Assembly (NCBI RefSeq): GCF_011602485.2
Contig: NZ_CP050022.2
Span: 2,500,001 to 2,564,000, forward strand
Reading direction: 5' to 3'
Length of the DNA: 64,000 nt
DNA from: Bradyrhizobium sp. 1(2017)
GTDB lineage: Bacteria; Pseudomonadota; Alphaproteobacteria; Rhizobiales; Xanthobacteraceae
Numbering within the stretch: position 1 is the first letter of the stretch; the number at the start of each line of letters is the position of its first letter. The translations under genes were made by a program, and so were the position numbers. This document shows, piece by piece, positions 1 through 64,000 of the stretch. Below the pieces are notes generated by a model, which saw only the letters and a list, made by a program, of their open reading frames with translations, was not told the DNA's origin and searched no databases.

Positions 1-1
1 G

Positions 2-541
2 CGCAATTCGGAATCGTTTCGCGGCTGCAACGATCTGCATCTCGCTTCCAGCGGCGACATCTATTTCACCGATCAGGGCCAGACCGGCCTGCATGATCCG
101 AGTGGCCGGGTCTATCGCTTGGCATCGAACGGCCGCCTCGATTGCCTGATCGATACCGGCATCAGCCCGAACGGCCTGGTGCTCGACCCGACCGAGACCG
201 TGCTGTTCGTCGCCATGACGCGCGACAATGCGGTGTGGCGGCTGCCTTTCATGAAGGACGGCAGCGTGTCGAAGGTCGGACGCTTCTGCTCGTTGTTCGG
301 CACCAGCGGCCCCGACGGCATGACCATGGATGCCAAAGGCCGCCTCTTCGTCGGCCACGCCTCGCTCGGCCATGTCTTCGTGTTCGCGCCGAACGGCGAA
401 CTGATCGCGCGGATCAAGTCGTGCGCGGGACCGAATTGCACCAATGTCGCGATCGGTGGCGAAAACAAGGATCGCCTCTATATCACGGATTCGTCGACCG
501 GCAGCGTGCTGGTGGCCGACATCAGCGGACTGAACTCTTGA
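2..541 (+). CDS. SMP-30/gluconolactonase-family protein, C-terminal part
   Basis: The reading frame is open from the first base of the window, so the N-terminus lies outside; 179 residues remain. The visible part carries the beta-propeller signatures of SMP-30/gluconolactonase/LRE proteins: a CNDLHLASSGDIYFTDQG strand near the start, then SPNGLVLDPTE and GPDGMTMDAKGRLFVGH, each with the Asn or Asp that binds the divalent metal in this family. Such enzymes open sugar lactones to the free acids. The downstream aldo/keto reductase starts 45 bases after the stop in the same direction, so the two may be cotranscribed in a sugar-oxidation unit. The substrate cannot be read from the sequence. A paralogue lies at 9798-10766. 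Confidence 0.85.
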   Translation, partial: RNSESFRGCNDLHLASSGDIYFTDQGQTGLHDPSGRVYRLASNGRLDCLIDTGISPNGLVLDPTETVLFVAMTRDNAVWRLPFMKDGSVSKVGRFCSLFGTSGPDGMTMDAKGRLFVGHASLGHVFVFAPNGELIARIKSCAGPNCTNVAIGGENKDRLYITDSSTGSVLVADISGLNS

Positions 542-586
542 GCTTGATGACGGTTGCCTGAACAAAATAGACGTAGCGGAGCAGAG

Positions 587-1426
587 ATGAACAAAAATCC
601 GTTCGGCAGGTCCGGCGCCAACGTTTCCGTCATCGGGCAGGGCACCTGGTATCTCGATCACGGCGATCGCAAGCGCGCGATCGCCGCGCTTCAGCGCGGG
701 CTCGACCTCGGCATGACTCACATCGACACCGCCGAGATGTACGGCGATGCCGAGCTCGTCATTGCCGATGCCATCGCGGACCGGCGCGACGAGGTATTCC
801 TCGTTTCAAAAGTGTTGCCGAGCAACGCCTCGCGCCGCGGCACGATCACGGCTTGCGAGCGTTCGCTGAAGCGGCTGAAGACCGATCGCCTCGACTGCTA
901 CCTTCTGCACTGGCGCGGCTCCTGTCCGCTGGAAGACACCGTCGCCGCGTTCGAGGACCTGGTGAAATCCGGCAAGATCAAGTCCTGGGGTGTCTCCAAT
1001 TTCGATGCCGACGATCTCGACGATATTATCGGCGTCGCGGGCGATGGTCGCATCGCCTGCAATCAGGTGCTCTATCATCTCAAGGAGCGCGCAATCGAGC
1101 ATGCAGTGATCCCCTGGTGCGAGCGTCATGGTGTCGCCGTGGTCGCCTATTCGCCGTTCGGCCATGACGATTTCCCGGATGCGCGTAGCCAGGGCGGCGC
1201 CGTCCTCGGGCGCATCGCGGAGGCCCGTCGCGTGACGCCGCGCCAGGTCGCGCTGAGCTTCCTTACCCGTGCAACTACGGTGTTCGCGATCCCGAAGGCA
1301 TCGTCGGCGGAACACGCCGCCGAGAATGCGGCGGCGGGCGATGTCGTGCTGACAAAAGACGAGATTTCGGCGCTCAATGCGGCGTTTCCGCGCGGGCCCA
1401 AGCCGCGCAGCCTACCCATGCTCTAG
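587..1426 (+). CDS. aldo/keto reductase
   Basis: A 279-residue NAD(P)H-dependent aldo/keto reductase. The family tetrad is visible: Asp and Tyr in DTAEMYGDAE, Lys in LVSKVLP and His in YLLHWRG; the phosphate-binding end has VFAIPKASS. The fold is a TIM barrel acting in the cytosol on aldehydes, ketones or sugars. I chose the ATG at 587 because it follows GGAGCAGAG and gives the normal short N-terminus (MNKNPFGRSG); an in-frame ATG at 554 would add 11 unlikely residues. The gene follows the lactonase fragment closely, suggesting a common carbohydrate pathway. Exact substrate unknown. Confidence 0.9.
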   Translation: MNKNPFGRSGANVSVIGQGTWYLDHGDRKRAIAALQRGLDLGMTHIDTAEMYGDAELVIADAIADRRDEVFLVSKVLPSNASRRGTITACERSLKRLKTDRLDCYLLHWRGSCPLEDTVAAFEDLVKSGKIKSWGVSNFDADDLDDIIGVAGDGRIACNQVLYHLKERAIEHAVIPWCERHGVAVVAYSPFGHDDFPDARSQGGAVLGRIAEARRVTPRQVALSFLTRATTVFAIPKASSAEHAAENAAAGDVVLTKDEISALNAAFPRGPKPRSLPML

Positions 1427-1613
1427 AGCGCAAACGCCTATTATTAATGGAGTATTGACGCGCGCGGCGGCTCGCGCATATCGGCATCCTGTTTTCGGAA
1501 GTTGTGAAAGCGGCGCAATTGTCGTTTTTTACGATCGTTCTCGATTCGCATTTTCCCGGGTTCCAGCCGTGACACCGCCGCCCGCCGCAGCCGCAAGGCT
1601 CGACAGTATTCCC

Positions 1614-2558
1614 ATGCCCGCCGTGCCGGAGAAGAAGCAGGAGGCTCGCCGCGCGCCTGCGCGCGTCGATCATCCCTTCAAGGGCATCGCGCTTGTGTTG
1701 CTGTCGACGATCTTCCTCGGTTGCTCCGACGTCACTTCGAAATATCTGTCGTCGAGCCTGCCGTCGATCGAGATCACCTGGATCCGCATGGCCACCTTCG
1801 CGCTGATGTTCACGCCGGTGATGCTGCCCGGCTCGCCGCTGCATGCGATGCGGACCGAACGTCTCGGCCTTCAGTTGATGCGCGGCACGGCGCTGCTCGG
1901 CTCTTCGCTGTTCTTCATCACGGGCTTGAGCTTTCTCCCCATTGCGGAAGCCTCCGCAACCGGCTTCGTCTCGCCGCTGTTTGTCACGGCGCTCTCGATC
2001 ATCTTTCTGAGCGAGAAGGTCGGCATGCGCCGCTGGATCGCGACCGCAATCGGCCTGATCGGTGTGATCATCATCATTCGTCCCGGCTCGAGCGCGTTTC
2101 ACGTTGCCGCGTTCTTTCCGATCGTCTCTGCGTTCTGCTGGGCTGCGGCGTTGATCATGACGCGCATGATGAGCGGTCGTGAAGCCGTGGTTACCACGAT
2201 GGCTTACTCCGCGCTCACGGGCTTCGCGATTATGAGCCTGATGGTGCCGTTCGTCTGGGTGACGCCGAGCTGGAGCTCGATCGGGTTCGGCATCCTGATC
2301 GGTGTTGCCTCGACCGTCGGGCAGTGGATCGTCGTGCTCGCCTATCGCTACGGCGATGCCTCGGTGCTGGCGCCGTTCTCCTACACGCAGTTGCTGTGGG
2401 TCAGCATTCTCGGTTTCTTCATCTTCGGCGAGCTGCCGGATATCTGGACCATCACGGGCGCCGCCTTCATCGTCGCCAGCGGTCTCTACATCGCCCACCG
2501 CGAGCGGGTGCGCCGCGCCCAGCTGCTGGTGCTGGAAGAGCGTTCCCCGAACCCCTGA
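1614..2558 (+). CDS. DMT-superfamily (EamA) transporter
   Basis: A 314-residue inner-membrane protein with about ten hydrophobic helices arranged as two EamA repeats (roughly residues 20-150 and 165-295), typical of drug/metabolite exporters of the RhaT/YdcZ type. Each half ends in the usual glycine-rich helix followed by a short basic stretch. The start is uncertain: the frame remains open upstream, and a GTG at 1569 would add 15 residues (Pro/Ala rich); neither start has a convincing ribosome-binding site. The cytosolic N-terminus is rich in Lys, Glu and Arg. The gene is flanked by an aldo/keto reductase and a zinc alcohol dehydrogenase in the same direction. Transported compound unknown. 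Confidence 0.85.
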   Translation: MPAVPEKKQEARRAPARVDHPFKGIALVLLSTIFLGCSDVTSKYLSSSLPSIEITWIRMATFALMFTPVMLPGSPLHAMRTERLGLQLMRGTALLGSSLFFITGLSFLPIAEASATGFVSPLFVTALSIIFLSEKVGMRRWIATAIGLIGVIIIIRPGSSAFHVAAFFPIVSAFCWAAALIMTRMMSGREAVVTTMAYSALTGFAIMSLMVPFVWVTPSWSSIGFGILIGVASTVGQWIVVLAYRYGDASVLAPFSYTQLLWVSILGFFIFGELPDIWTITGAAFIVASGLYIAHRERVRRAQLLVLEERSPNP

Positions 2559-2618
2559 CGCAAGTTCGCGCGTCCCGCCTCGTGCTATCAATGGCTCCGA
2601 CACCAAGGGGAGGGCCGG

Positions 2619-3698
2619 ATGCGCGCTGCGATTTTCAGGAACGGTGAGATCATCGTCGACCGGATGGCGGAGCCGACGCCGGGCCCCGGTCAGGTGCTGG
2701 TCAAGACGCTCGCCTGCGGCATCTGCGGCTCCGATCTGCACGCGCGCCAGCATGCCCACCGCATGGTGGAGATGGCGCGCAAGAGCGGGCGCACGCCGAT
2801 GGATCTGTCGCGCGACGTCGTGTTCGGCCATGAGTTCTGCTGCGAGGTCGTCGACTATGGTCCCGGCACCGAACGCAGGCTCAAGCCCGGGACGCATGTC
2901 TGCTCGCTGCCCGCGTTGCTGACGCCGGAGGGTATCAAGGGCATCGGCTATTCCAATGATTTCGTCGGCGGCTATGCCGAGCAGATGATCTTGAGCGAGC
3001 CGCTGCTGCTCGAAGTGCCGAATGGTCTTGCGCCGGAACACGCCGCCCTGACCGAGCCGCTCGCCGTCGGCGTTCACGCGGTCGCCAAGGCAAACATCAG
3101 TGGCGGCGAGGTGCCGCTCGTGATCGGCTGCGGCCCGGTCGGGCTCGCGGTGATCGCGGCGCTGAAGCTCAAGGGGCTGCATCCGATCGTCGCCGCCGAC
3201 TATTCGCCGGCACGGCGCGCGCTCGCGGCCAGGCTCGGCGCCGACATTGTCGTCGATCCCAGGGTGTCGCAGCCCTATGCGACCTGGGCCGAGCACGCGC
3301 AGATGTCGGACGCCGAGAAGGCGGCGCGGCCGCCGTTCCAGGCCATGCTCCCGGCGCTGAAGCCCGCGATCATCTTCGAATGTGTCGGCGTGCCCGGCCT
3401 GCTGCAGCAGGTGTTCGAAGGCGCACCGCGTGACGCGCGCATCGTGGTGGTCGGCGTCTGCATGGAGACCGACAAAAGCGAGCCGATGCTCGGCATCATG
3501 AAGGAGCTCAACGTCCAATACGTGCTGGGCTACACGCCGGACGAATTCGCAGGCTCACTGCGCCTGATCGCGGAAGGGCAGGTGGATGCGGCTGCGATGG
3601 TGACGGCCGAAGTGGGCATCGACGGTGTCGCAAAGGCGTTCGCCGATCTTGCCAATCCTGAAACCCACACCAAGATCATCGTGCAGCCGTGGCGGTGA
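2619..3698 (+). CDS. zinc-binding alcohol dehydrogenase family protein (MDR)
   Basis: A 359-residue medium-chain dehydrogenase/reductase. The catalytic zinc site is visible as Cys33 in CGICGSDLH with the nearby Asp39/His41 and as His71-Glu72 in GHEF; the Rossmann motif is VIGCGPVGLAV, followed by an acidic residue in VAADYSP that favours NAD(H). The four-cysteine lobe that binds the structural zinc in classical ADHs is absent: only one Cys occurs in the corresponding stretch. The family oxidises alcohols, polyols or sugar acids. GGGGAGGGCCGG lies just before the ATG. The gene ends opposite ppk2, with a hairpin repeat between them. Substrate not assignable. Confidence 0.88.
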   Translation: MRAAIFRNGEIIVDRMAEPTPGPGQVLVKTLACGICGSDLHARQHAHRMVEMARKSGRTPMDLSRDVVFGHEFCCEVVDYGPGTERRLKPGTHVCSLPALLTPEGIKGIGYSNDFVGGYAEQMILSEPLLLEVPNGLAPEHAALTEPLAVGVHAVAKANISGGEVPLVIGCGPVGLAVIAALKLKGLHPIVAADYSPARRALAARLGADIVVDPRVSQPYATWAEHAQMSDAEKAARPPFQAMLPALKPAIIFECVGVPGLLQQVFEGAPRDARIVVVGVCMETDKSEPMLGIMKELNVQYVLGYTPDEFAGSLRLIAEGQVDAAAMVTAEVGIDGVAKAFADLANPETHTKIIVQPWR

Positions 3699-3716
3699 TT
3701 TTCGCTTCGTACCTTC

Positions 3717-3807
3717 GTAGGGTGGGCAAAGGCGCGTAGCGCCGTGCCCACCATGCGTCCGCGTTCGCGGTGAGAATGGTGGGCACGCTACGCTTTGCCC
3801 ACCCTAC
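3717..3807. repeat. hairpin intergenic repeat, GTAGGGTGGGC family
   Basis: A perfect 15-base inverted repeat: GTAGGGTGGGCAAAG at 3717-3731 and its complement at 3793-3807, with further complementary segments (GTGCCCACCAT and ATGGTGGGCAC) inside. It lies between two convergent genes and could form a strong bidirectional hairpin. A second copy is at 9689-9775, also between convergent genes. Confidence 0.85.
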
Positions 3808-3817
3808 GAGACCTCGC

Positions 3818-4738
3818 TCAATACTTCGCCGGCACGTACATCTCCGGCGGAACCGGGCCGCGCTGATAGTCGGGGTTGCGGACGCGCGGCGGCAGCATCA
3901 CCGGCGCGCGAACGACCTCTTCGTACGGGATCTGGGTCAGCAGATGCGCGATGCAGTTGAGTCGGGCGCGCTTCTTGTCGACGGCATCGACGATCCACCA
4001 CGGTGAGTCCGGCAGGTGGGTGTGCTCAAGCATCGTCTCCTTGGCCTTTGTGTACGCCTCCCAGCGGCTGCGCGCCTCGACGTCCATCGGGCTCAGCTTC
4101 CACTGCTTGAGCGGATCCTTGATGCGCATGGTGAAGCGGAACTGCTGCTCGTCGTCGGTGATCGAGAACCAGTATTTGACCAGGATGATGCCGGAGCGGA
4201 TCAGCATCCGCTCGAACTCGGGCACCGTCTTGAAGAACTCCTGGTACTCCTCCTCCGAGCAGAAGCCCATCACGCGCTCGACGCCGGCGCGGTTGTACCA
4301 GCTGCGGTCGAACAGCACGATCTCGCCGCCGGCCGGCAGGTGCGCGACGTAACGCTGGAAGTACCATTGCGTGCGCTCGCGCTCGCTCGGGGCCGGCAGC
4401 GCGGCGACGCGGCAGATGCGGGGATTGAGGCGCTGGGTGATGCGCTTGATGACGCCGCCCTTGCCGGCGGAATCGCGGCCCTCGAACAACACCACCACCT
4501 TCCTGCGCTCGCTCTGCACCCAGTCCTGGAGCTTGACCAGCTCGCCCTGAAGCCGGAGCAGCTCGCGGAAATAGAGCCTGCGATCGACCGTCGGGCCCGG
4601 CGTGTCGGTCTCGTCCAGGAGCTCGTCGAGCCTGGTGTCATCGAGCTCCATCTCCAGCTCCTCGTCGAGGTCGTCGGCCATTTCCTGGATCATGCGCTCG
4701 CGCTTGGCGGTTTGGGAGGTGCGGTCGGGTGCGGTCAT
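3818..4738 (-). CDS. ppk2: polyphosphate kinase 2 (PPK2)
   Basis: A 306-residue PPK2-family kinase, which transfers phosphate between polyphosphate and nucleoside di- or monophosphates. The Walker A loop is FEGRDSAGKGG (residues 86-95) and the Walker B/lid region is LFDRSWYNRAGVE (142-154), both diagnostic of the family. The single kinase domain and length near 300 place it with the one-domain PPK2 enzymes; residues 15-45 form a very acidic N-terminal extension (MADDLDEELEMELDD). Whether it prefers ADP, GDP or NMPs cannot be decided by eye. It is transcribed towards the zinc alcohol dehydrogenase and has its own upstream region of about 95 bases. Confidence 0.93.
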   Translation of the reverse strand: MTAPDRTSQTAKRERMIQEMADDLDEELEMELDDTRLDELLDETDTPGPTVDRRLYFRELLRLQGELVKLQDWVQSERRKVVVLFEGRDSAGKGGVIKRITQRLNPRICRVAALPAPSERERTQWYFQRYVAHLPAGGEIVLFDRSWYNRAGVERVMGFCSEEEYQEFFKTVPEFERMLIRSGIILVKYWFSITDDEQQFRFTMRIKDPLKQWKLSPMDVEARSRWEAYTKAKETMLEHTHLPDSPWWIVDAVDKKRARLNCIAHLLTQIPYEEVVRAPVMLPPRVRNPDYQRGPVPPEMYVPAKY

Positions 4739-4833
4739 GGGCTTCTTCTCTCGGCTGGGGTGCCAGTGTTACCAACGACCATCGGCGGGCTTTGTTGCGT
4801 CCATGTGACAGCCCGCGACCCCGCCGAAGCAGG

Positions 4834-5295
4834 TCACACCGGCAGCGCGATCGAGTACTTCACCTGGCTCAGCGCAAAGCTGGATTCGATCGAGGCGATG
4901 CCGTCGAGCCGCGTCAGCTTGGTCTTGAGGAAAGTTTCGTAGGAGGCGAGGTCGGCCGCGACGACGCGGAGCAGGTAGTCGCGGTTACCGGTCATCAGAT
5001 AGCACTCCAGCACCTCGTCCCATTTCGAGATCGCGCGCGCGAAGCGGTTGAGGTCCTCCTCCTTCTGCCGCGCCAGCTTGATCGAGATGAACACGCTGAC
5101 ATGCAGCCCCAGTGCCTTCTGGTCGACGGTGGCGATGTAGCGCGAGATGACGCCGCGCTCCTCCAGAAGCTTGACCCGGCGATGGCAGGGTGAGACCGAC
5201 AGTCCGACCTTGTCGGCGAGCTCCTGCATGGTCATGCGGCTGTCGGTCTGGAGGTGGCTGAGGATCTTCCGGTCGATGGCGTCGAGGCTGGGCAT
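4834..5295 (-). CDS. Lrp/AsnC-family transcriptional regulator
   Basis: A 153-residue regulator with an N-terminal helix-turn-helix (LDAIDRKILSHLQTDSRMTM to SPCHRRVKLLEERGVI, residues 4-50) and a C-terminal RAM/AsnC ligand-binding domain (VSVFISIKLARQ to the end). Such proteins bind amino acids and form octamers. The start at 5295 gives the canonical N-terminus MPSLDAIDRKIL; the frame is open much further upstream but only as antisense to the neighbouring gene. It diverges from the E1-type dehydrogenase at 5428 across 132 bases, which suggests that it controls that gene and itself. Confidence 0.93.
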   Translation of the reverse strand: MPSLDAIDRKILSHLQTDSRMTMQELADKVGLSVSPCHRRVKLLEERGVISRYIATVDQKALGLHVSVFISIKLARQKEEDLNRFARAISKWDEVLECYLMTGNRDYLLRVVAADLASYETFLKTKLTRLDGIASIESSFALSQVKYSIALPV

Positions 5296-5427
5296 TGGGA
5301 TGGAACCTGCATTATTGCGAGCATGTTGGTAAACTATCCCAATCATCACGGGGATGTTGCAAGAAATTGAGATATCTGGCGCCTTCCGCAGGCGTATGAT
5401 CGACGGATCAGATTCCGGAGCAGCCCC

Positions 5428-7791
5428 ATGCCCGTCGATTCCGTCCGTCTGGACACATTGACCGCCCTCAGCCGCAAGGCGTTGTGGCTGTCGTCCTGGA
5501 CCATCCACCATGCCAACCACGTCCGCCCGAGCGCGGACGGCCTCAAGGTCGGCGGCCATCAGGCATCGTCCGCTTCGCTCGCCACCATCATGTCGGCGCT
5601 GTATTTCCACGTGCTGAGACCGGAGGATCGCGTCGCGGTGAAGCCGCATGCGAGCCCGGTGTTTCACGCCATCCAGTATCTGTTCGGCCGACAGAGCCGC
5701 GAGAAGCTGGAGAATTTTCGCGGCTTCAAGGGCGCGCAATCCTATCCTTCGCGCACCAAGGACGTCGACGACGTCGATTTCTCCACCGGCTCGGTCGGCC
5801 TCGGCGTCGCGCAGACGCTGTTCGCCTCGGTGGTGCAGGACTACGTCAAGGCGCATGGCTGGATGAAGGATCGCCGCGAAGGGCGGATGATCGCCCTGGT
5901 CGGCGATGCCGAAATGGACGAGGGCAACATCTTCGAAGCCCTCGCGGAAGGCTGGAAGCACGGCCTGCGCAACACCTGGTGGGTAGTCGACTACAACCGC
6001 CAGTCGCTCGACGCCGTCGTGCGCGAAGGGCTCTGGGAAAAGTTCGAGACCATGTTCCGCAATTTCGGCTGGGACGTCGTCATCGTGAAATACGGCCGCC
6101 TGATGCGCGAGGCATTTGCGGAAGCGGGCGGCGAGGCGCTCAAGACCTGGATCGACAATTGCCCGAACGCGCTCTACGCCGCGCTGTGCTTCCAGGGCGG
6201 CGCGGCCTTTCGCAAACATCTTCACGACGAGATCGGCGATCAGGGCCCGATCACCAAGCTGATCGACAAGCGCAGCGACGACGAGCTCCTCGCGCTGATG
6301 TCGAATCTCGGCGGCCACGACATGGCGAGCATGCTGGAGGCCTTCGAATCCATCGATCACGATCGCCCGGTCTGCTTCATCGCCTACACCATCAAGGGCG
6401 TCGGCTTGCCGTTCCAGGGCCACAAGGACAACCACGCTGGCCTGATGACGGTCGCGCAAATGGAGAAGTATCGCGACAGCCAGAACATCCGCCCCGGCCA
6501 CGAATGGGACAAGTTCGAAGGGCTGACCCAGGATCCCTCCGAGCTGGACGCCTTTCTCGCGCGTGTGCCGTTCAACCGGGACGGCCGCCGCCTGAGCGCG
6601 CCGGTCGTCGAGGTGCCGCTGCAGCTTGCGTTCAAGCCGTCGCCGCAGATGTCGACCCAGCAGGGCTTTGGCCTCGTGCTGAATGAGATCGCGCGCAGCG
6701 ACAGCGAGCTGGCAAAGCGCATCGTCACGACCTCGCCCGACGTCACCGTCTCCACCAATCTCGGTCCCTGGGTGAACCGTCGCGGCCTGTTTGCACATGC
6801 AGCGAAGGCAGATTTATTCCGCAGCGAGAAAATTCCATCCACCTACAATTGGGATGCCTCGCCAAAAGGGCAGCATCTCGAGCTCGGCATTGCCGAGATG
6901 AACCTGTTCATCATGCTCTCGGCGCTCGGCCTGTCGCACCAGATCAACGGCGAGCGGCTGTTGCCCGTCGGCACGCTCTACGATCCCTTCATCGAGCGCG
7001 GCCTCGATGCGCTGAACTATGCCTGCTACCAGGATGCGCGCTTCATGGTGGCGGCAACGCCGTCGGGCATCACGCTCGCGCCGGAGGGCGGCGCGCACCA
7101 GTCGATCGCGACGCCGTTGATCGGCATGGCGCAGGATGGGCTTGCCTCGTTCGAGCCGGCCTTCGTCGACGAGCTCGCCGTGATCATGGCTTTCGGCTTC
7201 GAGCACATGCAGCGCGACCCCGGGGAGGGCGGCTCGGTCTATTTGCGCCTCTCCACGCGCAGCATCGAACAGGCGCAGCGGATCATGACCCCGGAGCTGA
7301 GGCAGGGCATCACCGACGGCGCCTATTGGCTGCGCAAGCCGGGCCCGAATGCCGAGGTCGTGATCGCTTATACCGGTGCCGTCGCACCGGAAGCGATCGA
7401 AGCGACCGGCTTCATCGGCGAGAGCCGCCGCGACATCGGCTTGCTCGCGATCACCTCGGCCGACCGCCTGCATGCGGGGTGGACCGCCGCGCGGAAATTG
7501 CGGCGCGATCGCCGCGGCGTGCAGCATCTCAGCCACATCGAGAAACTGCTGGCGCCGTTGCCGCGCGACTGCGGCATCGTGACCGTGATCGACGGCCATC
7601 CCTCCGCGCTCGGCTGGCTCGGCAGCGTCCGCGGCCACCGCGTCGAGGCGCTCGGGGTCGAGCAGTTCGGCCAGACCGGCACGATCGCTGACCTGTACCG
7701 GCACTACGGCATCGACGCCAACGCCATCATCGATGCGGCCGAAAGCCTCACCACCGGCGCGCCGGTGCTGCATCGGAAGATGGCGGTGTAG
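5428..7791 (+). CDS. homodimeric-type 2-oxoacid dehydrogenase E1 / transketolase-like enzyme
   Basis: A 787-residue thiamine-diphosphate enzyme with the full single-chain layout of AceE-type pyruvate dehydrogenase E1. The N-terminal TPP-binding domain has FSTGSVGLGVAQ and GDAEMDEGNIFEAL (the GDG-like Mg/TPP motif, here GDA); the central pyrimidine domain has HLELGIAEMNLF; the C-terminal transketolase domain ends with GQTGTIADLYRHYGID. It is about 100 residues shorter than E. coli AceE. No E2 or E3 gene is nearby. The divergent Lrp-type regulator recalls the mdeR/mdeB arrangement of Pseudomonas putida, where MdeB is an E1-like 2-oxobutyrate dehydrogenase; a role in amino-acid-derived 2-oxoacid oxidation is my inference. 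Confidence 0.85.
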   Translation: MPVDSVRLDTLTALSRKALWLSSWTIHHANHVRPSADGLKVGGHQASSASLATIMSALYFHVLRPEDRVAVKPHASPVFHAIQYLFGRQSREKLENFRGFKGAQSYPSRTKDVDDVDFSTGSVGLGVAQTLFASVVQDYVKAHGWMKDRREGRMIALVGDAEMDEGNIFEALAEGWKHGLRNTWWVVDYNRQSLDAVVREGLWEKFETMFRNFGWDVVIVKYGRLMREAFAEAGGEALKTWIDNCPNALYAALCFQGGAAFRKHLHDEIGDQGPITKLIDKRSDDELLALMSNLGGHDMASMLEAFESIDHDRPVCFIAYTIKGVGLPFQGHKDNHAGLMTVAQMEKYRDSQNIRPGHEWDKFEGLTQDPSELDAFLARVPFNRDGRRLSAPVVEVPLQLAFKPSPQMSTQQGFGLVLNEIARSDSELAKRIVTTSPDVTVSTNLGPWVNRRGLFAHAAKADLFRSEKIPSTYNWDASPKGQHLELGIAEMNLFIMLSALGLSHQINGERLLPVGTLYDPFIERGLDALNYACYQDARFMVAATPSGITLAPEGGAHQSIATPLIGMAQDGLASFEPAFVDELAVIMAFGFEHMQRDPGEGGSVYLRLSTRSIEQAQRIMTPELRQGITDGAYWLRKPGPNAEVVIAYTGAVAPEAIEATGFIGESRRDIGLLAITSADRLHAGWTAARKLRRDRRGVQHLSHIEKLLAPLPRDCGIVTVIDGHPSALGWLGSVRGHRVEALGVEQFGQTGTIADLYRHYGIDANAIIDAAESLTTGAPVLHRKMAV

Positions 7792-7811
7792 TCGCGGTAA
7801 CCGCCGCGTGC

Positions 7812-7947
7812 GCCCCGGCTCTGCGGCACACCGCTGAAAATGCGCTGCGCTGCGTTCCGGGGCACGTGAGCGCGTTTGGACTCGTTATAATCTTGTGCCC
7901 CGGACGCGGCGCGGCATGAAATGGCGCGACGCTGAGCCGGGGCCCAT
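7812..7947. repeat. dispersed intergenic repeat (GCCCCGG/CCGGGGC family)
   Basis: This element occupies most of the 304-base gap between the E1 gene and the aldehyde dehydrogenase. It combines CCCCGGCTCTGCGGCACACC, GCGCTGCGCTGCGTTCCGGG and, 30 bases later, GTGCCCCGGACGCGGCGCGG followed by GCGACGCTGAGCCGGGGCCC. The same blocks, rearranged, occur at 23985-24125. Apart from a TTATAAT-like stretch at about 7884 I see nothing else in the gap except the ribosome-binding site of the next gene. Confidence 0.75.
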
Positions 7948-8095
7948 GGCCGCTTGCCTCGCCTCAAATCGCGTCCCATATTCCGCGCGTCCGCCGCAAC
8001 GCTGGCCCCGCATATGGCGGGTTCAACTGCCGGCGCTTTCGTGCAAGGATGCCTGCCGAAACGCCCCCCTCCAAGCCCCCAAGAAGAGGTTACCG

Positions 8096-9526
8096 ATGGT
8101 CAATCGCATGCAATTCTACATCGACGGCGCCTGGGTCGATCCCGCCGTCAAGAAGTCCACCGCCGTGGTCAATCCGGCGACGGAAGAGGCGATGTACGAG
8201 GTTGCGCTGGGCTCCAAGGCCGACGTGGACAAGGCGGTTGCCGCCGCCAAACGTGCCTTTACGACCTTCTCGCAGACCAGCCGCGACGAGCGCGTCGCGC
8301 TGCTCACGAAAGTCATCGAGGTCTACAAGGGCCGCCTCAAGGAGATCGGCGCTGCCGTCTCCGACGAGATGGGCGCGCCGCTGCCGATGGCCGAAAAGCT
8401 CCAGGCCGGCGCCGGTCTTGGCCATCTCATGACCACGCTCGACGTGCTCAAGAACTATCATTTCGAGGAGCCGGTCGGCACCGCCATGGTGCTGCGCGAG
8501 CCGATCGGCGTGGTCGGCATGATCACGCCCTGGAACTGGCCACTGAACCAGATCGCCTGCAAGGTCGCGCCCGCGCTCGCCGCCGGCTGCACCATGATCC
8601 TGAAGCCGTCGGAGTTTACCCCGACCTCGGCGCTGATCTTCGCGGAAATCCTCCACGAAGCCGGCGTGCCGAAGGGCGTGTTCAACCTCGTCAACGGTCT
8701 CGGCCCCGAGGTCGGCGCCGCCATGAGCGAGCATCCCGACATCGACATGATTTCCTTCACCGGCTCCACCCGCGCCGGCATCGACGTTGCCAAGCGCGCC
8801 GCGCCGACCGTGAAGCGCGTCAGCCAGGAGCTCGGCGGCAAGTCGCCGAACGTCATCCTCGAAGGCGCCGACCTCACGAAGGCGGTGACAGGCGGCGTGA
8901 TGCACATGTTCAACAACTCCGGCCAGTCCTGCAACGCGCCCTCGCGCATGATCGTGCCGGCCACGAAGATGAAGGAAGTCGCTGCCATCGCGAAGGCGGT
9001 CGCCGACAAGACCAAGGCCGGTGATCCCCGCGGCGAAGGCACCACGATCGGTCCCGTGGTCAACCGCGGCCAGTGGGACAAGATCCAGGCACTGATCAAG
9101 AAGGGCATCGATGAGGGCGCAACGCTCGTCGCCGGCGGCCCGGGCCTTCCCGAAGGCGTCAACAAGGGCTTCTATGTCCGTCCGACCATCTTCGCCGACG
9201 TCACCCCCGAGATGACGATCGCCCGTGAAGAGATCTTCGGGCCGGTGCTCACCATCATCGGCGCCAAGGACGAAACCGATGCCGTGCAGATCGCCAACGA
9301 CACGCCCTATGGTCTTGCGGGCTACGTCACGGGCGCTTCGGTCGAGGACGCCAAGCGCGTCGGCCGGCAGATACGCGCTGGCAACGTCAACCTCCAGGGC
9401 GTGCCCAACGACCGCACCGCGCCGTTCGGCGGCTACAAGCAGTCCGGCAACGGCCGCGAGTGGGGCAAGTACGGCCTCGAGGATTTCCTCGAAGTGAAGG
9501 CGGTTGCCGGCTTCAACGCGGCGTAA
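8096..9526 (+). CDS. NAD(P)-dependent aldehyde dehydrogenase
   Basis: A 476-residue aldehyde dehydrogenase that oxidises aldehydes to carboxylic acids. The catalytic Cys279 lies in NNSGQSCNAPSR, the general base Glu245 in QELGGKSPN, and the cofactor loop is TPWNWPLNQI and FTGSTRAG. The length and order are those of the classical ALDH superfamily. I start at ATG 8096, which follows AAGAAGAGGT; the frame remains open upstream, but that region is repeat sequence. A strong intrinsic terminator follows (9551-9583), so it is likely monocistronic. The Ala after Cys-Asn and the overall sequence resemble enzymes for unspecified aliphatic aldehydes; the substrate is unknown. Confidence 0.93.
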   Translation: MVNRMQFYIDGAWVDPAVKKSTAVVNPATEEAMYEVALGSKADVDKAVAAAKRAFTTFSQTSRDERVALLTKVIEVYKGRLKEIGAAVSDEMGAPLPMAEKLQAGAGLGHLMTTLDVLKNYHFEEPVGTAMVLREPIGVVGMITPWNWPLNQIACKVAPALAAGCTMILKPSEFTPTSALIFAEILHEAGVPKGVFNLVNGLGPEVGAAMSEHPDIDMISFTGSTRAGIDVAKRAAPTVKRVSQELGGKSPNVILEGADLTKAVTGGVMHMFNNSGQSCNAPSRMIVPATKMKEVAAIAKAVADKTKAGDPRGEGTTIGPVVNRGQWDKIQALIKKGIDEGATLVAGGPGLPEGVNKGFYVRPTIFADVTPEMTIAREEIFGPVLTIIGAKDETDAVQIANDTPYGLAGYVTGASVEDAKRVGRQIRAGNVNLQGVPNDRTAPFGGYKQSGNGREWGKYGLEDFLEVKAVAGFNAA

Positions 9527-9550
9527 GCTTTAGCGATTGAACGAACATCA

Positions 9551-9583
9551 CGCCGGAGCGGGCAACCGCTCCGGCGCTTTTTG
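9551..9583 (+). terminator. rho-independent terminator after the aldehyde dehydrogenase
   Basis: A perfect 11-base stem, CGCCGGAGCGG at 9551-9561 and its complement at 9566-9576, with a GCAA tetraloop, is followed by CTTTTTG. It lies 25 bases after the stop codon at 9526. Confidence 0.93.
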
Positions 9584-9590
9584 TTTTGCT

Positions 9591-9676
9591 CGTCATTGCG
9601 AGCGAAGCGGAGCAATCCAGAGTCCCTCCACGGCGACAGTCTGGATTGCTTCGTCGCTTCGCTCCTCGCAATGACG
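9591..9676. repeat. hairpin intergenic repeat, CGTCATTGCGAG family
   Basis: Two long complementary arms, starting CGTCATTGCGAGCGAAGC (9591) and ending GCTCCTCGCAATGACG (9676), enclose a short loop; the right arm carries a few extra bases. A second copy lies at 30489-30576. The element sits next to a GTAGGGTGGGC-family element in the same gap between convergent genes. Confidence 0.85.
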
Positions 9677-9688
9677 GAGGGGGATTTC

Positions 9689-9775
9689 GTAGGGTGGGCG
9701 AAGGAGCGAAGCGACGTGCCCACCATTGCGCGACGAACAAGAAGTGGTGGGCATTGTTCGCTTTGCCCACCCTAC
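9689..9775. repeat. hairpin intergenic repeat, GTAGGGTGGGC family (second copy)
   Basis: GTAGGGTGGGCGAAG at 9689-9703 pairs with CTTTGCCCACCCTAC at 9761-9775 with one mismatch; the inner segments GTGCCCACCA and TGGTGGGCA pair too. It is the same family as 3717-3807. Confidence 0.83.
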
Positions 9776-9797
9776 GGGACCGTCGCTTGCGGAGGGA

Positions 9798-10766
9798 CTA
9801 TCCTCCCAGCGCCCCCTGCGTGTTCACATACAGCGCGTAGATCGATTGGCTCGCAGCCATGAACAGGCGGTTGCGCTTGACGCCGCCGAAGCAGAGATTG
9901 GCGCAGCGCTCGGGCAGGGCGATGCGGCCGATCATGACGCCGTCGGGCGCGAACACGACGACGCCGTCGAGCTCGGGATCGCCCATGCCCCAGCCGCACC
10001 ACAGATTGCCGTCGATGTCGCAGCGCATGCCGTCTGGCGTGCCCGGGCCTGCGTCGATGTGGACGCGCTTGTTGGAGATCGCGGTACCGTCCGCCGAGAC
10101 GTCATAGGCGAGGATCTTGCGGTTCGGCACCCCGCGCGATTCCACGACATAGAGGATCTTTTCGTCAGGCGAGAAGCAAAGCCCGTTCGGCCCCAGCACG
10201 CCTTCGGCGACGATGGTCGCCTTGCCGGTCGCGGGATCGAGCCGGTAGACGTTGGGCTCGATCTCGGGCTCTGCGGTGTAGCCCTCGTAATTGCCGAGCA
10301 GGCCGAAGGTCGGATCGGTGAACCAGATCGAGCCGTCCGATTTAACAACGACATCGTTCGGTGAGTTCAATCGCTTGCCGTTGAATTGATCCATCAGCAC
10401 GGTGATGCTGCCGTCATATTCGGTGCGTACCACGCGGCGGCCGCCATGCTCGCAGGTGACGAGCCGGCCCTGGCGATCCCTGGTGTTGCCGTTGGCGAAA
10501 TTGGAAGGCTTGCGGAACACGCTGACCGCCCCGGTTTCCTCCTCCCACTTGACGATGCGCTGGTTCGGGATGTCGCTGCACAGGAGATAGCGTCCGTCAC
10601 CGAACCACACCGGGCCTTCCGCCCAGCGCAGGCCGGTCGCCAGCCGCTCCACCGCCGAAAGCTTCAGCCAGTATTTTTCGAAGCGGGGATCGAGTGCCTT
10701 TATCGCGGGATCGGGGTAATAGGTCGCCGGCCGCCAGCCTTGGTTACGGGACGATGCATCGTTCAT
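9798..10766 (-). CDS. SMP-30/gluconolactonase/LRE-family protein
   Basis: A 322-residue beta-propeller lactonase. Family residues are visible: the metal-binding Glu in RWAEGPVWFGDG, Asn in LNSPNDVVVKSDGSIWFTDP, Asn in GPNGLCFSPDE, and Asp in GTPDGMRCDIDGNLW. It presumably hydrolyses a sugar lactone in the cytosol; no signal peptide is present. It is divergent from the uronate dehydrogenase at 10858, with only 91 bases between the starts. Because uronate dehydrogenase produces aldaro-lactones, this lactonase is a natural partner for it. That pairing is an inference from position. Confidence 0.9.
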   Translation of the reverse strand: MNDASSRNQGWRPATYYPDPAIKALDPRFEKYWLKLSAVERLATGLRWAEGPVWFGDGRYLLCSDIPNQRIVKWEEETGAVSVFRKPSNFANGNTRDRQGRLVTCEHGGRRVVRTEYDGSITVLMDQFNGKRLNSPNDVVVKSDGSIWFTDPTFGLLGNYEGYTAEPEIEPNVYRLDPATGKATIVAEGVLGPNGLCFSPDEKILYVVESRGVPNRKILAYDVSADGTAISNKRVHIDAGPGTPDGMRCDIDGNLWCGWGMGDPELDGVVVFAPDGVMIGRIALPERCANLCFGGVKRNRLFMAASQSIYALYVNTQGALGG

Positions 10767-10857
10767 GTGCGCTTCTCGTTGTTGCGTTCCCTCTGTCCAA
10801 GTCTGCTAGCATCAGATATCTAGCACCGCAAATCGGTCACCACAGGCGAGGGACGAC

Positions 10858-11682
10858 ATGCCGCGTATTTTGATGACGGGAGCTTCGGGCGGAATCGGCA
10901 CGAGCCTGCGAAAACTGCTGCCGCCGATCTACCCCGATCTCCTGCTCTCCGACATCAAGCCGCCGGCCGATCTCGGCGCGAACGAAAAATTCAAGGCGGC
11001 GGACCTCGCCGATCTCGCGCAATGCGAGGCGATCTGCGAGGGCGTCGACGGTATCATCCATTTCGGCGGCTATTCGGTCGAAGGCACCTGGGATCAGATC
11101 CTCCAGGCCAACATCATCGGCGGCTACAATCTGTTCGAGGCCGCGTACCGCAAGGGCGTCAAGCGCGTGGTGTTCGCCTCTTCGAACCACGCCGTCGGCT
11201 TCTATCCGCGCCACCACAAGATCGGCACCGACGTCACCCCGCGTCCCGACGGTCGCTACGGCGTCAGCAAGGTGTTCGGCGAGGCCGTCGGCGCGCTTTA
11301 CGCCGACAAGCATGGGCTGAAGGTGACGTGCCTGCGCATCGGCAATTTCGGCGACATGCCCCTCGACCAGCGCCGGCTCTCGATCTGGCTCAAGCCCGAC
11401 GACCTCGTGCAGCTCTGCCGCATCGGGCTCGAACATCCCGACATCCATTTCGAGGTCTTCTACGGCGCCTCGCACAACGAGCGCGCCTGGTGGGACAACC
11501 ACCGCGCCTACGAGTTCGGCTATCGCCCCTCGGGGCGCGCCGAGGATTTCCGCGAGCACGCGATGGCCGAGCAGGCCAAGCTGAAGCCGGATCCGGTCGG
11601 CGACTATTATCAGGGCGGCACGTTCTGCAGCATGGAGTTCGACGCCGACCCGGGCCGCATCATCGATTGGAAGAAGCGATAG
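10858..11682 (+). CDS. udh: uronate dehydrogenase-like NAD-dependent epimerase/dehydratase family protein
   Basis: A 274-residue extended short-chain dehydrogenase. The NAD-binding motif is TGASGGIGTSL (7-17), the active site has SSN (108-110) and Tyr134-Gly-Val-Ser-Lys138. The stretches IIHFGGYSVEG, QANIIGGYNLFEAA, VVFASSNHAVGFYP and VFYGASHNERAWWDN closely follow bacterial uronate dehydrogenase (Udh), which oxidises D-galacturonate or D-glucuronate to aldaro-lactone. GAGGGACGAC precedes the ATG. The divergent lactonase next door fits the following hydrolysis step. The exact sugar may differ, since many homologues are untested. Confidence 0.85.
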   Translation: MPRILMTGASGGIGTSLRKLLPPIYPDLLLSDIKPPADLGANEKFKAADLADLAQCEAICEGVDGIIHFGGYSVEGTWDQILQANIIGGYNLFEAAYRKGVKRVVFASSNHAVGFYPRHHKIGTDVTPRPDGRYGVSKVFGEAVGALYADKHGLKVTCLRIGNFGDMPLDQRRLSIWLKPDDLVQLCRIGLEHPDIHFEVFYGASHNERAWWDNHRAYEFGYRPSGRAEDFREHAMAEQAKLKPDPVGDYYQGGTFCSMEFDADPGRIIDWKKR

Positions 11683-11733
11683 GGCGTGACGGCCCCTCGC
11701 TCCGGTTGCGGCTGAGGGAAGCCCATCGCGGCC

Positions 11734-12564
11734 CTAGTCCAATCCCTCGTCGGGAATGTTCAATATCGTCCCGCAGGCCTTGCAATGCACCGCGTCGACG
11801 TCATGGCGCTGAAGGGCGCAGACCGGGCAGGGAAAGCGCACCTTGGAAGGTGCGAGCAGCGCCTTGGCGAGGTTCAGGAACAGGGTTACGCCGAAGATCA
11901 TGATGACGACGGTGATCAGGCGTCCGGCTGTCCCGGGCAAGGTGATGTCGCCGAACCCGGTCGTGGTCAGCGCGGTGACCGTGAAGTAGAGCGCATCCGC
12001 GTAGTTGGCGATCTGTTGATTGTGGGACCTCTGGGTCTCGTAGACGACACCTGTCATCACGAAGATGAATACGCCGAGGTTCGCGACGGCAAAGACGACT
12101 TCCTCGTTTCGCTGAAAGAAGGCGCTGTCGACTCTTAGCCGCGCCACCATCTGGTAGTCGCTCAACAGCCGCAACGTGCGAAACGCGCGCAGGAACCCGC
12201 CGGCCTCTCCGGCGAGGGGCGCAAGGAACGAAATGATGACGACGATGTCGGTCCAGGTCGACAGCCGCATGAGCTCACGCAGCGGCTGACGGCTGATGAT
12301 CATCCGTGCGGAGAAGTCCGCAAGGATGAGAATGCCGAACACGACGTCGAGCGCCTCGATGGCCCTGGTCCGCGGCAGGAACGAGGTTGCGATGATAAAG
12401 AGAACCGTGACGACATCGAGCGCGAGCAGGGCGTATCGAAATCTGATGCAGCCGAACGTGTCGCCTTCGTAAAGCTGCCTGATCCTGCCCTTCAGAATCT
12501 CGAACGGGACGGCAGCGGCGTCGAGCGGCCCATAACCCCTTGTGTTGTTGCGATGAGACACCAT
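11734..12564 (-). CDS. potassium-channel-like membrane protein with C-terminal zinc ribbon
   Basis: A 276-residue ion channel of the six-helix type. Hydrophobic segments run from about residue 43; an S4-like segment (FLRAFRTLRLLSDYQ) has Arg at every third position; the pore loop has TALTTTGFGDI, a GFGD variant of the TVGYGD potassium filter, followed by the last transmembrane helix. The C-terminus carries CPVC and, 13 residues on, CKAC, a zinc-ribbon-like pair of knuckles. I start at ATG 12564 (MVSHRNN); the frame extends upstream only over the neighbouring gene's end. It lies just downstream of the transglutaminase gene on the same strand (25-base gap). The ligand or gating signal is unknown. 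Confidence 0.85.
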   Translation of the reverse strand: MVSHRNNTRGYGPLDAAAVPFEILKGRIRQLYEGDTFGCIRFRYALLALDVVTVLFIIATSFLPRTRAIEALDVVFGILILADFSARMIISRQPLRELMRLSTWTDIVVIISFLAPLAGEAGGFLRAFRTLRLLSDYQMVARLRVDSAFFQRNEEVVFAVANLGVFIFVMTGVVYETQRSHNQQIANYADALYFTVTALTTTGFGDITLPGTAGRLITVVIMIFGVTLFLNLAKALLAPSKVRFPCPVCALQRHDVDAVHCKACGTILNIPDEGLD

Positions 12565-12589
12565 GGTCAGCGACCGCCAGGCCTGCGCC

Positions 12590-13495
12590 CTATGCCTCCG
12601 AAGGATCGAGCATTTCGCCGATCTTGTTGACGGAGACGTTGATTGACATGCCCTGGTAATCGCCGGGATCGCCGAACCACGAGCCGGCCAGCGGCACGGC
12701 TTGGCCCGGATGCCGTGCAATGGCCACCGGGATGAGGTCGAAGCCGGCGCTCAGGCTGTTGGTGGGATCGTAATCCAGCCAGCCGGCGCCGGGCAGAAAC
12801 ACCTGCACCCAGGCGTGGGTCGCACCGGAGCCGGTCATGCCCACGGCGCCGCCGTCGAGCGCCGCATCGTAGAGATAGCCGCTGACGAAGCGGGCGGCAA
12901 AGCCGAGGCGGCGCAACGTCTCGATCATCAGCCAGGCGAAGTCCCGGCAGGTGCCTGACTTCGTGCGCAGCGTTTCACCCGGAGACTGGGTGCCTTCCGC
13001 ATCCCTCCCGCGATAGCTGAACTCGCTGCGAAACATGTCGAGCATCCGGCGCAGGACGTCCCCGGTCCGATCCTGATCGCCGGCAACGAAGCTCTTGGTC
13101 CACGCCGCATGGCTGCCGTCTGCATCGTCGGTATGCGGACGCAGGTAACCGGCAAGGTCGGTCCACTCATCCGGCGTATACTGCACTGGGACTTCCTCGG
13201 CCCGATGCTCCAGCGGAAACGCCTCGAGACCCTTGATGCCGAAATAGATGCCACGGACCTTGAACGTGAATGTCAGCTCGCTGCCGGGTTCGCTGAACTC
13301 CATCACCGTCACGGCGTTGGAGCGGGAGTCGGTAACCCAATGCACCGTTGATGGCAGGCTGGTCGATGCGGACCAGCGAAGCAGCCGGATCGAGGCGCCC
13401 CGCCGCGGCAAGAACATGGCGCGGTGCGTGCCGAACGTCACCGCCTTCGCATAGCGGTAGGTCGTCGTGTGGGTGATCTCGCCGATGATCGCCAT
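12590..13495 (-). CDS. transglutaminase-like cysteine protease family protein
   Basis: A 301-residue protein of the bacterial transglutaminase-like family. The N-terminal beta domain starts with the usual ITHTTTYRYAKAV; the catalytic triad is Cys183 (KSGTCRDFAWL), His227 (GATHAWVQVFL) and Asp243 (DYDPTN). There is no signal peptide, so it acts in the cytosol; members may be proteases or amide-bond enzymes. ATG 13495 gives the canonical MAIIGEITHT start. The channel gene follows on the same strand. A FixK/FNR-type box lies 92 bases upstream and could serve either this gene or the divergent small membrane protein. Confidence 0.88.
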   Translation of the reverse strand: MAIIGEITHTTTYRYAKAVTFGTHRAMFLPRRGASIRLLRWSASTSLPSTVHWVTDSRSNAVTVMEFSEPGSELTFTFKVRGIYFGIKGLEAFPLEHRAEEVPVQYTPDEWTDLAGYLRPHTDDADGSHAAWTKSFVAGDQDRTGDVLRRMLDMFRSEFSYRGRDAEGTQSPGETLRTKSGTCRDFAWLMIETLRRLGFAARFVSGYLYDAALDGGAVGMTGSGATHAWVQVFLPGAGWLDYDPTNSLSAGFDLIPVAIARHPGQAVPLAGSWFGDPGDYQGMSINVSVNKIGEMLDPSEA

Positions 13496-13586
13496 GCACT
13501 GATCCGCTTCGCGTTGCGGAGCCCCTTGAGCGCCTTTCCGCACAGGAACAGCAGACTTCAGCTTTCGGTCTGACCGCTTCTTCCCA

Positions 13587-13600
13587 TTGATCTAGATCAA
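13587..13600. promoter_or_regulatory. FixK/FNR-type box between divergent genes
   Basis: TTGATCTAGATCAA is a perfect 14-base palindrome matching the TTGA-N6-TCAA consensus bound by FNR/FixK proteins. It lies 92 bases from the transglutaminase start (minus strand) and 91 bases from the GlsB-like start (plus strand), so it cannot be assigned to one direction by position alone. Confidence 0.65.
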
Positions 13601-13690
13601 CGTTGCCTCGGGGATTGACTGGCTCTTCAAACGATCACGCATGCATTCTTTGAGATGTTGATGGCGAATTGACCGAATGGAGCGATGGAA

Positions 13691-13954
13691 ATGGGCATCC
13701 TTTGGACGATTATCATCGGATTTATCGTTGGAGTGGTCGCGAAGTTCATCATGCCTGGCGACAAATCCGAGCCCCAGGGGTTCATTCTAACGACGATTCT
13801 GGGAATCGTCGGTGCGTTCGTTGCGAGCTGGCTCGGTCAAGCCGTGGGATGGTATCGGTTCGGGGAGGGCGCCGGCTTCATTGGAAGCGTGGTCGGCGCG
13901 ATCATCCTGCTATTTCTGTACGGGCTTGTCATGGGGCGTCAGGGCCGCGCCTGA
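13691..13954 (+). CDS. GlsB/YeaQ/YmgE-family small membrane protein
   Basis: An 87-residue membrane protein with three hydrophobic helices and the family pattern GILWTIIIGFIVGVVAKFIMPG, GFILTTILGIVGAF and GFIGSVVGAIILLFLYG. These transglycosylase-associated (YeaQ-type) proteins are stress-inducible inner-membrane proteins of unclear mechanism. The ATG at 13691 has GGAG eight bases before it; the in-frame ATG at 13685 is too close to that site. The FixK/FNR-type box upstream suggests control by oxygen limitation. Confidence 0.9.
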   Translation: MGILWTIIIGFIVGVVAKFIMPGDKSEPQGFILTTILGIVGAFVASWLGQAVGWYRFGEGAGFIGSVVGAIILLFLYGLVMGRQGRA

Positions 13955-13963
13955 TCGATCCGC

Positions 13964-14392
13964 ATGGTCTGGTCGCCCAAGTTGATCAAGCTGCCAGCCG
14001 TCGCGATGCTCGCGGTGAGCATGTCAGGGCCGACGCGTGCCGCAACGCTCAGCGATGCCGAAGCGACATTTCTCGACCAGCTCGTCACCGCATCCGTCGT
14101 GCTGGAGCAGCGATGCGACGGTTACGAGGTCGATGGTAGCGGCGGCGTTCAACTCGGCGCCCGGCTTCTCGGCAGCCCCGAGGCCGCGATGGCCATGATC
14201 GACGCCTATGCTGCGGCCATCAAGGCCCGTGACGGCGAGAGCTACGATCCCGGCAAATTCCGCCCCGAGGTGTCCGACGCGGCCAGCAAGACGTTCAGGC
14301 GCGTCCGGGCGGACTTGATCAAGAACCCGACAAAGGCCTGCGCTGGCTACGGCGATGCCGGCGTGGATCGCGGTCTGCTGCGACGGTATTGA
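13964..14392 (+). CDS. hypothetical secreted protein
   Basis: A 142-residue protein with a signal peptide (basic start, hydrophobic core LPAVAMLAVSMSG, probable cleavage after TRA-A near residue 27). The mature part is mostly helical with two cysteines (QRCDGYEV and KACAGYG) about 80 residues apart, which could form a disulfide in the periplasm. It begins nine bases after the GlsB-like gene and is probably cotranscribed with it. I do not recognise a named family. Codon use fits the neighbourhood. Confidence 0.7.
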   Translation: MVWSPKLIKLPAVAMLAVSMSGPTRAATLSDAEATFLDQLVTASVVLEQRCDGYEVDGSGGVQLGARLLGSPEAAMAMIDAYAAAIKARDGESYDPGKFRPEVSDAASKTFRRVRADLIKNPTKACAGYGDAGVDRGLLRRY

Positions 14393-14437
14393 ACGGTCTT
14401 TGTGCGCCCGGCGCCGCGCGAAACGCGTCGGCCGACA

Positions 14438-15364
14438 TCAGCCGCTGGCAATGTCCCGACTTATCTTTTGCAGTCGCGCAAACGCAGCCCACGCTTTTGG
14501 ATAGTCGGCGTCCTTCGAATCGATCGTGAGCAATGCGCGGCATGCCTCGTTGATCTCTTCCGGCGAAGGACGCAGCGAGCTGTCGGCCGATGACACCGCC
14601 TTCTTCCAGCGGTCCTCGACGTCCTTCGCCAGGGCCAGTGCTTCGGACGGGGGTCGTTTCCTGGTTGATCGCGCCAACGTGTGATCCGGAGGGAATGTGG
14701 GCCACGCGGCCGGCGGCCGATCGGCTTGCCACTCGGTCTCCTTGGCAGCCCCTCGGTTCGCGGGTGGATTTGGCTGTCCATTTGCAGCGTCAGGGGGAAC
14801 GGTCTTGGCGGCGAGCTCGCGGACCTGCTGCTCTATCGTGCCGCCGGACGACGATCCGCCCGCCGAAGCTGCAGGCTTCGTCAGGGCGGGGGCAACCGAC
14901 GTCTGCACGTCGGGGGCGGCCTTTTGAACGGTTTTGACGACCGCCGCCACGCCGGGCGACACACCCGGCCGCTGCTGCGCGACCTTGTCCTCCTCGGTGG
15001 GACAGGGTCTATAGCCCGAACGCTGATGCGTGATCCGTCCGTCGTCGTCGATGCGGGCAAAATCAATGGCCACGGCGTAGACGAATGCGACATCGATGAA
15101 CTGGCCGGACTTGTCCCTCGCTTTGACGCCGCCGCAAACATACCTCGCCGCGCCGGCCTCGACTGAATGCAATGTACTGAATTTGGCCGAGTCCGGATCG
15201 ATCAGCGCATGCTTGACGGCTGCGCGCGCCTTCAGATGTTCCGAGGAGAACATGCTGATCAGGGCGTCCGGGTTGATGAAATCGGGCTGGTAGTACCACG
15301 CATACTCCGCCGCGAAGAATGCTGCGCCGAAGGCCATTGCGATCAGGAAACCAGGTACATTCAT
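14438..15364 (-). CDS. hypothetical membrane-anchored protein
   Basis: A 308-residue protein with one N-terminal transmembrane segment (VPGFLIAMAFGAAFFAAEYAW, kept here as FLIAMAFGAAFFAAEYAW) and a long soluble part. Residues 50-110 form a compact region with ALIDPDSAKFSTLHSVEAG and a conserved-looking YVCGGVKARDKSGQF, the pattern of short lipoprotein-like domains that occur alone in many rhizobial proteins; then a Pro/Ala/Ser-rich linker and a helical C-terminus. The start at 15364 was preferred to an ATG ten codons upstream because it places the membrane segment at the very N-terminus. Convergent with the preceding gene. Function unknown. Confidence 0.7.
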   Translation of the reverse strand: MNVPGFLIAMAFGAAFFAAEYAWYYQPDFINPDALISMFSSEHLKARAAVKHALIDPDSAKFSTLHSVEAGAARYVCGGVKARDKSGQFIDVAFVYAVAIDFARIDDDGRITHQRSGYRPCPTEEDKVAQQRPGVSPGVAAVVKTVQKAAPDVQTSVAPALTKPAASAGGSSSGGTIEQQVRELAAKTVPPDAANGQPNPPANRGAAKETEWQADRPPAAWPTFPPDHTLARSTRKRPPSEALALAKDVEDRWKKAVSSADSSLRPSPEEINEACRALLTIDSKDADYPKAWAAFARLQKISRDIASG

Positions 15365-15586
15365 GGGACCGTTCCGGGAAGTGGAACCCGGCATGGTTGT
15401 TATGTGTTTCAGAGACCATTTGAAATAGAGTTATCTAACAACCCGTTAATCGGTTGCGTTATTGGTCTTCATCTACCAGAGGATTATATTGGATGAGTTT
15501 CGCCGGGTTCCGTCCCCACGCGTGGCTCATTCTTCTCCGCATCGGCCGTTGCAGGGCCGGCGGGCCAACCGGTGCATGCGCCAGCA

Positions 15587-16264
15587 TTAGCTGTCGCCAG
15601 CAATCCTTGCCAGATAATCCGACTTGCTGACCTGCATGTGATCCACGCACAGCTGCGCCAGCGCCCAGCTGTCGCGGCCTCTCAGCAGCTCGATCATCAT
15701 CTCGTGCTGGCGCCGCGACTGCGCGAGGCCGTCACGGTCGGCGAGGTTTTTCGCACGCATTGGCAGCGTCAGGTTCATGTAGTCCTGGAGCGAGCGGACC
15801 AGATAGGGATTGCCGCAGGCCGAGAACAGCGCGAGGTGGAAGGCGTCGTTGGCTTCGTGGATGCCGCCCAGATCCTGCGCGTCGGCCCTCGCGCAATATT
15901 GCCGTTGCAGCGCAGCGAGTTGGTCGATCAGGTCTTGTGGCGCGGGCAGGGAAATCATCAAGGCTGCCTGCCGGGTCAGCATCTCCCTGACCTCGTAGAT
16001 CTGCCGGACCTCGTCCGCGGAGTAGAGCCGTACGGTGGCGCCAACGTTCTTCTCGCGGCGGACGATGCCGCGCCGCTCCGCATCCACCAGCGCCTGGCGC
16101 ACGAAGTGGCGCGAGGTGCCGTAGCGCGACATCAGCGCGTCTTCGGTCAGGCGCGCGCCCGGCGCGAGACGGCCGAAGATGATATCCTCCTCCAGGCGAG
16201 CGACCACCTCGTCCGGATCCTCGCGCCGGACCGGCATGCTGTCTGCGATGTGAATGTCGGACAT
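15587..16264 (-). CDS. GntR-family regulator with FCD domain
   Basis: A 225-residue regulator: an N-terminal winged helix-turn-helix (EDPDEVVARLEEDIIFGRLA to TSRHFVRQALVDAERRGIV, residues 14-70) and a helical FCD ligand domain with the HEANDAFHLALFSACGN metal/ligand region. FCD regulators usually sense carboxylates such as sugar acids. The start at 16264 (MSDIHIADSM) removes an implausible upstream extension. It diverges from the dehydratase at 16437, and two ATTGWCAAT palindromes lie between the starts, so self-regulation and control of the dehydratase are likely. Confidence 0.92.
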   Translation of the reverse strand: MSDIHIADSMPVRREDPDEVVARLEEDIIFGRLAPGARLTEDALMSRYGTSRHFVRQALVDAERRGIVRREKNVGATVRLYSADEVRQIYEVREMLTRQAALMISLPAPQDLIDQLAALQRQYCARADAQDLGGIHEANDAFHLALFSACGNPYLVRSLQDYMNLTLPMRAKNLADRDGLAQSRRQHEMMIELLRGRDSWALAQLCVDHMQVSKSDYLARIAGDS

Positions 16265-16319
16265 GCCCTCGGCCCTCCGGCGCCCGGCCGGTTCGCTCTG
16301 TGGAGCAGGGCCGGTGCAA

Positions 16320-16328
16320 ATTGTCAAT
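16320..16328. promoter_or_regulatory. candidate GntR operator, site 1
   Basis: ATTGTCAAT is a nine-base palindrome in the divergent GntR/dehydratase intergenic region. Together with the flanking AA (16329-16330) it is an exact inverted copy of 16384-16394. The spacing between the two palindrome centres is 66 bases, about six helical turns. Confidence 0.55.
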
Positions 16329-16385
16329 AATCTGCCGCGAATGCTCTCCTCGCTGCCCGCGTATCGGAGCTGTGCGGCCAATCTT

Positions 16386-16394
16386 ATTGACAAT
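16386..16394. promoter_or_regulatory. candidate GntR operator, site 2, overlapping a -35 element
   Basis: ATTGACAAT contains a TTGACA (16387-16392) that could be the -35 element of the dehydratase promoter, with a weak TACCAC at 16409 as -10. A repressor at this site would block RNA polymerase. It pairs with the site at 16320-16328. Confidence 0.55.
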
Positions 16395-16436
16395 CCGACC
16401 CCACGCGGTACCACAAGGCAACTTCGAAGGAGTGGC

Positions 16437-18158
16437 ATGATGACGAGTGGATTGCGCAAGGGTCTGACGAGCTATGGCGATGCCGGCTTCTCGCTGTTCC
16501 TGCGCAAGGCGTTCATCAAGGCCATGGGCTACTCCGATGACGCGCTGGAGCGCCCGATCGTCGGCATCACCAACACCTATAGCGACTACAACCCCTGCCA
16601 CGGCAACGTCCCGCAGATCATCGAGGCCGCCAAGCGCGGCGTGATGCTGTCCGGCGCGATGCCGTTCGTGTTCCCGACCATCTCGATTGCCGAGAGCTTT
16701 GCGCATCCGACCTCGATGTATCTGCGCAATTTGATGGCGATGGACACCGAGGAGATGATCCGCGCCCAGCCGATGGATGCGGTGATCGTGATCGGCGGCT
16801 GCGACAAGACTCTTCCCGCGCAGGTGATGGCCGCGATCAGCGCCGATCTGCCCACGGTCGTCATTCCGGTCGGCCCCATGGTGGTCGGCCATCACAAGGG
16901 CGAGGTGCTGGGCGCCTGCACCGACTGCCGCCGTCTCTGGGCGAAATATCGCGCCGGCGATATGGACGATGCCGAGATCGAAGCGGTGAACGGCCGTCTC
17001 GCGCCGTCGGTCGGCACCTGCATGGTGATGGGCACGGCCTCGACCATGGCCTGCATGATCGAGGCCATGGGCCTGTCGCTGCCGATGAGCGCGACGATCC
17101 CCGCGCCCCACGCCGAGCGTTTCCGCCTCGCCGAGGCGAGCGGCAAGGTGGCCGCCGAGATGGCCAAGACGAAGGGGCCGAAGCCGAGCGACGTGTTGAC
17201 GCCGGCCTCCTTCAAGAATGCGCAGGTCGTGCTCCAGGCGATCGGCGGCTCGACCAACGGCCTGATCCATCTCACGGCAATGGCGCATCGCTCGCCGCAT
17301 CGGCTCGATCTCGAAGTGTTCGACCAGATCGGCCGCGAGGTGCCGGTGCTGGTCGATCTCAAGCCGTCCGGCGAGCACTACATGGAGCATTTCCACCACG
17401 CCGGCGGCGTGCCGAAATTGCTGGCGCAGCTTGGCGATCTCGTCGATCTGGACGCCAGGACGATCACGGGCCAGACGCTGCGCGAGATCGCAGCGAATGC
17501 GGAGGACGTGCCCGGTCAGGATGCGATCCGACCGCGCACCAATCCGATCAAGAAGGAGGGCGGCCTCGCCGTCCTGCACGGCAATCTCGCCCCGCGCGGC
17601 GCGGTCATCAAGCAGTCCGCCGCGAGCCCAAAGTTATTGCAGCACACCGGGCGCGCCGTCGTGTTTGAATCCGTCGAGGACATGACCTTGCGGGTCGACG
17701 ACCCCGATCTCGACGTGAACTCCGACGACGTGCTGGTGCTGCGCAATGCCGGCCCGAAGGGGGCGCCGGGGATGCCCGAGGCGGGTTATCTTCCGATCCC
17801 GAAGAAGCTCGCGCGCGGCGGCACCAAGGACATGGTGCGCATTTCGGACGCACGCATGAGCGGCACCGCCTTCGGCACCATCGTCCTGCACATCACGCCG
17901 GAATCCGCGGTCGGCGGGCCGCTGGCGCTGGTGAAGAACGGCGACATGATCCGCTTGGACGTGGCCAAGCGCAGCATCGAGCTGCTGGTCGATGCGGCCG
18001 AGCTGGAACGCCGACGCGCCGCGCTGAAGCCGGCCGCTGCACCCGAGGAGGCGCGGCGCGGTTATGCCTGGCTGTTCAACGAGACCATCATGCAGGCCGA
18101 CGAGGGCTGCGATTTCGATTTCATGCAGAGGACTGGCAAGACGACTGAGAAAGGTTGA
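16437..18158 (+). CDS. IlvD/Edd-family dehydratase (sugar-acid dehydratase type)
   Basis: A 573-residue dehydratase of the dihydroxy-acid/sugar-acid family. Three [2Fe-2S] ligands are visible: Cys54 (DYNPCHGN), Cys122 (GGCDKTLPAQV) and Cys195 (SVGTCMVMGTAS); the C-terminal domain has DARMSGTAFGTIVLH with the catalytic Ser. The extra GACTDCRRLWAKY region and the regulator next door fit the pentonate/aldonate dehydratases rather than the biosynthetic IlvD, but the substrate is an inference. GAAGGAG lies before two consecutive ATGs at 16437 and 16440; either may be used. It is probably repressed by the divergent GntR protein. Confidence 0.9.
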   Translation: MMTSGLRKGLTSYGDAGFSLFLRKAFIKAMGYSDDALERPIVGITNTYSDYNPCHGNVPQIIEAAKRGVMLSGAMPFVFPTISIAESFAHPTSMYLRNLMAMDTEEMIRAQPMDAVIVIGGCDKTLPAQVMAAISADLPTVVIPVGPMVVGHHKGEVLGACTDCRRLWAKYRAGDMDDAEIEAVNGRLAPSVGTCMVMGTASTMACMIEAMGLSLPMSATIPAPHAERFRLAEASGKVAAEMAKTKGPKPSDVLTPASFKNAQVVLQAIGGSTNGLIHLTAMAHRSPHRLDLEVFDQIGREVPVLVDLKPSGEHYMEHFHHAGGVPKLLAQLGDLVDLDARTITGQTLREIAANAEDVPGQDAIRPRTNPIKKEGGLAVLHGNLAPRGAVIKQSAASPKLLQHTGRAVVFESVEDMTLRVDDPDLDVNSDDVLVLRNAGPKGAPGMPEAGYLPIPKKLARGGTKDMVRISDARMSGTAFGTIVLHITPESAVGGPLALVKNGDMIRLDVAKRSIELLVDAAELERRRAALKPAAAPEEARRGYAWLFNETIMQADEGCDFDFMQRTGKTTEKG

Positions 18159-18235
18159 TCGACCATTCGATCGAGCGCGCAGATCGGCTGCTTCAAGTTG
18201 CCGGCGGGCACAGACTGTATCTGTCCCAAGTGGTC

Positions 18236-18811
18236 TTAAGTGACGAGTTGCTCGACGTGCCACTGCGCGTCTTTGCAGACGTAGCGGAACGGCGTGCCAT
18301 GGCTGTTCTTGAAATAGCTGCCGCACAGCGCGTTCGCCATGGCCTGCATCACCGCGTCGTGGCAGACGAACAGGATGTCGTCGTCAGGATGACGGTCGAG
18401 CCACGTGGAGACGGAAGCCAGCGCCCGCTCGGTCATGGCGTCCCAGTTCTCGCCGTCGGTCGGCAGGATCGACACGAGGCCCGTCGCTGATTTGACGTCG
18501 TGCCTGATCATGAGGTCGCGGACGGGGAGGCCTTCAAAACTGCCGAAATCGAACTCGATGATGCCGGCATCGATCGTCAGCGGCACTGAGATTGCCTCCG
18601 CGATGATCTCGGCCGTCTTCAGCGCGCGCACCAATGGGCTTGCGACGATGCGGCTGATGCCGACGCCGCGCAGCGTGCTTGCGGCATCGTGCGCCTGCCG
18701 CAGGCCGTCCTCGTTCAGCGGGTTGTCCGTGCGGCCCTGGAACAGCCCCTGGCGATTCCAGTCGGTTGCGCCGTGACGAAGGCCGTAGAACGTGCGCGTG
18801 GGCCTCGTCAC
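18236..18811 (-). CDS. histidine-phosphatase (phosphoglycerate mutase-like) family protein
   Basis: A 191-residue histidine phosphatase. The catalytic LRHGATDWN (RHG with the phosphorylated His13) is near the start and the second His is in LFVCHDAVMQA; Glu85-type acid lies in IIEFDFGSFEG. Such proteins act on phosphorylated sugars or cofactors. Its start overlaps the stop of the enoyl-CoA hydratase by four bases (18808-18811), so the two are translationally coupled. The target molecule is unknown. Confidence 0.88.
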   Translation of the reverse strand: MTRPTRTFYGLRHGATDWNRQGLFQGRTDNPLNEDGLRQAHDAASTLRGVGISRIVASPLVRALKTAEIIAEAISVPLTIDAGIIEFDFGSFEGLPVRDLMIRHDVKSATGLVSILPTDGENWDAMTERALASVSTWLDRHPDDDILFVCHDAVMQAMANALCGSYFKNSHGTPFRYVCKDAQWHVEQLVT

Positions 18812-19602
18812 TTCGACTTGCTCGTGAATTTCTTAACGGCGGCGCGGAACGCCTCCGTGTTCATCGCCATGATGATCTTGTGCTCCTCGGCATCGAGCTG
18901 CTGCTTCACCGGCGTGGTGGCGGCCTGGTAGACCAGCGACTTGGTGCCGGCGATCGCCGCCGGGGGATTTTGCGCGAGGCGCTCCGCGAGTTGTCGCGTC
19001 GCTGCCTTCAGCTCAGCGGCGGGAACGGTCCTGGCGACCAGGCCCCATTCGTAGGCCTGCTGCGCGGTAAAATTGTCCTCGGCGAGAAAGATCTGCAGCG
19101 CCCGGCGCGAGCCGACCGTGCCGACGATGCCGACCGTGGAGCCGCCGTCAGGCGACACCCCGATCTTGGCATAGGCCGGCGTGAACTTGGCATCGTCGGC
19201 GGCAATGCAGAGGTCGGTGACGAAGGCGAGCCCCATGCCGGCGCCGGCGGCGGAGCCATGCACGCTCGACAGCGAGATCTTCGGCATGTGGCGGATGATC
19301 TCGATGAAGGCGTGATAGTGCTTCAGCAGTTCGCCGACCACGGGCGTCACCGTGCCCGCCTCGGCAGCGGCCCCGATCGTCTGAAGATCGCCGCCGGCCG
19401 AGAAGGCGCGGCCTTCGCCTTCGAGCACCACGACCTTGATGTCGTCCGCACCTTCGAGATAGGCCGCGAGCTGTTCGAGCTTCTGCGCGATCGCGAGGTT
19501 GATCGAGTTGAACGCGGCAGGGCGGTTGAGCGTGATGGTTGCAATCGGGCCGTCGATCCGCAGCAGGGCGGGATCGTCGGGCTGGGATACGGGAGCTGGC
19601 AT
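18808..19602 (-). CDS. enoyl-CoA hydratase/isomerase-family protein
   Basis: A 264-residue crotonase. Oxyanion-hole regions are visible: EGRAFSAGGDLQTI and SVHGSAAGAGMGLAFVTDLCIAADDAKF; the second catalytic acid region is YAKIGVSPDGGST, where an Asp replaces the more usual Glu. The C-terminus ends in the basic KKFTSKSK. I start at ATG 19602 (MPAPVSQPDD); an upstream extension lacks family similarity. It is first in a two-gene unit with the phosphatase. Likely role: acyl-CoA hydration or isomerisation in a degradation route, reaction not assigned. Confidence 0.9.
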   Translation of the reverse strand: MPAPVSQPDDPALLRIDGPIATITLNRPAAFNSINLAIAQKLEQLAAYLEGADDIKVVVLEGEGRAFSAGGDLQTIGAAAEAGTVTPVVGELLKHYHAFIEIIRHMPKISLSSVHGSAAGAGMGLAFVTDLCIAADDAKFTPAYAKIGVSPDGGSTVGIVGTVGSRRALQIFLAEDNFTAQQAYEWGLVARTVPAAELKAATRQLAERLAQNPPAAIAGTKSLVYQAATTPVKQQLDAEEHKIIMAMNTEAFRAAVKKFTSKSK

Positions 19603-19790
19603 TTCGAAAATCCCCGGCAAGAGGTTTGCTGCTGCAACTAAATCGCAGAAGGCGAGGGGTGACAATCCCCGGCCGCCCTTGCGCTGGGCCGAACGATAGG
19701 CTCAAATGGGTCCGCCTTCGCCAAGGAACGGACACGAGCGCCGGCTCCTCCAAAGGCCAGCAAACCAAAATCAGCGAGAGAGGAGACGAC

Positions 19791-19832
19791 ATGGGTCACG
19801 CTCGTGTCTCCGAAAGTGGGCTGCTCCAATGA
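19791..19832 (+). CDS. 13-codon leader peptide, translationally coupled
   Basis: ATG 19791 is preceded by GAGAGGAGACGAC, a much better ribosome-binding site than anything before the flavoprotein start. It encodes MGHARVSESGLLQ and stops at TGA 19830-19832, which overlaps the flavoprotein ATG as ATGA. Translation of the leader probably delivers ribosomes to the main gene. No repeated codons suggest attenuation. It could instead be the remnant of a frameshifted N-terminus, but the main protein starts normally without it. Confidence 0.5.
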   Translation: MGHARVSESGLLQ

Positions 19833-21049
19833 CTGGCGGTCCGGTGATCATTGTCGGTGCCGGCCATGGCGGCTACCAGGTTGCGGCATCCCTGCGCCAG
19901 GCGGGTTTTTCCGAGCGCATCTGTCTGATCAATGACGAGGCGCATCTGCCCTATCAACGGCCGCCGCTGTCGAAGGCCTACATCAAGGGTTCGGCCGGGC
20001 CGGAGAGCCTGATGTTCCGCCCCGAGAAGTTCTACCACGACCAGACCATTGAGCTGATCGCCGGCCGCGCCGTCTCGATCGACCGCGCGGGACGCAAAGT
20101 CCTGCTCGCATCCGGCGAGACGCTGCCTTACGGCCACCTCGTGCTGGCGACGGGCGCGCGCAACCGCCTGCTCGATCTGCCCAACGCCAACCTGCCCGAC
20201 GTGAAATATTTGCGCATCCTCGACGACAGCGAGGCGCTGCGACGGATCATGCCCGGGAAAAAACGTGCGGTGATCATCGGCGCCGGCTTCATCGGCCTCG
20301 AATTCGCCTCGACCGCGCGGATCAAGGGCCTCGAGGTCGACGTGCTCGAGCTCGCCCCGCGCGTGATGGCGCGTGCGGTGACTGCTGAGGTCTCGGAGTA
20401 TTTTCAAGAACGCCATCGCGAGGCCGGCATCCGCATCCATCTCGGGGTGCAGGCCACCTCGATCGAGGCCGAGGGCGGCAAGGTCACGGGTGTCAGTCTC
20501 AGCGACGGACGGCATCTGCCCGCCGACCTCGTCGTGGTCGGCGTCGGCGTGCTGCCGAACAGCGAGCTTGCCGCGGACGCCGGCCTGCCGGTCGCCGCCG
20601 GCATCATCGTCGACGAATTTCTGTCCACCACCGATCCCGACATCTCCGCGATCGGGGATTGCGCGCTGTTCGCAAGCCCGCGCTTCGGCGGCTCGCAGCG
20701 GCTGGAATCGGTGCAGAACGCCACCGATCACGCCCGCTGCCTCGCGGCGCGGCTGACCGGCGACAGGAAGCCCTACGACAGCCATCCCTGGTTCTGGAGC
20801 GACCAGGGCGAGGACAAGCTGCAGATCGCAGGCCTCACCACGGGCTATGACCGCGTCGTGATGCGCGGCGATCCCGCCAAGAGGGCATTCTCGGTGTTCT
20901 GCTACAAGGGCGACAAACTGCTCGGCATCGAGTCGATCAACCGCGCCGGCGACCACATGTTCGGCCGCCGCCTGCAGGCGATGGACCGTTCGATCACGGC
21001 CGAGCAGGCCGCTGACGAAAGCTTCGACCTGAAGAGTGCGCTGGCGTGA
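19829..21049 (+). CDS. NAD(P)/FAD-dependent oxidoreductase (ferredoxin reductase type)
   Basis: A 406-residue flavoprotein of the rubredoxin/ferredoxin reductase family that passes electrons from NAD(P)H to a small iron-sulfur protein. The FAD motif is IIVGAGHGGYQVAASLR (residues 6-22), the NAD motif is VIIGAGFIGLEFAS (about 150), and the second FAD-binding segment is ISAIGDCALF. The C-terminal domain ends with the usual WFWSDQGEDKLQIAG. It probably serves a Rieske oxygenase or P450 elsewhere; the only P450 in the window is at 50734. Translation seems coupled to a 13-codon leader. Confidence 0.92.
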   Translation: MTGGPVIIVGAGHGGYQVAASLRQAGFSERICLINDEAHLPYQRPPLSKAYIKGSAGPESLMFRPEKFYHDQTIELIAGRAVSIDRAGRKVLLASGETLPYGHLVLATGARNRLLDLPNANLPDVKYLRILDDSEALRRIMPGKKRAVIIGAGFIGLEFASTARIKGLEVDVLELAPRVMARAVTAEVSEYFQERHREAGIRIHLGVQATSIEAEGGKVTGVSLSDGRHLPADLVVVGVGVLPNSELAADAGLPVAAGIIVDEFLSTTDPDISAIGDCALFASPRFGGSQRLESVQNATDHARCLAARLTGDRKPYDSHPWFWSDQGEDKLQIAGLTTGYDRVVMRGDPAKRAFSVFCYKGDKLLGIESINRAGDHMFGRRLQAMDRSITAEQAADESFDLKSALA

Positions 21050-21966
21050 TCAGCCGCTCTTGAGGACGGCCGTCACTTCCGCAGCCGTCGGCATCGACGG
21101 CCCCGCGCCCATGCGCTGCACGCTGATGGAGGCGGCGGCGTTGGCGAAGGTGAGGGCGGCGCGCAAGGCCGCGCCCCCGGCCAATTGGGCTGCGAGCGCG
21201 CCGACGAAGCAATCGCCGGCGCCGGTGGTGTCGACCGCCTTCACCGCACGCCCCTGCACCGCAATCTCCTCGCGCCCAGCCAGCGCCAGCACGCCGCGCT
21301 TGCCGAGCGTGACGCAGATGGTCTGGTCCTGACGCGCCTGGAGCTTTCGCGCGACGTCGATGATCCGCGCGCCTTCGTCGCGGTCGGAGACCTCGGTGCC
21401 GGCGAGAAAGCCGAGCTCGGTCTCGTTCAGCACGAGGATGTCGACCAGCGCGAGCAATTCGCCGGACATGTTCTGCGCCGGCGCGGGGTTGAGCAGCGTC
21501 GTCGCTCCGGCCGCACGCGCGCGCTGAAAGAAGGCGGCAATGGTCGGCAGCGGAATCTCGAACTGGCTGACGGCGACGTCGCCCCTTACGAGCGGCACGC
21601 CGCCGGCATCATCCGCGGTGACCCGCGCGTTGGCACCGGGAATGACGACGATGGTGTTGTCGGCCTCGGCGACCGTGATGATGGCAGTGCCGGTGTGCGC
21701 CTCCGCCGTCTCCTCGACATAGCCGAGATCGATGCCCTGATCGCCCAGGAACGTCCTCAGCTCGGCCCGAACGAATCCCTGCCCAGCCGCCCGATCAGCG
21801 TGGTCGCAGCACCGAGCCGCGCCGCGGCGACGGCCTGGTTGGCGCCCTTGCCGCCCGGGAAATACAGCACCTGCGTGCCCGCCACGGTCTCGCCGACGCG
21901 CGGATGGCGATCGGCCGTCGCCACCACATCCATGTTGATGCTGCCGGCAACGAAGACGCGCCCCAT
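21050..21966 (-). pseudogene. ribokinase-family gene with a one-base frameshift
   Basis: The N-terminal part ([15 protein letters not shown], then [17 protein letters not shown]) runs in one frame from 21966 and stops at 21757; the rest ([18 protein letters not shown] to VKAVDTTGAGDCFVGALA) continues in another frame to 21050. The break is at about 21764-21769: adding one base to the GGGCC there gives [14 protein letters not shown] and an intact 305-residue ribokinase. The ATP/sugar site motif DTTGAGDCF is intact. Either the gene is inactivated or the base is a sequencing error. It follows a second PfkB kinase on the same strand, 18 bases downstream of it. Confidence 0.85.
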
Positions 21967-21984
21967 GACAGACCCTGCCGAACG

Positions 21985-22878
21985 CTAGACCCTGACCTCG
22001 AACTCGTGCCTGACCTTGGCAATGTCGACGAGCGTCGGCAGGCCGGCCTCGTTGCCGAGGCGCTGGATCTTGAAGGTCGAGGCGGCGCGGGCAAAATCGA
22101 AATGCTCACGCCAGCTTTTGCCGGGATGGGCGAGGTAGGAATAGACATAGGCGCCGTGGAAGACGTCGCCGGCGCCATTGGTGTCGATCACGCGCTCGCG
22201 CGGGATCGGCATCGCCGGCATCACCTGCACCGTCCCGGTTTCGTCGTACCAGAGCAGGCCCTTCTCGCCCATGGTGACGCCGCCGATCTTGCAGCCGCGG
22301 CCCTTGAGATAGTCGAGCATCTTCTCCGGCGTCAGATCCATCTGCTCGCACAGCCGCTCGGCGACGATCGCAACGTCGATGAATTCCAGGAGCTCATGCG
22401 TGTTGGTGCGCAGGCCGCCGCCGTCGAGCGAGGTCAGGATGCCGGCCTCGCGGCACACCTTGGCGTAGTGGATCGCGGCATCCGGCTGGTGGCCGTCGAC
22501 ATGCAGCGCGCGGCAGCCGCCGAGATTGAGCATCGGGAAGGGGTGGATGTGCTCGTCGTCGCGGCAGCGGACGATGGCGCGCTTGCCGTCCTTGGGCATG
22601 ATGAAGGAGAGCGAGGACTGGTTCACCTTCCGCCCGTGCAGCGAGATCGCGTATTTCGCGCACATGTCCTGGAACATGCGCCCCAGCCAGTCATTGGCTG
22701 CCGTCGCGATCAGGTCGGGCACGATGCCGAGCTTGGCGCAGCAGAACGCCGCCGTCACCGCGTTGCCGCCGAAGGACACGGCGTAGTCCGAGGCCACGTG
22801 CTTCTCGTCGCCGGTCGGCATGTGGTCGGTGATGAAGACGACGTCGATATAGGTCTGTCCGATGAAGAGAGCCTGCAT
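21985..22878 (-). CDS. PfkB/ribokinase-family sugar kinase
   Basis: A 297-residue carbohydrate kinase. It starts with ALFIGQTYIDVVF, has the substrate-binding SFGGNAVTAAF (35-45) and the C-terminal signature IDTNGAGDVFHGAY with the catalytic Asp238. The phosphoryl acceptor (ribose, fructose, nucleoside or 2-keto-3-deoxy sugar) cannot be read out. It is the first gene of a unit with the frameshifted ribokinase. Five cysteines in the first 125 residues are unusual for the family but not diagnostic. Confidence 0.9.
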   Translation of the reverse strand: MQALFIGQTYIDVVFITDHMPTGDEKHVASDYAVSFGGNAVTAAFCCAKLGIVPDLIATAANDWLGRMFQDMCAKYAISLHGRKVNQSSLSFIMPKDGKRAIVRCRDDEHIHPFPMLNLGGCRALHVDGHQPDAAIHYAKVCREAGILTSLDGGGLRTNTHELLEFIDVAIVAERLCEQMDLTPEKMLDYLKGRGCKIGGVTMGEKGLLWYDETGTVQVMPAMPIPRERVIDTNGAGDVFHGAYVYSYLAHPGKSWREHFDFARAASTFKIQRLGNEAGLPTLVDIAKVRHEFEVRV

Positions 22879-23062
22879 TGCTTGTCCGTGATGCGCTTGT
22901 GGTCCCGGCGGGCGGGATTACTCTAACACCGGTTCCGCTCCGGAGGGACGCTGAAATTATTCGCAAAAACCGCCCCGAAGCGCTTGAGGTCAGCATATTG
23001 CCGGAATACGACCATGACAGGCCAATGCCAAGCCCGGACAAACGCCGTCTTTCGGCCCAAGG

Positions 23063-23092
23063 GTTCCCAAGTCAATCGTTCCCAAGTCAATC
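23063..23092. repeat. 15-base tandem duplication upstream of the VOC gene
   Basis: GTTCCCAAGTCAATC occurs twice without a gap (23063-23077 and 23078-23092), 24 bases before the start at 23116. It may be a chance slippage product or part of the promoter/leader. The rest of the 237-base divergent gap shows no other recognisable signal. Confidence 0.8.
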
Positions 23093-23115
23093 AATGGCCG
23101 ATCAAAGGGGGGAAG

Positions 23116-23964
23116 ATGATCACCGGCCTCGATCACGTCGTCGCGCTGGTTCGGGATATCGGTGCGGCCAAGGCGGCCTATCAGACGCTTCTGGGGCGTG
23201 CGCCGGCCTGGCAGAACTCCGGCGAGGGCGCCGACCGGGTGCTGTTCACGCTCGACAACATGACGATCGAATTGATGGCGCCGAGCGGCTTCAGCGTCAC
23301 GGCCGCCCGCATGCGCGCGCTGCTGGACGACCATGACGGCGTTCTCGCCAGCCTGTGCTTTCGTGTCGCAGACGTCAGCAAGATGCATCGCCGGCTGGAG
23401 CGGGTGGCCTTGAGGCCGGACCCGATCGCCGAGGTCGAAAGCAGCGATGCCGTTACCGACGCCGTGCTGCACTGGAAGCGCACGCGCGCCGCGACGGAGC
23501 TCACGCGCGGCGTGCGCATGTTCTTCCTCGAACTCGCCGACGCGCGTCCCAAATCGGTCGCGACCGTCATCGCGCCGGTCGACGCGCTCGACCACGTCGT
23601 GGTCACGACCGAGGATTCCGAGCGCGCCGCCGCGCTCTACGGCGCGCGGCTCGGGCTCGATCTGGCGCTCGATCGCTCCCACCAGGATTGGGGCCAGCTG
23701 ATGTTCTTCCGCTGCGGCGATCTCATCGTCGAGGTGGTGCGCCGCCCCGTGGCGGGCGGCGATGTCGCGCATGATCGCCTCTGGGGCCTGAGCTGGCGCG
23801 TCGCCGACATCGACGCCGCCCGTGCCCGCCTGATCGCCGGCGGGGTCGACGTCTCCGAGGTCCGCAACGGCCGCAAGCCGGGCACGCGCATCATGACGGT
23901 GCGCAGCGGCACCTGCGGCATCCAGACCGTGCTGCTGGAGCCTTCGCCGAAGCCGGCGGATTGA
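23116..23964 (+). CDS. VOC (glyoxalase-fold) family protein with two domains
   Basis: A 282-residue protein with two vicinal-oxygen-chelate modules: LDHVVALVRDIGAAKAAYQT (residues 5-24) and LDHVVVTTEDSERAAALYG (about 157-175). The usual metal ligands can be followed: His7, Glu in TIELMAP, His159 and Glu in LIVEVVRRP. Such proteins act as dioxygenases, lyases or isomerases; the exact reaction is unknown. The ATG at 23116 follows GGGGGGAAG, an excellent ribosome-binding site. It is divergent from the PfkB kinase. Confidence 0.88.
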   Translation: MITGLDHVVALVRDIGAAKAAYQTLLGRAPAWQNSGEGADRVLFTLDNMTIELMAPSGFSVTAARMRALLDDHDGVLASLCFRVADVSKMHRRLERVALRPDPIAEVESSDAVTDAVLHWKRTRAATELTRGVRMFFLELADARPKSVATVIAPVDALDHVVVTTEDSERAAALYGARLGLDLALDRSHQDWGQLMFFRCGDLIVEVVRRPVAGGDVAHDRLWGLSWRVADIDAARARLIAGGVDVSEVRNGRKPGTRIMTVRSGTCGIQTVLLEPSPKPAD

Positions 23965-23984
23965 GGCGCCGTCCAACGTATTCT

Positions 23985-24125
23985 CGTGTCCCGGACGCGG
24001 TGCGGCACGCAGTGACGCTCCGCAGAGCCGGGATCCAGAAGGCGGTAAACTTCCGTTTGGAGACATGGGCCCCGGCTCTGCAGCGCACCGCTGAAGTAGC
24101 GCTGCGCTGCGTCCGGGGCACGAGA
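23985..24125. repeat. dispersed intergenic repeat (GCCCCGG/CCGGGGC family), second copy
   Basis: It contains GTGTCCCGGACGCGGTGCGG, GACGCTCCGCAGAGCCGGGA, then GGCCCCGGCTCTGCAGCGCA and GCGCTGCGCTGCGTCCGGGG. These blocks also form 7812-7947 but in a different order. It fills most of the gap before the TetR gene. Confidence 0.75.
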
Positions 24126-24187
24126 CATTCTCAAACGCTCGCCCGCATGTTACACGCTGACCCGAGAGCATCCAGCGAGCACCCGGT

Positions 24188-24901
24188 TTGGCGACAGCGA
24201 CAGCAAAGCGAACTCTGAAATGGCAGCGCGACCCCGAGGGGATGCGGCTGCGCATTCTCGAAGCCGCCAAGCAGGAGTTTTCCGCCCATGGCCTGGCGGG
24301 CGCGCGGGTCGACCGGATCGCGGCGAAGGCCGGCGCCAACAAGCGCATGCTCTACTATCACGTCGGCAACAAGGACGAGCTTTATCTCGCGGTGCTCGAA
24401 GGCGCCTATGACAAGATCCGCAGCGAGGAGCGGGGGCTCGATCTCGAACATCTCGATCCGCCCGAGGCGATCAGGCGCCTGATCGAGTTCACCTGGAACT
24501 ACTTCCTGCGCAATCCCGAATTCCTGTCGCTGCTCCAGACCGAAAACCTCGCGCGCGCAAAGCACCTGAAGAAGTCGACCAAGGTCAAGTCGATGCACTC
24601 GCCCTTCGTCGAGATGATCCGCACGGTGGTGCGCCGCGGCGTCGACAGCGGCGACTTCCAGGTCGCGGTCGATCCGGTGCAGCTCTACATCTCGATCGCG
24701 GCGCTGAGCTTCTTCTACCTCTCGAACTCGGCGACGCTCAGCGTGATCTTCGGCCGCGATCTGCTGGACAAGAAGGCCAAGGACGAGCGGCTCGCGCACA
24801 TGATCGGCCTCGTGCTGGCCGCGCTGACCGGGCAGTCCGTGGCGCTGTTCGAGATCGCGAACGCGCCGAAGTCGCGCGCGGGTGTCGTGCAGACGGTGTA
24901 A
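24188..24901 (+). CDS. TetR/AcrR-family transcriptional regulator
   Basis: A 237-residue regulator. The N-terminal helix-turn-helix spans about residues 18-66 (RLRILEAAKQEFSAHGLAG to ANKRMLYYHVGNKDELYLAV); the C-terminal helical domain is TetR_C-like with FLSLLQTENLARAKHL. The start is TTG 24188; no better ATG precedes the domain. It lies upstream of the ABC importer operon in the same direction, with a 277-base gap that holds a hairpin repeat; control of that operon is likely but inferred. Ligand unknown. Confidence 0.88.
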   Translation: MATATAKRTLKWQRDPEGMRLRILEAAKQEFSAHGLAGARVDRIAAKAGANKRMLYYHVGNKDELYLAVLEGAYDKIRSEERGLDLEHLDPPEAIRRLIEFTWNYFLRNPEFLSLLQTENLARAKHLKKSTKVKSMHSPFVEMIRTVVRRGVDSGDFQVAVDPVQLYISIAALSFFYLSNSATLSVIFGRDLLDKKAKDERLAHMIGLVLAALTGQSVALFEIANAPKSRAGVVQTV

Positions 24902-24946
24902 GACGCGGCTGCGTCGCCTCGCTTGAGGCGATATCTCTCCGCATCG

Positions 24947-25070
24947 TCGTCCTGGCGAAGCCAGGACCCATACCGCGTGATTTATCGATCGGACGTGGTC
25001 CCCAATCCCGAACGACCAGCCTTCACCAAATTCCTCCTTGGGGTGACGGGTCCTGGCTTCGCCAGGACGA
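24947..25070. repeat. inverted repeat, TCCTGGCGAAGCCAGGA family
   Basis: A perfect 23-base inverted repeat (24947-24969 and 25048-25070) frames a 78-base centre; each arm is itself a small palindrome around TCCTGGCGAAGCCAGGA. The pattern matches intergenic repeats common in Bradyrhizobium genomes. Confidence 0.85.
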
Positions 25071-25178
25071 CACCGGTTGGGAACCGCCGCCGCAAAACGT
25101 CACAGGGAAAGGTCTGGACAGTATTTATCCAACGGGTTAATTTCTCCTCCGAACGAAGAAGAATGCCGGGAGTGAGAC

Positions 25179-25988
25179 GTGGCTGAGTTGAAGCCGCAGA
25201 GTGCGGTGTCCAAGATGCTGAATGCGGCCTGGATTCGGCCGTTCTTGTTTCTCGTCTTCATCGTCGTGGCCTGGGATCTCGCGATCCGGCTGTTCAATAT
25301 CCCCGCCTATCAGATCCCGGCGCCGCTCGACGTCGTCGCCGTGCTGCGCACCGAATGGCCGGAACTGCTGCGCCAGTCCTGGCCGACGACCTACGCGACC
25401 GTTTGTGGCTTCCTGCTGTCGGCGCTGTTCGGCATTCCCGTGGCGATGCTGATCGCGGGCTCGAAGACGGTGGAAAGCTACGTCTATCCGCTGCTGGTGT
25501 TCTCCCAATCCGTGCCCAAGATCGCGATCGCGCCGTTGTTCGTGGTCTGGTTCGGCTTCGGCATCATTCCCAAGGTGATCTCGGCCTTCCTGCTCGGCTT
25601 CTTCCCCGTGGTGGTCTCCGCCGTGCAGGGCTTCAAATCGGTCGACCCCGACATGGTCGATCTCGCCCGCGCCATGCAGGGCAGCCGCTTCCAGGTGTTT
25701 CGCGCGGTGAACCTGCCGCATGCGCTGCCGGCGATCTTCTCGGGCCTGAAAGTCTCGGTGACGCTCGCCGTGGTCGGCGCCGTCGTCGGCGAGTTCGTCG
25801 GCTCCAATTCCGGCATCGGCTACGTGATGCAGCGCTCGATCGGCACCTTCGACCTGCCGACGATGTTCGCGGCGCTGGTGATCCTCGCGCTGCTCGGCGT
25901 GGTGCTGTTCTGGGTCGTCGACCGGATCGAGAAGCTGGTCATTCCCTGGCATGTCAGCCAGCGCGAGGACGTGATTTTCGCCTCTTGA
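25179..25988 (+). CDS. ABC transporter permease (NitT/TauT type)
   Basis: A 269-residue inner-membrane permease of the BinPDT family with six hydrophobic helices. The cytoplasmic EAA-like loop is seen in DLARAMQGSRFQVFRAVNLP with the typical Gly-x9-LP spacing. It belongs with the substrate-binding protein and ATPase that follow. The start is GTG 25179, seven bases after GGGAGTGAG. It is the first gene of a seven-gene run ending at 32646; the gap to the next gene is 85 bases. Confidence 0.92.
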   Translation: MAELKPQSAVSKMLNAAWIRPFLFLVFIVVAWDLAIRLFNIPAYQIPAPLDVVAVLRTEWPELLRQSWPTTYATVCGFLLSALFGIPVAMLIAGSKTVESYVYPLLVFSQSVPKIAIAPLFVVWFGFGIIPKVISAFLLGFFPVVVSAVQGFKSVDPDMVDLARAMQGSRFQVFRAVNLPHALPAIFSGLKVSVTLAVVGAVVGEFVGSNSGIGYVMQRSIGTFDLPTMFAALVILALLGVVLFWVVDRIEKLVIPWHVSQREDVIFAS

Positions 25989-26073
25989 GTTTCGATTTTG
26001 AAGTGAAGCAACGAGCGGCCGCCAACGGCCCAAGCAACAACACAAGAGCAACAACGGCAAAGGGAGAGTGACG

Positions 26074-27066
26074 ATGAAGCGGTGGATAGGGGCTGTCTCG
26101 GCGGTGCTGATGACCTTCGCGGCCATGCCGGCGCAGGCGGCTGACAAGGTCGTGCTGATGCTGAACTGGTACGTCTATGGCGAGCACGCGCCGTTCTACT
26201 ACGGCAAGGCCAAGGGCATCTACGCGTCCGAGGGCATCGACCTCGAGATCCAGGAAGGCCGCGGCTCGGCCGCGACCACGCAGGCCGTCGCCGCCAAGAC
26301 CGCGGACTTCGGCTATGTCGACGTCCCCACCATGATGCGTGCCGCGATCAAGGGTGCGCCCGTGGTCGCCACCGGCGTGCTGCTCCAGACCTCACCGATG
26401 TCCGCCATGGGCTTCGCCGACAAGAACATCAAGAAGCCCGAGGACATCAAGGGCAAGACGGTGGCGATCACGCCGGCCGACTCCATGACCCAGATCTGGC
26501 CGCTGTTCCTGAAGAAGACCGGCCTCAAGGAAAGCGACTTCAAGACCGTTGCCGGCGACGGCCAGACCAAGCTCAACGCCGTCATCAACGGCCAGGCCGA
26601 TCTCCTGCTCGGCTACGTCATGGACCAGTCGATGAAGATCAAGGACGCCACCGGCAAGGACGTCTACCCGATCAAGTTCGCCGACTACGGCATCAACATG
26701 GTGTCCTCGGGCGTCATCGCCAACGCCGACTATGTGAAGGCCAATGCCGATCTCGTCCGTCGTTTCATGTCGGCGACGACCAAGGCGGTCGAAGCTGCCG
26801 AGAAGGAGCCGAAGGCCGCGGCGCAGGCGATCCTCGACGCCAATCCCAAGGGCGGCAAGATCGACACGCTGACGCAGGGCTTCGAGCTGACCATTCCGCT
26901 CTACCGGACCGCGGAGACCAAGAGCAAGCGGCCGTTCCAGGTCACCGATCAGAACATGACGGATTCGGTCAATCTGATGGTCGAATATGGCGGTCTCGAT
27001 GCCAAGGCCAAGGAGAACCCGAAGGCCTTCTACACCAACGACTATCTGCCGAAGAGTGGCTCGTGA
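26074..27066 (+). CDS. ABC transporter substrate-binding protein (NMT1/THI5-like)
   Basis: A 330-residue periplasmic binding protein with a clear Sec signal peptide (MKRWIGAVSAVLMTFAAMPA, cleavage after AQA near residue 22). The mature start KVVLMLNWYVYGEHAPFYYG and IYASEGIDLEIQEGRGS is the NMT1/THI5/SsuA-like pattern, used for nitrate, sulfonates, thiamine precursors and various aromatics. The ATG 26074 follows AGGGAGAG; a GTG two codons earlier is possible. The ligand is unknown; the downstream enzymes suggest a carbohydrate-like acid or polyol, which would be unusual for this class. Confidence 0.92.
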   Translation: MKRWIGAVSAVLMTFAAMPAQAADKVVLMLNWYVYGEHAPFYYGKAKGIYASEGIDLEIQEGRGSAATTQAVAAKTADFGYVDVPTMMRAAIKGAPVVATGVLLQTSPMSAMGFADKNIKKPEDIKGKTVAITPADSMTQIWPLFLKKTGLKESDFKTVAGDGQTKLNAVINGQADLLLGYVMDQSMKIKDATGKDVYPIKFADYGINMVSSGVIANADYVKANADLVRRFMSATTKAVEAAEKEPKAAAQAILDANPKGGKIDTLTQGFELTIPLYRTAETKSKRPFQVTDQNMTDSVNLMVEYGGLDAKAKENPKAFYTNDYLPKSGS

Positions 27067-27911
27067 AACCTGCGACGATCATGAGCGAAACCGCGCAGCC
27101 GGCCGCACATCTGAGACTGGTGAGCGACCGGGCTGCCGGCGATGCGTCGGGCATCAAGCTGTCGGGCGTGTCCAAGACCTACCGGACGCGGGACGGCGAC
27201 GTGCCGTCGCTGCGTCCGCTCGACTTCCACATCAATGACGGCGAGTTCTTCGTCGTGGTCGGCCCGAGCGGCTGCGGCAAGTCCACCTTGCTCAAGCTGA
27301 TCTCGGGCCTGCTGCCGCCGACCACGGGCGAGATCCTGGTCGAGGGCGAGAAGGTGACGACGCCGCACGGCAATGTCGGCATCGTGTTCCAGAACGCTCT
27401 TCTGCTGCCCTGGCGCAACATCCTCAACAACGTGATGTTGCCGATCGACATGAAGCGGCTGCCGCGGGACAAATATCTCGCCCGCGCCAAGGAGCTCTTG
27501 AAGCTGGTCGGGCTCGAAGGCTTCGAGAAAAAGCTGCCGTGGCAGCTCTCCGGCGGCATGCAGCAGCGCGCCTCGATATGCCGCGCGCTGGTGCACGATC
27601 CCAAGATCATGCTGATGGACGAGCCGTTCGGCGCGCTCGATGCGCTGACGCGGGAGCGCATGAATGTCGAGCTGATGCGGATCCAGCGCGAGACCCGGAA
27701 GACGGTGCTCTTGATCACGCATTCGATTCCGGAGGCGGTGTTCCTGGCCGACCGCGTTCTGGTCATGACCGAGCGCCCCGGTGCGATCGCGGCGATCTAC
27801 GACGTGCCGCTGCCGCGCCCGCGTTCGCTCGACGTGATGGCCGATCCGGTCTTCACCGAGCTGGTGCAGCGCATCCGAAAGCATTTCTTCTCGCAAGGTT
27901 CTCTGGACTAA
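27063..27911 (+). CDS. ABC transporter ATP-binding protein (NitT/TauT type)
   Basis: A 282-residue ATPase. Walker A is GPSGCGKST, the Q-loop is VFQNALLLPWRNI, the signature is LSGGMQQRASICRAL, Walker B is IMLMDEPFGALD and the switch His is in LITHSIPEA. The GTG start overlaps the preceding stop by four bases (GTGA); an ATG six codons downstream is also possible. It energises the importer formed with the two preceding proteins. Confidence 0.93.
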   Translation: MKPATIMSETAQPAAHLRLVSDRAAGDASGIKLSGVSKTYRTRDGDVPSLRPLDFHINDGEFFVVVGPSGCGKSTLLKLISGLLPPTTGEILVEGEKVTTPHGNVGIVFQNALLLPWRNILNNVMLPIDMKRLPRDKYLARAKELLKLVGLEGFEKKLPWQLSGGMQQRASICRALVHDPKIMLMDEPFGALDALTRERMNVELMRIQRETRKTVLLITHSIPEAVFLADRVLVMTERPGAIAAIYDVPLPRPRSLDVMADPVFTELVQRIRKHFFSQGSLD

Positions 27912-27915
27912 AGCC

Positions 27916-29313
27916 ATGGCGCCGCGCCTGAAGCTGCGAGACATCGCCTTCTTCGAACGTCCCGTGCAGTTCGCGCGGCCGTTCCGCTTTGGCGCGATCA
28001 CGATCGACGCGACGCCGCAGCTGTTCGTGCGCGCCGAGATCGACGTCGAGGGCAGGGGAAGCGCGATCGGCGCCGCTGCCGAGCTGCTGGTGCCGAAATG
28101 GTTCGACAAGCGGCCGGAGCTGTCGCCGGCGCAGACGGTGGATGGCTTGCGGCGGTCGCTCGAGATTGCGCGCGGGCTCTATCTGGCACGCACCGGATAT
28201 CAGACTGCGTTCGATCTGCATGCCTCGTGCATCGGAGCCCAGGTCGCGACCTGCGCGAAGAAGAACATTCCGCCGCTCGCAGCGGCTTACGGCCCGGCCG
28301 AGATCGACAAGGCGATCCTCGATGCTCTGTTGCGCGCCGCCGGGACCAGCTTCTTCGACGGGATGGCCGCAAACATCGCCGGCATCGATGCGCGGCTCTC
28401 ACCTGACCTGAGCGAGAGGGACATCAGGACGTTTCTTTCCGGCCGGGTGCCGCTCGAGCGTGTTGCCATCAGGCACACCGTCGGCCTTGATGATGTCGTC
28501 GAAGGCGAGGGCGGCGTTGCCGATCCGCGCGAAAACGCTGGTGCGCGCTACTTCAAGCTCAAGCTGTCGGGCGATCCCGCAGCCGATGGGGCGCGACTCG
28601 CCCGCATCGGCAAGGAGCTCGCTACGCTCGGACACGACCACAAGGTGACGCTCGACGCCAATGAGCAATATGCCGACCTCGCCGCGCTGCAGTCACTGAT
28701 GGACCGGCTCGATCGTGACGCCGCGCTGCGCCCGATCGCGACGCGCCTGCTCTATGTCGAGCAGCCGATGCCGCGCGACATCACGCGGCAATCGCCGCTC
28801 GGCGCACTGGCCGCGCACGGCTTCATCATCGACGAGGCCGACGATTCCTATGATGCGTTCCCGGCAGCGCGGGCGCTGGGCTATTGCGGCATTTCCTCGA
28901 AATCCTGCAAGGGTCTCTACAAGTCCATCGTCAATGCGACGCGGGCGGCGAAATGGAGCGCGGGCGGCGAGAGGTTTGTCGTGACCGGCGAAGACCTCAC
29001 TTGCCAGGCCGGCCTCGCCGTGCAGCAGGACCTCGCGCTCGGCGCCTTCATCGGCGTCACCCATGCCGAGCGCAACGGCCATCACTATGTCGACGGTTTT
29101 GGCGGGACGCCGGCGGCCGAAGCGCAGGCCTTCGCGGCCGCGCATCCCGATCTCTACGCCGATGCCGGGCAGGGCATCCGGCTTTCCATTCACAACGGCG
29201 ATCTCCTGACGGGATCGCTTCACGCTGCGGGCTTTGCGACGTCGGTCCATCCGGACTGGTCGGCACTCCGCCCGCTCGAACAGCCAACATCACTTCAGGA
29301 GCAATCAGCATGA
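27916..29313 (+). CDS. enolase-superfamily (mandelate racemase/muconate cycloisomerase-like) protein
   Basis: A 465-residue protein, longer than the usual 370-400. Enolase-superfamily features are seen: the KxK pair in YFKLKLSGD, the first metal ligand in VTLDANEQY, the second in LLYVEQPMPRD and the third acid in IIDEADDSYD, followed by GYCGISSKSCKGLYK, where a Lys could be the opposite-face base. The family abstracts the alpha-proton of a carboxylate, as in sugar-acid dehydration or racemisation. It starts five bases after the ATPase gene and overlaps the next gene by four bases. Specific substrate unknown. Confidence 0.82.
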   Translation: MAPRLKLRDIAFFERPVQFARPFRFGAITIDATPQLFVRAEIDVEGRGSAIGAAAELLVPKWFDKRPELSPAQTVDGLRRSLEIARGLYLARTGYQTAFDLHASCIGAQVATCAKKNIPPLAAAYGPAEIDKAILDALLRAAGTSFFDGMAANIAGIDARLSPDLSERDIRTFLSGRVPLERVAIRHTVGLDDVVEGEGGVADPRENAGARYFKLKLSGDPAADGARLARIGKELATLGHDHKVTLDANEQYADLAALQSLMDRLDRDAALRPIATRLLYVEQPMPRDITRQSPLGALAAHGFIIDEADDSYDAFPAARALGYCGISSKSCKGLYKSIVNATRAAKWSAGGERFVVTGEDLTCQAGLAVQQDLALGAFIGVTHAERNGHHYVDGFGGTPAAEAQAFAAAHPDLYADAGQGIRLSIHNGDLLTGSLHAAGFATSVHPDWSALRPLEQPTSLQEQSA

Positions 29314-30461
29314 CCACGCAGCGCCTCGGCCTCATCATGAACGGCGTCACCGGCCGCATGGGGCTCAACCAGCACCTGATACGCTCGATCGTCGCAATCC
29401 GCGACCAGGGCGGCGTCCGCCTGAAGAACGGCGATCGCGTGATGCCGGACCCGATCCTGGTCGGCCGCAGCGCCGACAAGGTCGAGGCGCTCGCCAAGCG
29501 CTACAACATCACGCGCTGGACCACCGACCTCGACGCCGCGCTCGCCGACAAGAACGATACCATGTTCTTCGATGCCGCGACCACGCAGGCGCGCCCCGGT
29601 CTGCTCACGCAGGCCATCAACGCCGGCAAGCATGTCTATTGCGAGAAGCCGATTGCGACGAACTTCGAGGAGGCCGTCGAGGTCGTGAAGCTTGCGAATG
29701 CCAAGGGCGTCAAGCACGGCACGGTGCAGGACAAGCTGTTCCTGCCCGGCCTGAAGAAGATCGCGTTCCTGCGCGATTCCGGTTTCTTCGGCCGCATTCT
29801 CTCGGTGCGGGGCGAGTTCGGCTATTGGGTGTTCGAAGGCGGCTGGCAGGAGGCGCAGCGGCCGTCCTGGAACTACCGCGACGAGGACGGCGGCGGCATC
29901 ATCCTCGACATGGTCTGCCACTGGCGCTACGTGCTCGACAACCTCTTCGGCAACGTCCAGAGCGTGGTCTGCATCGGCAACACCGACATTCCCGAGCGCT
30001 TCGACGAGCAGGGCAAGAAGTACAAGGCGACCGCGGATGATTCCGCCTATGCGACCTTCCAGCTCGAGGGCGGCGTCATCGCGCACATCAACATGTCCTG
30101 GGTGACGCGCGTCTATCGCGACGACCTCGTGACCTTCCAGGTCGACGGCACCCACGGCTCGGCGGTCGCGGGCCTCACCGACTGCATGATCCAGGCGCGG
30201 CAGGCTACCCCGAGGCCGGTCTGGAATCCCGACGAGAAGCGGCTGCACGATTTCTACGGCGACTGGCAGAAGCTGCCCGACAACGTCACCTACGACAACG
30301 GCTTCAAGGAGCAGTGGGAGATGTTCATCCGCCACGTCTACGAGGATGCGCCCTACAAGTTCACGCTGCTCGAAGGCGCCAAGGGCGTGCAGCTCGCCGA
30401 ATGCGCGCTGAAGAGCTGGAAGGAGCGCCGCTGGATCGACGTCGCCCCGATCAAGGCGTGA
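29310..30461 (+). CDS. Gfo/Idh/MocA-family oxidoreductase
   Basis: A 383-residue NAD(P)-dependent oxidoreductase. The N-terminal Rossmann fold begins GLIMNGVTGRMGLNQHLIR, and the signature HVYCEKPIATNFEEAV carries the EKP Lys; the C-terminal alpha/beta domain has GGGIILDMVCHWRYVLDN with the catalytic Asp/His region. Members oxidise sugars, inositols and their acids at a ring or chain hydroxyl. Its ATG overlaps the preceding stop (ATGA). A hairpin repeat separates it from the next gene. Confidence 0.92.
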   Translation: MTTQRLGLIMNGVTGRMGLNQHLIRSIVAIRDQGGVRLKNGDRVMPDPILVGRSADKVEALAKRYNITRWTTDLDAALADKNDTMFFDAATTQARPGLLTQAINAGKHVYCEKPIATNFEEAVEVVKLANAKGVKHGTVQDKLFLPGLKKIAFLRDSGFFGRILSVRGEFGYWVFEGGWQEAQRPSWNYRDEDGGGIILDMVCHWRYVLDNLFGNVQSVVCIGNTDIPERFDEQGKKYKATADDSAYATFQLEGGVIAHINMSWVTRVYRDDLVTFQVDGTHGSAVAGLTDCMIQARQATPRPVWNPDEKRLHDFYGDWQKLPDNVTYDNGFKEQWEMFIRHVYEDAPYKFTLLEGAKGVQLAECALKSWKERRWIDVAPIKA

Positions 30462-30488
30462 GGTCTATTGGATATTCTCAATGTTGAA

Positions 30489-30576
30489 CCGTCATTGCGA
30501 GGAGCGAAGCGACGAAGCAATCCAGACCGTTGCCGCGAAGGCACTCTGGATTGCTTCGCTTCGCTCGCAATGACGG
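30489..30576. repeat. hairpin intergenic repeat, CGTCATTGCGAG family (second copy)
   Basis: CCGTCATTGCGAGGAGCGAA begins the left arm and TTCGCTCGCAATGACGG ends the right arm. It lies inside the operon between the oxidoreductase and the DUF993 gene, where a hairpin could change relative mRNA levels. Confidence 0.85.
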
Positions 30577-30592
30577 GGAAAGGTCTGAAATC

Positions 30593-31783
30593 ATGAACAA
30601 GCCCGTCCAACCCATGTCGTCGTTGTCGCTCAAACTGCCGAAGGCCGACCGCTCGATCGAGACCTACCGGCTGGCGGCCTCGCGCACGTTTCCCGCAAAG
30701 CTCGAGGGACCGCTGAACCGCATCGCCTTCTCGGCCGTGCACACGGTCGCCGATCCCTTTGCCGACAACGATCCCTGGCTTTCGGTCGCGGTCGACTGGG
30801 ACAAGACCATCGCCTTCCGTGAGCATGTCTGGGATCTCGGCCTCGGCGTTGCCGAAGCCATGGACACCGCGCAGCGTGGCATGGGGCTGGACTGGCCGAC
30901 CTCGCTGGAGCTGATCACGCGTTCGGTCGGCGCCGCCAAGCGCCGCAACGCGCTGGTGTTCTCCGGCGCGGGTACTGACCATCTCGCGGTCGAGGATGCC
31001 AGAAACCTCGACGACGTGATCCGCGCCTACGAGGAGCAAATCTCGGCGGTCGAAAAGGTCGGCGGCCGCATCATCCTGATGGCATCGCGCGCGCTGGCCA
31101 AGCTCGGCCGCAATGCGGACGATTACGCCAAGGTCTATAACCGTGTGCTGTCGCAGGTCCGTGAGCCCGTAATCATTCACTGGCTCGGCGACATGTTCGA
31201 TCCCGCGCTGACGGGATATTGGGGCACCGGGGATCTCGACAAGGCGATGGACACGGCCGTCGCCATCATCAACGGCAACGCCGGCAAGGTCGACGGCGTC
31301 AAGGTCTCGCTGCTGGACAAGCAGCGCGAGATCGACATGCGCCGGCGCCTCGACAAGCGCATCAAGATGTATACCGGCGACGACTTCAATTATGCGGAGC
31401 TGATCGCCGGCGACGAGCAGGGCTTTTCGCATGCGCTGCTGGGCATCTTCGATGCCATCGCGCCGGCGGCGTCCTACGCGCTGTCGCGGCTGGCAGCCGG
31501 GGATGAAGCCGGCTTCCACGACGTGCTGGGGCCGACCGTGCCGCTGTCGCGTCACATCTTCAAGGCGCCGACCCGCTTCTACAAGACCGGCGTCGTGTTC
31601 ATGGCCTATCTCAACGGTCACCAGGATCATTTCACCATGGTCGGGGGACAAGAGAGCGCGCGCTCGATGCTGCATCTGGCCGAGCTGTTCCGGCTGGCCG
31701 ATCAGGCCGGCCTGCTTGCCAATCCGGAGCTGGCGACGCAACGGATGAAGACCGTGCTGGCCTCGCATGGACTTGAATCCTGA
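30593..31783 (+). CDS. DUF993 (dihydrodipicolinate synthase-like) family protein
   Basis: A 396-residue protein matching the DUF993 group, which I recall as a distant branch of the dihydrodipicolinate synthase/aldolase superfamily (TIM barrel). Recognisable stretches are AFSAVHTVADP, VFSGAGTDHL, EPVIIHWLGDMFDPAL and GVKVSLLDK; the last has a Lys where the Schiff-base Lys of the superfamily would sit (GVKVSLLD). If it is an aldolase it would cleave the oxidised and dehydrated product of the two preceding enzymes. This role is inferred. It overlaps the next gene as TGATG. Confidence 0.82.
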   Translation: MNKPVQPMSSLSLKLPKADRSIETYRLAASRTFPAKLEGPLNRIAFSAVHTVADPFADNDPWLSVAVDWDKTIAFREHVWDLGLGVAEAMDTAQRGMGLDWPTSLELITRSVGAAKRRNALVFSGAGTDHLAVEDARNLDDVIRAYEEQISAVEKVGGRIILMASRALAKLGRNADDYAKVYNRVLSQVREPVIIHWLGDMFDPALTGYWGTGDLDKAMDTAVAIINGNAGKVDGVKVSLLDKQREIDMRRRLDKRIKMYTGDDFNYAELIAGDEQGFSHALLGIFDAIAPAASYALSRLAAGDEAGFHDVLGPTVPLSRHIFKAPTRFYKTGVVFMAYLNGHQDHFTMVGGQESARSMLHLAELFRLADQAGLLANPELATQRMKTVLASHGLES

Positions 31784-32646
31784 TGCGTGATTTCTCCTCC
31801 GACCACCGCTGGCTGTCGCTGAACACGGCGACCGTCCGCAAGCAGGGTGACCTCGTCGCGATCATCGATGCCTGCGCGAAGCACGGCATTCGCGCCATCG
31901 ATCCCTGGCGCGATCAGGTCGCGTCCGTCGGTCTCGAGCGCGCCGCGCGTGCGGTACGCGATGCCGGCCTCGATCTGTCGGGCTATTGCCGCGGCGGCAT
32001 GTTCACCACGGACGCTTCGCGCCGGGGCGAGGTGCGCGACGACAACAGGCGCTGCGTCGATGAAGCCAAGGCGCTGGGCGCGCCCTGCATCGTCCTCGTC
32101 GTCGGCGGCCTGCCGCAATATTCGCGGCCGGGCAGCGAGGTCTCAAAGGACATCGCGGCGGCGCGTGGGCAGGTCGAGGACGCTCTCGCCGACATGCTCG
32201 ACTATGCCAGACAGGCAAACCTGCCGCTGGCGATCGAGCCCCTGCATCCGGCCTATGCGGCGGACCGCGCCTGCGTGAACACCACGAAGCAGGCGCTCGA
32301 CATCTGCGACCGGCTCGACCCTGATCGCACCGGCATGCTCGGCGTCGCCCTCGACGTCTATCACATCTGGTGGGACCCCGAGCTGACGGGCCAGATCGCG
32401 CGCGCCGGCAAGGATCGCCTGCTCGCGTTCCATGTCTGCGACTGGCTGGTGCCGACCAAAGACATCCTCAACGACCGCGGCATGATGGGCGACGGCGTCA
32501 TCGACATCAAATCGGTGCGTCAGGCGGTCGAAGCGCAGGGCTTTGCCGGCTACTCCGAGATCGAGATCTTCTCCAACGATTGGTGGGGCAAGTCGATGGA
32601 CGAGGTGCTCCGCACCTGCATCGCACGGCATAAGACGGTGGTGTAG
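31783..32646 (+). CDS. sugar phosphate isomerase/epimerase (AP endonuclease 2-like TIM barrel)
   Basis: A 287-residue xylose-isomerase-like TIM barrel. Metal-binding residues typical of the family are visible: Glu in LAIEPLHP, Asp-His in ALDVYHIWWDP, His in LLAFHVCDW and the last Glu in YSEIEIFSN. Such enzymes isomerise or epimerise keto sugars, inosose or hydroxypyruvate. It ends the seven-gene operon and overlaps the DUF993 gene by one base. Substrate unknown. Confidence 0.9.
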   Translation: MRDFSSDHRWLSLNTATVRKQGDLVAIIDACAKHGIRAIDPWRDQVASVGLERAARAVRDAGLDLSGYCRGGMFTTDASRRGEVRDDNRRCVDEAKALGAPCIVLVVGGLPQYSRPGSEVSKDIAAARGQVEDALADMLDYARQANLPLAIEPLHPAYAADRACVNTTKQALDICDRLDPDRTGMLGVALDVYHIWWDPELTGQIARAGKDRLLAFHVCDWLVPTKDILNDRGMMGDGVIDIKSVRQAVEAQGFAGYSEIEIFSNDWWGKSMDEVLRTCIARHKTVV

Positions 32647-32711
32647 AGAGCCCTGGCGCTTGTCCAAGTTCGCCATTGAACCGAAGCCGATGTGGGATAG
32701 ATTAGCTGTCC

Positions 32712-32912
32712 ATGAAAGAGATGCTGGCCCATCTGGAATTGCTCCGCGTGCAAATGGCTGAGTGCGAGCGCCTTCAACAGGCAGCAAGCAGCCAGCTCAA
32801 GCGCGACGTCTATGCGCGGGCGCTTACGCGCTACAATGCAATCGCAAGAGAGCTGGAACGAGCGATAGCATGCCTGCCCGACTTCAGGCCCCTGCGTCGG
32901 CCACAATGGTAA
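32712..32912 (+). CDS. small hypothetical protein
   Basis: A 66-residue, strongly helical, basic protein (MKEMLAHLELLRVQMAECER, then LKRDVYARALTRYNAIAREL) that probably forms a short coiled coil. The ribosome-binding site is poor. It stands alone between the catabolic operon and the SulP gene. I do not recognise a family. Confidence 0.45.
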   Translation: MKEMLAHLELLRVQMAECERLQQAASSQLKRDVYARALTRYNAIARELERAIACLPDFRPLRRPQW

Positions 32913-33089
32913 CGCGCGGAAGAGGGAGACGACCGCCTCAGTTGAAGGCGGATGCGTTGCATCGGACCCCCGTGTTGACGACTGGCGCTTCTGGCCCATC
33001 GCGCCGTCTCGCCGCGGTGCGACTGATCGCTACCATGTGACATTTTTCCACTTGCCGAGGGACGCAACAGCCTAGACTGAGGCCAATGC

Positions 33090-34856
33090 GTGAGCGTGGC
33101 CAACGAGCCCGGCCGGGTCTGGAAGCGACCGCCAATGAAGCATTGGATCCACTGGCTGCCGGCAATCGAAACGGTCCGTCGATATGAGGCGGCGTGGCTT
33201 CCGCGCGATATCTTCGCTGGACTCGTCCTGGCGACGATGCTGGTCCCGGTTGGAATTGCGTACGCGGTAGCATCGGGCTTGCCTGGCATCCACGGTCTGT
33301 ACGCAACGATCGTGCCGCTGCTGGTCTATGCGTTGTTCGGCCCCAGCCGCATCCTCGTTCTGGGGCCGGACTCGGCACTGGCAGCTGTCATTCTCGGCGT
33401 TGTGCTTCCGTTGTCCGGTTGCGATCCTCTTCGCGCCGTAACGCTCGCTGCCATGATGGCGATCGTTTCAGGGACGGTGTGTATTCTAGCCGGCATCGCG
33501 CGCTTGGGTTTTGTGACCGAGCTTCTCTCCAAGCCGATACGGTACGGCTATATGAACGGAATTGCATTGACCGTACTGATCAGCCAACTGCCAAAGCTCT
33601 TCGGCTTCTCGATCGAGGGCGAAGGACCTTTGCGGAGCCTTTGGGCGATCGCCGGTGCAATCCTTGACGGAAGGATAAACTGGGTCGCATTCGGGATTGG
33701 GCTCGGCACGCTGATGGTCATCCTGCTGCTCCAGAACAACAAGCGGCTGCCAGGTATTCTGATTGCGGTCGTTGGGGCGACCGGCATCGTCGGCCTGCTT
33801 GAACTTGGGACCCGTTACGGCGTGGCGGTTCTGGGTTCTCTTCCGCAGGGCCTGCCGGGGTTCGCGATCCCCTGGATCACCTACGGCGATATCGTCCCGG
33901 TACTGGTCGGCGGCTGCGCAATCGCGCTGGTATCATTCGCTGACACCAGCGTGCTTTCGCGTGCCTATGCCGCGCGATTGGGAACGCATGCCGATCCCAA
34001 CCAGGAAATGGTGGGGCTTGGCGCCGCCAATCTGGCAACCGGCTTTTTTCAAGGGTTCCCGATCAGCAGCAGCTCATCGCGTACTCCCGTTGCGGAAGCC
34101 GCCGGCGCCCGCACGCAACTAACCAGCGTCGTCGGCGCGCTTGCTATCGCCATCCTTCTGTTGGCGGCCCCAAACCTCCTTCAGCATTTGCCCACTGCCG
34201 CGTTGGCGGCCGTCGTCATCGCCTCTGCGATCGGCTTGTTTGAGGTCACCGACCTCAAGCGAATCTATCGGATTCAGCAGTGGGAGTTCTGGCTGTCGAT
34301 GGTCTGCTTTGTCGGCGTGGCGGTGCTCGGAGTGATCCCAGGAATTGGTCTGGCAATCGTAATCGCTATCGCCGAGTTCTTGTGGGACGGTTGGCGCCCA
34401 CACTCCGCCGTGTTGGGTCGCGCCCACGGCGTGAAAGGTTATCACGACATCACAAGATATCCGGATGCACGCCAAATCCCCGGGCTGGTCCTGTTTCGGT
34501 GGGATGCGCCTCTGTTCTTCGCCAACGCCGAGTTTTTCAAAGAGCGCGTACTGGATGCCGTGGCGAAATCGCCGACCCCCGTACGATGGCTGGTCGTCGC
34601 GGCGGAGCCTGTCACCAGCGTGGACGTCTCCGCCGGCGATGCAGTCGCCGAATTGGACGAGGCGTTGCACGCGCAGGGTATCGAGTTCTGCTTTGCCGAG
34701 CTGAAAGATCCAGTAAAGGACAAGCTGAAGAGATTTGGGCTTTTATCGCAGCTTGGCGAGCAATATTTTTTTCCAACCATTGGCGCAGCCGTTTCCACTT
34801 ACTTGGAAATCAATGACGTCGAGTGGGAGGACTGGGAGGACCAGGCCGAACGTTAG
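33090..34856 (+). CDS. SulP-family inorganic anion transporter
   Basis: A 588-residue SulP/SLC26-type transporter: about ten to twelve membrane helices, starting with LPRDIFAGLVLATMLVPVGIAYAVASGLP (shown here as PRDIFAGLVLATMLVP), the SSSSSRTPVAEAAGARTQ core motif, and a C-terminal STAS domain (VLFRWDAPLFFANAEFFKER, VAAEPVTSVDVSAGDAV). Family members carry sulfate, bicarbonate or carboxylates across the inner membrane. The GTG 33090 follows GAGG; an ATG at 33135 is an alternative. It is convergent with a sulfatase gene, which makes sulfate a reasonable but unproven substrate. Confidence 0.93.
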   Translation: MSVANEPGRVWKRPPMKHWIHWLPAIETVRRYEAAWLPRDIFAGLVLATMLVPVGIAYAVASGLPGIHGLYATIVPLLVYALFGPSRILVLGPDSALAAVILGVVLPLSGCDPLRAVTLAAMMAIVSGTVCILAGIARLGFVTELLSKPIRYGYMNGIALTVLISQLPKLFGFSIEGEGPLRSLWAIAGAILDGRINWVAFGIGLGTLMVILLLQNNKRLPGILIAVVGATGIVGLLELGTRYGVAVLGSLPQGLPGFAIPWITYGDIVPVLVGGCAIALVSFADTSVLSRAYAARLGTHADPNQEMVGLGAANLATGFFQGFPISSSSSRTPVAEAAGARTQLTSVVGALAIAILLLAAPNLLQHLPTAALAAVVIASAIGLFEVTDLKRIYRIQQWEFWLSMVCFVGVAVLGVIPGIGLAIVIAIAEFLWDGWRPHSAVLGRAHGVKGYHDITRYPDARQIPGLVLFRWDAPLFFANAEFFKERVLDAVAKSPTPVRWLVVAAEPVTSVDVSAGDAVAELDEALHAQGIEFCFAELKDPVKDKLKRFGLLSQLGEQYFFPTIGAAVSTYLEINDVEWEDWEDQAER

Positions 34857-35003
34857 GAAGTGACACGCCGGGCTTGAATACACACGTCGATTGACTTCAG
34901 ATCCTGGCCCTTGGCAGGGATTGTTGCGCTCAGAGCTGATGTCGGCGGCTTCAAGGAGCGCCGCGATGGACGACGGCGGCCGCATCCCAGGCATTCCAGA
35001 TTG

Positions 35004-36476
35004 TCAATTCTTGGGGAGACTGCTCGGTGGGGCCGGGGGCGGCGGGTTCACCACGCCGTAATGGTCGGCCATAACATTGCCGGGATGGAAGTAAGTCGCC
35101 GGCCGCGACCGTTCCTCCAGCATGGTGCCGTTCCACGTCTCCCAATCCCTCTTCAGCCGATCGAATACGTCTTTCTCCCGGTCCTTGAGATTGGCGCGCT
35201 CGCGCGGGTCTTGAACAACGTCGAAGAGAAATTCGTTCCCGGCGATCCGCAGGTATTTCCAGTTGCCGTCGCGCATAGCGCGCTGCGCTCCGGCCTTGTA
35301 GCGCCAATAAAGCGTGCGCGGATGCGGCGCCGCGCGGCCGGTCATGATCGACCCCAGGTCCTCACCATCGGACGGATAAGTCGCCTCCGGCGAGGTGCCG
35401 GCGGCAGCCAGCAAGGTCGGCATCCAGTCCATCGTCATCATGACCTGCTCAGACACAGTTCCAGGCGCGATCCGTCCGGGCCAGCGCACAATCGCGGGAA
35501 TGCGAATGCCCCCTTCGAGCAGCTCCTGCTTCATGCCGGAGAACGGCCAGTTGTTCGAGAATCGTTCGCCGCCATTGTCGCTGGTGAAGACGACGATGGT
35601 GTTGCTGGCGAGACCGCTGGTGTCGAGCGCTTGCAGTACTCGGCCGATATTGACATCCAGGCTCTGCACCATGGCGGCGTAGGTCTTCTGCGTGCCCCCG
35701 TCCCGGTGGATGATGCTTCGGATCCGCTGCGATTCGGCTTCGTCGCCTGGGCCTTCCCATGGCCAATGCGGTGCTGTGAAATGCAGGCTCAGTAGAAACG
35801 GCTCCTTCGACTTGGCGTAGCCTTCAACAGTCTGCACTGCCCGATCGCCGAGCAGGCTCGTCATATAGCCCTGGCGCTCGACCGGTACCTCTTGCTCGTG
35901 CAGTTGGCTCGCGAGTCCAGGTATCGGAAGCTGGTAAGCCCGCGCGTCCGCACCATGATTGAAATAGTCGGCGCAGCAGCCGATGACTCCGAAGAAGTGG
36001 TCGTAGCCGCTCTTCAATGGACTGAAATCGGGCAGGTAGCCGAGATGCCATTTGCCGACCAGGGTGGTGCCATAGCCGGCCTTCTTCAGCAGTGACGGCA
36101 CGGTGGGGTGGCTCGGCGGCAAGCCGACGTCCTTGGGACTTAACGGACTAATTGGTTCTTCGAGCCCGACTGGTAGACGAGCCTGGTAGCGTCCAGTGAT
36201 CAGCGCGGTGCGCGTCGCTGAGCAGTCGGGGGAATTGGAGTAACCCTGCGTGAATCTCAAGCCCTCGATTGCCAGCCGGTCTATGTTTGGCGTCGTATAA
36301 TCGCGCTGACCGTAGCAACTCACATCAGCGTAGCCGAGGTCATCCGCCATGATGAAGACGATGTTCGGCTTTGTCGATTGAGCGCGGGTCGGGCGACCAA
36401 GCCCCATCCCCGCCAGCGAACTCGCGGCAGTCGCTTGGACAAATCGACGACGAGAAATTGCGCGCAGATGCGCCAT
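35004..36476 (-). CDS. secreted sulfatase (arylsulfatase family), Tat-type signal
   Basis: A 490-residue sulfatase with a twin-arginine signal (SRRRFVQATAASSLAGMGLG). The metal-binding DD pair is Asp45-Asp46 (MADDLGY); the formylglycine motif is Cys85-Ser-Ala-Thr-Arg89, with Ala in place of the usual Pro. Downstream LVGKWHLGY, HFTAPHWPW and VFTSDNGGE supply further active-site residues. It would act in the periplasm, releasing sulfate from organic esters after maturation by a formylglycine-generating enzyme not present in this window. The C-terminus is Pro-rich. It has its own promoter region next to a repeat-laden gap. Confidence 0.92.
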   Translation of the reverse strand: MAHLRAISRRRFVQATAASSLAGMGLGRPTRAQSTKPNIVFIMADDLGYADVSCYGQRDYTTPNIDRLAIEGLRFTQGYSNSPDCSATRTALITGRYQARLPVGLEEPISPLSPKDVGLPPSHPTVPSLLKKAGYGTTLVGKWHLGYLPDFSPLKSGYDHFFGVIGCCADYFNHGADARAYQLPIPGLASQLHEQEVPVERQGYMTSLLGDRAVQTVEGYAKSKEPFLLSLHFTAPHWPWEGPGDEAESQRIRSIIHRDGGTQKTYAAMVQSLDVNIGRVLQALDTSGLASNTIVVFTSDNGGERFSNNWPFSGMKQELLEGGIRIPAIVRWPGRIAPGTVSEQVMMTMDWMPTLLAAAGTSPEATYPSDGEDLGSIMTGRAAPHPRTLYWRYKAGAQRAMRDGNWKYLRIAGNEFLFDVVQDPRERANLKDREKDVFDRLKRDWETWNGTMLEERSRPATYFHPGNVMADHYGVVNPPPPAPPSSLPKN

Positions 36477-37199
36477 CGGTCACCCTCGCACTAAGCTCAC
36501 GGTGATTGGAGGGAACCCTAACATTCTGCTCGCTTTCGCGGAAGCTAAAAGGTGACACAGCGAAAGCTGAACCGGAGGCACCGCACCAACTAGGATGTCG
36601 GGTTCTGGGCCCCGAGCAGAAGTTCTGGAGGCACTCTCGACCAGGTCAGCTTCTGGACCCAAAGCGGACATTCTCGCGCGGGCTCACGGTAGGCATATTC
36701 TCGGCTTCTTCCTTGGAAGCTCCAAATCCGACAAAGGTGTGTACAGGCCCGGCCTGCGTGTCACCCGGCGATACGAGAGCTATTTCGGAAATGTAATAGG
36801 ACGAGCAGGACGCAGCGATCACTTCGCCGGCTGTAGCAAGCAATCAACACCAGAGTACGAGTAGTCCGGTCACCTTCATGTTGGATCTCTGGCTTTGCTT
36901 TCTCAAGGCCGACGCACAATCAGCCCCATCGAGAAAGCGACTGCTCTCTGGGATAGTCTCTGAGCGTCAACCCTGTGAAACGGTCCGCTATTGACCTAGA
37001 TCAACGGGCGCGCGTTGCGGTTATGCGGCGCTACATAGGCGCCATCCTGCATTCCCGCGTTTACTGGGGTGCCGGCCCACAACGCGCCACACAGCGCGAG
37101 CGGACCCAGCGCCTCACCGACGGGGACAACAACTCATCCCAAGACTGGCCCGCGCGGTCCTGTCGGTGGGCTGCGGAATTATGAGAGGAGACGTCCGAC
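36477..37199. other. 723-base non-coding gap with decayed repeats
   Basis: No convincing gene. The left half holds degenerate repeat units of the type CTTCTGGACCCAAAGCGGACAT (36646-36677, with a poorer unit at about 36598-36640). Short reading frames here translate to the 'SGPKADIL' string, a hallmark of this repeat rather than of a protein. The right half has a FixK/FNR-type box (36991-37004) and, before the next gene, GAGAGGAG. Confidence 0.7.
36991..37004 (+). promoter_or_regulatory. FixK/FNR-type box upstream of the FlbD-repeat protein
   Basis: TTGACCTAGATCAA fits TTGA-N6-TCAA with one asymmetric inner base. A box centred at -41 would place the transcript start near 37038, leaving a leader of about 160 bases to the gene at 37200. 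Confidence 0.55.
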
Positions 37200-37694
37200 A
37201 TGATTCGACGGCGCGCGTTCATCACGGCTCTCGGCATTGCGGCCATGTGGCCACTTGCTGCTCGCGCGCAAGACCCAGCGCTCGCTCGGCTGGGTGCAAT
37301 TAAGTTGACCGAACCAAGGGGGAAACCGGTCTACATCAACATCGCGCTGCTTACTTTCGTCAAACCCGACGCGCACATTGCGGGCGCCAGCGTTGAACTT
37401 GGTCTGACGAGCGGGAGAGTTCAGGCCGTGCAAGAAAATATCGAGGAAATCATACGATTGGTAAGGGCGTCACACCGTGGTGAGCTGACCTGGATCAAAT
37501 TGACTGAACCTAATGGCAAATCCATCTACATCAACGTATCACAAGTGACTGCTGTCAGGTCGGACAGCCAGATTCCCGGCGCAAATGCCGAACTCGGTTT
37601 TGCGAGCGGGAAGCTCCAGGGCGTGAGAGAGACCTCCGATGAGGTGATGCAGTTGGTAGCAACTCTTGCAGGGCAAACTGGAAGGCTCCCGTGA
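37200..37694 (+). CDS. secreted protein with two FlbD-like repeats
   Basis: A 164-residue protein. A signal peptide with RRRAF (Tat-like) and a hydrophobic core ends near ARA-Q24. The mature part is an internal duplication: residues 34-88 and 99-153 both run IKLTEPxGKxxYIN, then GAxxELGxxSG and end in xxLV. This pattern (IKLT..NGK..YIN..I..I......L..G....V.E....V) resembles FlbD, a small flagellar protein, as two copies in an exported chain. A flagellar role is doubtful because no flagellar gene is nearby. GAGAGGAG lies ten bases before the ATG. A FixK/FNR-type box lies upstream. Confidence 0.75.
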   Translation: MIRRRAFITALGIAAMWPLAARAQDPALARLGAIKLTEPRGKPVYINIALLTFVKPDAHIAGASVELGLTSGRVQAVQENIEEIIRLVRASHRGELTWIKLTEPNGKSIYINVSQVTAVRSDSQIPGANAELGFASGKLQGVRETSDEVMQLVATLAGQTGRLP

Positions 37695-38046
37695 AGCCTG
37701 TATGGCTCATGACAGCAGTCACCTTTTAAGTGGCGCGCGTAGTCAAGGCGCGACGGCAAGCGCGAGCCAGAGTTTCAATCTGTCCGGTCGCCCATTGGAT
37801 CTCCCCACCTCAAGTCCCGATTGCGCAACTTCCGCTTCTGGCCCAGAGCCGAACAACGAACGCGCCGTCGCCACGTCGGCTCTTTGAGGGAGACCGGACC
37901 TGGCGCGATGGGACGTGCTGAGCCGCTTTTGACCCAGAGCGGAACCAGAGTTGATAAAAAGCTCGAGTACGCAACCTTTGTTTGTTAACAGATATCTCGT
38001 GCATTAGCTGACAGCGTTCCGGTCACGCGGTATTAGCGTGCGCTCG
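37695..38046. other. 352-base non-coding gap with decayed repeats
   Basis: Two degenerate units of the intergenic repeat are visible: CTTCTGGCCCAGAGCCGAAC around 37835-37854 and CTTTTGACCCAGAGCGGAAC around 37926-37945. The end of the gap is AT-rich (TTGATAAAAAG, TTTGTTTGTTAACAGATA) and probably carries the promoter of the small gene at 38047. No supported gene. Confidence 0.65.
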
Positions 38047-38283
38047 ATGAAGAGACCCACACCGAGACTTGGCTGGAAGCCCTCATCCAAACCGCCCTTT
38101 AGGTTCGCGGAGTTGGCTGCAATTGTGGCGGTCCTCGCATTCGTCGCCGCGTTATTGGCGTTTTACGTCCTACATCCACCGCCTTTCAAACTGGAGAACT
38201 CATCATCGTTTGGTCCCGATTGGGATTGCTCGCCAAACCCCTATGCAAACGTTTGTCTAAAGCGAGTTATCCCGGCCCGATAA
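38047..38283 (+). CDS. small single-pass membrane protein
   Basis: A 78-residue protein with a basic N-terminus, one transmembrane helix (AELAAIVAVLAFVAALLAFY, residues 24-43) and a short periplasmic tail with two cysteines (DWDCSPNPYANVCLKR). Tails of the form GWxC...xxxCxK are frequent in small rhizobial membrane proteins, which supports a real gene. A GTG nine bases upstream is an alternative start. Function unknown. Confidence 0.6.
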   Translation: MKRPTPRLGWKPSSKPPFRFAELAAIVAVLAFVAALLAFYVLHPPPFKLENSSSFGPDWDCSPNPYANVCLKRVIPAR

Positions 38284-38305
38284 GCAGGACATCTCGGAAC
38301 TCATC

Positions 38306-38551
38306 ATGAAATCCCTCGAACTGAAATTCCGCGTGCGGGACGTTCACAAAATCAGAAACTTTGCTGAAGACCTGAGTCTGCACTTGAATGACCTCGGCAG
38401 TCTGCCGATGGACGAGGCTGACCAGGCCACCAATACCTTGGTAGTGCACGATATTCACGCTCAACAGCTCCGCCGCTGCCGAGTGCACGTAGAAAGATTT
38501 CTGGAAAAGCACTTCCTTGCGGACGTCTGTGACATCGTTGAGCTTCATTGA
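38306..38551 (+). CDS. small hypothetical protein
   Basis: An 81-residue soluble protein (MKSLELKFRVRDVHKIRNFA, ending VERFLEKHFLADVCDIVELH) with an alternating beta/alpha pattern that could be a small ferredoxin-like fold, similar in style to ACT-like domains. It starts 22 bases after the small membrane protein and may share its transcript. The ribosome-binding site is weak. No family recognised. Confidence 0.5.
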   Translation: MKSLELKFRVRDVHKIRNFAEDLSLHLNDLGSLPMDEADQATNTLVVHDIHAQQLRRCRVHVERFLEKHFLADVCDIVELH

Positions 38552-38754
38552 AGGGTACATCGAGGTCGGCTTGTGGCCCAAAGCGGAAGTTAGACCACTT
38601 GGTCCTGTGCAAAATGTTGCATACGCTTTCCCTCGGCTCACGCAGGGCCGCGCCGTCGAAACCGTCATCTGGGGCATGGCGGCGGTCATACCAACGTGCG
38701 CTCAACATGTGGATAGCCGCGCGATCACAAGCATAGAAGGATTGGAGAACGGCG

Positions 38755-39774
38755 ATGATGAAGAAGGCTCTTGCTGCGCTTGCATTGATCTGCATGGCAG
38801 CGTCTGCCTATGCGCAAAGTGCTGTCCCGGTTACCGTGGACAATTTCACGCGTGCGGAATCCGATCTTTATCTGGGCAACGCCGTCGAGGAGGCCAGCGG
38901 TGTCGGTAAGCTGCACCACCATCGCGAGGCGATGCCGATCGACAGGCAGTCTGTCATTCGCGCCAACAGGGACACGCTCTATTCGCCGGCGGTGATCGAC
39001 CTTGATGCAGGACCGGTGACGATCAGGCTGCCGGATGCCGGCAAGCGGTTCCGCTCGATGCAGGTGATCAACGAAGATCACTATGTGGTCGGCAATGTCG
39101 AGTACCGGCCGGGCAACTACACCTATGACAGGAAAAAAGCTGGCACACGCTATATCCTGATCGCGCTGCGCACGCTGGTCGACCCCAACGATGCCAAGGA
39201 CGTTGCGGCGGTTCATGCCCTTCAGGATGCCACCAGGCTGAGCCAGAAGAATGCCGGCAAGTGGGAAGTGCCGAAATGGGATGACGCGAGCCAGAAGAAG
39301 GTGCGCGACGCCCTGCTGGTCCTCGGCTCGACCATGCCTGACTTCAAGGGGGCGTTCGGCGCCATGGGGCAGGTCGATCCGATTCGCCACTTGATCGGTA
39401 CGGCGCTCGGCTGGGGCGGCAATCCCGACAAGGAGGCGACCTACCTCAACGTCACGCCGGCGAGCAATGACGGCAAGGCAATCTACAAGCTCGATGTGAA
39501 GGACGTCCCGGTTGACGGCTTCTGGTCGATCAGCCTCTACAACGGCGAGGGCTATTTCCAGAAGAACGACACCAACGCCTACTCCATCAACAATCTCACC
39601 GCCAGGAAGAATGCGGACGGATCGATCACGGTGCAGTTCGGCGGCTGCGACGGCAAAGTACCGAATTGCCTGCCGATCATGGCGGGGTGGAATTACACGG
39701 TTCGCCTCTATCGCCCGCGCGTGGAGATCTTGAACGGAAAATGGAAATTCCCGGAGGCGAAACCAGTCATCTAA
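38755..39774 (+). CDS. secreted DUF1254/DUF1214-domain protein
   Basis: A 339-residue exported protein: signal peptide MKKALAALALICMAASAYAQ, then a DUF1254-like N-terminal region (VTVDNFTRAESDLYLGNAV, IRANRDTLYSPAVIDL) and a DUF1214-like C-terminal region (DGFWSISLYNGEGYFQKNDT, YSINNLTARKNADGSITVQF). These two domains usually occur together in periplasmic or outer-membrane proteins of unknown function. Two ATGs (38755, 38758) follow GGAGAACGG. It precedes insertion-sequence copy 1. Confidence 0.88.
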   Translation: MMKKALAALALICMAASAYAQSAVPVTVDNFTRAESDLYLGNAVEEASGVGKLHHHREAMPIDRQSVIRANRDTLYSPAVIDLDAGPVTIRLPDAGKRFRSMQVINEDHYVVGNVEYRPGNYTYDRKKAGTRYILIALRTLVDPNDAKDVAAVHALQDATRLSQKNAGKWEVPKWDDASQKKVRDALLVLGSTMPDFKGAFGAMGQVDPIRHLIGTALGWGGNPDKEATYLNVTPASNDGKAIYKLDVKDVPVDGFWSISLYNGEGYFQKNDTNAYSINNLTARKNADGSITVQFGGCDGKVPNCLPIMAGWNYTVRLYRPRVEILNGKWKFPEAKPVI

Positions 39775-39927
39775 CGAAGCAATTGCACCGTGACGGACCT
39801 TGTGCAAAAGCAGCGGGCTTAGGTCCGCTCATGGCCCGTAATGGACCTCCCGGCATGGCAGCTTTTAGGCCGCTACCGAGGCACAAGCGGACATTAGGCG
39901 CTGGCCCACTTGTTGATTTATGATGGG

Positions 39928-39941
39928 GTGGACGCCCCGCC
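39928..39941 (+). repeat. left subterminal inverted repeat of IS copy 1
   Basis: GTGGACGCCCCGCC; perfect complement at 41270-41283. Confidence 0.85.
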
Positions 39942-39997
39942 CGACGGCATCGATGTGCCAAAGTGGAGGTGTTGAGCACCACTTAAGGGAGGCGTCC

Positions 39998-41032
39998 GTG
40001 TCAGAGGTTATCATAATCGGTCTGGATATCGCCAAGCATGTTTTCCACGCTCATGGAGCAGACGGGAAAGGGCGAGCAATATTCAGCAAACGGATCAGCC
40101 GAGGAAAGCTGCTGGATTTCTTCGCAGCTCAGCCGAGTTGCACGGTAGCTCTGGAGGCATGTGGCGGAGCGCATCACTGGGCCCGTCAACTGACCCAGCT
40201 TGGCCATGAAGTTCGGCTGATCCCTCCCGCCTACGTAAAGCCGTTTGTGAAGCGGCAAAAGAATGACGCGATCGATGCCGAGGCGATCTGCGAAGCAGCG
40301 CAGCGGCCGAGCATGCGGTTCGTGGCCGTGAAGAGCGAACAGCAACAGGCGGCGGGTCTGGTGTTTCGGACCCGTGACCTGTTAGTGCGGCAGCGAACGC
40401 AGCTCATCAACGCGATCCGGGGACACCTCACTGAATATGGATGGGTCGCACCTAAGGGGCCGTCGCACGTGACGATGCTTACCGACCTGATCGAGGAAGA
40501 AGAGATGGCCAGCTCGCTCCCCAAAGCGGCCCACGCCATGTTCCGATTGATGTTGGACCTGCTGACCGACCTCAATGGCAAGGTCGCGGACCTCGACCAG
40601 GAAATCGCGCGACGTGCTCGCGAGGACGAAGTATCGCGCAGGCTGATGACCGTTCCTGGCATCGGCCCGATCTCCGCCACAGCGATCGCCGCCCTAGCGC
40701 CGCCGATCGAGACCTTCGCCAAGGGCCGCGACTTTGCCGCCTGGCTGGGGCTTACGCCTCTTCAACGATCGACGGGTGGCAAACAGAAGCTTGGCGCGAC
40801 GTCCAAAATGGGCGAACGCACGCTCAGGCGCCTCCTCATCATCGGCAGCAGCGCCGTCGTGCAGCAGGCGAGCAAACGGGGCGCGCCAAGAGGTTCGTGG
40901 CTCGAGCAGATGCTGGCACGCAAACCGCGCATGCTGGTAACCGTGGCGCTCGCGAACAAGATGGCGCGGATCGTCTGGGCGCTGCTTGTAAAGCAGGAAA
41001 ACTACAGAGCTCCGGTCGCGGCCATGGCGTGA
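39998..41032 (+). CDS. IS110-family transposase (bridge-RNA-type recombinase), copy 1
   Basis: A 344-residue DEDD recombinase. The RuvC-like domain shows Asp10 (IIGLDIAKHVF), Glu53 (VALEACGGAHHWA), Asp90 and Asp93 (KNDAIDAEAICEA). The C-terminal Tnp domain has RLMTVPGIGPISATAIAAL (helix-hairpin-helix-like), FAAWLGLTPLQRSTGGK and SKMGERTLRRLLIIGSSAVV with the conserved Ser. It would form circles of the element and insert them at specific short targets using an element-encoded RNA. GTG 39998 follows AAGGGAGG; the frame is open upstream, but only through the element's left end. Identical to the protein at 45821-46855. Confidence 0.93.
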   Translation: MSEVIIIGLDIAKHVFHAHGADGKGRAIFSKRISRGKLLDFFAAQPSCTVALEACGGAHHWARQLTQLGHEVRLIPPAYVKPFVKRQKNDAIDAEAICEAAQRPSMRFVAVKSEQQQAAGLVFRTRDLLVRQRTQLINAIRGHLTEYGWVAPKGPSHVTMLTDLIEEEEMASSLPKAAHAMFRLMLDLLTDLNGKVADLDQEIARRAREDEVSRRLMTVPGIGPISATAIAALAPPIETFAKGRDFAAWLGLTPLQRSTGGKQKLGATSKMGERTLRRLLIIGSSAVVQQASKRGAPRGSWLEQMLARKPRMLVTVALANKMARIVWALLVKQENYRAPVAAMA

Positions 41033-41099
41033 GCCTGGCGGGCCTGAGGTCGTCGCAGGTGCAGTCGGTCGAAGGAGAGTATGGCGCAACAGTCGGCGA

Positions 41100-41225
41100 G
41101 ACGGGGCCGGAAGAACCAGATGTACTCATCGTGCCCAGAGCACGCATTTATGATTTGGTTCCGGTCCGCGAACTCCCATACGGGCCCGCAGCTCCATCGC
41201 TGCATCAGAGGCCGGACAGATGGCA
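41100..41225 (+). ncRNA. candidate bridge RNA (seekRNA) of IS copy 1
   Basis: The right non-coding end folds as: stem CCGG (41107-41110) and AACCA (41114-41118) pairing with TGGTT (41156-41160) and CCGG (41161-41164); internal loop strands GTACTCATC (41122-41130) and ATTTATGAT (41146-41154); terminal hairpin GTGC-CCAGA-GCAC (41131-41143). The 5' loop strand is the exact complement of the right junction (41285-41293), the 3' strand equals the left junction (39916-39924). A second hairpin GCAGC-TCCATC-GCTGC (41188-41203) is flanked by CCCAT and ACAGATG, which partly match the element ends and may be the donor loop. RNA ends and strand are inferred. Confidence 0.6.
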
Positions 41226-41340
41226 GCATCCGACTACGTGCCAATCTTCTTCAAAAACCGCTTGCATCTGGCGGGGCGTCCACAGATGAGTACACGCCAA
41301 GGCGACGGTCAGTGGTTCGCACTATTCGGGGAGGCGCGGG

Positions 41341-41493
41341 ATGCGTTTGTCTATCCTTGCAGTTCTCGATAAGAGTCAGTGGGCTGAACCGGTGGCCGGC
41401 TTAGCCGCCTTAATTGGTGTAGTTGCGATGTACCGAACATCGCGCGTCGGGCGGATCAGGCTGAATGTCGAAGAGAACGCCCGTAATGCTTGA
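41341..41493 (+). CDS. small membrane protein candidate
   Basis: A 50-residue reading frame (MRLSILAVLDKSQWAEPVAG) with a hydrophobic stretch AGLAALIGVVAMY and a basic tail. GGGGAGG lies six bases before the ATG, an unusually good site for a chance frame. It begins 55 bases after the end of insertion-sequence copy 1, and its last 38 bases overlap the opposite-strand gene at 41456. Could be spurious. Confidence 0.35.
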   Translation: MRLSILAVLDKSQWAEPVAGLAALIGVVAMYRTSRVGRIRLNVEENARNA

Positions 41494-41647
41494 AGAAGTG
41501 ATCAAGCTTCACTGGTTCGCCGGTATCTCGCCAGAACAGTTTTTTGCCGAGGCTGGCCGCCACGGCGAGGCGGTGGTGGCCGCCGATTAGAGTATGATCA
41601 TCCGATGCTATGGCGATGACTTCGCCGTCTTCGTCCACGATTTTCAT
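41456..41647 (-). CDS. short ParB/sulfiredoxin-like fragment
   Basis: A 63-residue protein with SDDHTLIGGHHRLAVAASLG, recalling the (D/G)GHHR nucleotide-binding motif of ParB-N/Srx-type domains (usually IDGHHRxxAA). It is far shorter than a complete domain (about 90-100 residues), so it is either a remnant or a minimal protein. GGAGG is four bases before the ATG. Another short frame (41696-41950) precedes it on the same strand. No partner ParA or replication genes are present. Confidence 0.5.
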   Translation of the reverse strand: MKIVDEDGEVIAIASDDHTLIGGHHRLAVAASLGKKLFWRDTGEPVKLDHFFKHYGRSLRHSA

Positions 41648-41695
41648 GCTGCCTCCAATCCAGCGTCAGCGCCGCCGCGATCGTGCGCAATCTAT

Positions 41696-41950
41696 CTAAC
41701 CTCTTGTGCGCTGTGCGCGTTCCAATCCATCAAGATCAGCGGCGGCCGTCAGCGGCTTTTGACCCGCAAAGACACCTTCCCCCTCCTGCTTCAAATTGGT
41801 CGCACGCAGTGTCCTGAGGTATTGTTGAACCTGCTTGGTCTCAGGTTGTTCAAGCAGATCACCGGCTGAGACGCTGCCCTGGGCGTCGGAAACTGAGTGA
41901 GACGGCCGGACACGCAGAACCGGTGCTGCCTTTAGCCGAGGGGAGGCCAT
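41696..41950 (-). CDS. hypothetical protein, possibly spurious
   Basis: An 84-residue frame (GDLLEQPETKQVQQYLRTLR, then NLKQEGEGVFAGQKPLTAAA) with ordinary amino-acid composition and no membrane or export signal. The ribosome-binding site is poor. It lies 48 bases upstream of the ParB-like frame and may be the remains of the same longer gene. Not recognised. Confidence 0.35.
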   Translation of the reverse strand: MASPRLKAAPVLRVRPSHSVSDAQGSVSAGDLLEQPETKQVQQYLRTLRATNLKQEGEGVFAGQKPLTAAADLDGLERAQRTRG

Positions 41951-42105
41951 CCGCGCAGCTGAACAAGCAATCGGCCAATCCCTCAGAGATCAGCAACGGC
42001 AACAACAGGCAACTTCAGTCTGCGCTTCTTCAATATTGAATGTCGCCTCTTGGCCCGGATCCCTCTGTGAGGGCAGCGCAGAGCACGTCTGCTCTGCCCC
42101 CGAAG

Positions 42106-42738
42106 TCAGACGTCGACTTGTTCTGCTATCGCGAGGGCGTCGTCGACCTCGATGCCGAGATATCGAACGGTGCTCTCGATCTTAGTATGTCCCAGAAGGA
42201 GCTGTACGGCTCGCAGGTTGCCGGCTCGGCGATAGATTAAGGTCGCCTTGGTCCGGCGAAGGGAATGCGTCCCGAATAGATGCGGGTCCAATCCGATGCC
42301 GGCGAGCCAGCGAGACAGGAGGCGGGCATACTGGCGGGTCGTCATATGTCTACTCACCCGCCGACCGGTGAACAGGTATTCTCCTGACGTCTTGCCTGTA
42401 ACCCGAAGGTAATCGTCGATCGCCTGCCGGGTCGATTCCGTCAGTTCAAATTTGACTGGCCGGCCGGTCTTCTTCTGTCGGACGGTCGCGCGGTCGGCCG
42501 AATATCCACCCGGCGCAAGGTCATCAACTTTCAAGGCTACGACGTCGCAACCGCGCAGCTTGCTATCGATGGCGACGTTGAACAGTGCCAGGTCGCGCAT
42601 TCGGCCTTCGACCTGCAGCTTGGTTCGAATTGACCAGACGTGCTTCGGACGGAGCGGCGGCTTTGCGCCGACGATCTTCCCCTTGTTCCAAGGAACGTGC
42701 TTCGAGACGGCGGGGACGGTGCTTGGAGTAACGGTCAT
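42106..42738 (-). CDS. tyrosine recombinase/integrase (catalytic domain only)
   Basis: A 210-residue tyrosine recombinase. The catalytic set is complete: Arg62 (SKLRGCDVVALKVDD), Lys90 region (RQKKTGRPVKFEL), His158-x-x-Arg161 (THSLRRTKATL), His184 (LLGHTKIEST) and nucleophile Tyr193 (VRYLGIEV). The N-terminal SAM-like core-binding domain is missing; only about 45 residues (WNKGKIVGAKPPLRPKHVWS) precede the catalytic fold. Short forms of this kind exist in rhizobia as separate genes. No att sites or tRNA are seen nearby. It lies between the two insertion-sequence copies. Confidence 0.85.
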   Translation of the reverse strand: MTVTPSTVPAVSKHVPWNKGKIVGAKPPLRPKHVWSIRTKLQVEGRMRDLALFNVAIDSKLRGCDVVALKVDDLAPGGYSADRATVRQKKTGRPVKFELTESTRQAIDDYLRVTGKTSGEYLFTGRRVSRHMTTRQYARLLSRWLAGIGLDPHLFGTHSLRRTKATLIYRRAGNLRAVQLLLGHTKIESTVRYLGIEVDDALAIAEQVDV

Positions 42739-43178
42739 CTTGACCTCCTCAGCTAGTGAGGCTGGTCATTTTCAGCCGGAAGCCCTTCCAATCCGGCGTC
42801 CACTTCGAGACGAGTGGCGACGTACTTGCGTCCAATTCGGGCGATGGCAGGGCCGAATTTGACCCAGAGCGGTCATTGACGGAGGTCAGCTGCCGTTCGC
42901 GCCATGTCTGCTTTTGGAAAATCCTTCTCCCGACCGCAGTTAGCGGGACGCTTGCTATATCAAATTTCGGAATTGAAGCGGTGGTCTCCCTGCGCAGTCG
43001 TCAACGACGGCTTATGACCCTTTGCGGACATGGCGCCACTCGTGGCTGATTGATCTATGTCAAGGGAACGATACGGCGCTCCCGTTTCAATCAAAGGACG
43101 GTTGTACAGCCGCGCTATGGCAATTCGTCGGCGTAAGCGGAGGCATTCAGGTCCCAATAGCTTAAAGGAGAGGCATCG
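42739..43178. other. 440-base non-coding gap with decayed repeats
   Basis: It contains two degenerate units of the intergenic repeat (AATTTGACCCAGAGCGGTCA at about 42856 and GGCTTATGACCCTTTGCGGA at about 43009), then a FixK/FNR-type box (43050-43063) and, just before the sulfatase gene, AAGGAGAGG. No gene is supported. Confidence 0.65.
43050..43063 (+). promoter_or_regulatory. FixK/FNR-type box upstream of the second sulfatase
   Basis: TTGATCTATGTCAA matches TTGA-N6-TCAA. A class II FixK promoter would start at about 43097, 82 bases before the sulfatase ATG, a normal leader length. Confidence 0.6.
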
Positions 43179-45605
43179 ATGAATCGTCGTGAGCTTTTTC
43201 TTTCTTCCGCGAAGGGAGCACTTGCTTCTGCACTTGGTTGGTCTTGGCTTCGCGGGTCAGCGCAGGCTCAAGAAGTACTTCCGCTTCCGCAGCCGCCATT
43301 CAAGGGAAAAATCGGCACCACGTATAAGGATTCGATGCCGGACAAGATACCGATCATTAATGCTCCAAGCGGCGCGCCGAACGTCCTGCTTGTTCTGATC
43401 GACGATTGCGGCTTCGGACAATGGGGGACATTCGGCGGGCAGATCCCAACGCCGAACCTGGACCGGCTCGCAAAGGCCGGATTGCGCTACACACGCTTCC
43501 ATACCACGGCGCTTTGTTCACCGACGCGAGCCGCGCTGCTCACTGGCCGCAATCATCATTCTGCCGGAACGGGCAACATTACCGAACTGGGCGACGGCTA
43601 TCCCGGCTATAGCGGACAGATCCCGAACAGCGCCGCCATGGTAGCTGAACCGCTGCGCCAGCATGGCTACAGCACGGCCTGGTTCGGAAAGAATCACAAC
43701 ATTCCGGATTGGGAGACCAGCGTGTCTGGCCCCTATGACCGCTGGCCAACCCGGCAGGGATTTGATCACTTCTACGGTTTCTTAGGGGGCGAAGCGAACC
43801 AGTGGGCGCCGGCGCTCTATCGCGACAACACGCCGATTGAGATGGAGATCCCGAACGGAAGGACAGCGGACTATACCCTCAATGAAGCGCTTTCGGATGA
43901 GGTGATCAGTTACATCAACAAACAAAAGTCGGTCACTCCGGATAGGCCGTTCTTCATCTATTACGCGCCGGGAGCCACGCACGCTCCTCATCACGTGCCG
44001 AAGGAATGGATCGACAAGTTTAAAGGGCAGTTCGATCAGGGGTGGGATAGATATCGCGACGAGACATTCCAACGGCAACTTCGCCTTGGTGTCATCCCTC
44101 CAGACACCAAGTTGACCCCGCGGCCGGCGGAGATTCCCGCCTGGGATTCCCTTTCCGCAGATCAGAAGCGTATTGCTTCGCGGCTGATGGAGACGTTCGC
44201 CGCCTACACGGCACAAACCGATTTCCTTGTCGGGCGCGTTCTGGATGCTCTGGAGGCAGTCGGCCAAACGGACAACACGCTTGTCTTCTGGGAGATTGGC
44301 GACAACGGGTCCTCCATGGAAGGCACCCTCAATGGCGCATTTAACGAGATGGTCGGTATCAACGGGCAGCAGGAAGACCCGAACTTTATCCTAGCGCGCC
44401 TCGACGAAATCGGCGGTCCGAAGTCCTATAACCACGTTCCGGTTGGATGGGCGTGGGCCATGGACACGCCGTTCCAGTGGGGCAAGCAGGTCGCCTCGCA
44501 TTTCGGTGGCACGCGAAATCCGCTCGTCATCTCGTGGCCTGACAGGATCAAGGACAAAGGCGCCATTCGCAATCAATTCCACCACGCCATCGACATCGTT
44601 CCAACGATCCTGGAAGCGGCTCAGGTTGAGCAGCCTTCGTCGGTCAACGGCGTCGCTCAAAAGCCGATAGAAGGCGTCAGCATGGTTTACACTTTCGACG
44701 ACCCAAAGGCTGAGGAGCGGCGTCGCGTTCAATATTTCGAAATGTTCGGCAGCCGCGCGATCTACAGCGACGGATGGGTCGCATGCGTCCGCCATGGACG
44801 GCTGCCCTGGGAAAATATCGGCTCGTATGATTTCGCCAACGACAAGTGGGAGCTTTACCGGATTGAGAGCGACTTCAGCGAGGCCAACGACTTGGCGGCC
44901 CAGGAGCCTAAGCGTTTGCGCGACATGCAAGACTTGTTCTGGGTCGAGGCGGCAAAGTACGATGTGCTGCCGCTGGATGACCGGTTCATCGAGCGCGCTG
45001 ACCCCAGCTTGCGTCCCAGCCTGATTGCGGGACGCACCAATTTCACCTACTACCCGGGTGCCACGCGGATTCCCGAAAGCTCATCGCCCAATGTAAAGAA
45101 CCGCTCGCACAGCATTACGGCCTATGTCGAGGTCCCACAAACAGGTGGTGACGGCGTGCTGGTCGCTGCCGGTGGCCGCGTTGCTGGCTACACTCTTTAC
45201 GTTGAGGACGGCAGACCGACCTACGAATACAACTGGTTCTCGATGCAGCGCTTCACGGTGACGGGTTCGGACAAGCTCGCACCCGGCCCCGCAACCGTTC
45301 GCGTGGACTTCAAGTACGACGGCGGTGGGGTTGCAAAGGGTGGCACGGTGACGCTTTTCGTCAACGACAAGAAAGTAGGCGAAGGTCGGGTCGAGAAGAC
45401 CGTCTTGGGCCGGTTCTCAGCCGATGAAACTTTCGACATCGGGGTCGATACGGGGTCACCGGTCAGTGACAATTACGCATCGCCAAATCCCTATGTAGGC
45501 AAGCTCCGTAAGGTGGAGATTCGCCTCGCCCCGGTGAACCACACCGAAAACGACATTAAAGCGATCCGCAAAGCGGAATTGGCGGCGCGATCAGCCATTG
45601 AATAG
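43179..45605 (+). CDS. secreted arylsulfatase, long form
   Basis: An 808-residue sulfatase with an export signal of Tat character (MNRRELFLSSAKGALASALG, cleavage near AQA-Q31). Asp75-Asp76 (LVLIDDCGFG) bind calcium; the formylglycine motif is the canonical Cys113-Ser-Pro-Thr-Arg117 (TALCSPTRAALLTGRNHH). Further active-site regions are FGKNHNIPDWE and IGDNGSSMEG. Residues 640-808 form an additional beta-rich domain (HSITAYVEVPQTGGDGVLVA, KYDGGGVAKGGTVTLFVNDK), as in the large arylsulfatases of soil bacteria. It is not closely similar to the 35004 sulfatase. Third codon positions look less GC-rich than in the core genes. A FixK/FNR box precedes it. Confidence 0.93.
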   Translation: MNRRELFLSSAKGALASALGWSWLRGSAQAQEVLPLPQPPFKGKIGTTYKDSMPDKIPIINAPSGAPNVLLVLIDDCGFGQWGTFGGQIPTPNLDRLAKAGLRYTRFHTTALCSPTRAALLTGRNHHSAGTGNITELGDGYPGYSGQIPNSAAMVAEPLRQHGYSTAWFGKNHNIPDWETSVSGPYDRWPTRQGFDHFYGFLGGEANQWAPALYRDNTPIEMEIPNGRTADYTLNEALSDEVISYINKQKSVTPDRPFFIYYAPGATHAPHHVPKEWIDKFKGQFDQGWDRYRDETFQRQLRLGVIPPDTKLTPRPAEIPAWDSLSADQKRIASRLMETFAAYTAQTDFLVGRVLDALEAVGQTDNTLVFWEIGDNGSSMEGTLNGAFNEMVGINGQQEDPNFILARLDEIGGPKSYNHVPVGWAWAMDTPFQWGKQVASHFGGTRNPLVISWPDRIKDKGAIRNQFHHAIDIVPTILEAAQVEQPSSVNGVAQKPIEGVSMVYTFDDPKAEERRRVQYFEMFGSRAIYSDGWVACVRHGRLPWENIGSYDFANDKWELYRIESDFSEANDLAAQEPKRLRDMQDLFWVEAAKYDVLPLDDRFIERADPSLRPSLIAGRTNFTYYPGATRIPESSSPNVKNRSHSITAYVEVPQTGGDGVLVAAGGRVAGYTLYVEDGRPTYEYNWFSMQRFTVTGSDKLAPGPATVRVDFKYDGGGVAKGGTVTLFVNDKKVGEGRVEKTVLGRFSADETFDIGVDTGSPVSDNYASPNPYVGKLRKVEIRLAPVNHTENDIKAIRKAELAARSAIE

Positions 45606-45820
45606 AGATCGATGAGATCGAAGTCAGGAGACGAGCGAGTGTCGGCTTGTGGCCCATCGCGTCGTTTCGCCGTGGTGCGGAGTTTGATCGCTACCCGTGC
45701 ATAGCCGACATCGGGCAAGCCTGCACCAATCAAGCTCGATTTATGATGGGGTGGACGCCCCGCCCGACGGCATCGATGTGCCAAAGTGGAGGTGTTGAGC
45801 ACCACTTAAGGGAGGCGTCC

Positions 45821-46855
45821 GTGTCAGAGGTTATCATAATCGGTCTGGATATCGCCAAGCATGTTTTCCACGCTCATGGAGCAGACGGGAAAGGGCGAGC
45901 AATATTCAGCAAACGGATCAGCCGAGGAAAGCTGCTGGATTTCTTCGCAGCTCAGCCGAGTTGCACGGTAGCTCTGGAGGCATGTGGCGGAGCGCATCAC
46001 TGGGCCCGTCAACTGACCCAGCTTGGCCATGAAGTTCGGCTGATCCCTCCCGCCTACGTAAAGCCGTTTGTGAAGCGGCAAAAGAATGACGCGATCGATG
46101 CCGAGGCGATCTGCGAAGCAGCGCAGCGGCCGAGCATGCGGTTCGTGGCCGTGAAGAGCGAACAGCAACAGGCGGCGGGTCTGGTGTTTCGGACCCGTGA
46201 CCTGTTAGTGCGGCAGCGAACGCAGCTCATCAACGCGATCCGGGGACACCTCACTGAATATGGATGGGTCGCACCTAAGGGGCCGTCGCACGTGACGATG
46301 CTTACCGACCTGATCGAGGAAGAAGAGATGGCCAGCTCGCTCCCCAAAGCGGCCCACGCCATGTTCCGATTGATGTTGGACCTGCTGACCGACCTCAATG
46401 GCAAGGTCGCGGACCTCGACCAGGAAATCGCGCGACGTGCTCGCGAGGACGAAGTATCGCGCAGGCTGATGACCGTTCCTGGCATCGGCCCGATCTCCGC
46501 CACAGCGATCGCCGCCCTAGCGCCGCCGATCGAGACCTTCGCCAAGGGCCGCGACTTTGCCGCCTGGCTGGGGCTTACGCCTCTTCAACGATCGACGGGT
46601 GGCAAACAGAAGCTTGGCGCGACGTCCAAAATGGGCGAACGCACGCTCAGGCGCCTCCTCATCATCGGCAGCAGCGCCGTCGTGCAGCAGGCGAGCAAAC
46701 GGGGCGCGCCAAGAGGTTCGTGGCTCGAGCAGATGCTGGCACGCAAACCGCGCATGCTGGTAACCGTGGCGCTCGCGAACAAGATGGCGCGGATCGTCTG
46801 GGCGCTGCTTGTAAAGCAGGAAAACTACAGAGCTCCGGTCGCGGCCATGGCGTGA
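45821..46855 (+). CDS. IS110-family transposase, copy 2
   Basis: The same 344-residue DEDD recombinase as at 39998-41032, with no amino-acid difference. Start GTG 45821 after AAGGGAGG. The lack of any divergence means that the duplication or transposition was very recent, or that the copies are homogenised by recombination. Confidence 0.93.
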   Translation: MSEVIIIGLDIAKHVFHAHGADGKGRAIFSKRISRGKLLDFFAAQPSCTVALEACGGAHHWARQLTQLGHEVRLIPPAYVKPFVKRQKNDAIDAEAICEAAQRPSMRFVAVKSEQQQAAGLVFRTRDLLVRQRTQLINAIRGHLTEYGWVAPKGPSHVTMLTDLIEEEEMASSLPKAAHAMFRLMLDLLTDLNGKVADLDQEIARRAREDEVSRRLMTVPGIGPISATAIAALAPPIETFAKGRDFAAWLGLTPLQRSTGGKQKLGATSKMGERTLRRLLIIGSSAVVQQASKRGAPRGSWLEQMLARKPRMLVTVALANKMARIVWALLVKQENYRAPVAAMA

Positions 46856-46922
46856 GCCTGGCGGGCCTGAGGTCGTCGCAGGTGCAGTCGGTCGAAGGAG
46901 AGTATGGCGCAACAGTCGGCGA

Positions 46923-47048
46923 GACGGGGCCGGAAGAACCAGATGTACTCATCGTGCCCAGAGCACGCATTTATGATTTGGTTCCGGTCCGCGAACTCCC
47001 ATACGGGCCCGCAGCTCCATCGCTGCATCAGAGGCCGGACAGATGGCA
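46923..47048 (+). ncRNA. candidate bridge RNA (seekRNA) of IS copy 2
   Basis: Exact copy of the structured segment at 41100-41225. The loop strands are at 46945-46953 and 46969-46977 and the terminal hairpin at 46954-46966. They match this copy's own junctions (right 47108-47116, left 45739-45747) in the same way. Confidence 0.6.
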
Positions 47049-47199
47049 GCATCCGACTACGTGCCAATCTTCTTCAAAAACCGCTTGCATCTGGCGGGGC
47101 GTCCACAGATGAGTACGTGCCCCATAGGAACCGTCCACAACCTGCGATGACGCTTCAACCCCACTCTCATCGCACCTTGGCTTCCCAGGCGCGCTGCCC

Positions 47200-49188
47200 T
47201 CACGGGCTAGCGACCTGTTGCAGCGTGTTGAAGCGCGCCTTCTGCTCGCTGCTCAGCGTGGCATAGAACTCGTCGAGGGCGGGTTCGACCAGCTTGGCGG
47301 CCGTCAGCATGGCCTCGAGCCGGTGCTGCATCGTCTCCATCCGTCCAACCGGTGTCAGCGGCGCATCGTTCGGACAGGCCGCCTGCAGGCCCTCGACGCC
47401 CTTGGCCGTCGCTTCGCTGAGGCGGTCGAGCGCCTCCTTCTGCTTGCCTGCGGGGTGGAGCACGGTCTCGATCCTCTGGATCGGCAACTGCGTCAGCCCG
47501 GACTTCGGATCGGCACAGCCTTCGGCACTGGCCTCCTGCTGTTGCGGCGACCGTTCGCCCACATTGGGGCCAAGTGCGTTGAAGCGGGCCTGCTGTTCGT
47601 CACTGAGCGAGTTGTAGAAATTCTCCAGTGCCGGTCGAACGATCTTGACGGCTTCCAGCGTCGCGCTGATGCGGTTCATCATTGCCCGCAGGCGGCCAGG
47701 GGGAGTCAGGGCATAAGTCTCCGCGCAGGAGTCCTTGAACACACCGGCAGCGCTCGCCGCCGCCGTCTTCAGCTCGTCGAGCAGCGTGCGTTGCTCCGGC
47801 GTCGGCCGCACCGCCCGCGCGATGTCGGCAAGTGGCCAGGCGGTCACGCCCTTGTCCGGTGTGCCGCATAATTGCTGAAGCGTCTGCGGGCTCACGCTGG
47901 CACGTTGGCGCGTGCGGGAGCCGCCGCCGGCTTGCGGATAGTCATAGGGATTGGTGCTGGCATAGGCGGAGTAGGGGCCGTCACCACCCCAGAACACGGT
48001 GTCGACGAAGTCGTCATAGGCGTACGCCCAGTATCCAGGCTCGTAGCCATAGGACCAGAACGTGTAGTTGAAGATGTCGGAATAGGCGTAGGGCCAGAAC
48101 ACGGGCCCGAGCCAAGCCACGAACACCGCGGGATGACGGTGACGCCAGGCCTGCCGGGGAGCCCAGCCACTTTGGCGCGTGAGGAGAGCCTCTTGGGTCC
48201 GCGACGTGGCCTGCTCGCGGAAGCGCGTGGCAAACCGTCCGCGCTCGGCGGCCTGCGTGGCGGCCGCAAGCGCCGAAGCGCGCGCGGCCGGAGCCTGCAA
48301 TCCAAGCCGCTGCTGGCGCGCCAGGTCAATTTGCTGCGCGCGCTGCTCACGGCCGAGCAAGCGGTTCTGCGCATGGAGCATCCGTTGCTGCGCGCGTTCC
48401 GCCCGCGCGCCTTCCGGCTTTTGCGATTGCAATTGCTGCACGCGCTGCTGCAGGCGATCAATGCGGGTCTGGCGCTCCGTGGTCTGGCGCGACAGCATCT
48501 CGCGCTGGCGCTGCTCGACCTGCTGCGAGCGCTGTTGGACACGTTGCTCGCGCTCAAGAAGGCGGTTCTGCGACTGCAGCAACCGCTGCTGCTGGTGTTG
48601 CGCCCTTGCGCCTTCCGGCTTCTGCGATTGCAATTGCTGCACGCGCTGCTGCAAGCGGTCGATGCGGTCTTGGCGTTGCGCGGATTGGCGCGAAAGCGTC
48701 TCGCGCGGCGGTCCCGGTCGCTCGGTCACGGCTGCAGGTGCGCTTGGGCGCGATGGGGCGGCGATATGAGGCGTCGGCCGCGGCGCCATGGCCGGACGTT
48801 GCTCCGCTGCCGGCGCCCGACGGACTTCGGGTCGCGGCGAGCCTACGTGCGGGGCAGGTCGCGACGGCGGCGCAGCAAAACGTGGGGCCGGACGCGGCGG
48901 CGGTGAGGCGATGTGCGGCGCCGGTCGTGGCGCCATCGCCGGCCGCTGCGGCATGGCTGGCGGCGCGGCCGGACGAGCCATCGCTGGTGGTGCGGCGGGA
49001 CGGGCCATGGCCGGCGGTGCGGCCGGACGGGCCATCGCCGGCGGTGCTGCGGGCCGCGCTGCCGGCGCTGCGGCGGGCCCTGGTGGTCCACCCCGTCCGT
49101 GTCCAAGGGGTCCCTGGGCCGACGCGCTCGTCGCCAGCATCGAGGCACCAACCAGAACAGCCGTCAGGCAAACGCCACGCGGAAGCAT
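47200..49188 (-). CDS. secreted Pro/Ala-rich protein with tandem Spy/LTXXQ-like domains
   Basis: A 662-residue exported protein: signal peptide MLPRGVCLTAVLVGASMLAT, cleavage near ASA-Q25; four 9-residue repeats ARPAAPPAM (44-79) in a Pro-rich region; two copies of a Gln/Arg-rich coiled coil (RIDRLQQRVQQLQSQKPEGA); a Tyr/Trp-rich middle (YAYSDIFNYTFWSYGYEPGY); and two C-terminal LTXXQ-like helical domains, each beginning LTPxGR and ending YxxLSxEQxARFN. LTXXQ/Spy/CpxP proteins are periplasmic chaperones or envelope-stress sensors. The start ATG 49188 is chosen for the signal peptide. Long runs of repeats make the exact length variable between strains. Confidence 0.82.
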   Translation of the reverse strand: MLPRGVCLTAVLVGASMLATSASAQGPLGHGRGGPPGPAAAPAARPAAPPAMARPAAPPAMARPAAPPAMARPAAPPAMPQRPAMAPRPAPHIASPPPRPAPRFAAPPSRPAPHVGSPRPEVRRAPAAEQRPAMAPRPTPHIAAPSRPSAPAAVTERPGPPRETLSRQSAQRQDRIDRLQQRVQQLQSQKPEGARAQHQQQRLLQSQNRLLEREQRVQQRSQQVEQRQREMLSRQTTERQTRIDRLQQRVQQLQSQKPEGARAERAQQRMLHAQNRLLGREQRAQQIDLARQQRLGLQAPAARASALAAATQAAERGRFATRFREQATSRTQEALLTRQSGWAPRQAWRHRHPAVFVAWLGPVFWPYAYSDIFNYTFWSYGYEPGYWAYAYDDFVDTVFWGGDGPYSAYASTNPYDYPQAGGGSRTRQRASVSPQTLQQLCGTPDKGVTAWPLADIARAVRPTPEQRTLLDELKTAAASAAGVFKDSCAETYALTPPGRLRAMMNRISATLEAVKIVRPALENFYNSLSDEQQARFNALGPNVGERSPQQQEASAEGCADPKSGLTQLPIQRIETVLHPAGKQKEALDRLSEATAKGVEGLQAACPNDAPLTPVGRMETMQHRLEAMLTAAKLVEPALDEFYATLSSEQKARFNTLQQVASP
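48952..49059. repeat. four 27-base tandem repeats inside the Spy-like gene
   Basis: They encode the four consecutive ARPAAPPAM units of the Pro-rich region (residues 44-79). Such in-frame repeats can change number by slippage. Confidence 0.8.
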
Positions 49189-49292
49189 GACCTTGGCTCC
49201 CAGCTCATAATCGCCCACGATTTTCAACGCAAAGACGGCGGAATCGTTCGTTCTTGGCCACGGCCGGCATGCGATCTTCCGACGCAGGCGCC

Positions 49293-50507
49293 TCAAGAGA
49301 AATCCTGCGTCAGGATCGCGGCAAACCGCTCCAGCGCCCAGTCGACCTGGTCGCTGGTGATCACCAGCGGCGGCGCGATGCGGATGCTATGCTCATGGGT
49401 ATCCTTGGCGAGGATGCCCTTGCCCTGGAGCGCCTCGCAGTAGCGGCGCGCCCGTCCGGCCTCGGGATGAAGCTCGACCGCCAGCATCAAGCCGCGCCCG
49501 CGCACCTCGCGGATCGTGTTGGCACGGATGTCCTTCAAGCCCTCCAGAAAGCGCGCGCCCTGCGTGGCCGCGTTCTCGATCATGCCTTCCTCGACCAGCA
49601 CCCGCATCGCCGCGCGCGCCACCGCGCAGGCAAGCGGGTTACCGCCGAAGGTCGAACCGTGCTGCCCGGGCCGCAATGTGCCCAGCACTGCGTTGTTCGA
49701 GAGCACGGCCGATACCGGATAGAAGCCGCCGGACAGCGCCTTGCCGAGCAGCGTCACGTCCGCCTCGATTCCCTCGTGCTGCTCGGCGAGCAGCTTGCCG
49801 GTGCGGCCGAGCCCGGTCTGGATCTCGTCGAGCACCAGCATCACGTTGTTGGCGGTGCAGAGCTGCCGCACCTCGGTGAAATAGCCGGCTGGCGGAATGA
49901 CGACACCGGCTTCGCCCTGGATCGGCTCGACCAGAAAGGCGACGGTGTTTGGCGTGATGGCGGCTTTAAGCGCCGCGGCGTCGCCGAACGGAATGAGCTT
50001 GAAGCCCGGCGCGAACGGCCCGAAATGAGCGCGCGTCTCGGGGTCGGTTGAAAAGCCGACGATGCCGAGCGTGCGTCCGTGGAAATTGTTGGCGCAGACG
50101 ATGATCTCGGCCTGGCCGTCCGGCACGCCCTTCACCTCGTAGCCCCATTTGCGCACCGACTTGATCGCGCTCTCGACCGCCTCGGCGCCGCTGTTCATCG
50201 GCAGCACCTTGTGGGAGCCGGTCAGCGCCGCGATCTCTTCGTAGAAGGGGGCGAGCTGGTCGTTGTGGAAGGCGCGCGAGGTGAGCGTCAGCCTGTGCGC
50301 CTGTTCCACCATCGCCGCCAGGATCTTGGGGTGGCAGTGGCCCTGGCTGACCGCCGAATAGGCGGAGAGGCAATCGAGATAGCGGTTTCCGTCGGTATCC
50401 CAGACCCAGACACCTTCGCCGCGCGACAGGACGACGCCGATCGGCTCGTAATTGTGGGCGCCAAAGCGTGCTTCCGTCGCAACGAAATCAATGACCGACG
50501 CGCTCAT
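49293..50507 (-). CDS. rocD: ornithine aminotransferase
   Basis: A 404-residue class III PLP aminotransferase that converts ornithine and 2-oxoglutarate to glutamate semialdehyde and glutamate in arginine/ornithine catabolism. The PLP lysine is Lys256 ([15 protein letters not shown]), the ring-binding Asp227 is in [15 protein letters not shown]. The start [20 protein letters not shown] and [20 protein letters not shown] are the specific ornithine-aminotransferase signatures. No arginase is in the window. Upstream on the same strand, after about 225 bases with no gene, is the P450. Confidence 0.93.
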
Positions 50508-50733
50508 CTGCCGTCACTCCATTGCTGCGCGCCGGCGTCAAGCGGCTGCACCGGCCGCGGTCAAACTAATGTGGGTATCGGTTTGCCCGCTTGGAAGCCT
50601 TGATGCGCCCGATGGCGCGGACCGGCCAGATTTGCTCGAAGCGTCAGATGGTTCTGCCGAACCACAGCGCGTCGTCCGCCGGCCCACGCTCTACTGTGCA
50701 TGGGGTTGTTTTCGCCATTTTTGTTGTTGGCCG

Positions 50734-51954
50734 TCAGCCAAGCGCGCAGGGCACGCTCAGAAAGCCGCGGAACCGGACCCGCCCGCCCCGCACCGGCGCC
50801 CCGCTCACGGCATAATTCGGAAAGCGCGCCAGGAAACGTGAGATCGCAATCGCGCCTTCCAGTCGCGCCAGCGCCATGCCGGCGCATTGATGCGCGCCCG
50901 TGGCGAAGGCGAGGTGGCGGTTCGGCGTACGGGCGATGTCGAAGCGCTCGGGGTCCGGAAACTGCGCGGGGTCGCGGTTGGCCGCGCCGATGCACAGCGT
51001 CACCGAGGTGCCGGCTTCGAGCATGACGCCGCCGAGCTCGACCTTCTCGGTGGTCATGCGGTTGCCGAGCTGGTTGGAGCTTTCGTAGCGCAGCATCTCC
51101 TCCACGGCGGTCTTGATCAGGTCGGGGTGGTCGATCAGGCGCTGCTTCTGGTCGGGATTGCGGTCCAGCGCGACGAGGCCATTGCCGATCAGATTGGTCG
51201 TGGTCTCGTGGCCGGCATTGAGCAGGAAGATGCAATTGTGCAGCAGTTCCTTCTCGGTCAGCCGCTCGCCGTTCTCCTCTCCCTGGATTAGGCGCGTCAG
51301 CACGTCGCGCTCGGCATTGCCGGGCTTCTGACGCCGGCGCGCGACCAGCGTTTCGAGATAGGCGAGGAAGTCCTGCACCGCCTTGTTGCCGCGCGCAGCT
51401 GCGTCAGGCGACACCACCGGTTCGAGTGCGCCGAGGATCGCCAGCGACCAGTCGCGCAGCGGGGCGCGCTCGTCATGGGGAACGTCGAGCAGGTTGCCGA
51501 TCACTTCGATCGGAATGGACGCGGCAAAATCCTCGATCAGCTCGCAAGTCCCCTTGGCGGCGATGGCATCGAGCAGGCTCTCGACCAGTTTGATGAGATC
51601 GCCCTCCATCCCCGCGATCGCGCGCGGCGACAGTGCGCCCATGATCAGGCGGCGCACGCGGGTATGCGCGGGCGGATCGTTGAAGACGAGGCTGGTGGTG
51701 TGGTGCTCGTAAAGCGGCGTGTCGCCGTATTTGGGCGCGAACTCGCGCTTCTTGTCCGAGCTGAAGGACTTGGTGTTCTTGTAAGTGGTGACGAGGTCGT
51801 CATAGCGGGTCAGGAACACGGTGCCGTTGCGCAGGCGCTTGACCGGCTCGTTCTCCCGCAGTGCACGATAGGTCGGATAGGGGTTGTCGTAGAACTCCGG
51901 CGCCAGCTTCTCGAGGTCGAAGCCTGCCGCCAGCGCCTTCGCATCTGCGTTCAT
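50734..51954 (-). CDS. cytochrome P450
   Basis: A 406-residue soluble bacterial P450. The I-helix oxygen-binding motif is [13 protein letters not shown], the K-helix ExxR is VEEMLRYES, and the heme ligand Cys lies in [16 protein letters not shown]. The second position of the heme loop is Ala where the consensus F-x-x-G-x-H-x-C-x-G usually has Gly. It would hydroxylate a small molecule using electrons from a ferredoxin and ferredoxin reductase, neither adjacent. It diverges from the TPP enzyme pair at 52061 with 106 bases between starts. Confidence 0.93.
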
Positions 51955-52060
51955 CCCGTTATACTCGCCGGTTAAAGCCGATATGCCGTTTTTGTTGTTC
52001 TAGTCGACGTGTGCATGCGTCTACAGTCTTCGAAACATTGCTAGCCGACCGGACAGGAAA

Positions 52061-52603
52061 ATGCACGCCCGCGCTGACGCTCCCGACACGGCCCCGACTT
52101 GGCCCGACGATATTTTCGCGACATTGCAGCGCTTCGACGTCCGGCAGGTGCCGTACGTGCCCGACGCTGGCCATTCGAAGCTGATCCAGCGTGTGCTGGC
52201 GTCGTCCACGATGCGCGGCATTGCGTTGACGACGGAGGAGGAGGGCGTCGCGCTGCTCGCGGGGGCCTGGACCGGCGGGCAACGCGGCGTGCTGCTGATG
52301 CAGTCGAGCGGCGTCGGCAATTGCATCAACATGCTGTCGCTGATCCCGATCCTGCGCTTTCCGTTCCTCACGCTCGTGACCATGCGCGGCGAGTGGGGCG
52401 AGTTCAATCCGTGGCAGGTGCCGATGGGGTCGACCACGCAAGGCGTGTTCGAACTGTCGGGTGTCCAGGTGCTGCGTGCTTCGAACCCAGCCGAGGTTCC
52501 GGCCGTGCTCGAGGCGGCCGCCGCGCAGGCCTACAATGCGCTCACCCCCACCGCCGTCCTTCTGTCGCAGCGCCTGATCGGCGCCAAGGTTTTCACCAAA
52601 TGA
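52061..52603 (+). CDS. TPP-dependent decarboxylase, alpha-like subunit (ComD type)
   Basis: A 180-residue protein corresponding to the pyrimidine-binding half of a TPP enzyme: TTEEEGVALLAGAWTGGQRG contains the catalytic Glu that activates TPP, followed by QSSGVGNCINML. Size and sequence match the alpha subunit of sulfopyruvate/phosphonopyruvate decarboxylases, which in archaeal coenzyme M synthesis is ComD. The beta partner overlaps it by four bases (ATGA). Which 2-oxoacid is decarboxylated is unknown. AGGAAA precedes the ATG. Confidence 0.85.
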   Translation: MHARADAPDTAPTWPDDIFATLQRFDVRQVPYVPDAGHSKLIQRVLASSTMRGIALTTEEEGVALLAGAWTGGQRGVLLMQSSGVGNCINMLSLIPILRFPFLTLVTMRGEWGEFNPWQVPMGSTTQGVFELSGVQVLRASNPAEVPAVLEAAAAQAYNALTPTAVLLSQRLIGAKVFTK

Positions 52604-53190
52604 GCAAGGCCAATCTCCTCGACCGCCGCCAAGTGGTGTCCACGCTGCTGGCCGACCGCAAGGACGTTGTTGCGATCGGTGGCTTGGGTGCCTCCACCAA
52701 CGACATGTGCGCGGCCGGCGACCACGCCCGCAATTTCTATCTCTGGGGCGGCATGGGCGGCGCGGCGATGATCGGGCTCGGGCTTGCGCTGGCGCAGCCG
52801 AAGCTGCCGGTGCTGGTCATCACCGGCGACGGCGAGATGCTGATGGGCATGGGCAGCCTCGCCACCATCGGGCTGCAGAAACCGTCCAACCTCTCCATCG
52901 TCGTGCTCGACAACGAGGCCTATGGCGAGACCGGAGGTCAGACCAGCCACACCTCCGCGGCCGCCGACCTCGTCGGCGTCGCCAAGGCGTGCGGCATTGC
53001 GGACAGCCAGTCGATCTCGACCATGGCGGAGGTGGAGGCCTTCGCCAAGGCCGTCCACGACGTCTCGGCCGGGCCCCGCTTCGTCAATGTGAAGATCGAC
53101 AGCGCCAGCGTCGAGCGGATCTTACCGACCCGGGACGGGACCTACATCGTCAACCGGATTCGCGGCGACCTCGGTTTCCAGCCGATCTAG
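52600..53190 (+). CDS. TPP-dependent decarboxylase, beta-like subunit (ComE type)
   Basis: A 196-residue partner with the diphosphate/Mg-binding motif ITGDGEMLMGMGSLATI and LDNEAYGETGGQTSHTS, the pattern of the beta subunit of sulfopyruvate decarboxylase or phosphonopyruvate decarboxylase C-terminal halves. With the preceding alpha subunit it makes a complete active site at the interface. The split gene arrangement argues against acetolactate synthase. The upstream P450 is divergent; a common pathway is conceivable. Confidence 0.87.
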   Translation: MSKANLLDRRQVVSTLLADRKDVVAIGGLGASTNDMCAAGDHARNFYLWGGMGGAAMIGLGLALAQPKLPVLVITGDGEMLMGMGSLATIGLQKPSNLSIVVLDNEAYGETGGQTSHTSAAADLVGVAKACGIADSQSISTMAEVEAFAKAVHDVSAGPRFVNVKIDSASVERILPTRDGTYIVNRIRGDLGFQPI

Positions 53191-53305
53191 CGCCGGCTTG
53201 CCGGCATTGACGTCCTGCACGGAGGCCGTGCGGGCGTGGCCAATTTCCCCTGAATCTACAACGCATTTAGGTTGCGATGCAGCATAGTGCTTGACTTTTG
53301 CGTGG

Positions 53306-53321
53306 GTGAGTGCTTACTCAC
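53306..53321. promoter_or_regulatory. palindromic operator upstream of the efflux regulator
   Basis: GTGAGT-GCTT-ACTCAC is a perfect 6+6 inverted repeat. A -35-like TTGACT lies at 53291-53296, and a -10 at 17-base spacing would be TTACTC (53314-53319), inside the palindrome. Such an overlap is typical of a TetR-type autorepressor site. Confidence 0.6.
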
Positions 53322-53325
53322 TAGC

Positions 53326-54027
53326 ATGAGCTCATTGCGTATGACGAGCGACCTGAGGCGTCAGTTGATCCTCGGTGCCGCGAAACGCTGCTTTGCCCGA
53401 CACGGCTATAACGGCACCACGACCAAGAGCGTGGCGGCCGCCGCTGCCATTTCCGAGGCGCTGCTGTTCAAGCATTTCCCGTCCAAGGCGGCGCTCTATG
53501 CCGAGATCCTGAGCGACGAATGCGAGGCGGATCCGGCGCTGATGGAGCTGCTCGAACGGGAACCGTCGACGGCTGCCCTGGTCGAGCTGATCCGCGGCAT
53601 GGTCCAGCATTTCCTCGCGATCGCGGACGGGCCCGACCAAGAAGAGGCGCAGCGCCTGCGACTGATGGCCACGAGCCATTTGGACGATGGCGAATTCGCC
53701 CGTTTGCTGTATGCCAAGATCGAGACGCTGATCGGGGCCGTCTTCGTCGCTTCGCTCGAGCGCGCGGTGGCTGCCGGGGACGCGCGGCCCTGCACGGGCG
53801 ATCCGCTCAACCTGTTCTGGTTCGCGCATCATGCGGTGATGACCGCGGCGCTGACTAGGCTGCCGGCCGCGCCCTGTCTCGCTTACGGCAAGGCCAACGA
53901 GCTGGAGCGGCAGCTCTGTGAGTTTCTCCTGAGGGGTATCGGACTTAACGACGCCGCAATTGCTTCGCATCTGGGCCACGATCAGGCCACGGATGCGGGC
54001 AGGACGGCGATTGCAGAAAGTGCATGA
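53326..54027 (+). CDS. TetR-family regulator of the RND efflux operon
   Basis: A 233-residue TetR protein. The helix-turn-helix covers residues 8-55 (LRRQLILGAAKRCFARHGYN to SEALLFKHFPSKAALYAEIL); the ligand domain is helical with GMVQHFLAIADGPDQEEAQR. The ATG 53326 was preferred (MSSLRMTSD); ATG 53341 is also possible. It is followed after one base by the membrane fusion protein gene, so it controls its own operon; the palindrome at 53306-53321 is the likely operator. Confidence 0.9.
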   Translation: MSSLRMTSDLRRQLILGAAKRCFARHGYNGTTTKSVAAAAAISEALLFKHFPSKAALYAEILSDECEADPALMELLEREPSTAALVELIRGMVQHFLAIADGPDQEEAQRLRLMATSHLDDGEFARLLYAKIETLIGAVFVASLERAVAAGDARPCTGDPLNLFWFAHHAVMTAALTRLPAAPCLAYGKANELERQLCEFLLRGIGLNDAAIASHLGHDQATDAGRTAIAESA

Positions 54028-54028
54028 C

Positions 54029-55222
54029 ATGAACATCGTAGCCGAACACAAGATTTCGGGCCAACCGATCGACAACAAGGCTCCCAAGCGTCCGGCCCGG
54101 CCGGTGCTGTGGTTCATCATCGTCGGCACGCTTCTCTGCGTGCTGGTCGGTGGTCTCGTCTGGTTCAATTATTTCCGCGGCCAGATGATCAAGCAGTTCT
54201 TCGCCAACAACAAGCCGCCGCCGACCGCCGTCAGCGCGGCCGAAGCGAAGTCCGAGGTGGTGCCGAACCTGCTCACCGCGGTCGGCAGCCTCGTCGCCGT
54301 GCACCAGGTTGACGTCTCCGCCGACGTCAACGGCCGCGTCACCGAGATCAAGTTCGAGCCGGGTACGCGTATCGAGGCCGGTACGCCGCTGGTGCAGCTG
54401 TTCGACGCACCGGAGCAGGGCGATCTCGCCAATTACAAGGCGCAGGCAACCGTGGCTCAGCTGTCGCTCGACCGCGCCAAGCAGCTCGCCGCGCGCCAGT
54501 TCGGCCCGCAGGCGACCGTCGATACCGCGCAGGCCGCCTACGACCAGGCGCAGGCCGGCATCGCCAAGACCGAAGCGCTGATTTCGCAGAAGCTGGTGCG
54601 CGCGCCGTTCGCCGGCGATCTCGGTGTGCGTAAGGTCGAGGTCGGCCAGTATCTCACTGCCGGCACCGCCATCGTCTCGCTGACTGATCTCTCGGAGCTA
54701 TGGGCCAACTTCACGGTGACGGAGAAGGACTCCGGTAACCTCAAGGTCGGCCAGACTGTCCGGCTCAGGGTCGACGCCTATCCGGGCCGCACCTTCGAAG
54801 GCAAGATCACAACGATCGAGCCGCAGATCTCGACCGACACCCGCAACATCCGCGTGCAGGCGACGATCGCCAATCCGGAGAAGATCCTGAAGCCCGGCAT
54901 GTTCGTGACCACCACGGTGGTGCTGCCGGACAAGCCGGCCGTGATCACCGTGCCGGAGACCGCGGTCGACTACACGCTGTATGGCGACTCGGTGTTCGTG
55001 ATCTCCGAGAAGAAGGAAGATGACGGCAAGACCAGCCTCTCCGCTGTGCGCACCTTCGTTCAGACCGGCAACCGGGTCGAAGGCCGCGTCGAAATCGTCA
55101 AGGGGTTGAAGGCAGGCGACAAGGTCGTCGCCGTCGGCCAGCTCAAGCTGCAATCCGGCGCACCGGTGTCGATCTCGACCGACCCGGCCCCGGCAATTCC
55201 GGCGCAGCCGCCGCGCTACTGA
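54029..55222 (+). CDS. RND efflux periplasmic adaptor (membrane fusion protein)
   Basis: A 397-residue adaptor anchored by an N-terminal membrane helix (PVLWFIIVGTLLCVLVGGLV). The biotinyl-lipoyl half motifs are VDVSADVNGRVTEIKFEPGT and LVRAPFAGDLGVRKVEVGQY, separated by a short alpha-hairpin (residues 130-185); beta-barrel and membrane-proximal domains follow. It links the inner-membrane pump encoded next to an outer-membrane channel. ATG 54029 follows the regulator's stop directly. Confidence 0.93.
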   Translation: MNIVAEHKISGQPIDNKAPKRPARPVLWFIIVGTLLCVLVGGLVWFNYFRGQMIKQFFANNKPPPTAVSAAEAKSEVVPNLLTAVGSLVAVHQVDVSADVNGRVTEIKFEPGTRIEAGTPLVQLFDAPEQGDLANYKAQATVAQLSLDRAKQLAARQFGPQATVDTAQAAYDQAQAGIAKTEALISQKLVRAPFAGDLGVRKVEVGQYLTAGTAIVSLTDLSELWANFTVTEKDSGNLKVGQTVRLRVDAYPGRTFEGKITTIEPQISTDTRNIRVQATIANPEKILKPGMFVTTTVVLPDKPAVITVPETAVDYTLYGDSVFVISEKKEDDGKTSLSAVRTFVQTGNRVEGRVEIVKGLKAGDKVVAVGQLKLQSGAPVSISTDPAPAIPAQPPRY

Positions 55223-55290
55223 CAAATACATTCAAGTGATCCGGCTCGGCCGGATCACTTTTCTTGAGACATGGAATCGAGATCGCCGCG

Positions 55291-58200
55291 ATGGCCTTTA
55301 CCGATATTTTCATCAAGCGACCGGTGCTGTCGGTCGTCGTCAGTCTGCTGATCCTGCTGATCGGTCTTCGTGCGGCGATGGTGCTGCCGATCCGGCAGTA
55401 TCCGAAGCTGTCGAACACGGTCATCAACATCACGACCGTCTATCCCGGTGCGTCCGCGGACCTGATCCAGGGCTTCATCACGACGCCGATCGAGCAGGCG
55501 GTCGCGTCCGCCGAGGGCGTCGACTACATCACCTCGTCCTCGGTGCTCGGCACCTCGACCATCCAGGTCTACATCAAGCTGAACTTCGATCCGAACCAGG
55601 CGCTCACCGAGGTGCTGGCGAAGACGAATTCGGTGAAGTACCTGATCCCGAAGGAATCCAACGACCCGATCGTCACCAAGACCACCGGCCAGACCACGGC
55701 CGTGATGTATCTCGGCTTCTCCTCTGAGGAGCTGTCGGGTTCGGCGATCTCGGACTATCTGACACGCGTGGTGCAGCCGGTGCTGTCGACCGTCGACGGC
55801 GTCGCCTCGGCCGACATTCTGGGCGGCCAGACGTTTGCGATGCGGCTATGGCTCGATCCCGTGAAGATGGCCGGCCGCAACGTGTCGCCGGCCGATGTTG
55901 CCGCGGCGATTACCGCCAACAACTTCCAGTCCGCGGCGGGCCAGACCAAGGGCTATCTCATCGTCTCGAACGTGTCGACGAATACGGGCCTGACCGACGT
56001 CAATCAGTTCAAGAAGATGATCGTCAAGGCCAAGGACGGCGGCTTCGTGCGGATGGAGGACATCGCCACCGTCGAGCTTGCGGCCCAGAGCACGGACGCC
56101 AGCGTCGCCTTCAACGGCGAGCACGCGATCTTCATCGGCGTGCAGGCGACGCCGCAAGGCAACCCGCTGACGCTGGTCAAGGGTGTGCGCGCGCTGTTCC
56201 CCGAGCTCGAACGCAATCTTCCGCCCTCGATGAAGATGAAGGTCGCCTACGACTCGACCAAGTTCATCCAGTCCTCGATCGACGAGGTGCAGAAAACCCT
56301 GGGCGAAGCCGTGATCATCGTGATCGTGGTCATCTTCCTGTTCCTGGCTTCGCTCCGCTCGGTCATCATTCCCGTCGTCACCATCCCGCTGTCGATGATC
56401 GGCGTCTGCACCCTGATGCTGGCGCTGGGCTTCAGCTTCAACCTTCTGACCCTGCTCGCGATGGTGCTCGCGATCGGCCTCGTGGTCGACGACGCCATCG
56501 TCGTGGTGGAAAACATCCACCGCCATCTGGAGGAGGGCAAGACGCCGGTCCAGGCTTCGCTACAAGGCGCGCGCGAGATCGTCGGCCCGGTCATCTCCAT
56601 GACCATCACGCTGGCCGCGGTGTACGCGCCGATCGGCTTCCTCGGCGGTCTCACCGGCTCGCTGTTCCGCGAATTCGCCTTCACGCTGGCGGGCTCCGTG
56701 ATCGTGTCGGGCGTGATCGCGCTGACATTGTCGCCGATGATGTGCTCGGTGCTGCTGAAGAACACCGAAGAGGGCCGCTTCGCCAAGCTCGTGAACCGTG
56801 TGTTCGGCGCCATGACGCGCTGGTATGGCCGCAAGCTCGATCGCTCGCTCGACTACAAGGCCATCACCGGCCTGTTCGCCGTGACGATCCTGGGGCTCGT
56901 CGGCTTTCTCTATATGCACACTTCGAAGGAGCTGGCGCCCGAGGAGGACCAGGGCATCGTATTCGCGGTGACCAAGGCGCCGAAATACGCCAACATCGAC
57001 TATGTCGATTTCTACGGCGAGAAGCTCGACAAGGAGTTCCAGAAATTCCCCGAGACCGATCTGCGTTTCGTGCTGAACGGCATCAACGGCCCGCAGGGCG
57101 GCATCGCCGGCATGCTCTTGAAGCCGTGGGACGAACGCACACGATCGTCGATTGCCTTGAAGCCGCTGGTGCAGGCCGAGCTCTCCAAGATCGAGGGCGT
57201 GCAGGCCTTCGCGTTCAACCTGCCGCCGCTGCCTGGTGGACCCGGCGGTCTGCCGATCCAGATGGTGATCAACTCCACGGCCGGCTTCCAGACTGTCTTT
57301 GAGCAGATGGAGAAGCTGAAGGACGCCGCGCGCCAGAGCGGCATGTTCATCGTCTCCGACAGCGACCTCGCCTACAACCAGCCGAACGTCGAGGTGACGA
57401 TCGACCGCACCAAGGCGCAGGACCTCGGCGTCAACATGCAGAACCTCGGCGCAACGCTCGCGGTGCTGCTCGGCGGCAACTACATCAACCGCTTCAACCT
57501 CGAGGGCCGGTCTTATCAGGTGATTCCGCAGGTGCCGCGCGGCAAGCGGCTCTCGCCGGAATCGCTCGGCGGCTACTATGTGACGACCAACACCGGCCAG
57601 CAGCTTCCGCTGTCGACCGTGGTCTCGATCAGGACCAAGACCGACCCGAATTCGCTGACTCACTACAACCAGCTCAATTCGGCGACGTTCTCTGCCGTCC
57701 CGATGCCCGGCGTGACCGTCGGCGCCGCGGTCGACTTCCTCGAGGGCGAGGCCAAGAAGCTGCCGCAAGGCTTCAGCCACGACTATCTGGCCGATAGCCG
57801 GCAATACGTGCAGGAAGGCAATCAGCTCGCGATCACCTTCGGCTTCGCGCTGATCATCATCTTCCTGGTGCTGGCGGCGCAGTTCGAGAGCTTGCGCGAC
57901 CCGCTGGTGATCATGATCTCGGTGCCGATGGCGATCGTCGGCGCGCTGATACCGTTGTTCTTCGGCGTTGCGACCATGAACATCTACACCCAGGTCGGTC
58001 TGCTCACCCTGGTCGGCCTGATCACCAAGCACGGCATCCTGATGGTGGAGTTCGCCAACGAGCTCCAGGTCAACGAGCGGCTCGACCGCCGCTCCGCGAT
58101 CGAGATGTCGGCCCGCATCCGTCTGCGGCCAATCCTGATGACGACAGCCGCGATGGTGACGGGCCTGATCCCGCTCCTGACCGCGACCGGCGCGGGCGCG

Positions 58201-58389
58201 GCCAGCCGCTTCTCGATCGGTCTGGTCGTCGTGGCCGGCATGTCGATCGGCACGCTGTTCACGCTGTTCGTGCTGCCGGCGGTCTACGTGGTGCTGGCGA
58301 CCGACCATCGCGCGTCGGCCGATTCGGAGCGGAACAAGCAGATTGCCGATCTCGATCTCGGCTCCGACAAGGCCCTGCGGCCGACCTGA
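55291..58389 (+). CDS. RND multidrug efflux permease
   Basis: A 1032-residue resistance-nodulation-division transporter with twelve membrane helices in two repeats. It starts with the typical MAFTDIFIKRPVLSVVVSLL; the proton-relay acids are in GLVVDDAIVVVENIHRHLEE (TM4), and a TM10-equivalent motif is LTLVGLITKHGILMVEFANE with the conserved Lys. The two large periplasmic loops are present. It would export hydrophobic compounds using the proton gradient. No outer-membrane factor gene follows; the operon stops at a clear terminator, so a channel from elsewhere must be used. Confidence 0.95.
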   Translation: MAFTDIFIKRPVLSVVVSLLILLIGLRAAMVLPIRQYPKLSNTVINITTVYPGASADLIQGFITTPIEQAVASAEGVDYITSSSVLGTSTIQVYIKLNFDPNQALTEVLAKTNSVKYLIPKESNDPIVTKTTGQTTAVMYLGFSSEELSGSAISDYLTRVVQPVLSTVDGVASADILGGQTFAMRLWLDPVKMAGRNVSPADVAAAITANNFQSAAGQTKGYLIVSNVSTNTGLTDVNQFKKMIVKAKDGGFVRMEDIATVELAAQSTDASVAFNGEHAIFIGVQATPQGNPLTLVKGVRALFPELERNLPPSMKMKVAYDSTKFIQSSIDEVQKTLGEAVIIVIVVIFLFLASLRSVIIPVVTIPLSMIGVCTLMLALGFSFNLLTLLAMVLAIGLVVDDAIVVVENIHRHLEEGKTPVQASLQGAREIVGPVISMTITLAAVYAPIGFLGGLTGSLFREFAFTLAGSVIVSGVIALTLSPMMCSVLLKNTEEGRFAKLVNRVFGAMTRWYGRKLDRSLDYKAITGLFAVTILGLVGFLYMHTSKELAPEEDQGIVFAVTKAPKYANIDYVDFYGEKLDKEFQKFPETDLRFVLNGINGPQGGIAGMLLKPWDERTRSSIALKPLVQAELSKIEGVQAFAFNLPPLPGGPGGLPIQMVINSTAGFQTVFEQMEKLKDAARQSGMFIVSDSDLAYNQPNVEVTIDRTKAQDLGVNMQNLGATLAVLLGGNYINRFNLEGRSYQVIPQVPRGKRLSPESLGGYYVTTNTGQQLPLSTVVSIRTKTDPNSLTHYNQLNSATFSAVPMPGVTVGAAVDFLEGEAKKLPQGFSHDYLADSRQYVQEGNQLAITFGFALIIIFLVLAAQFESLRDPLVIMISVPMAIVGALIPLFFGVATMNIYTQVGLLTLVGLITKHGILMVEFANELQVNERLDRRSAIEMSARIRLRPILMTTAAMVTGLIPLLTATGAGAASRFSIGLVVVAGMSIGTLFTLFVLPAVYVVLATDHRASADSERNKQIADLDLGSDKALRPT

Positions 58390-58412
58390 GGCTGCAAGCG
58401 AAGCGAACCAGA

Positions 58413-58445
58413 GGGCGGCAGCGGTCCCCGTTGCCGCCCTTTTTC
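58413..58445 (+). terminator. rho-independent terminator of the RND operon
   Basis: GGGCGGCA (58413-58420) pairs with TGCCGCCC (58432-58439) around an 11-base loop, followed by a run of T (58440-58444). It lies 24 bases after the pump's stop codon. Confidence 0.93.
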
Positions 58446-58525
58446 GTTGCGCCGGCGGTTCAAGCCGGCGCGCTCTCCCGCGCCTGCGAGAGACAAGGTC
58501 CGGTCTTCTTGCTAGGTTCCGGGGG

Positions 58526-60574
58526 ATGAGCCTTTCCCTCCATCCAGACACTCCGCAAGCTAGGACGCTGCCAGCCGCGGCGCCCGATGGCGTCGCTACG
58601 GGCGCGGCGACGGGGCAGGGGATCAGGACACGGCTGTTCACCAAATATGTCGCGCTGTTCGTGGCCGTCGTCGCCATCGCGCTGCTCGTCAACGGCCTGT
58701 TCGAGGTCTTCTTCTATTATCGCGAGCACAAGGCTTCGCTGATCCGGGTCCAGCACGAGCAGGCCGAGGCGGCGGCGGCCAAGATCGGGCAGTTCGTCAA
58801 GGAGATCGAGAGCCAGCTCGGCTGGACCACGCAACTGCCCTGGTCGGGAGGCTCGATCGAGCAACGCCGGTTCGACGCGCTGCGGCTGTTGCGCCAGGTG
58901 CCCGCCATCACCGAACTCGCGCAGGTGGACTCGACGGGCAAGGAGCGATTGCGGGTCTCGCGGCTGGCGATGGACGCGATCGACAGCGGGATCGACCTGT
59001 CGGGCGATCCGAAATTCACCGAGGCGGCAGCACGCAAGGTTTATTACGGGCCGGTCTACTTCCGCAGGGACTCCGAGCCCTATATGACGCTGGCTCTGGC
59101 CGGCGCGCGCAAGGATGCCGGCGTCAGCATCGCGGAGGTTAATCTCAAGCTGATCTGGGACGTCGTGTCCCAGATCAAGGTTGGCGAGCACGGGCACGCC
59201 TACGTGGTCGGACCGGGGGGACGCCTGATCGCGCATCCCGATATCAGTCTCGTGCTGCGCAATACCGACATGTCCGGCCTCGCACAGGTGCGCGCCGCAC
59301 AAGCTGCCGGCGGCACCATGCCGGACGTGATCGAGGAAGCGCGCAATATCCAGGGTCAGAAGGTCTTGGCGGCATCGGCTCCGATCCAACCGCTCGGCTG
59401 GACCATGTTCGTCGAGCTGCCGGTCGAGGAAGCCTATGCCGCGCTCTATGCCGCGCTGCAACGGCTCGCGATCGTGCTGCTGGCGGCATCGATCTTCGCG
59501 GTGCTCGCCGGGATATTCTTGGCGCGCCGCATGGTGGGCCCGATCCAGGCGCTGCGTAGCGGCGCCGAGCGGATCGGCGGCGGCGACTTCTCCCAGCGCA
59601 TCTCGATCAAAACCGGTGACGAGCTCGAAGGCCTCGCCGATCAGTTCAACGACATGGGCGCGCGCTTGCAGGAATCCTATGCCGACCTCGAAAACAAGGT
59701 CGAGCAGCGCACCGCAGAGCTCCGGCAATCCCTGAACGACCTGCGCGCCGCGCAGGATCGCCTGATCCAGACCGAGAAGCTCGCGTCTCTCGGCCAGCTC
59801 ACCGCCGGCATCGCCCACGAGATCAAGAACCCGCTCAACTTCGTCAATAATTTCTCCTCGGTGTCGACGGAACTGATCGACGAGCTCAACGAGACCCTGC
59901 AATCGGTTGCGCTCGACGGCAAGGCGAAGGAAGAGATCGGGGAGCTGGCCGGCATGCTCAAGGGCAATCTCGAGAAGGTGGTGCAGCACGGCAAGCGTGC
60001 CGATTCCATCGTCAGGAACATGCTGCTGCATTCGCGCGAGGGCTCCGGCGAGCATCGCGCCGTCGATATCAACGCAATCGTGGAAGAAAGCCTCAATCTG
60101 GCCTATCACGGCGCCCGCGCCGAACGGCCTGCCTTCAACGTCACGCTCCAGCGCGGCTTCGACCCCGCGGCCGGTATGGTCGACATCTATCCGCAGGAGA
60201 TCACGCGCGTCTTCCTCAATCTGATCTCGAACGGATTCTATGCGGTTGCCAAGCGCAAGGAGAGCGAGGGCGATGGCTTCGAGCCTACCCTGAACGTTGC
60301 GACCAAAAATCTCGGCGGCAACGTCGAAATCCGGATCCGCGACAACGGCACCGGAATTCCGCCCGAAGTGAAGGAGAAGATGTTCAACCCCTTCTTCACC
60401 ACCAAGCCGGCCGGTGAGGGCACCGGCCTCGGCCTGTCCATGAGCCATGATATCGTCGTGAAACAGCACGGCGGCACGATCGACGTGAGTACCACACCCG
60501 GTATATTCACCGAATTCATCATCACGTTGCCACGCACGATGGCGGCAGGCGGCACTACCGGAGGCAAGACTTGA
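58526..60574 (+). CDS. membrane histidine kinase (cache-HAMP-HisKA-HATPase)
   Basis: A 682-residue sensor kinase. A first membrane helix ([18 protein letters not shown], about residues 45-65) is followed by a periplasmic cache-like domain ([36 protein letters not shown]), a second helix ([20 protein letters not shown]), HAMP, a coiled coil ([19 protein letters not shown]), the dimerisation helix with His431 ([13 protein letters not shown]) and an ATPase domain with N ([11 protein letters not shown]), G1 ([11 protein letters not shown]) and G2 ([15 protein letters not shown]) boxes. The stimulus is unknown. GGGGG precedes ATG 58526. Two response regulators follow directly. Confidence 0.93.
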
Positions 60575-60960
60575 ACGTATACATCCTGGTCGTCGACGAC
60601 GAGCCCGACGTCGAGGCGCTGTTCCGGCAGCAATTCCGGCGCGAGCTGCGCGCCGGCCGCTTCCAGATCGAATTTGCGTCCTCCGCTCCCGACGCGCTCA
60701 AGCGCGCCGCCGAGGTTCGCGATCCCTCCTTGATCCTGATCCTGTCGGACATCAACATGCCCGGCATGAGCGGGCTCGACATGTTGCCGAAGGTGCGTGC
60801 TGCGCATCCGGACGTCCCCGTCATCATGATCACGGCCTATGGCGATGCCGAGACGCGACGCAAGGCGATCGAGCGCGGCGCCGTCGGGCTGCTGACCAAG
60901 CCGATCGACTTTGCGCTGTTGCGGCAGGAGATCGACACGAGGCTCGAGCAAGCCGCATGA
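60571..60960 (+). CDS. single-domain response regulator
   Basis: A 129-residue receiver domain: acidic pocket VDDEPD (8-13), phospho-acceptor Asp60 ([13 protein letters not shown]), Thr in MITAYGD and Lys in LLTKPID. It has no output domain. The start is TTG 60571, overlapping the kinase stop (TTGA) after GGAGGCAAGAC, and the gene overlaps the next by four bases. It may act as phosphate relay or sink between the kinase and the cyclase protein. Confidence 0.92.
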
Positions 60961-62207
60961 CTGCGACCATCCTCTTCGTCGATGACGAGCCGGATCTCGA
61001 GGCGCTGATCCTGCAGAAGTTTCGCAGGCAGATTCGCGACGGACTCATCGATATCAAGTTCGCGCGCGACGGCCTCGAGGCGCTGCAATCGCTCGAGCAG
61101 AACCCGCATGTCGACATGGTGGTCTCCGACATCAACATGCCCAGGATGGACGGACTGTCGCTGCTTGCGAAGCTGCAGGAGGCTGAAGACAAGAAGTCGA
61201 CCATCATCGTCTCCGCCTATGGCGACATGAGCAATATCCGTACCGCCATGAACCGCGGCGCGTTCGACTTCCTGACCAAGCCGATCGATTTCGCCGACCT
61301 GGAAGCCACGATCGACAAGACCATTCGCCACGTCGAGATGCTGCGCGAGGTGCGGCGGCGCCAGGCGGAAGCCGAGCGCGCCCACGCTGCGCTTTCGCGT
61401 CATTTCTCCCCGCAGCTCGCCAAGCGTCTCGCGGCCAGCGGCGAAGGCGAGGGGATTGAAGTGCAGTGGCGTGAGGTCGCGACCATCTTCACCGATATCA
61501 CCGGCTTCACCTCGCTGGTCGAAAGCGCGCCGCCCGAGACGCTGGGCGAATTGCTGAACGAATATGTCGGCGGGATGACCGAAATCGTCTTCGCGCATGA
61601 GGGGACGGTCGCCAAGATCATCGGCGATGCGATCCAGGTCCTGTTCAATGCGCCCGGCGATCAGCCGGACTATGCGACGCGTGCGGTGGCCTGCGCCCAC
61701 GATCTCGATGCCTGGGCGCAGGACTTTTGCGTGCGCCAGAAGGCCCGGGGTGTAAACTTCGGCACGACCCGCATCGGCATTCACGCCGGACCGGCACTGG
61801 TCGGGAATTTCGGTGGAAACCGCTTTTTCGATTACACCGCCTATGGAGATTCCATCAATATCGCGGCGCGGCTGGAGGCTGCCAACAAGCATCTGGGAAC
61901 GCGCATTTGCGTCAGCGCCAGCGTTGCCAAGTCGGCCGAGAAGTTTCAAGGCCGGCTTATCGGTGAGCTGATGCTGCGCGGACGCAGCGAACCACTGCGC
62001 GCGTTCGAGCCTCTGCCGCAGGCCAAATTCGACGCGCCGGAAACGGCGCTGTATTCCGAGGCTTTTGCCAAGATGGAGGCCGGCGACGCAGCCGCCATGC
62101 CGGCCTTCGCCGCATTGGTCGGCATGCATGCCGACGATCCCCTGGCCGGCTTTCACCTGAAGCGTCTGCTCAATGGCGCCAAGGGCATTCGCATGCAACT
62201 GGAATAG
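60957..62207 (+). CDS. response regulator with class III adenylyl cyclase domain
   Basis: A 416-residue fusion: receiver domain (residues 1-120, Asp58 in [12 protein letters not shown], Lys in FLTKPID), a short coiled-coil linker (122-150), and a class III nucleotide cyclase (165-345). Metal ligands are Asp180 ([12 protein letters not shown]) and Asp224 ([11 protein letters not shown]); transition-state residues Asn301 and Arg305 are in [12 protein letters not shown]. Lys220 and the Asp/Thr of FDYTAYGD favour ATP over GTP. A C-terminal tail of about 60 residues resembles TPR-like extensions in rhizobial cyclases. It would turn kinase output into cAMP. Confidence 0.93.
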
Positions 62208-62216
62208 GAGTCCGTC

Positions 62217-62963
62217 ATGATCCGCGAGTTCTCTGCCGGCAATTATCGTTTCATTCCGTCCGTGTTCCAGTATTCGGCGGGCGCTGCCGCGGATGACGGC
62301 TACGAGATCGAGCGCGTCCGCTTCGACCGCCTGGTGCCGCTTGCGGAAGGGTTCGCGCTGGCAGCGAAGTTCATCCAGGAGGCGGGACGCCCGCTGACGG
62401 CGTTCTGCGCCTGCGAGCTGCGCTCGCCGGCGGCTTTCAGCGAGGAGGGCTTTCGTGCCTTCAACCTGCATTACGTGAAGACGCTGTCGGAATGGGGCAT
62501 CTTCGACGGCACCACCAATCCGGTGGCGCGCAGCAACGTCTGTCCCGAGATCGATCCGCCGGCGGAGCCCTCGTTCTATGCGTTCTCCTTCACCCGTCCA
62601 ACCCGCTCGACGACGCCGAGCTTCGTGATCGCCGGCGGCGCCGAGGCGCGCGAGGGCAGCGGGACCTATGTTGAGCGCACGGTACGCTACCGCGACCTCA
62701 GCCCGGAGGGCCTTCGCGAGAAGGTGCGCTTCACCACAACGTCGCAGATGGAGAACCGCATGACGGCCTTCGGCTTTGGCTGGAAGGACACGACAGGCGT
62801 GCAGGCTTATTCCGTGCACGACTTCCACCACACGCTGGTCGACGAACTGGTCCGTCGCGGTGCGCTGCGCTCCGGCCTGACCTGGCATTTTGCCCGGCCG
62901 CCCGTGGTCGATCTCGAATACGAGATGGATTGCCGCCGCGTGCTGCGGGAAGTGGTGATCTAA
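62217..62963 (+). CDS. conserved hypothetical protein
   Basis: A 248-residue soluble protein starting nine bases after the cyclase, with TAGGAG before the ATG, so cotranslation is likely. It lacks a signal peptide. Two regions look like distant RidA/YjgF segments (CELRSPAAFSEEGFRAFNLH and TTNPVARSNVCPEIDPPAEP), which would suggest a deaminase- or hydratase-like fold, but this similarity is weak and may be chance. I cannot name the family with confidence. Confidence 0.75.
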   Translation: MIREFSAGNYRFIPSVFQYSAGAAADDGYEIERVRFDRLVPLAEGFALAAKFIQEAGRPLTAFCACELRSPAAFSEEGFRAFNLHYVKTLSEWGIFDGTTNPVARSNVCPEIDPPAEPSFYAFSFTRPTRSTTPSFVIAGGAEAREGSGTYVERTVRYRDLSPEGLREKVRFTTTSQMENRMTAFGFGWKDTTGVQAYSVHDFHHTLVDELVRRGALRSGLTWHFARPPVVDLEYEMDCRRVLREVVI

Positions 62964-63012
62964 GGCGCGATGAGATTAGGATGAATCGTCATCGCGCTTT
63001 AGGCTATTGTTT

Positions 63013-63061
63013 GAGCATGATCTTTTCGGAAAACCGCTGCACACTTTTCCGGATCATGCTC
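63013..63061. repeat. palindromic repeat, GAGCATGATC family
   Basis: GAGCATGATC (63013-63022) and GATCATGCTC (63052-63061) are the ends of a hairpin with the inner complementary segments TTTTCGGAAAA and TTTTCC. This palindrome is common between genes in Bradyrhizobium and related genera. It lies between convergent genes and may work as a terminator. Confidence 0.85.
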
Positions 63062-63945
63062 TAACGCTGGCGCGGGTCGAGGGCGTCGCGAAGACCATCG
63101 CCGAGCAGGTTCAGCGACAGCACCACCAGGAAGATCGCAAGTCCCGGCCAGATCGCCATCCAGGGCGCCTGGGTTAGGAAACGCTGGGCCGCATTGAGCA
63201 TGCTGCCCCATGACGGTGCCGGCGGTTGCTGGCCGAGGCCGAGGAAGGACAGCGCGGCTTCGGCGATGATGGCGGCTGCGATCGACAGTGTCGCCTGCAC
63301 CAGCAGCGCCGGCAAGATGTTCGGCAGGATATGCGAGAACGCGATCCGCCACGGCGGATTGCCAAGCGCGCGCGCAGCCTCGACGTAATCCTCGGCCTTG
63401 ACGACAAGCACCTGGCCGCGGGTCAGGCGGATGAAGATCGGGGTGGCCGAGATGCCGATTGCGATCATGGCGTTGCCGAGACTCGGACCGAGGAATGCCG
63501 CGAGCGCGATCGCCAGAATCAGGAAGGGGCAGGCCAGCATCGCATCCGTGATCCGGCTGATCAGGGCGTCGGCGAAGCCGCCTCGATAGCCGGCAAGGAG
63601 GCCGAGCGGCACGCCGATGCCGAGCGCGATCGCAACCGAGATCAGGCCCGCGAGCAGCGACGCCCGCGCGCCGTAGATGACGCGGCTCAGGATGTCGCGG
63701 CCGAGCTCGTCGGTGCCGAACCAGTGCACGGCGGTCGGCGGCTTGCGCACCAGGCTCCAGCTCGTTGCGATGGGATCGTAGGGAACGACCAACGGCGCAA
63801 GCACCGCTAGTGCGATGAACGCGATGATCACGACGAGCCCGAATACCGCAGCCTTGCGCTTGAACAGGCGCCGCCGGGCGCGGCGTGCCGGGCTGTCCAG
63901 CTCGTGAGCTTGCGTGACGGGACTGGCCAGCGCCGCGTCGGTCAT
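63061..63945 (-). CDS. ABC transporter permease (dipeptide/oligopeptide DppC type)
   Basis: A 294-residue permease with the N-terminal OppC-N segment (RRLFKRKAAVFGLVVIIAFI) followed by the conserved HWFGTDELGRDILSRVIYGA, the mark of DppC/OppC/NikC proteins. Six membrane helices follow, and the EAA loop is YVEAARALGNPPWRIAFSHI. It imports peptides, nickel or opine-like solutes with partner proteins outside the window. The upstream permease gene ends two bases before its ATG, so the two are one operon. Confidence 0.93.
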   Translation of the reverse strand: MTDAALASPVTQAHELDSPARRARRRLFKRKAAVFGLVVIIAFIALAVLAPLVVPYDPIATSWSLVRKPPTAVHWFGTDELGRDILSRVIYGARASLLAGLISVAIALGIGVPLGLLAGYRGGFADALISRITDAMLACPFLILAIALAAFLGPSLGNAMIAIGISATPIFIRLTRGQVLVVKAEDYVEAARALGNPPWRIAFSHILPNILPALLVQATLSIAAAIIAEAALSFLGLGQQPPAPSWGSMLNAAQRFLTQAPWMAIWPGLAIFLVVLSLNLLGDGLRDALDPRQR

Positions 63946-63947
63946 GG

Positions 63948-64000
63948 TTACCCTCGCAGCCGCGGATTGACGAGGACATAGGCAATGTCGGCAATGAGAT
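63948..64000 (-). CDS. ABC transporter permease (DppB type), C-terminal end only
   Basis: Only the last 16 codons are inside the window (LIADIAYVLVNPRLRG). The ending D-x-x-Y-x-L-x-(N/D)-P-R-x-R is typical of DppB/OppB permeases, and the position directly before a DppC-type gene agrees. The rest lies beyond base 64000. Confidence 0.75.
   Translation of the reverse strand, partial: LIADIAYVLVNPRLRG

What the first reader, a model, noticed from the sequence alone, without database searches (positions are those of the whole stretch)
41100..41225. Bridge-RNA-like structure whose loop strands match both insertion junctions of an IS1111-type element
Seen: downstream of the transposase, a stem (CCGG+AACCA with TGGTT+CCGG) encloses an internal loop and a terminal hairpin (GTGC-CCAGA-GCAC). 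The 5' loop strand GTACTCATC is the exact complement of the right junction GATGAGTAC (41285-41293); the 3' loop strand ATTTATGAT equals the left junction (39916-39924). Two 9-base matches in loop strands of one hairpin are hard to attribute to chance. Known: IS110-family recombinases use an element-encoded RNA with left and right guides that read opposite strands of the target (bridge RNA, seekRNA). Inference: this is the target loop, reading GATTTA-TG-AGTAC around a TG core.
Basis: partly seen in the sequence, partly recalled or inferred. Interest (0 to 1): 0.9.

Follow-up and report, generated by a model that had tools for sequence, protein, structure and literature searches.

The report
Guide RNA of an IS1111 transposon
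A jumping gene in a bacterial genome carries, next to its transposase, an RNA-coding region whose loops spell out the site where it inserts; in dozens of related elements the loops change in step with the sites, so this looks like a genuine RNA-guided element of a kind described in 2024.

Summary
The 1366-bp element (39921-41286) is an IS1111-group insertion sequence, in three identical copies (a second at 45744-47109) whose flanks share GATTTA-TG-AGTAC. Downstream of the transposase lies an RNA region (model extent 41092-41265) with a target loop: its 5' strand is complementary to the right target, its 3' strand copies the left target. In 51 elements, guides match their own flanks (mean 4.86 and 5.24 of 6 bases) far better than other elements' flanks (1.56 and 2.86; no permutation of 20,000 comes near). 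Twelve of 23 stem pairs show changes on both sides. A related genome holds an intact empty site. The arrangement fits the IS1111 seekRNAs/bridge RNAs published in 2024: a new member of a known kind. What I add: donor-loop covariation within the IS1111 group, and the nature of the target, part of a 22-bp motif that behaves like the inverted-repeat end of a dispersed, cassette-like element family. No transcript was seen; expression and function are inferred.

The parts
39921..41286 (+). IS1111-group insertion sequence, 1366 bp; begins with core TG + ATGGG (7-bp left extension), ends with AGA (3-bp right extension)
   Evidence: 100% copies at C1:2545744-2547109 and within C1:7805272-7806654, minus; junctions from three different flanks
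45744..47109 (+). second identical copy of the element in the window, flanked by the same GATTTA-TG-AGTAC
39998..41032 (+). transposase/recombinase gene (GTG start, 344 aa), DEDD + Transposase_20 domains, motif GLTPLQRSTGG
   Evidence: NF033542 E 2.6e-98; PF01548 and PF02371
39928..39941 (+). left subterminal inverted repeat GTGGACGCCCCGCC
   Evidence: sequence; for relatives
41270..41283 (-). right subterminal inverted repeat, perfect 14-bp complement of the left
   Evidence: sequence
41092..41265 (+). guide RNA region (seekRNA/bridge RNA); extent is that of my covariance model, not a mapped transcript
   Evidence: 176.5 bits (a training sequence); structure
41104..41118 (+). 5' side of target-arm stem (GGGCCGGA and ACCA), pairs with 41156-41167
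41156..41167 (+). 3' side of target-arm stem
41121..41128 (+). right target guide TGTACTCA, complement of TGAGTACA at 41287-41294
41130..41144 (+). terminal hairpin CGTGC-CCAGA-GCACG
   Evidence: one pair is UA in 23, CG in 22, AU in 2 of 49
41146..41152 (+). left target guide ATTTATG, same sequence as left target plus core (39916-39922)
41173..41179 (+). putative right donor guide CTCCCAT, complementary (one G-U) to ATGGGG at the left end of the element (39923-39928)
41183..41213 (+). inner donor-arm stem GGCC/GGCC (invariant in 49 of 49, so no covariation evidence) with hairpin GCAGC/GCTGC (varies with compensation)
41216..41222 (+). left donor guide ACAGATG, identical to the right end of the element plus core (41282-41288)
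39915..39922 (+). left target GATTTA plus core TG (this TG is counted with the element)
41287..41293 (+). core TG plus right target AGTAC
41262..41267 (+). TTGCAT, possible -35 box; in the circle it would lie 17 nt before GATGAT formed by 41285-41286 + 39921-39924
   Evidence: sequence; inferred, untested

Best explanation
This is an IS1111-group insertion sequence whose right-end non-coding region encodes a guide RNA. [quoted passage not shown] both strands change together with the flanks in relatives. Also shown on sequence: a donor arm whose 3' strand (ACAGATG) equals the element's right end plus core and changes with it, and whose 5' strand (CTCCCAT) is complementary to the element's left end. 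Inferred from published work on ISEc11, ISPa11, ISKpn4 and IS621: the transposase binds the RNA; the element is excised as a circle joined across TG; a promoter formed at that joint transcribes the gene and the RNA; and the circle recombines with a matching target without a target duplication beyond the shared TG. The programmed target is part of a conserved 22-bp motif dispersed in the genus.
For: Three identical copies at different loci with GATTTA-TG...TG-AGTAC. In 51 elements own-flank guide matches sum to 515 against a permuted mean of 230.8, sd 13.9, maximum 299 of 20,000; with one element per distinct guide pair (42): 419 against 191.1, maximum 239. Near relatives in the genus show small natural re-programming: flank GGTTC with guide GGTTC (L116, L138); CGTTAATG or CCTTAATG and AGTCC with guides agreeing at 8 of 8 left and 5 or 6 of 6 right positions (L131, L133). 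12 of 23 stem pairs carry changes on both sides, 97.6% of cells paired, slid controls 21-42%. Left donor guide equals the end in 70 of 70 elements, four sequence types, 11 changes on the transposase tree. Right donor guide pairing above all 20,000 permutations. Joined flanks align without gap to a paralogue, and a related genome holds the intact GATTTATGAGTAC site. Transposase families.
Against: No transcript was observed. Agreement is incomplete: 5 or more of 6 on the left in 38 and on the right in 42 of 51 elements; right flank poor in L020 (2 of 6), L041 and L083 (3), left in L009 (3); the own flank is the best or equal best for 38 of 51 guides. The right guide was given register freedom of 0-3 bases (the null likewise); in one fixed register 10 of 51 score only 1 and one scores 0 on the right. 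In the genus group L109, L111 and L125 fail on the right, L110 and L121 are weak on the left. A proposed closing stem GUCGG/CCGAC has no covariation. Folding energy is unremarkable. Right donor guide variation falls into few classes, not corrected for descent, and needed a register correction.
Confidence: 0.94

Rival explanations
1. The loop matches are remnants of target or end sequence copied into the element (for example by imprecise recombination), with no guide function.
For: The matches are copies of sequence less than 1.3 kb away, and 11 of 5000 shuffles reach both match lengths by chance.
Against: Guides and flanks change together in 51 elements with different targets while the stems around them are conserved with compensatory changes; passive remnants would not keep position, strand and order.
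Confidence: 0.02
2. The RNA reads only the target (seekRNA in the narrow sense); the ends are recognised by protein through the subterminal inverted repeats, and the donor-arm similarity has another cause or reflects common descent.
For: PMC11187229 reports that an 82-nt ISEc11 seekRNA suffices for transposition and leaves open what binds the ends (parts 3 and 5 of its text). Donor ends are conserved, so agreement by descent is easy: permuted exact matches already average 18.7 of 53, maximum 32. For 17 of the 70 elements the search pattern fixed most of three of the five bases.
Against: 70 of 70 identity over four types with 11 changes on the tree, including types that stand alone within a clade (ACATA in L058, ACAGA in L051); right donor pairing above 20,000 permutations; [quoted passage not shown]
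Confidence: 0.12
3. The region acts as a regulator of the transposase (antisense or attenuator hairpin) and the site preference comes from the protein.
For: [quoted passage not shown]
Against: Does not explain why loop strands follow the flanks in each element.
Confidence: 0.02

Closest known systems
IS1111-group seekRNA (ISEc11, ISPa11, ISKpn4, ISPst6; PMC11187229, parts 1-5 of 9 read)
   Same: RNA region downstream of tnp; 7-bp left and 3-bp right extensions outside subterminal inverted repeats; top-strand match 5' of the bottom-strand match; no target duplication; natural re-programming between relatives
   Different: Other target; here a donor arm with matching changes is visible, which the parts of that paper that I read do not report
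IS621 bridge RNA (IS110 group; PMC11208160 and PMC11208158, passages read)
   Same: Two loops with four guides, core dinucleotide included in the pairings; recombinase of the same family
   Different: RNA at the other end of the element; order of left and right guides reversed; donor guides lie around a branched arm, as PMC11208160 predicts for many IS1111 elements
[quoted passage not shown]
   Same: Insertion into a motif that is (there) or looks like (here) the inverted-repeat end of another dispersed element
   Different: Here the target motif ends in CTAG and flanks single-gene units; the enzyme that moves them, if any, is unknown
ISPa11, IS1111 member that targets REP sequences (PMC11187229)
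   Same: A dispersed repeat as target
   Different: Other repeat

Membership tests
IS1111 group | DEDD (RuvC-like) N-terminal domain and Transposase_20 C-terminal domain with GL-P----S(t)G | tested here: met
   GLTPLQRSTGG read by eye in the translation; the four acidic residues were not checked one by one
IS1111 group | Subterminal inverted repeats, usually 11-13 bp, with 7-bp left and 3-bp right extensions | tested here: met
   14-bp perfect repeat, extensions TGATGGG and AGA
IS1111 group | Longer non-coding region downstream of tnp | tested here: met
   254 bases after the stop against 77 before the start
IS1111 group | Insertion without added target duplication, one orientation in the target | tested here: met
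   gap-free empty paralogue, empty site in a related genome; orientation to the target the same in all three own copies
IS1111 seekRNA | Top-strand match 5' of bottom-strand match, for overlapping parts of one target | tested here: met
IS1111 seekRNA | RNA of 70-100 nt (long form about 150) bound to the transposase and needed for movement | not testable with these tools
   needs RNA sequencing and a movement assay
IS1111 group | Circular intermediate whose joined ends make a promoter | not testable with these tools
   TTGCAT and GATGAT would be 17 nt apart at the joint, inferred only
bridge RNA (PMC11208160), in the broad sense | Second loop with guides for both element ends | tested here: met
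   on sequence only: left donor guide 70 of 70; right donor guide, weaker
[quoted passage not shown]
   RNA in the right end, right guide on the 5' side
Rfam release 15 families | Match to a curated RNA family | tested here: not met
   0 hits at gathering scores for the window, 0 at E<=1 for 41030-41290

The most novel reading that the evidence does not exclude
In the IS1111 group the element's own ends are read by the RNA as well as the target: all four guides exist, and the donor arm has been re-written about 11 times in step with the ends in this clade, so such elements could be re-programmed on both sides. In addition, this lineage has programmed itself onto the inverted-repeat ends of an apparently undescribed family of single-gene cassettes in its genus (only two text searches made).
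Probability: 0.6. Interest if true: 0.6.

Novelty: new member of a known kind. Interest (0 to 1): 0.45.

Why it matters
It shows that a reader of raw sequence can find an RNA-guided recombinase from the sequence of one element, and it adds dozens of natural examples of guide and site changing together in one clade. The donor-arm covariation speaks to an open point: PMC11187229 leaves unknown what recognises IS1111 ends, and PMC11208160 predicts donor-binding nucleotides from inspection of a few elements. If the RNA does read the ends, IS1111 recombinases (here 344 residues) could be re-programmed on both sides. The target motif points to a dispersed element family that I did not find described.

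Tried and rejected
Fold energy as evidence: weak (z -1.8 and -2.1). Closing stem GUCGG/CCGAC: 86.4% of cells paired but 85.4% in shuffles and no covariation, so not claimed. The first left-guide register was off by one base and corrected. The first right-donor alignment was off by one base and gave no signal (238 against a permuted mean of 237.1); the shift to CTCCCAT gave 312 against 299.3, 0 of 20,000, a register choice made after seeing the first result. Right-guide registers were widened, for own and swapped pairs alike. Rfam gave nothing at the locus and, apart from one tRNA in L177, nothing at 20 target-motif loci. No good inverted partner of the target motif was found in window 34000-40500 and 42000-48500 (up to 4 mismatches; the one hit is the target site of copy 3 itself). 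By sequence the only solved relatives at E<=0.01 are IS621 and ISCro4; I made no structure prediction. One search was a script that did nothing useful.

Rows dropped: of 80 relatives kept (more existed: 567 encoded a relative), 52 had ends found by exact inverted repeats. With the three own copies that makes 55, of which 51 were scored (left out: L010 and L085, right flank too short; L052 and L084, ends unclear). For the donor test 17 more were added by a fuzzy pattern that fixes or nearly fixes three of the five bases; 11 of 80 loci stayed out (L012, L014, L016, L038, L045, L049, L050, L063, L064, L071, L077). The 70 rows hold 67 different proteins. Of 48 genus loci given to, 43 rows were read (L106 is the own second copy, L155 the same place as L107; not resolved: L122, L128, L129, L142, L151). 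In that list most rows of the 66-69%-identity group (L140-L154) have low right scores, as printed; by eye the register differs by one base, and I did not rescore them. No swapped control was run on the genus rows.

Full report
What is there. The element is 39921-41286 (1366 bp). Its transposase gene (39998-41032) matches the IS110-family RNA-guided transposase model NF033542 (E 2.6e-98) and the Pfam domains PF01548 and PF02371. Two further copies at 100% identity lie in the same genome, one of them in this window at 45744-47109. The flanks of the three copies align to the first only for a few bases beyond the ends and share GATTTA before and TG-AGTAC after the element. Read with core TG, the ends are TGATGGG-[14-bp repeat] and [14-bp repeat]-AGA, the 7/3 rule that PMC11187229 gives for the IS1111 group (parts 1-5 of 9 of its text read). 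Flanks joined across the element align without a gap to a paralogous stretch of the same genome over 159 bases (90%), and another genome of the genus holds the uninterrupted GATTTATGAGTAC in a homologous stretch (88% over the whole 182-base query). In the own genome no contiguous exact copy of the 13-mer exists; the nearest has one mismatch.

Chance. Both 9-mers are as described. Without the two bases in each that belong to the element, matches of 7 and 8 remain, and 11 of 5000 shuffles of the downstream region reach both. One copy alone would leave the claim open; relatives settle it.

Target guides. Of 80 relatives kept by the search (59-97% protein identity) I could place both ends in 52 by exact inverted repeats; with the three own copies 51 were scorable. 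Six bases on each side, core left out, were compared with the loop strands. With registers free by 0-3 bases on the right, own flanks score 4.86 and 5.24 of 6, swapped flanks 1.56 and 2.86. The sum is 515 against 230.8 (sd 13.9, maximum 299 in 20,000 permutations); with one element per distinct guide pair (42) it is 419 against 191.1, maximum 239. With one fixed register the result holds (452 against 166.0, 0 of 10,000). At least 4 of 6 on both sides occur in 44 of 51 own pairs and in 4.7% of swapped pairs. Misses are L020, L041 and L083 on the right and L009 on the left; the own flank is the best or equal best for 38 of 51 guides.

In the genus, 204 of 265 genomes have some match to the element. 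I read 29 rows of elements at 84% identity or more, one of them the own second copy. All 29 have TG on both sides. The left strand agrees at 6 or more of 8 positions (core included, best of five offsets) in 27 of 29, the right at 4 or more of 6 in 26 of 29 (L109 fails because its right end is duplicated, L111 and L125 score 3). Small changes go together: L116 and L138 have flank and guide GGTTC; L131 and L133 have CGTTAATG or CCTTAATG and AGTCC, with guides agreeing at 8 of 8 on the left and 5 and 6 of 6 on the right.

Structure. RNAalifold on 49 sequences predicts the target arm, its terminal hairpin and the donor arm; 13 of 26 pairs have changes on both sides in at least one sequence. Counting a named structure of 23 of these pairs gives 97.6% of cells paired and 12 pairs with double changes. 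Of 500 shuffles 0, 0, 0, 11 and 0 reach the five measures, and slid versions pair 21-42%; the structure was derived from the same alignment, which helps it against the slides. The four GGCC pairs of the donor arm never vary. A covariance model from these sequences was run on 35 sources, five of which are training sequences or identical to them (window, L002, L054, L073, L081). Of the other 30, 26 have a match with E below 1e-10; L063 is weak, and L012, L014 and L050 have none, their loci ending at or near the gene or matching only part of it. These are relatives chosen by their transposase, so this shows conservation, not independence.

Donor arm. In 52 of 53 elements the strand 41216-41222 equals the right end plus core (the exception L030 differs in the last base). 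With 17 more elements the five end bases agree in 70 of 70, in four types (ACACA 30, ACAGA 26, ATACA 12, ACATA 2), needing 11 changes on the transposase tree for ends and for guides alike (quick tree with three long, unsure branches, all ACAGA). The 5' strand CTCCCAT is complementary to the left end; own pairing exceeds all 20,000 permutations, but by a small margin (312 of 371 against 299.3) and in few classes, after a register correction. [quoted passage not shown] PMC11187229 leaves the recognition of ends open. My data favour an RNA reading of the ends.

What it targets. The joined flanks of the second window copy have a match in 94 of 257 genus genomes. The common part near the site is a motif: the 18-mer GATTTATGAGTACRYGCC with up to one mismatch is found in 37 of 60 genomes, the backward control in none. 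In 36 instances in fetched loci conservation runs on to GATTTATGAGTACRCGCCCTAG: the last four bases, not part of the pattern, agree in 30, 28, 24 and 27 of 36. In 20 genomes that I chose the outer 16-mer with up to one mismatch occurs 141 times against 3 for the backward control. Neighbouring copies within 2.5 kb face each other in 11 of 11 pairs, within 5 kb in 14 of 14, within 10 kb in 16 of 17. Among loci fetched by the motif it is 15 of 16 pairs, or 13 of 14 distinct places, at least two of them shared. The closed units hold different genes; of the three run against Pfam one is an ABC-type substrate-binding protein (PF04392), one an alpha/beta hydrolase, one a DUF4396 protein. Among the longest frames of the closed units I recognised no transposase by eye, but inward of unpaired motifs L205 and L210 have transposase-like frames by eye. 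So the target is most simply the inverted-repeat end of a dispersed family of small units; which enzyme moves them is unknown, and no partner end was found next to the window copies. CTAG at the outer edge would fit a target duplication (my inference). One text search for the 11-mers listed four papers with unrelated titles, one for Bradyrhizobium with inverted repeats and gene cassettes listed two (listings only, open-licence papers only).

Comparison. The IS1111 traits that I could test are met. The order of guides (right guide first) is the one PMC11187229 gives for IS1111 and opposite to IS621. Hence a new member of a known kind. Core overlap, strand use and four guides resemble the IS621 bridge RNA, without its being one of that type.

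Limits. No RNA was seen. The relatives share descent, so permutation figures are not probabilities; the distinct-guide subset and the tree count are a partial answer to that.

Noticed in passing
L157, L185, L194, L200, L202, L211, L226, L227, L231, L235, L236 and others: Motif CTAGGGCGYGTACTCATAAATC in facing pairs around single, unrelated genes, dispersed through the genus: looks like a non-autonomous or cassette-like element family that I did not find described.
   Followed up: partly
L011, L013, L015, L034, L040, L149: The dinucleotide differs between left and right junction (for example TG/CG). In L013, L015 and L034 the right target guide carries the right-hand dinucleotide while left target and left donor guides carry TG; in L011 all three carry CG; in L040 the right guide keeps TG. 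Would fit strand exchange across a mismatched core (read by eye).
   Followed up: partly
L008, L109, L052, L086: Right end duplicated in tandem (about 18 or 10 bp by eye); beyond the second copy the flanks of L052 and L086 fit their guides better.
   Followed up: no
window 38755-39774: Gene next to the first copy: DUF1254/DUF1214 protein. A frame that looks similar by eye lies inward of a target motif in L197; not searched.
   Followed up: no
L017, L022, L024, L026: Another group of relatives sits at sites like GGG-TG-GAAAGCGGAC (variants GATAGC, GTTAGC); their right guides follow the variants, with one mismatch in L026.
   Followed up: partly
window 41262-41267 with 39921-39924: TTGC near the right end is kept in 49 of 49 sequences; it puts TTGCAT 17 nt before GATGAT across the circle joint, a possible promoter.
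   Followed up: no
L004, 554-725 (minus): The covariance model also finds a diverged guide RNA (70.5 bits) at another place in the own genome, next to a short 75% match to the element.
   Followed up: no
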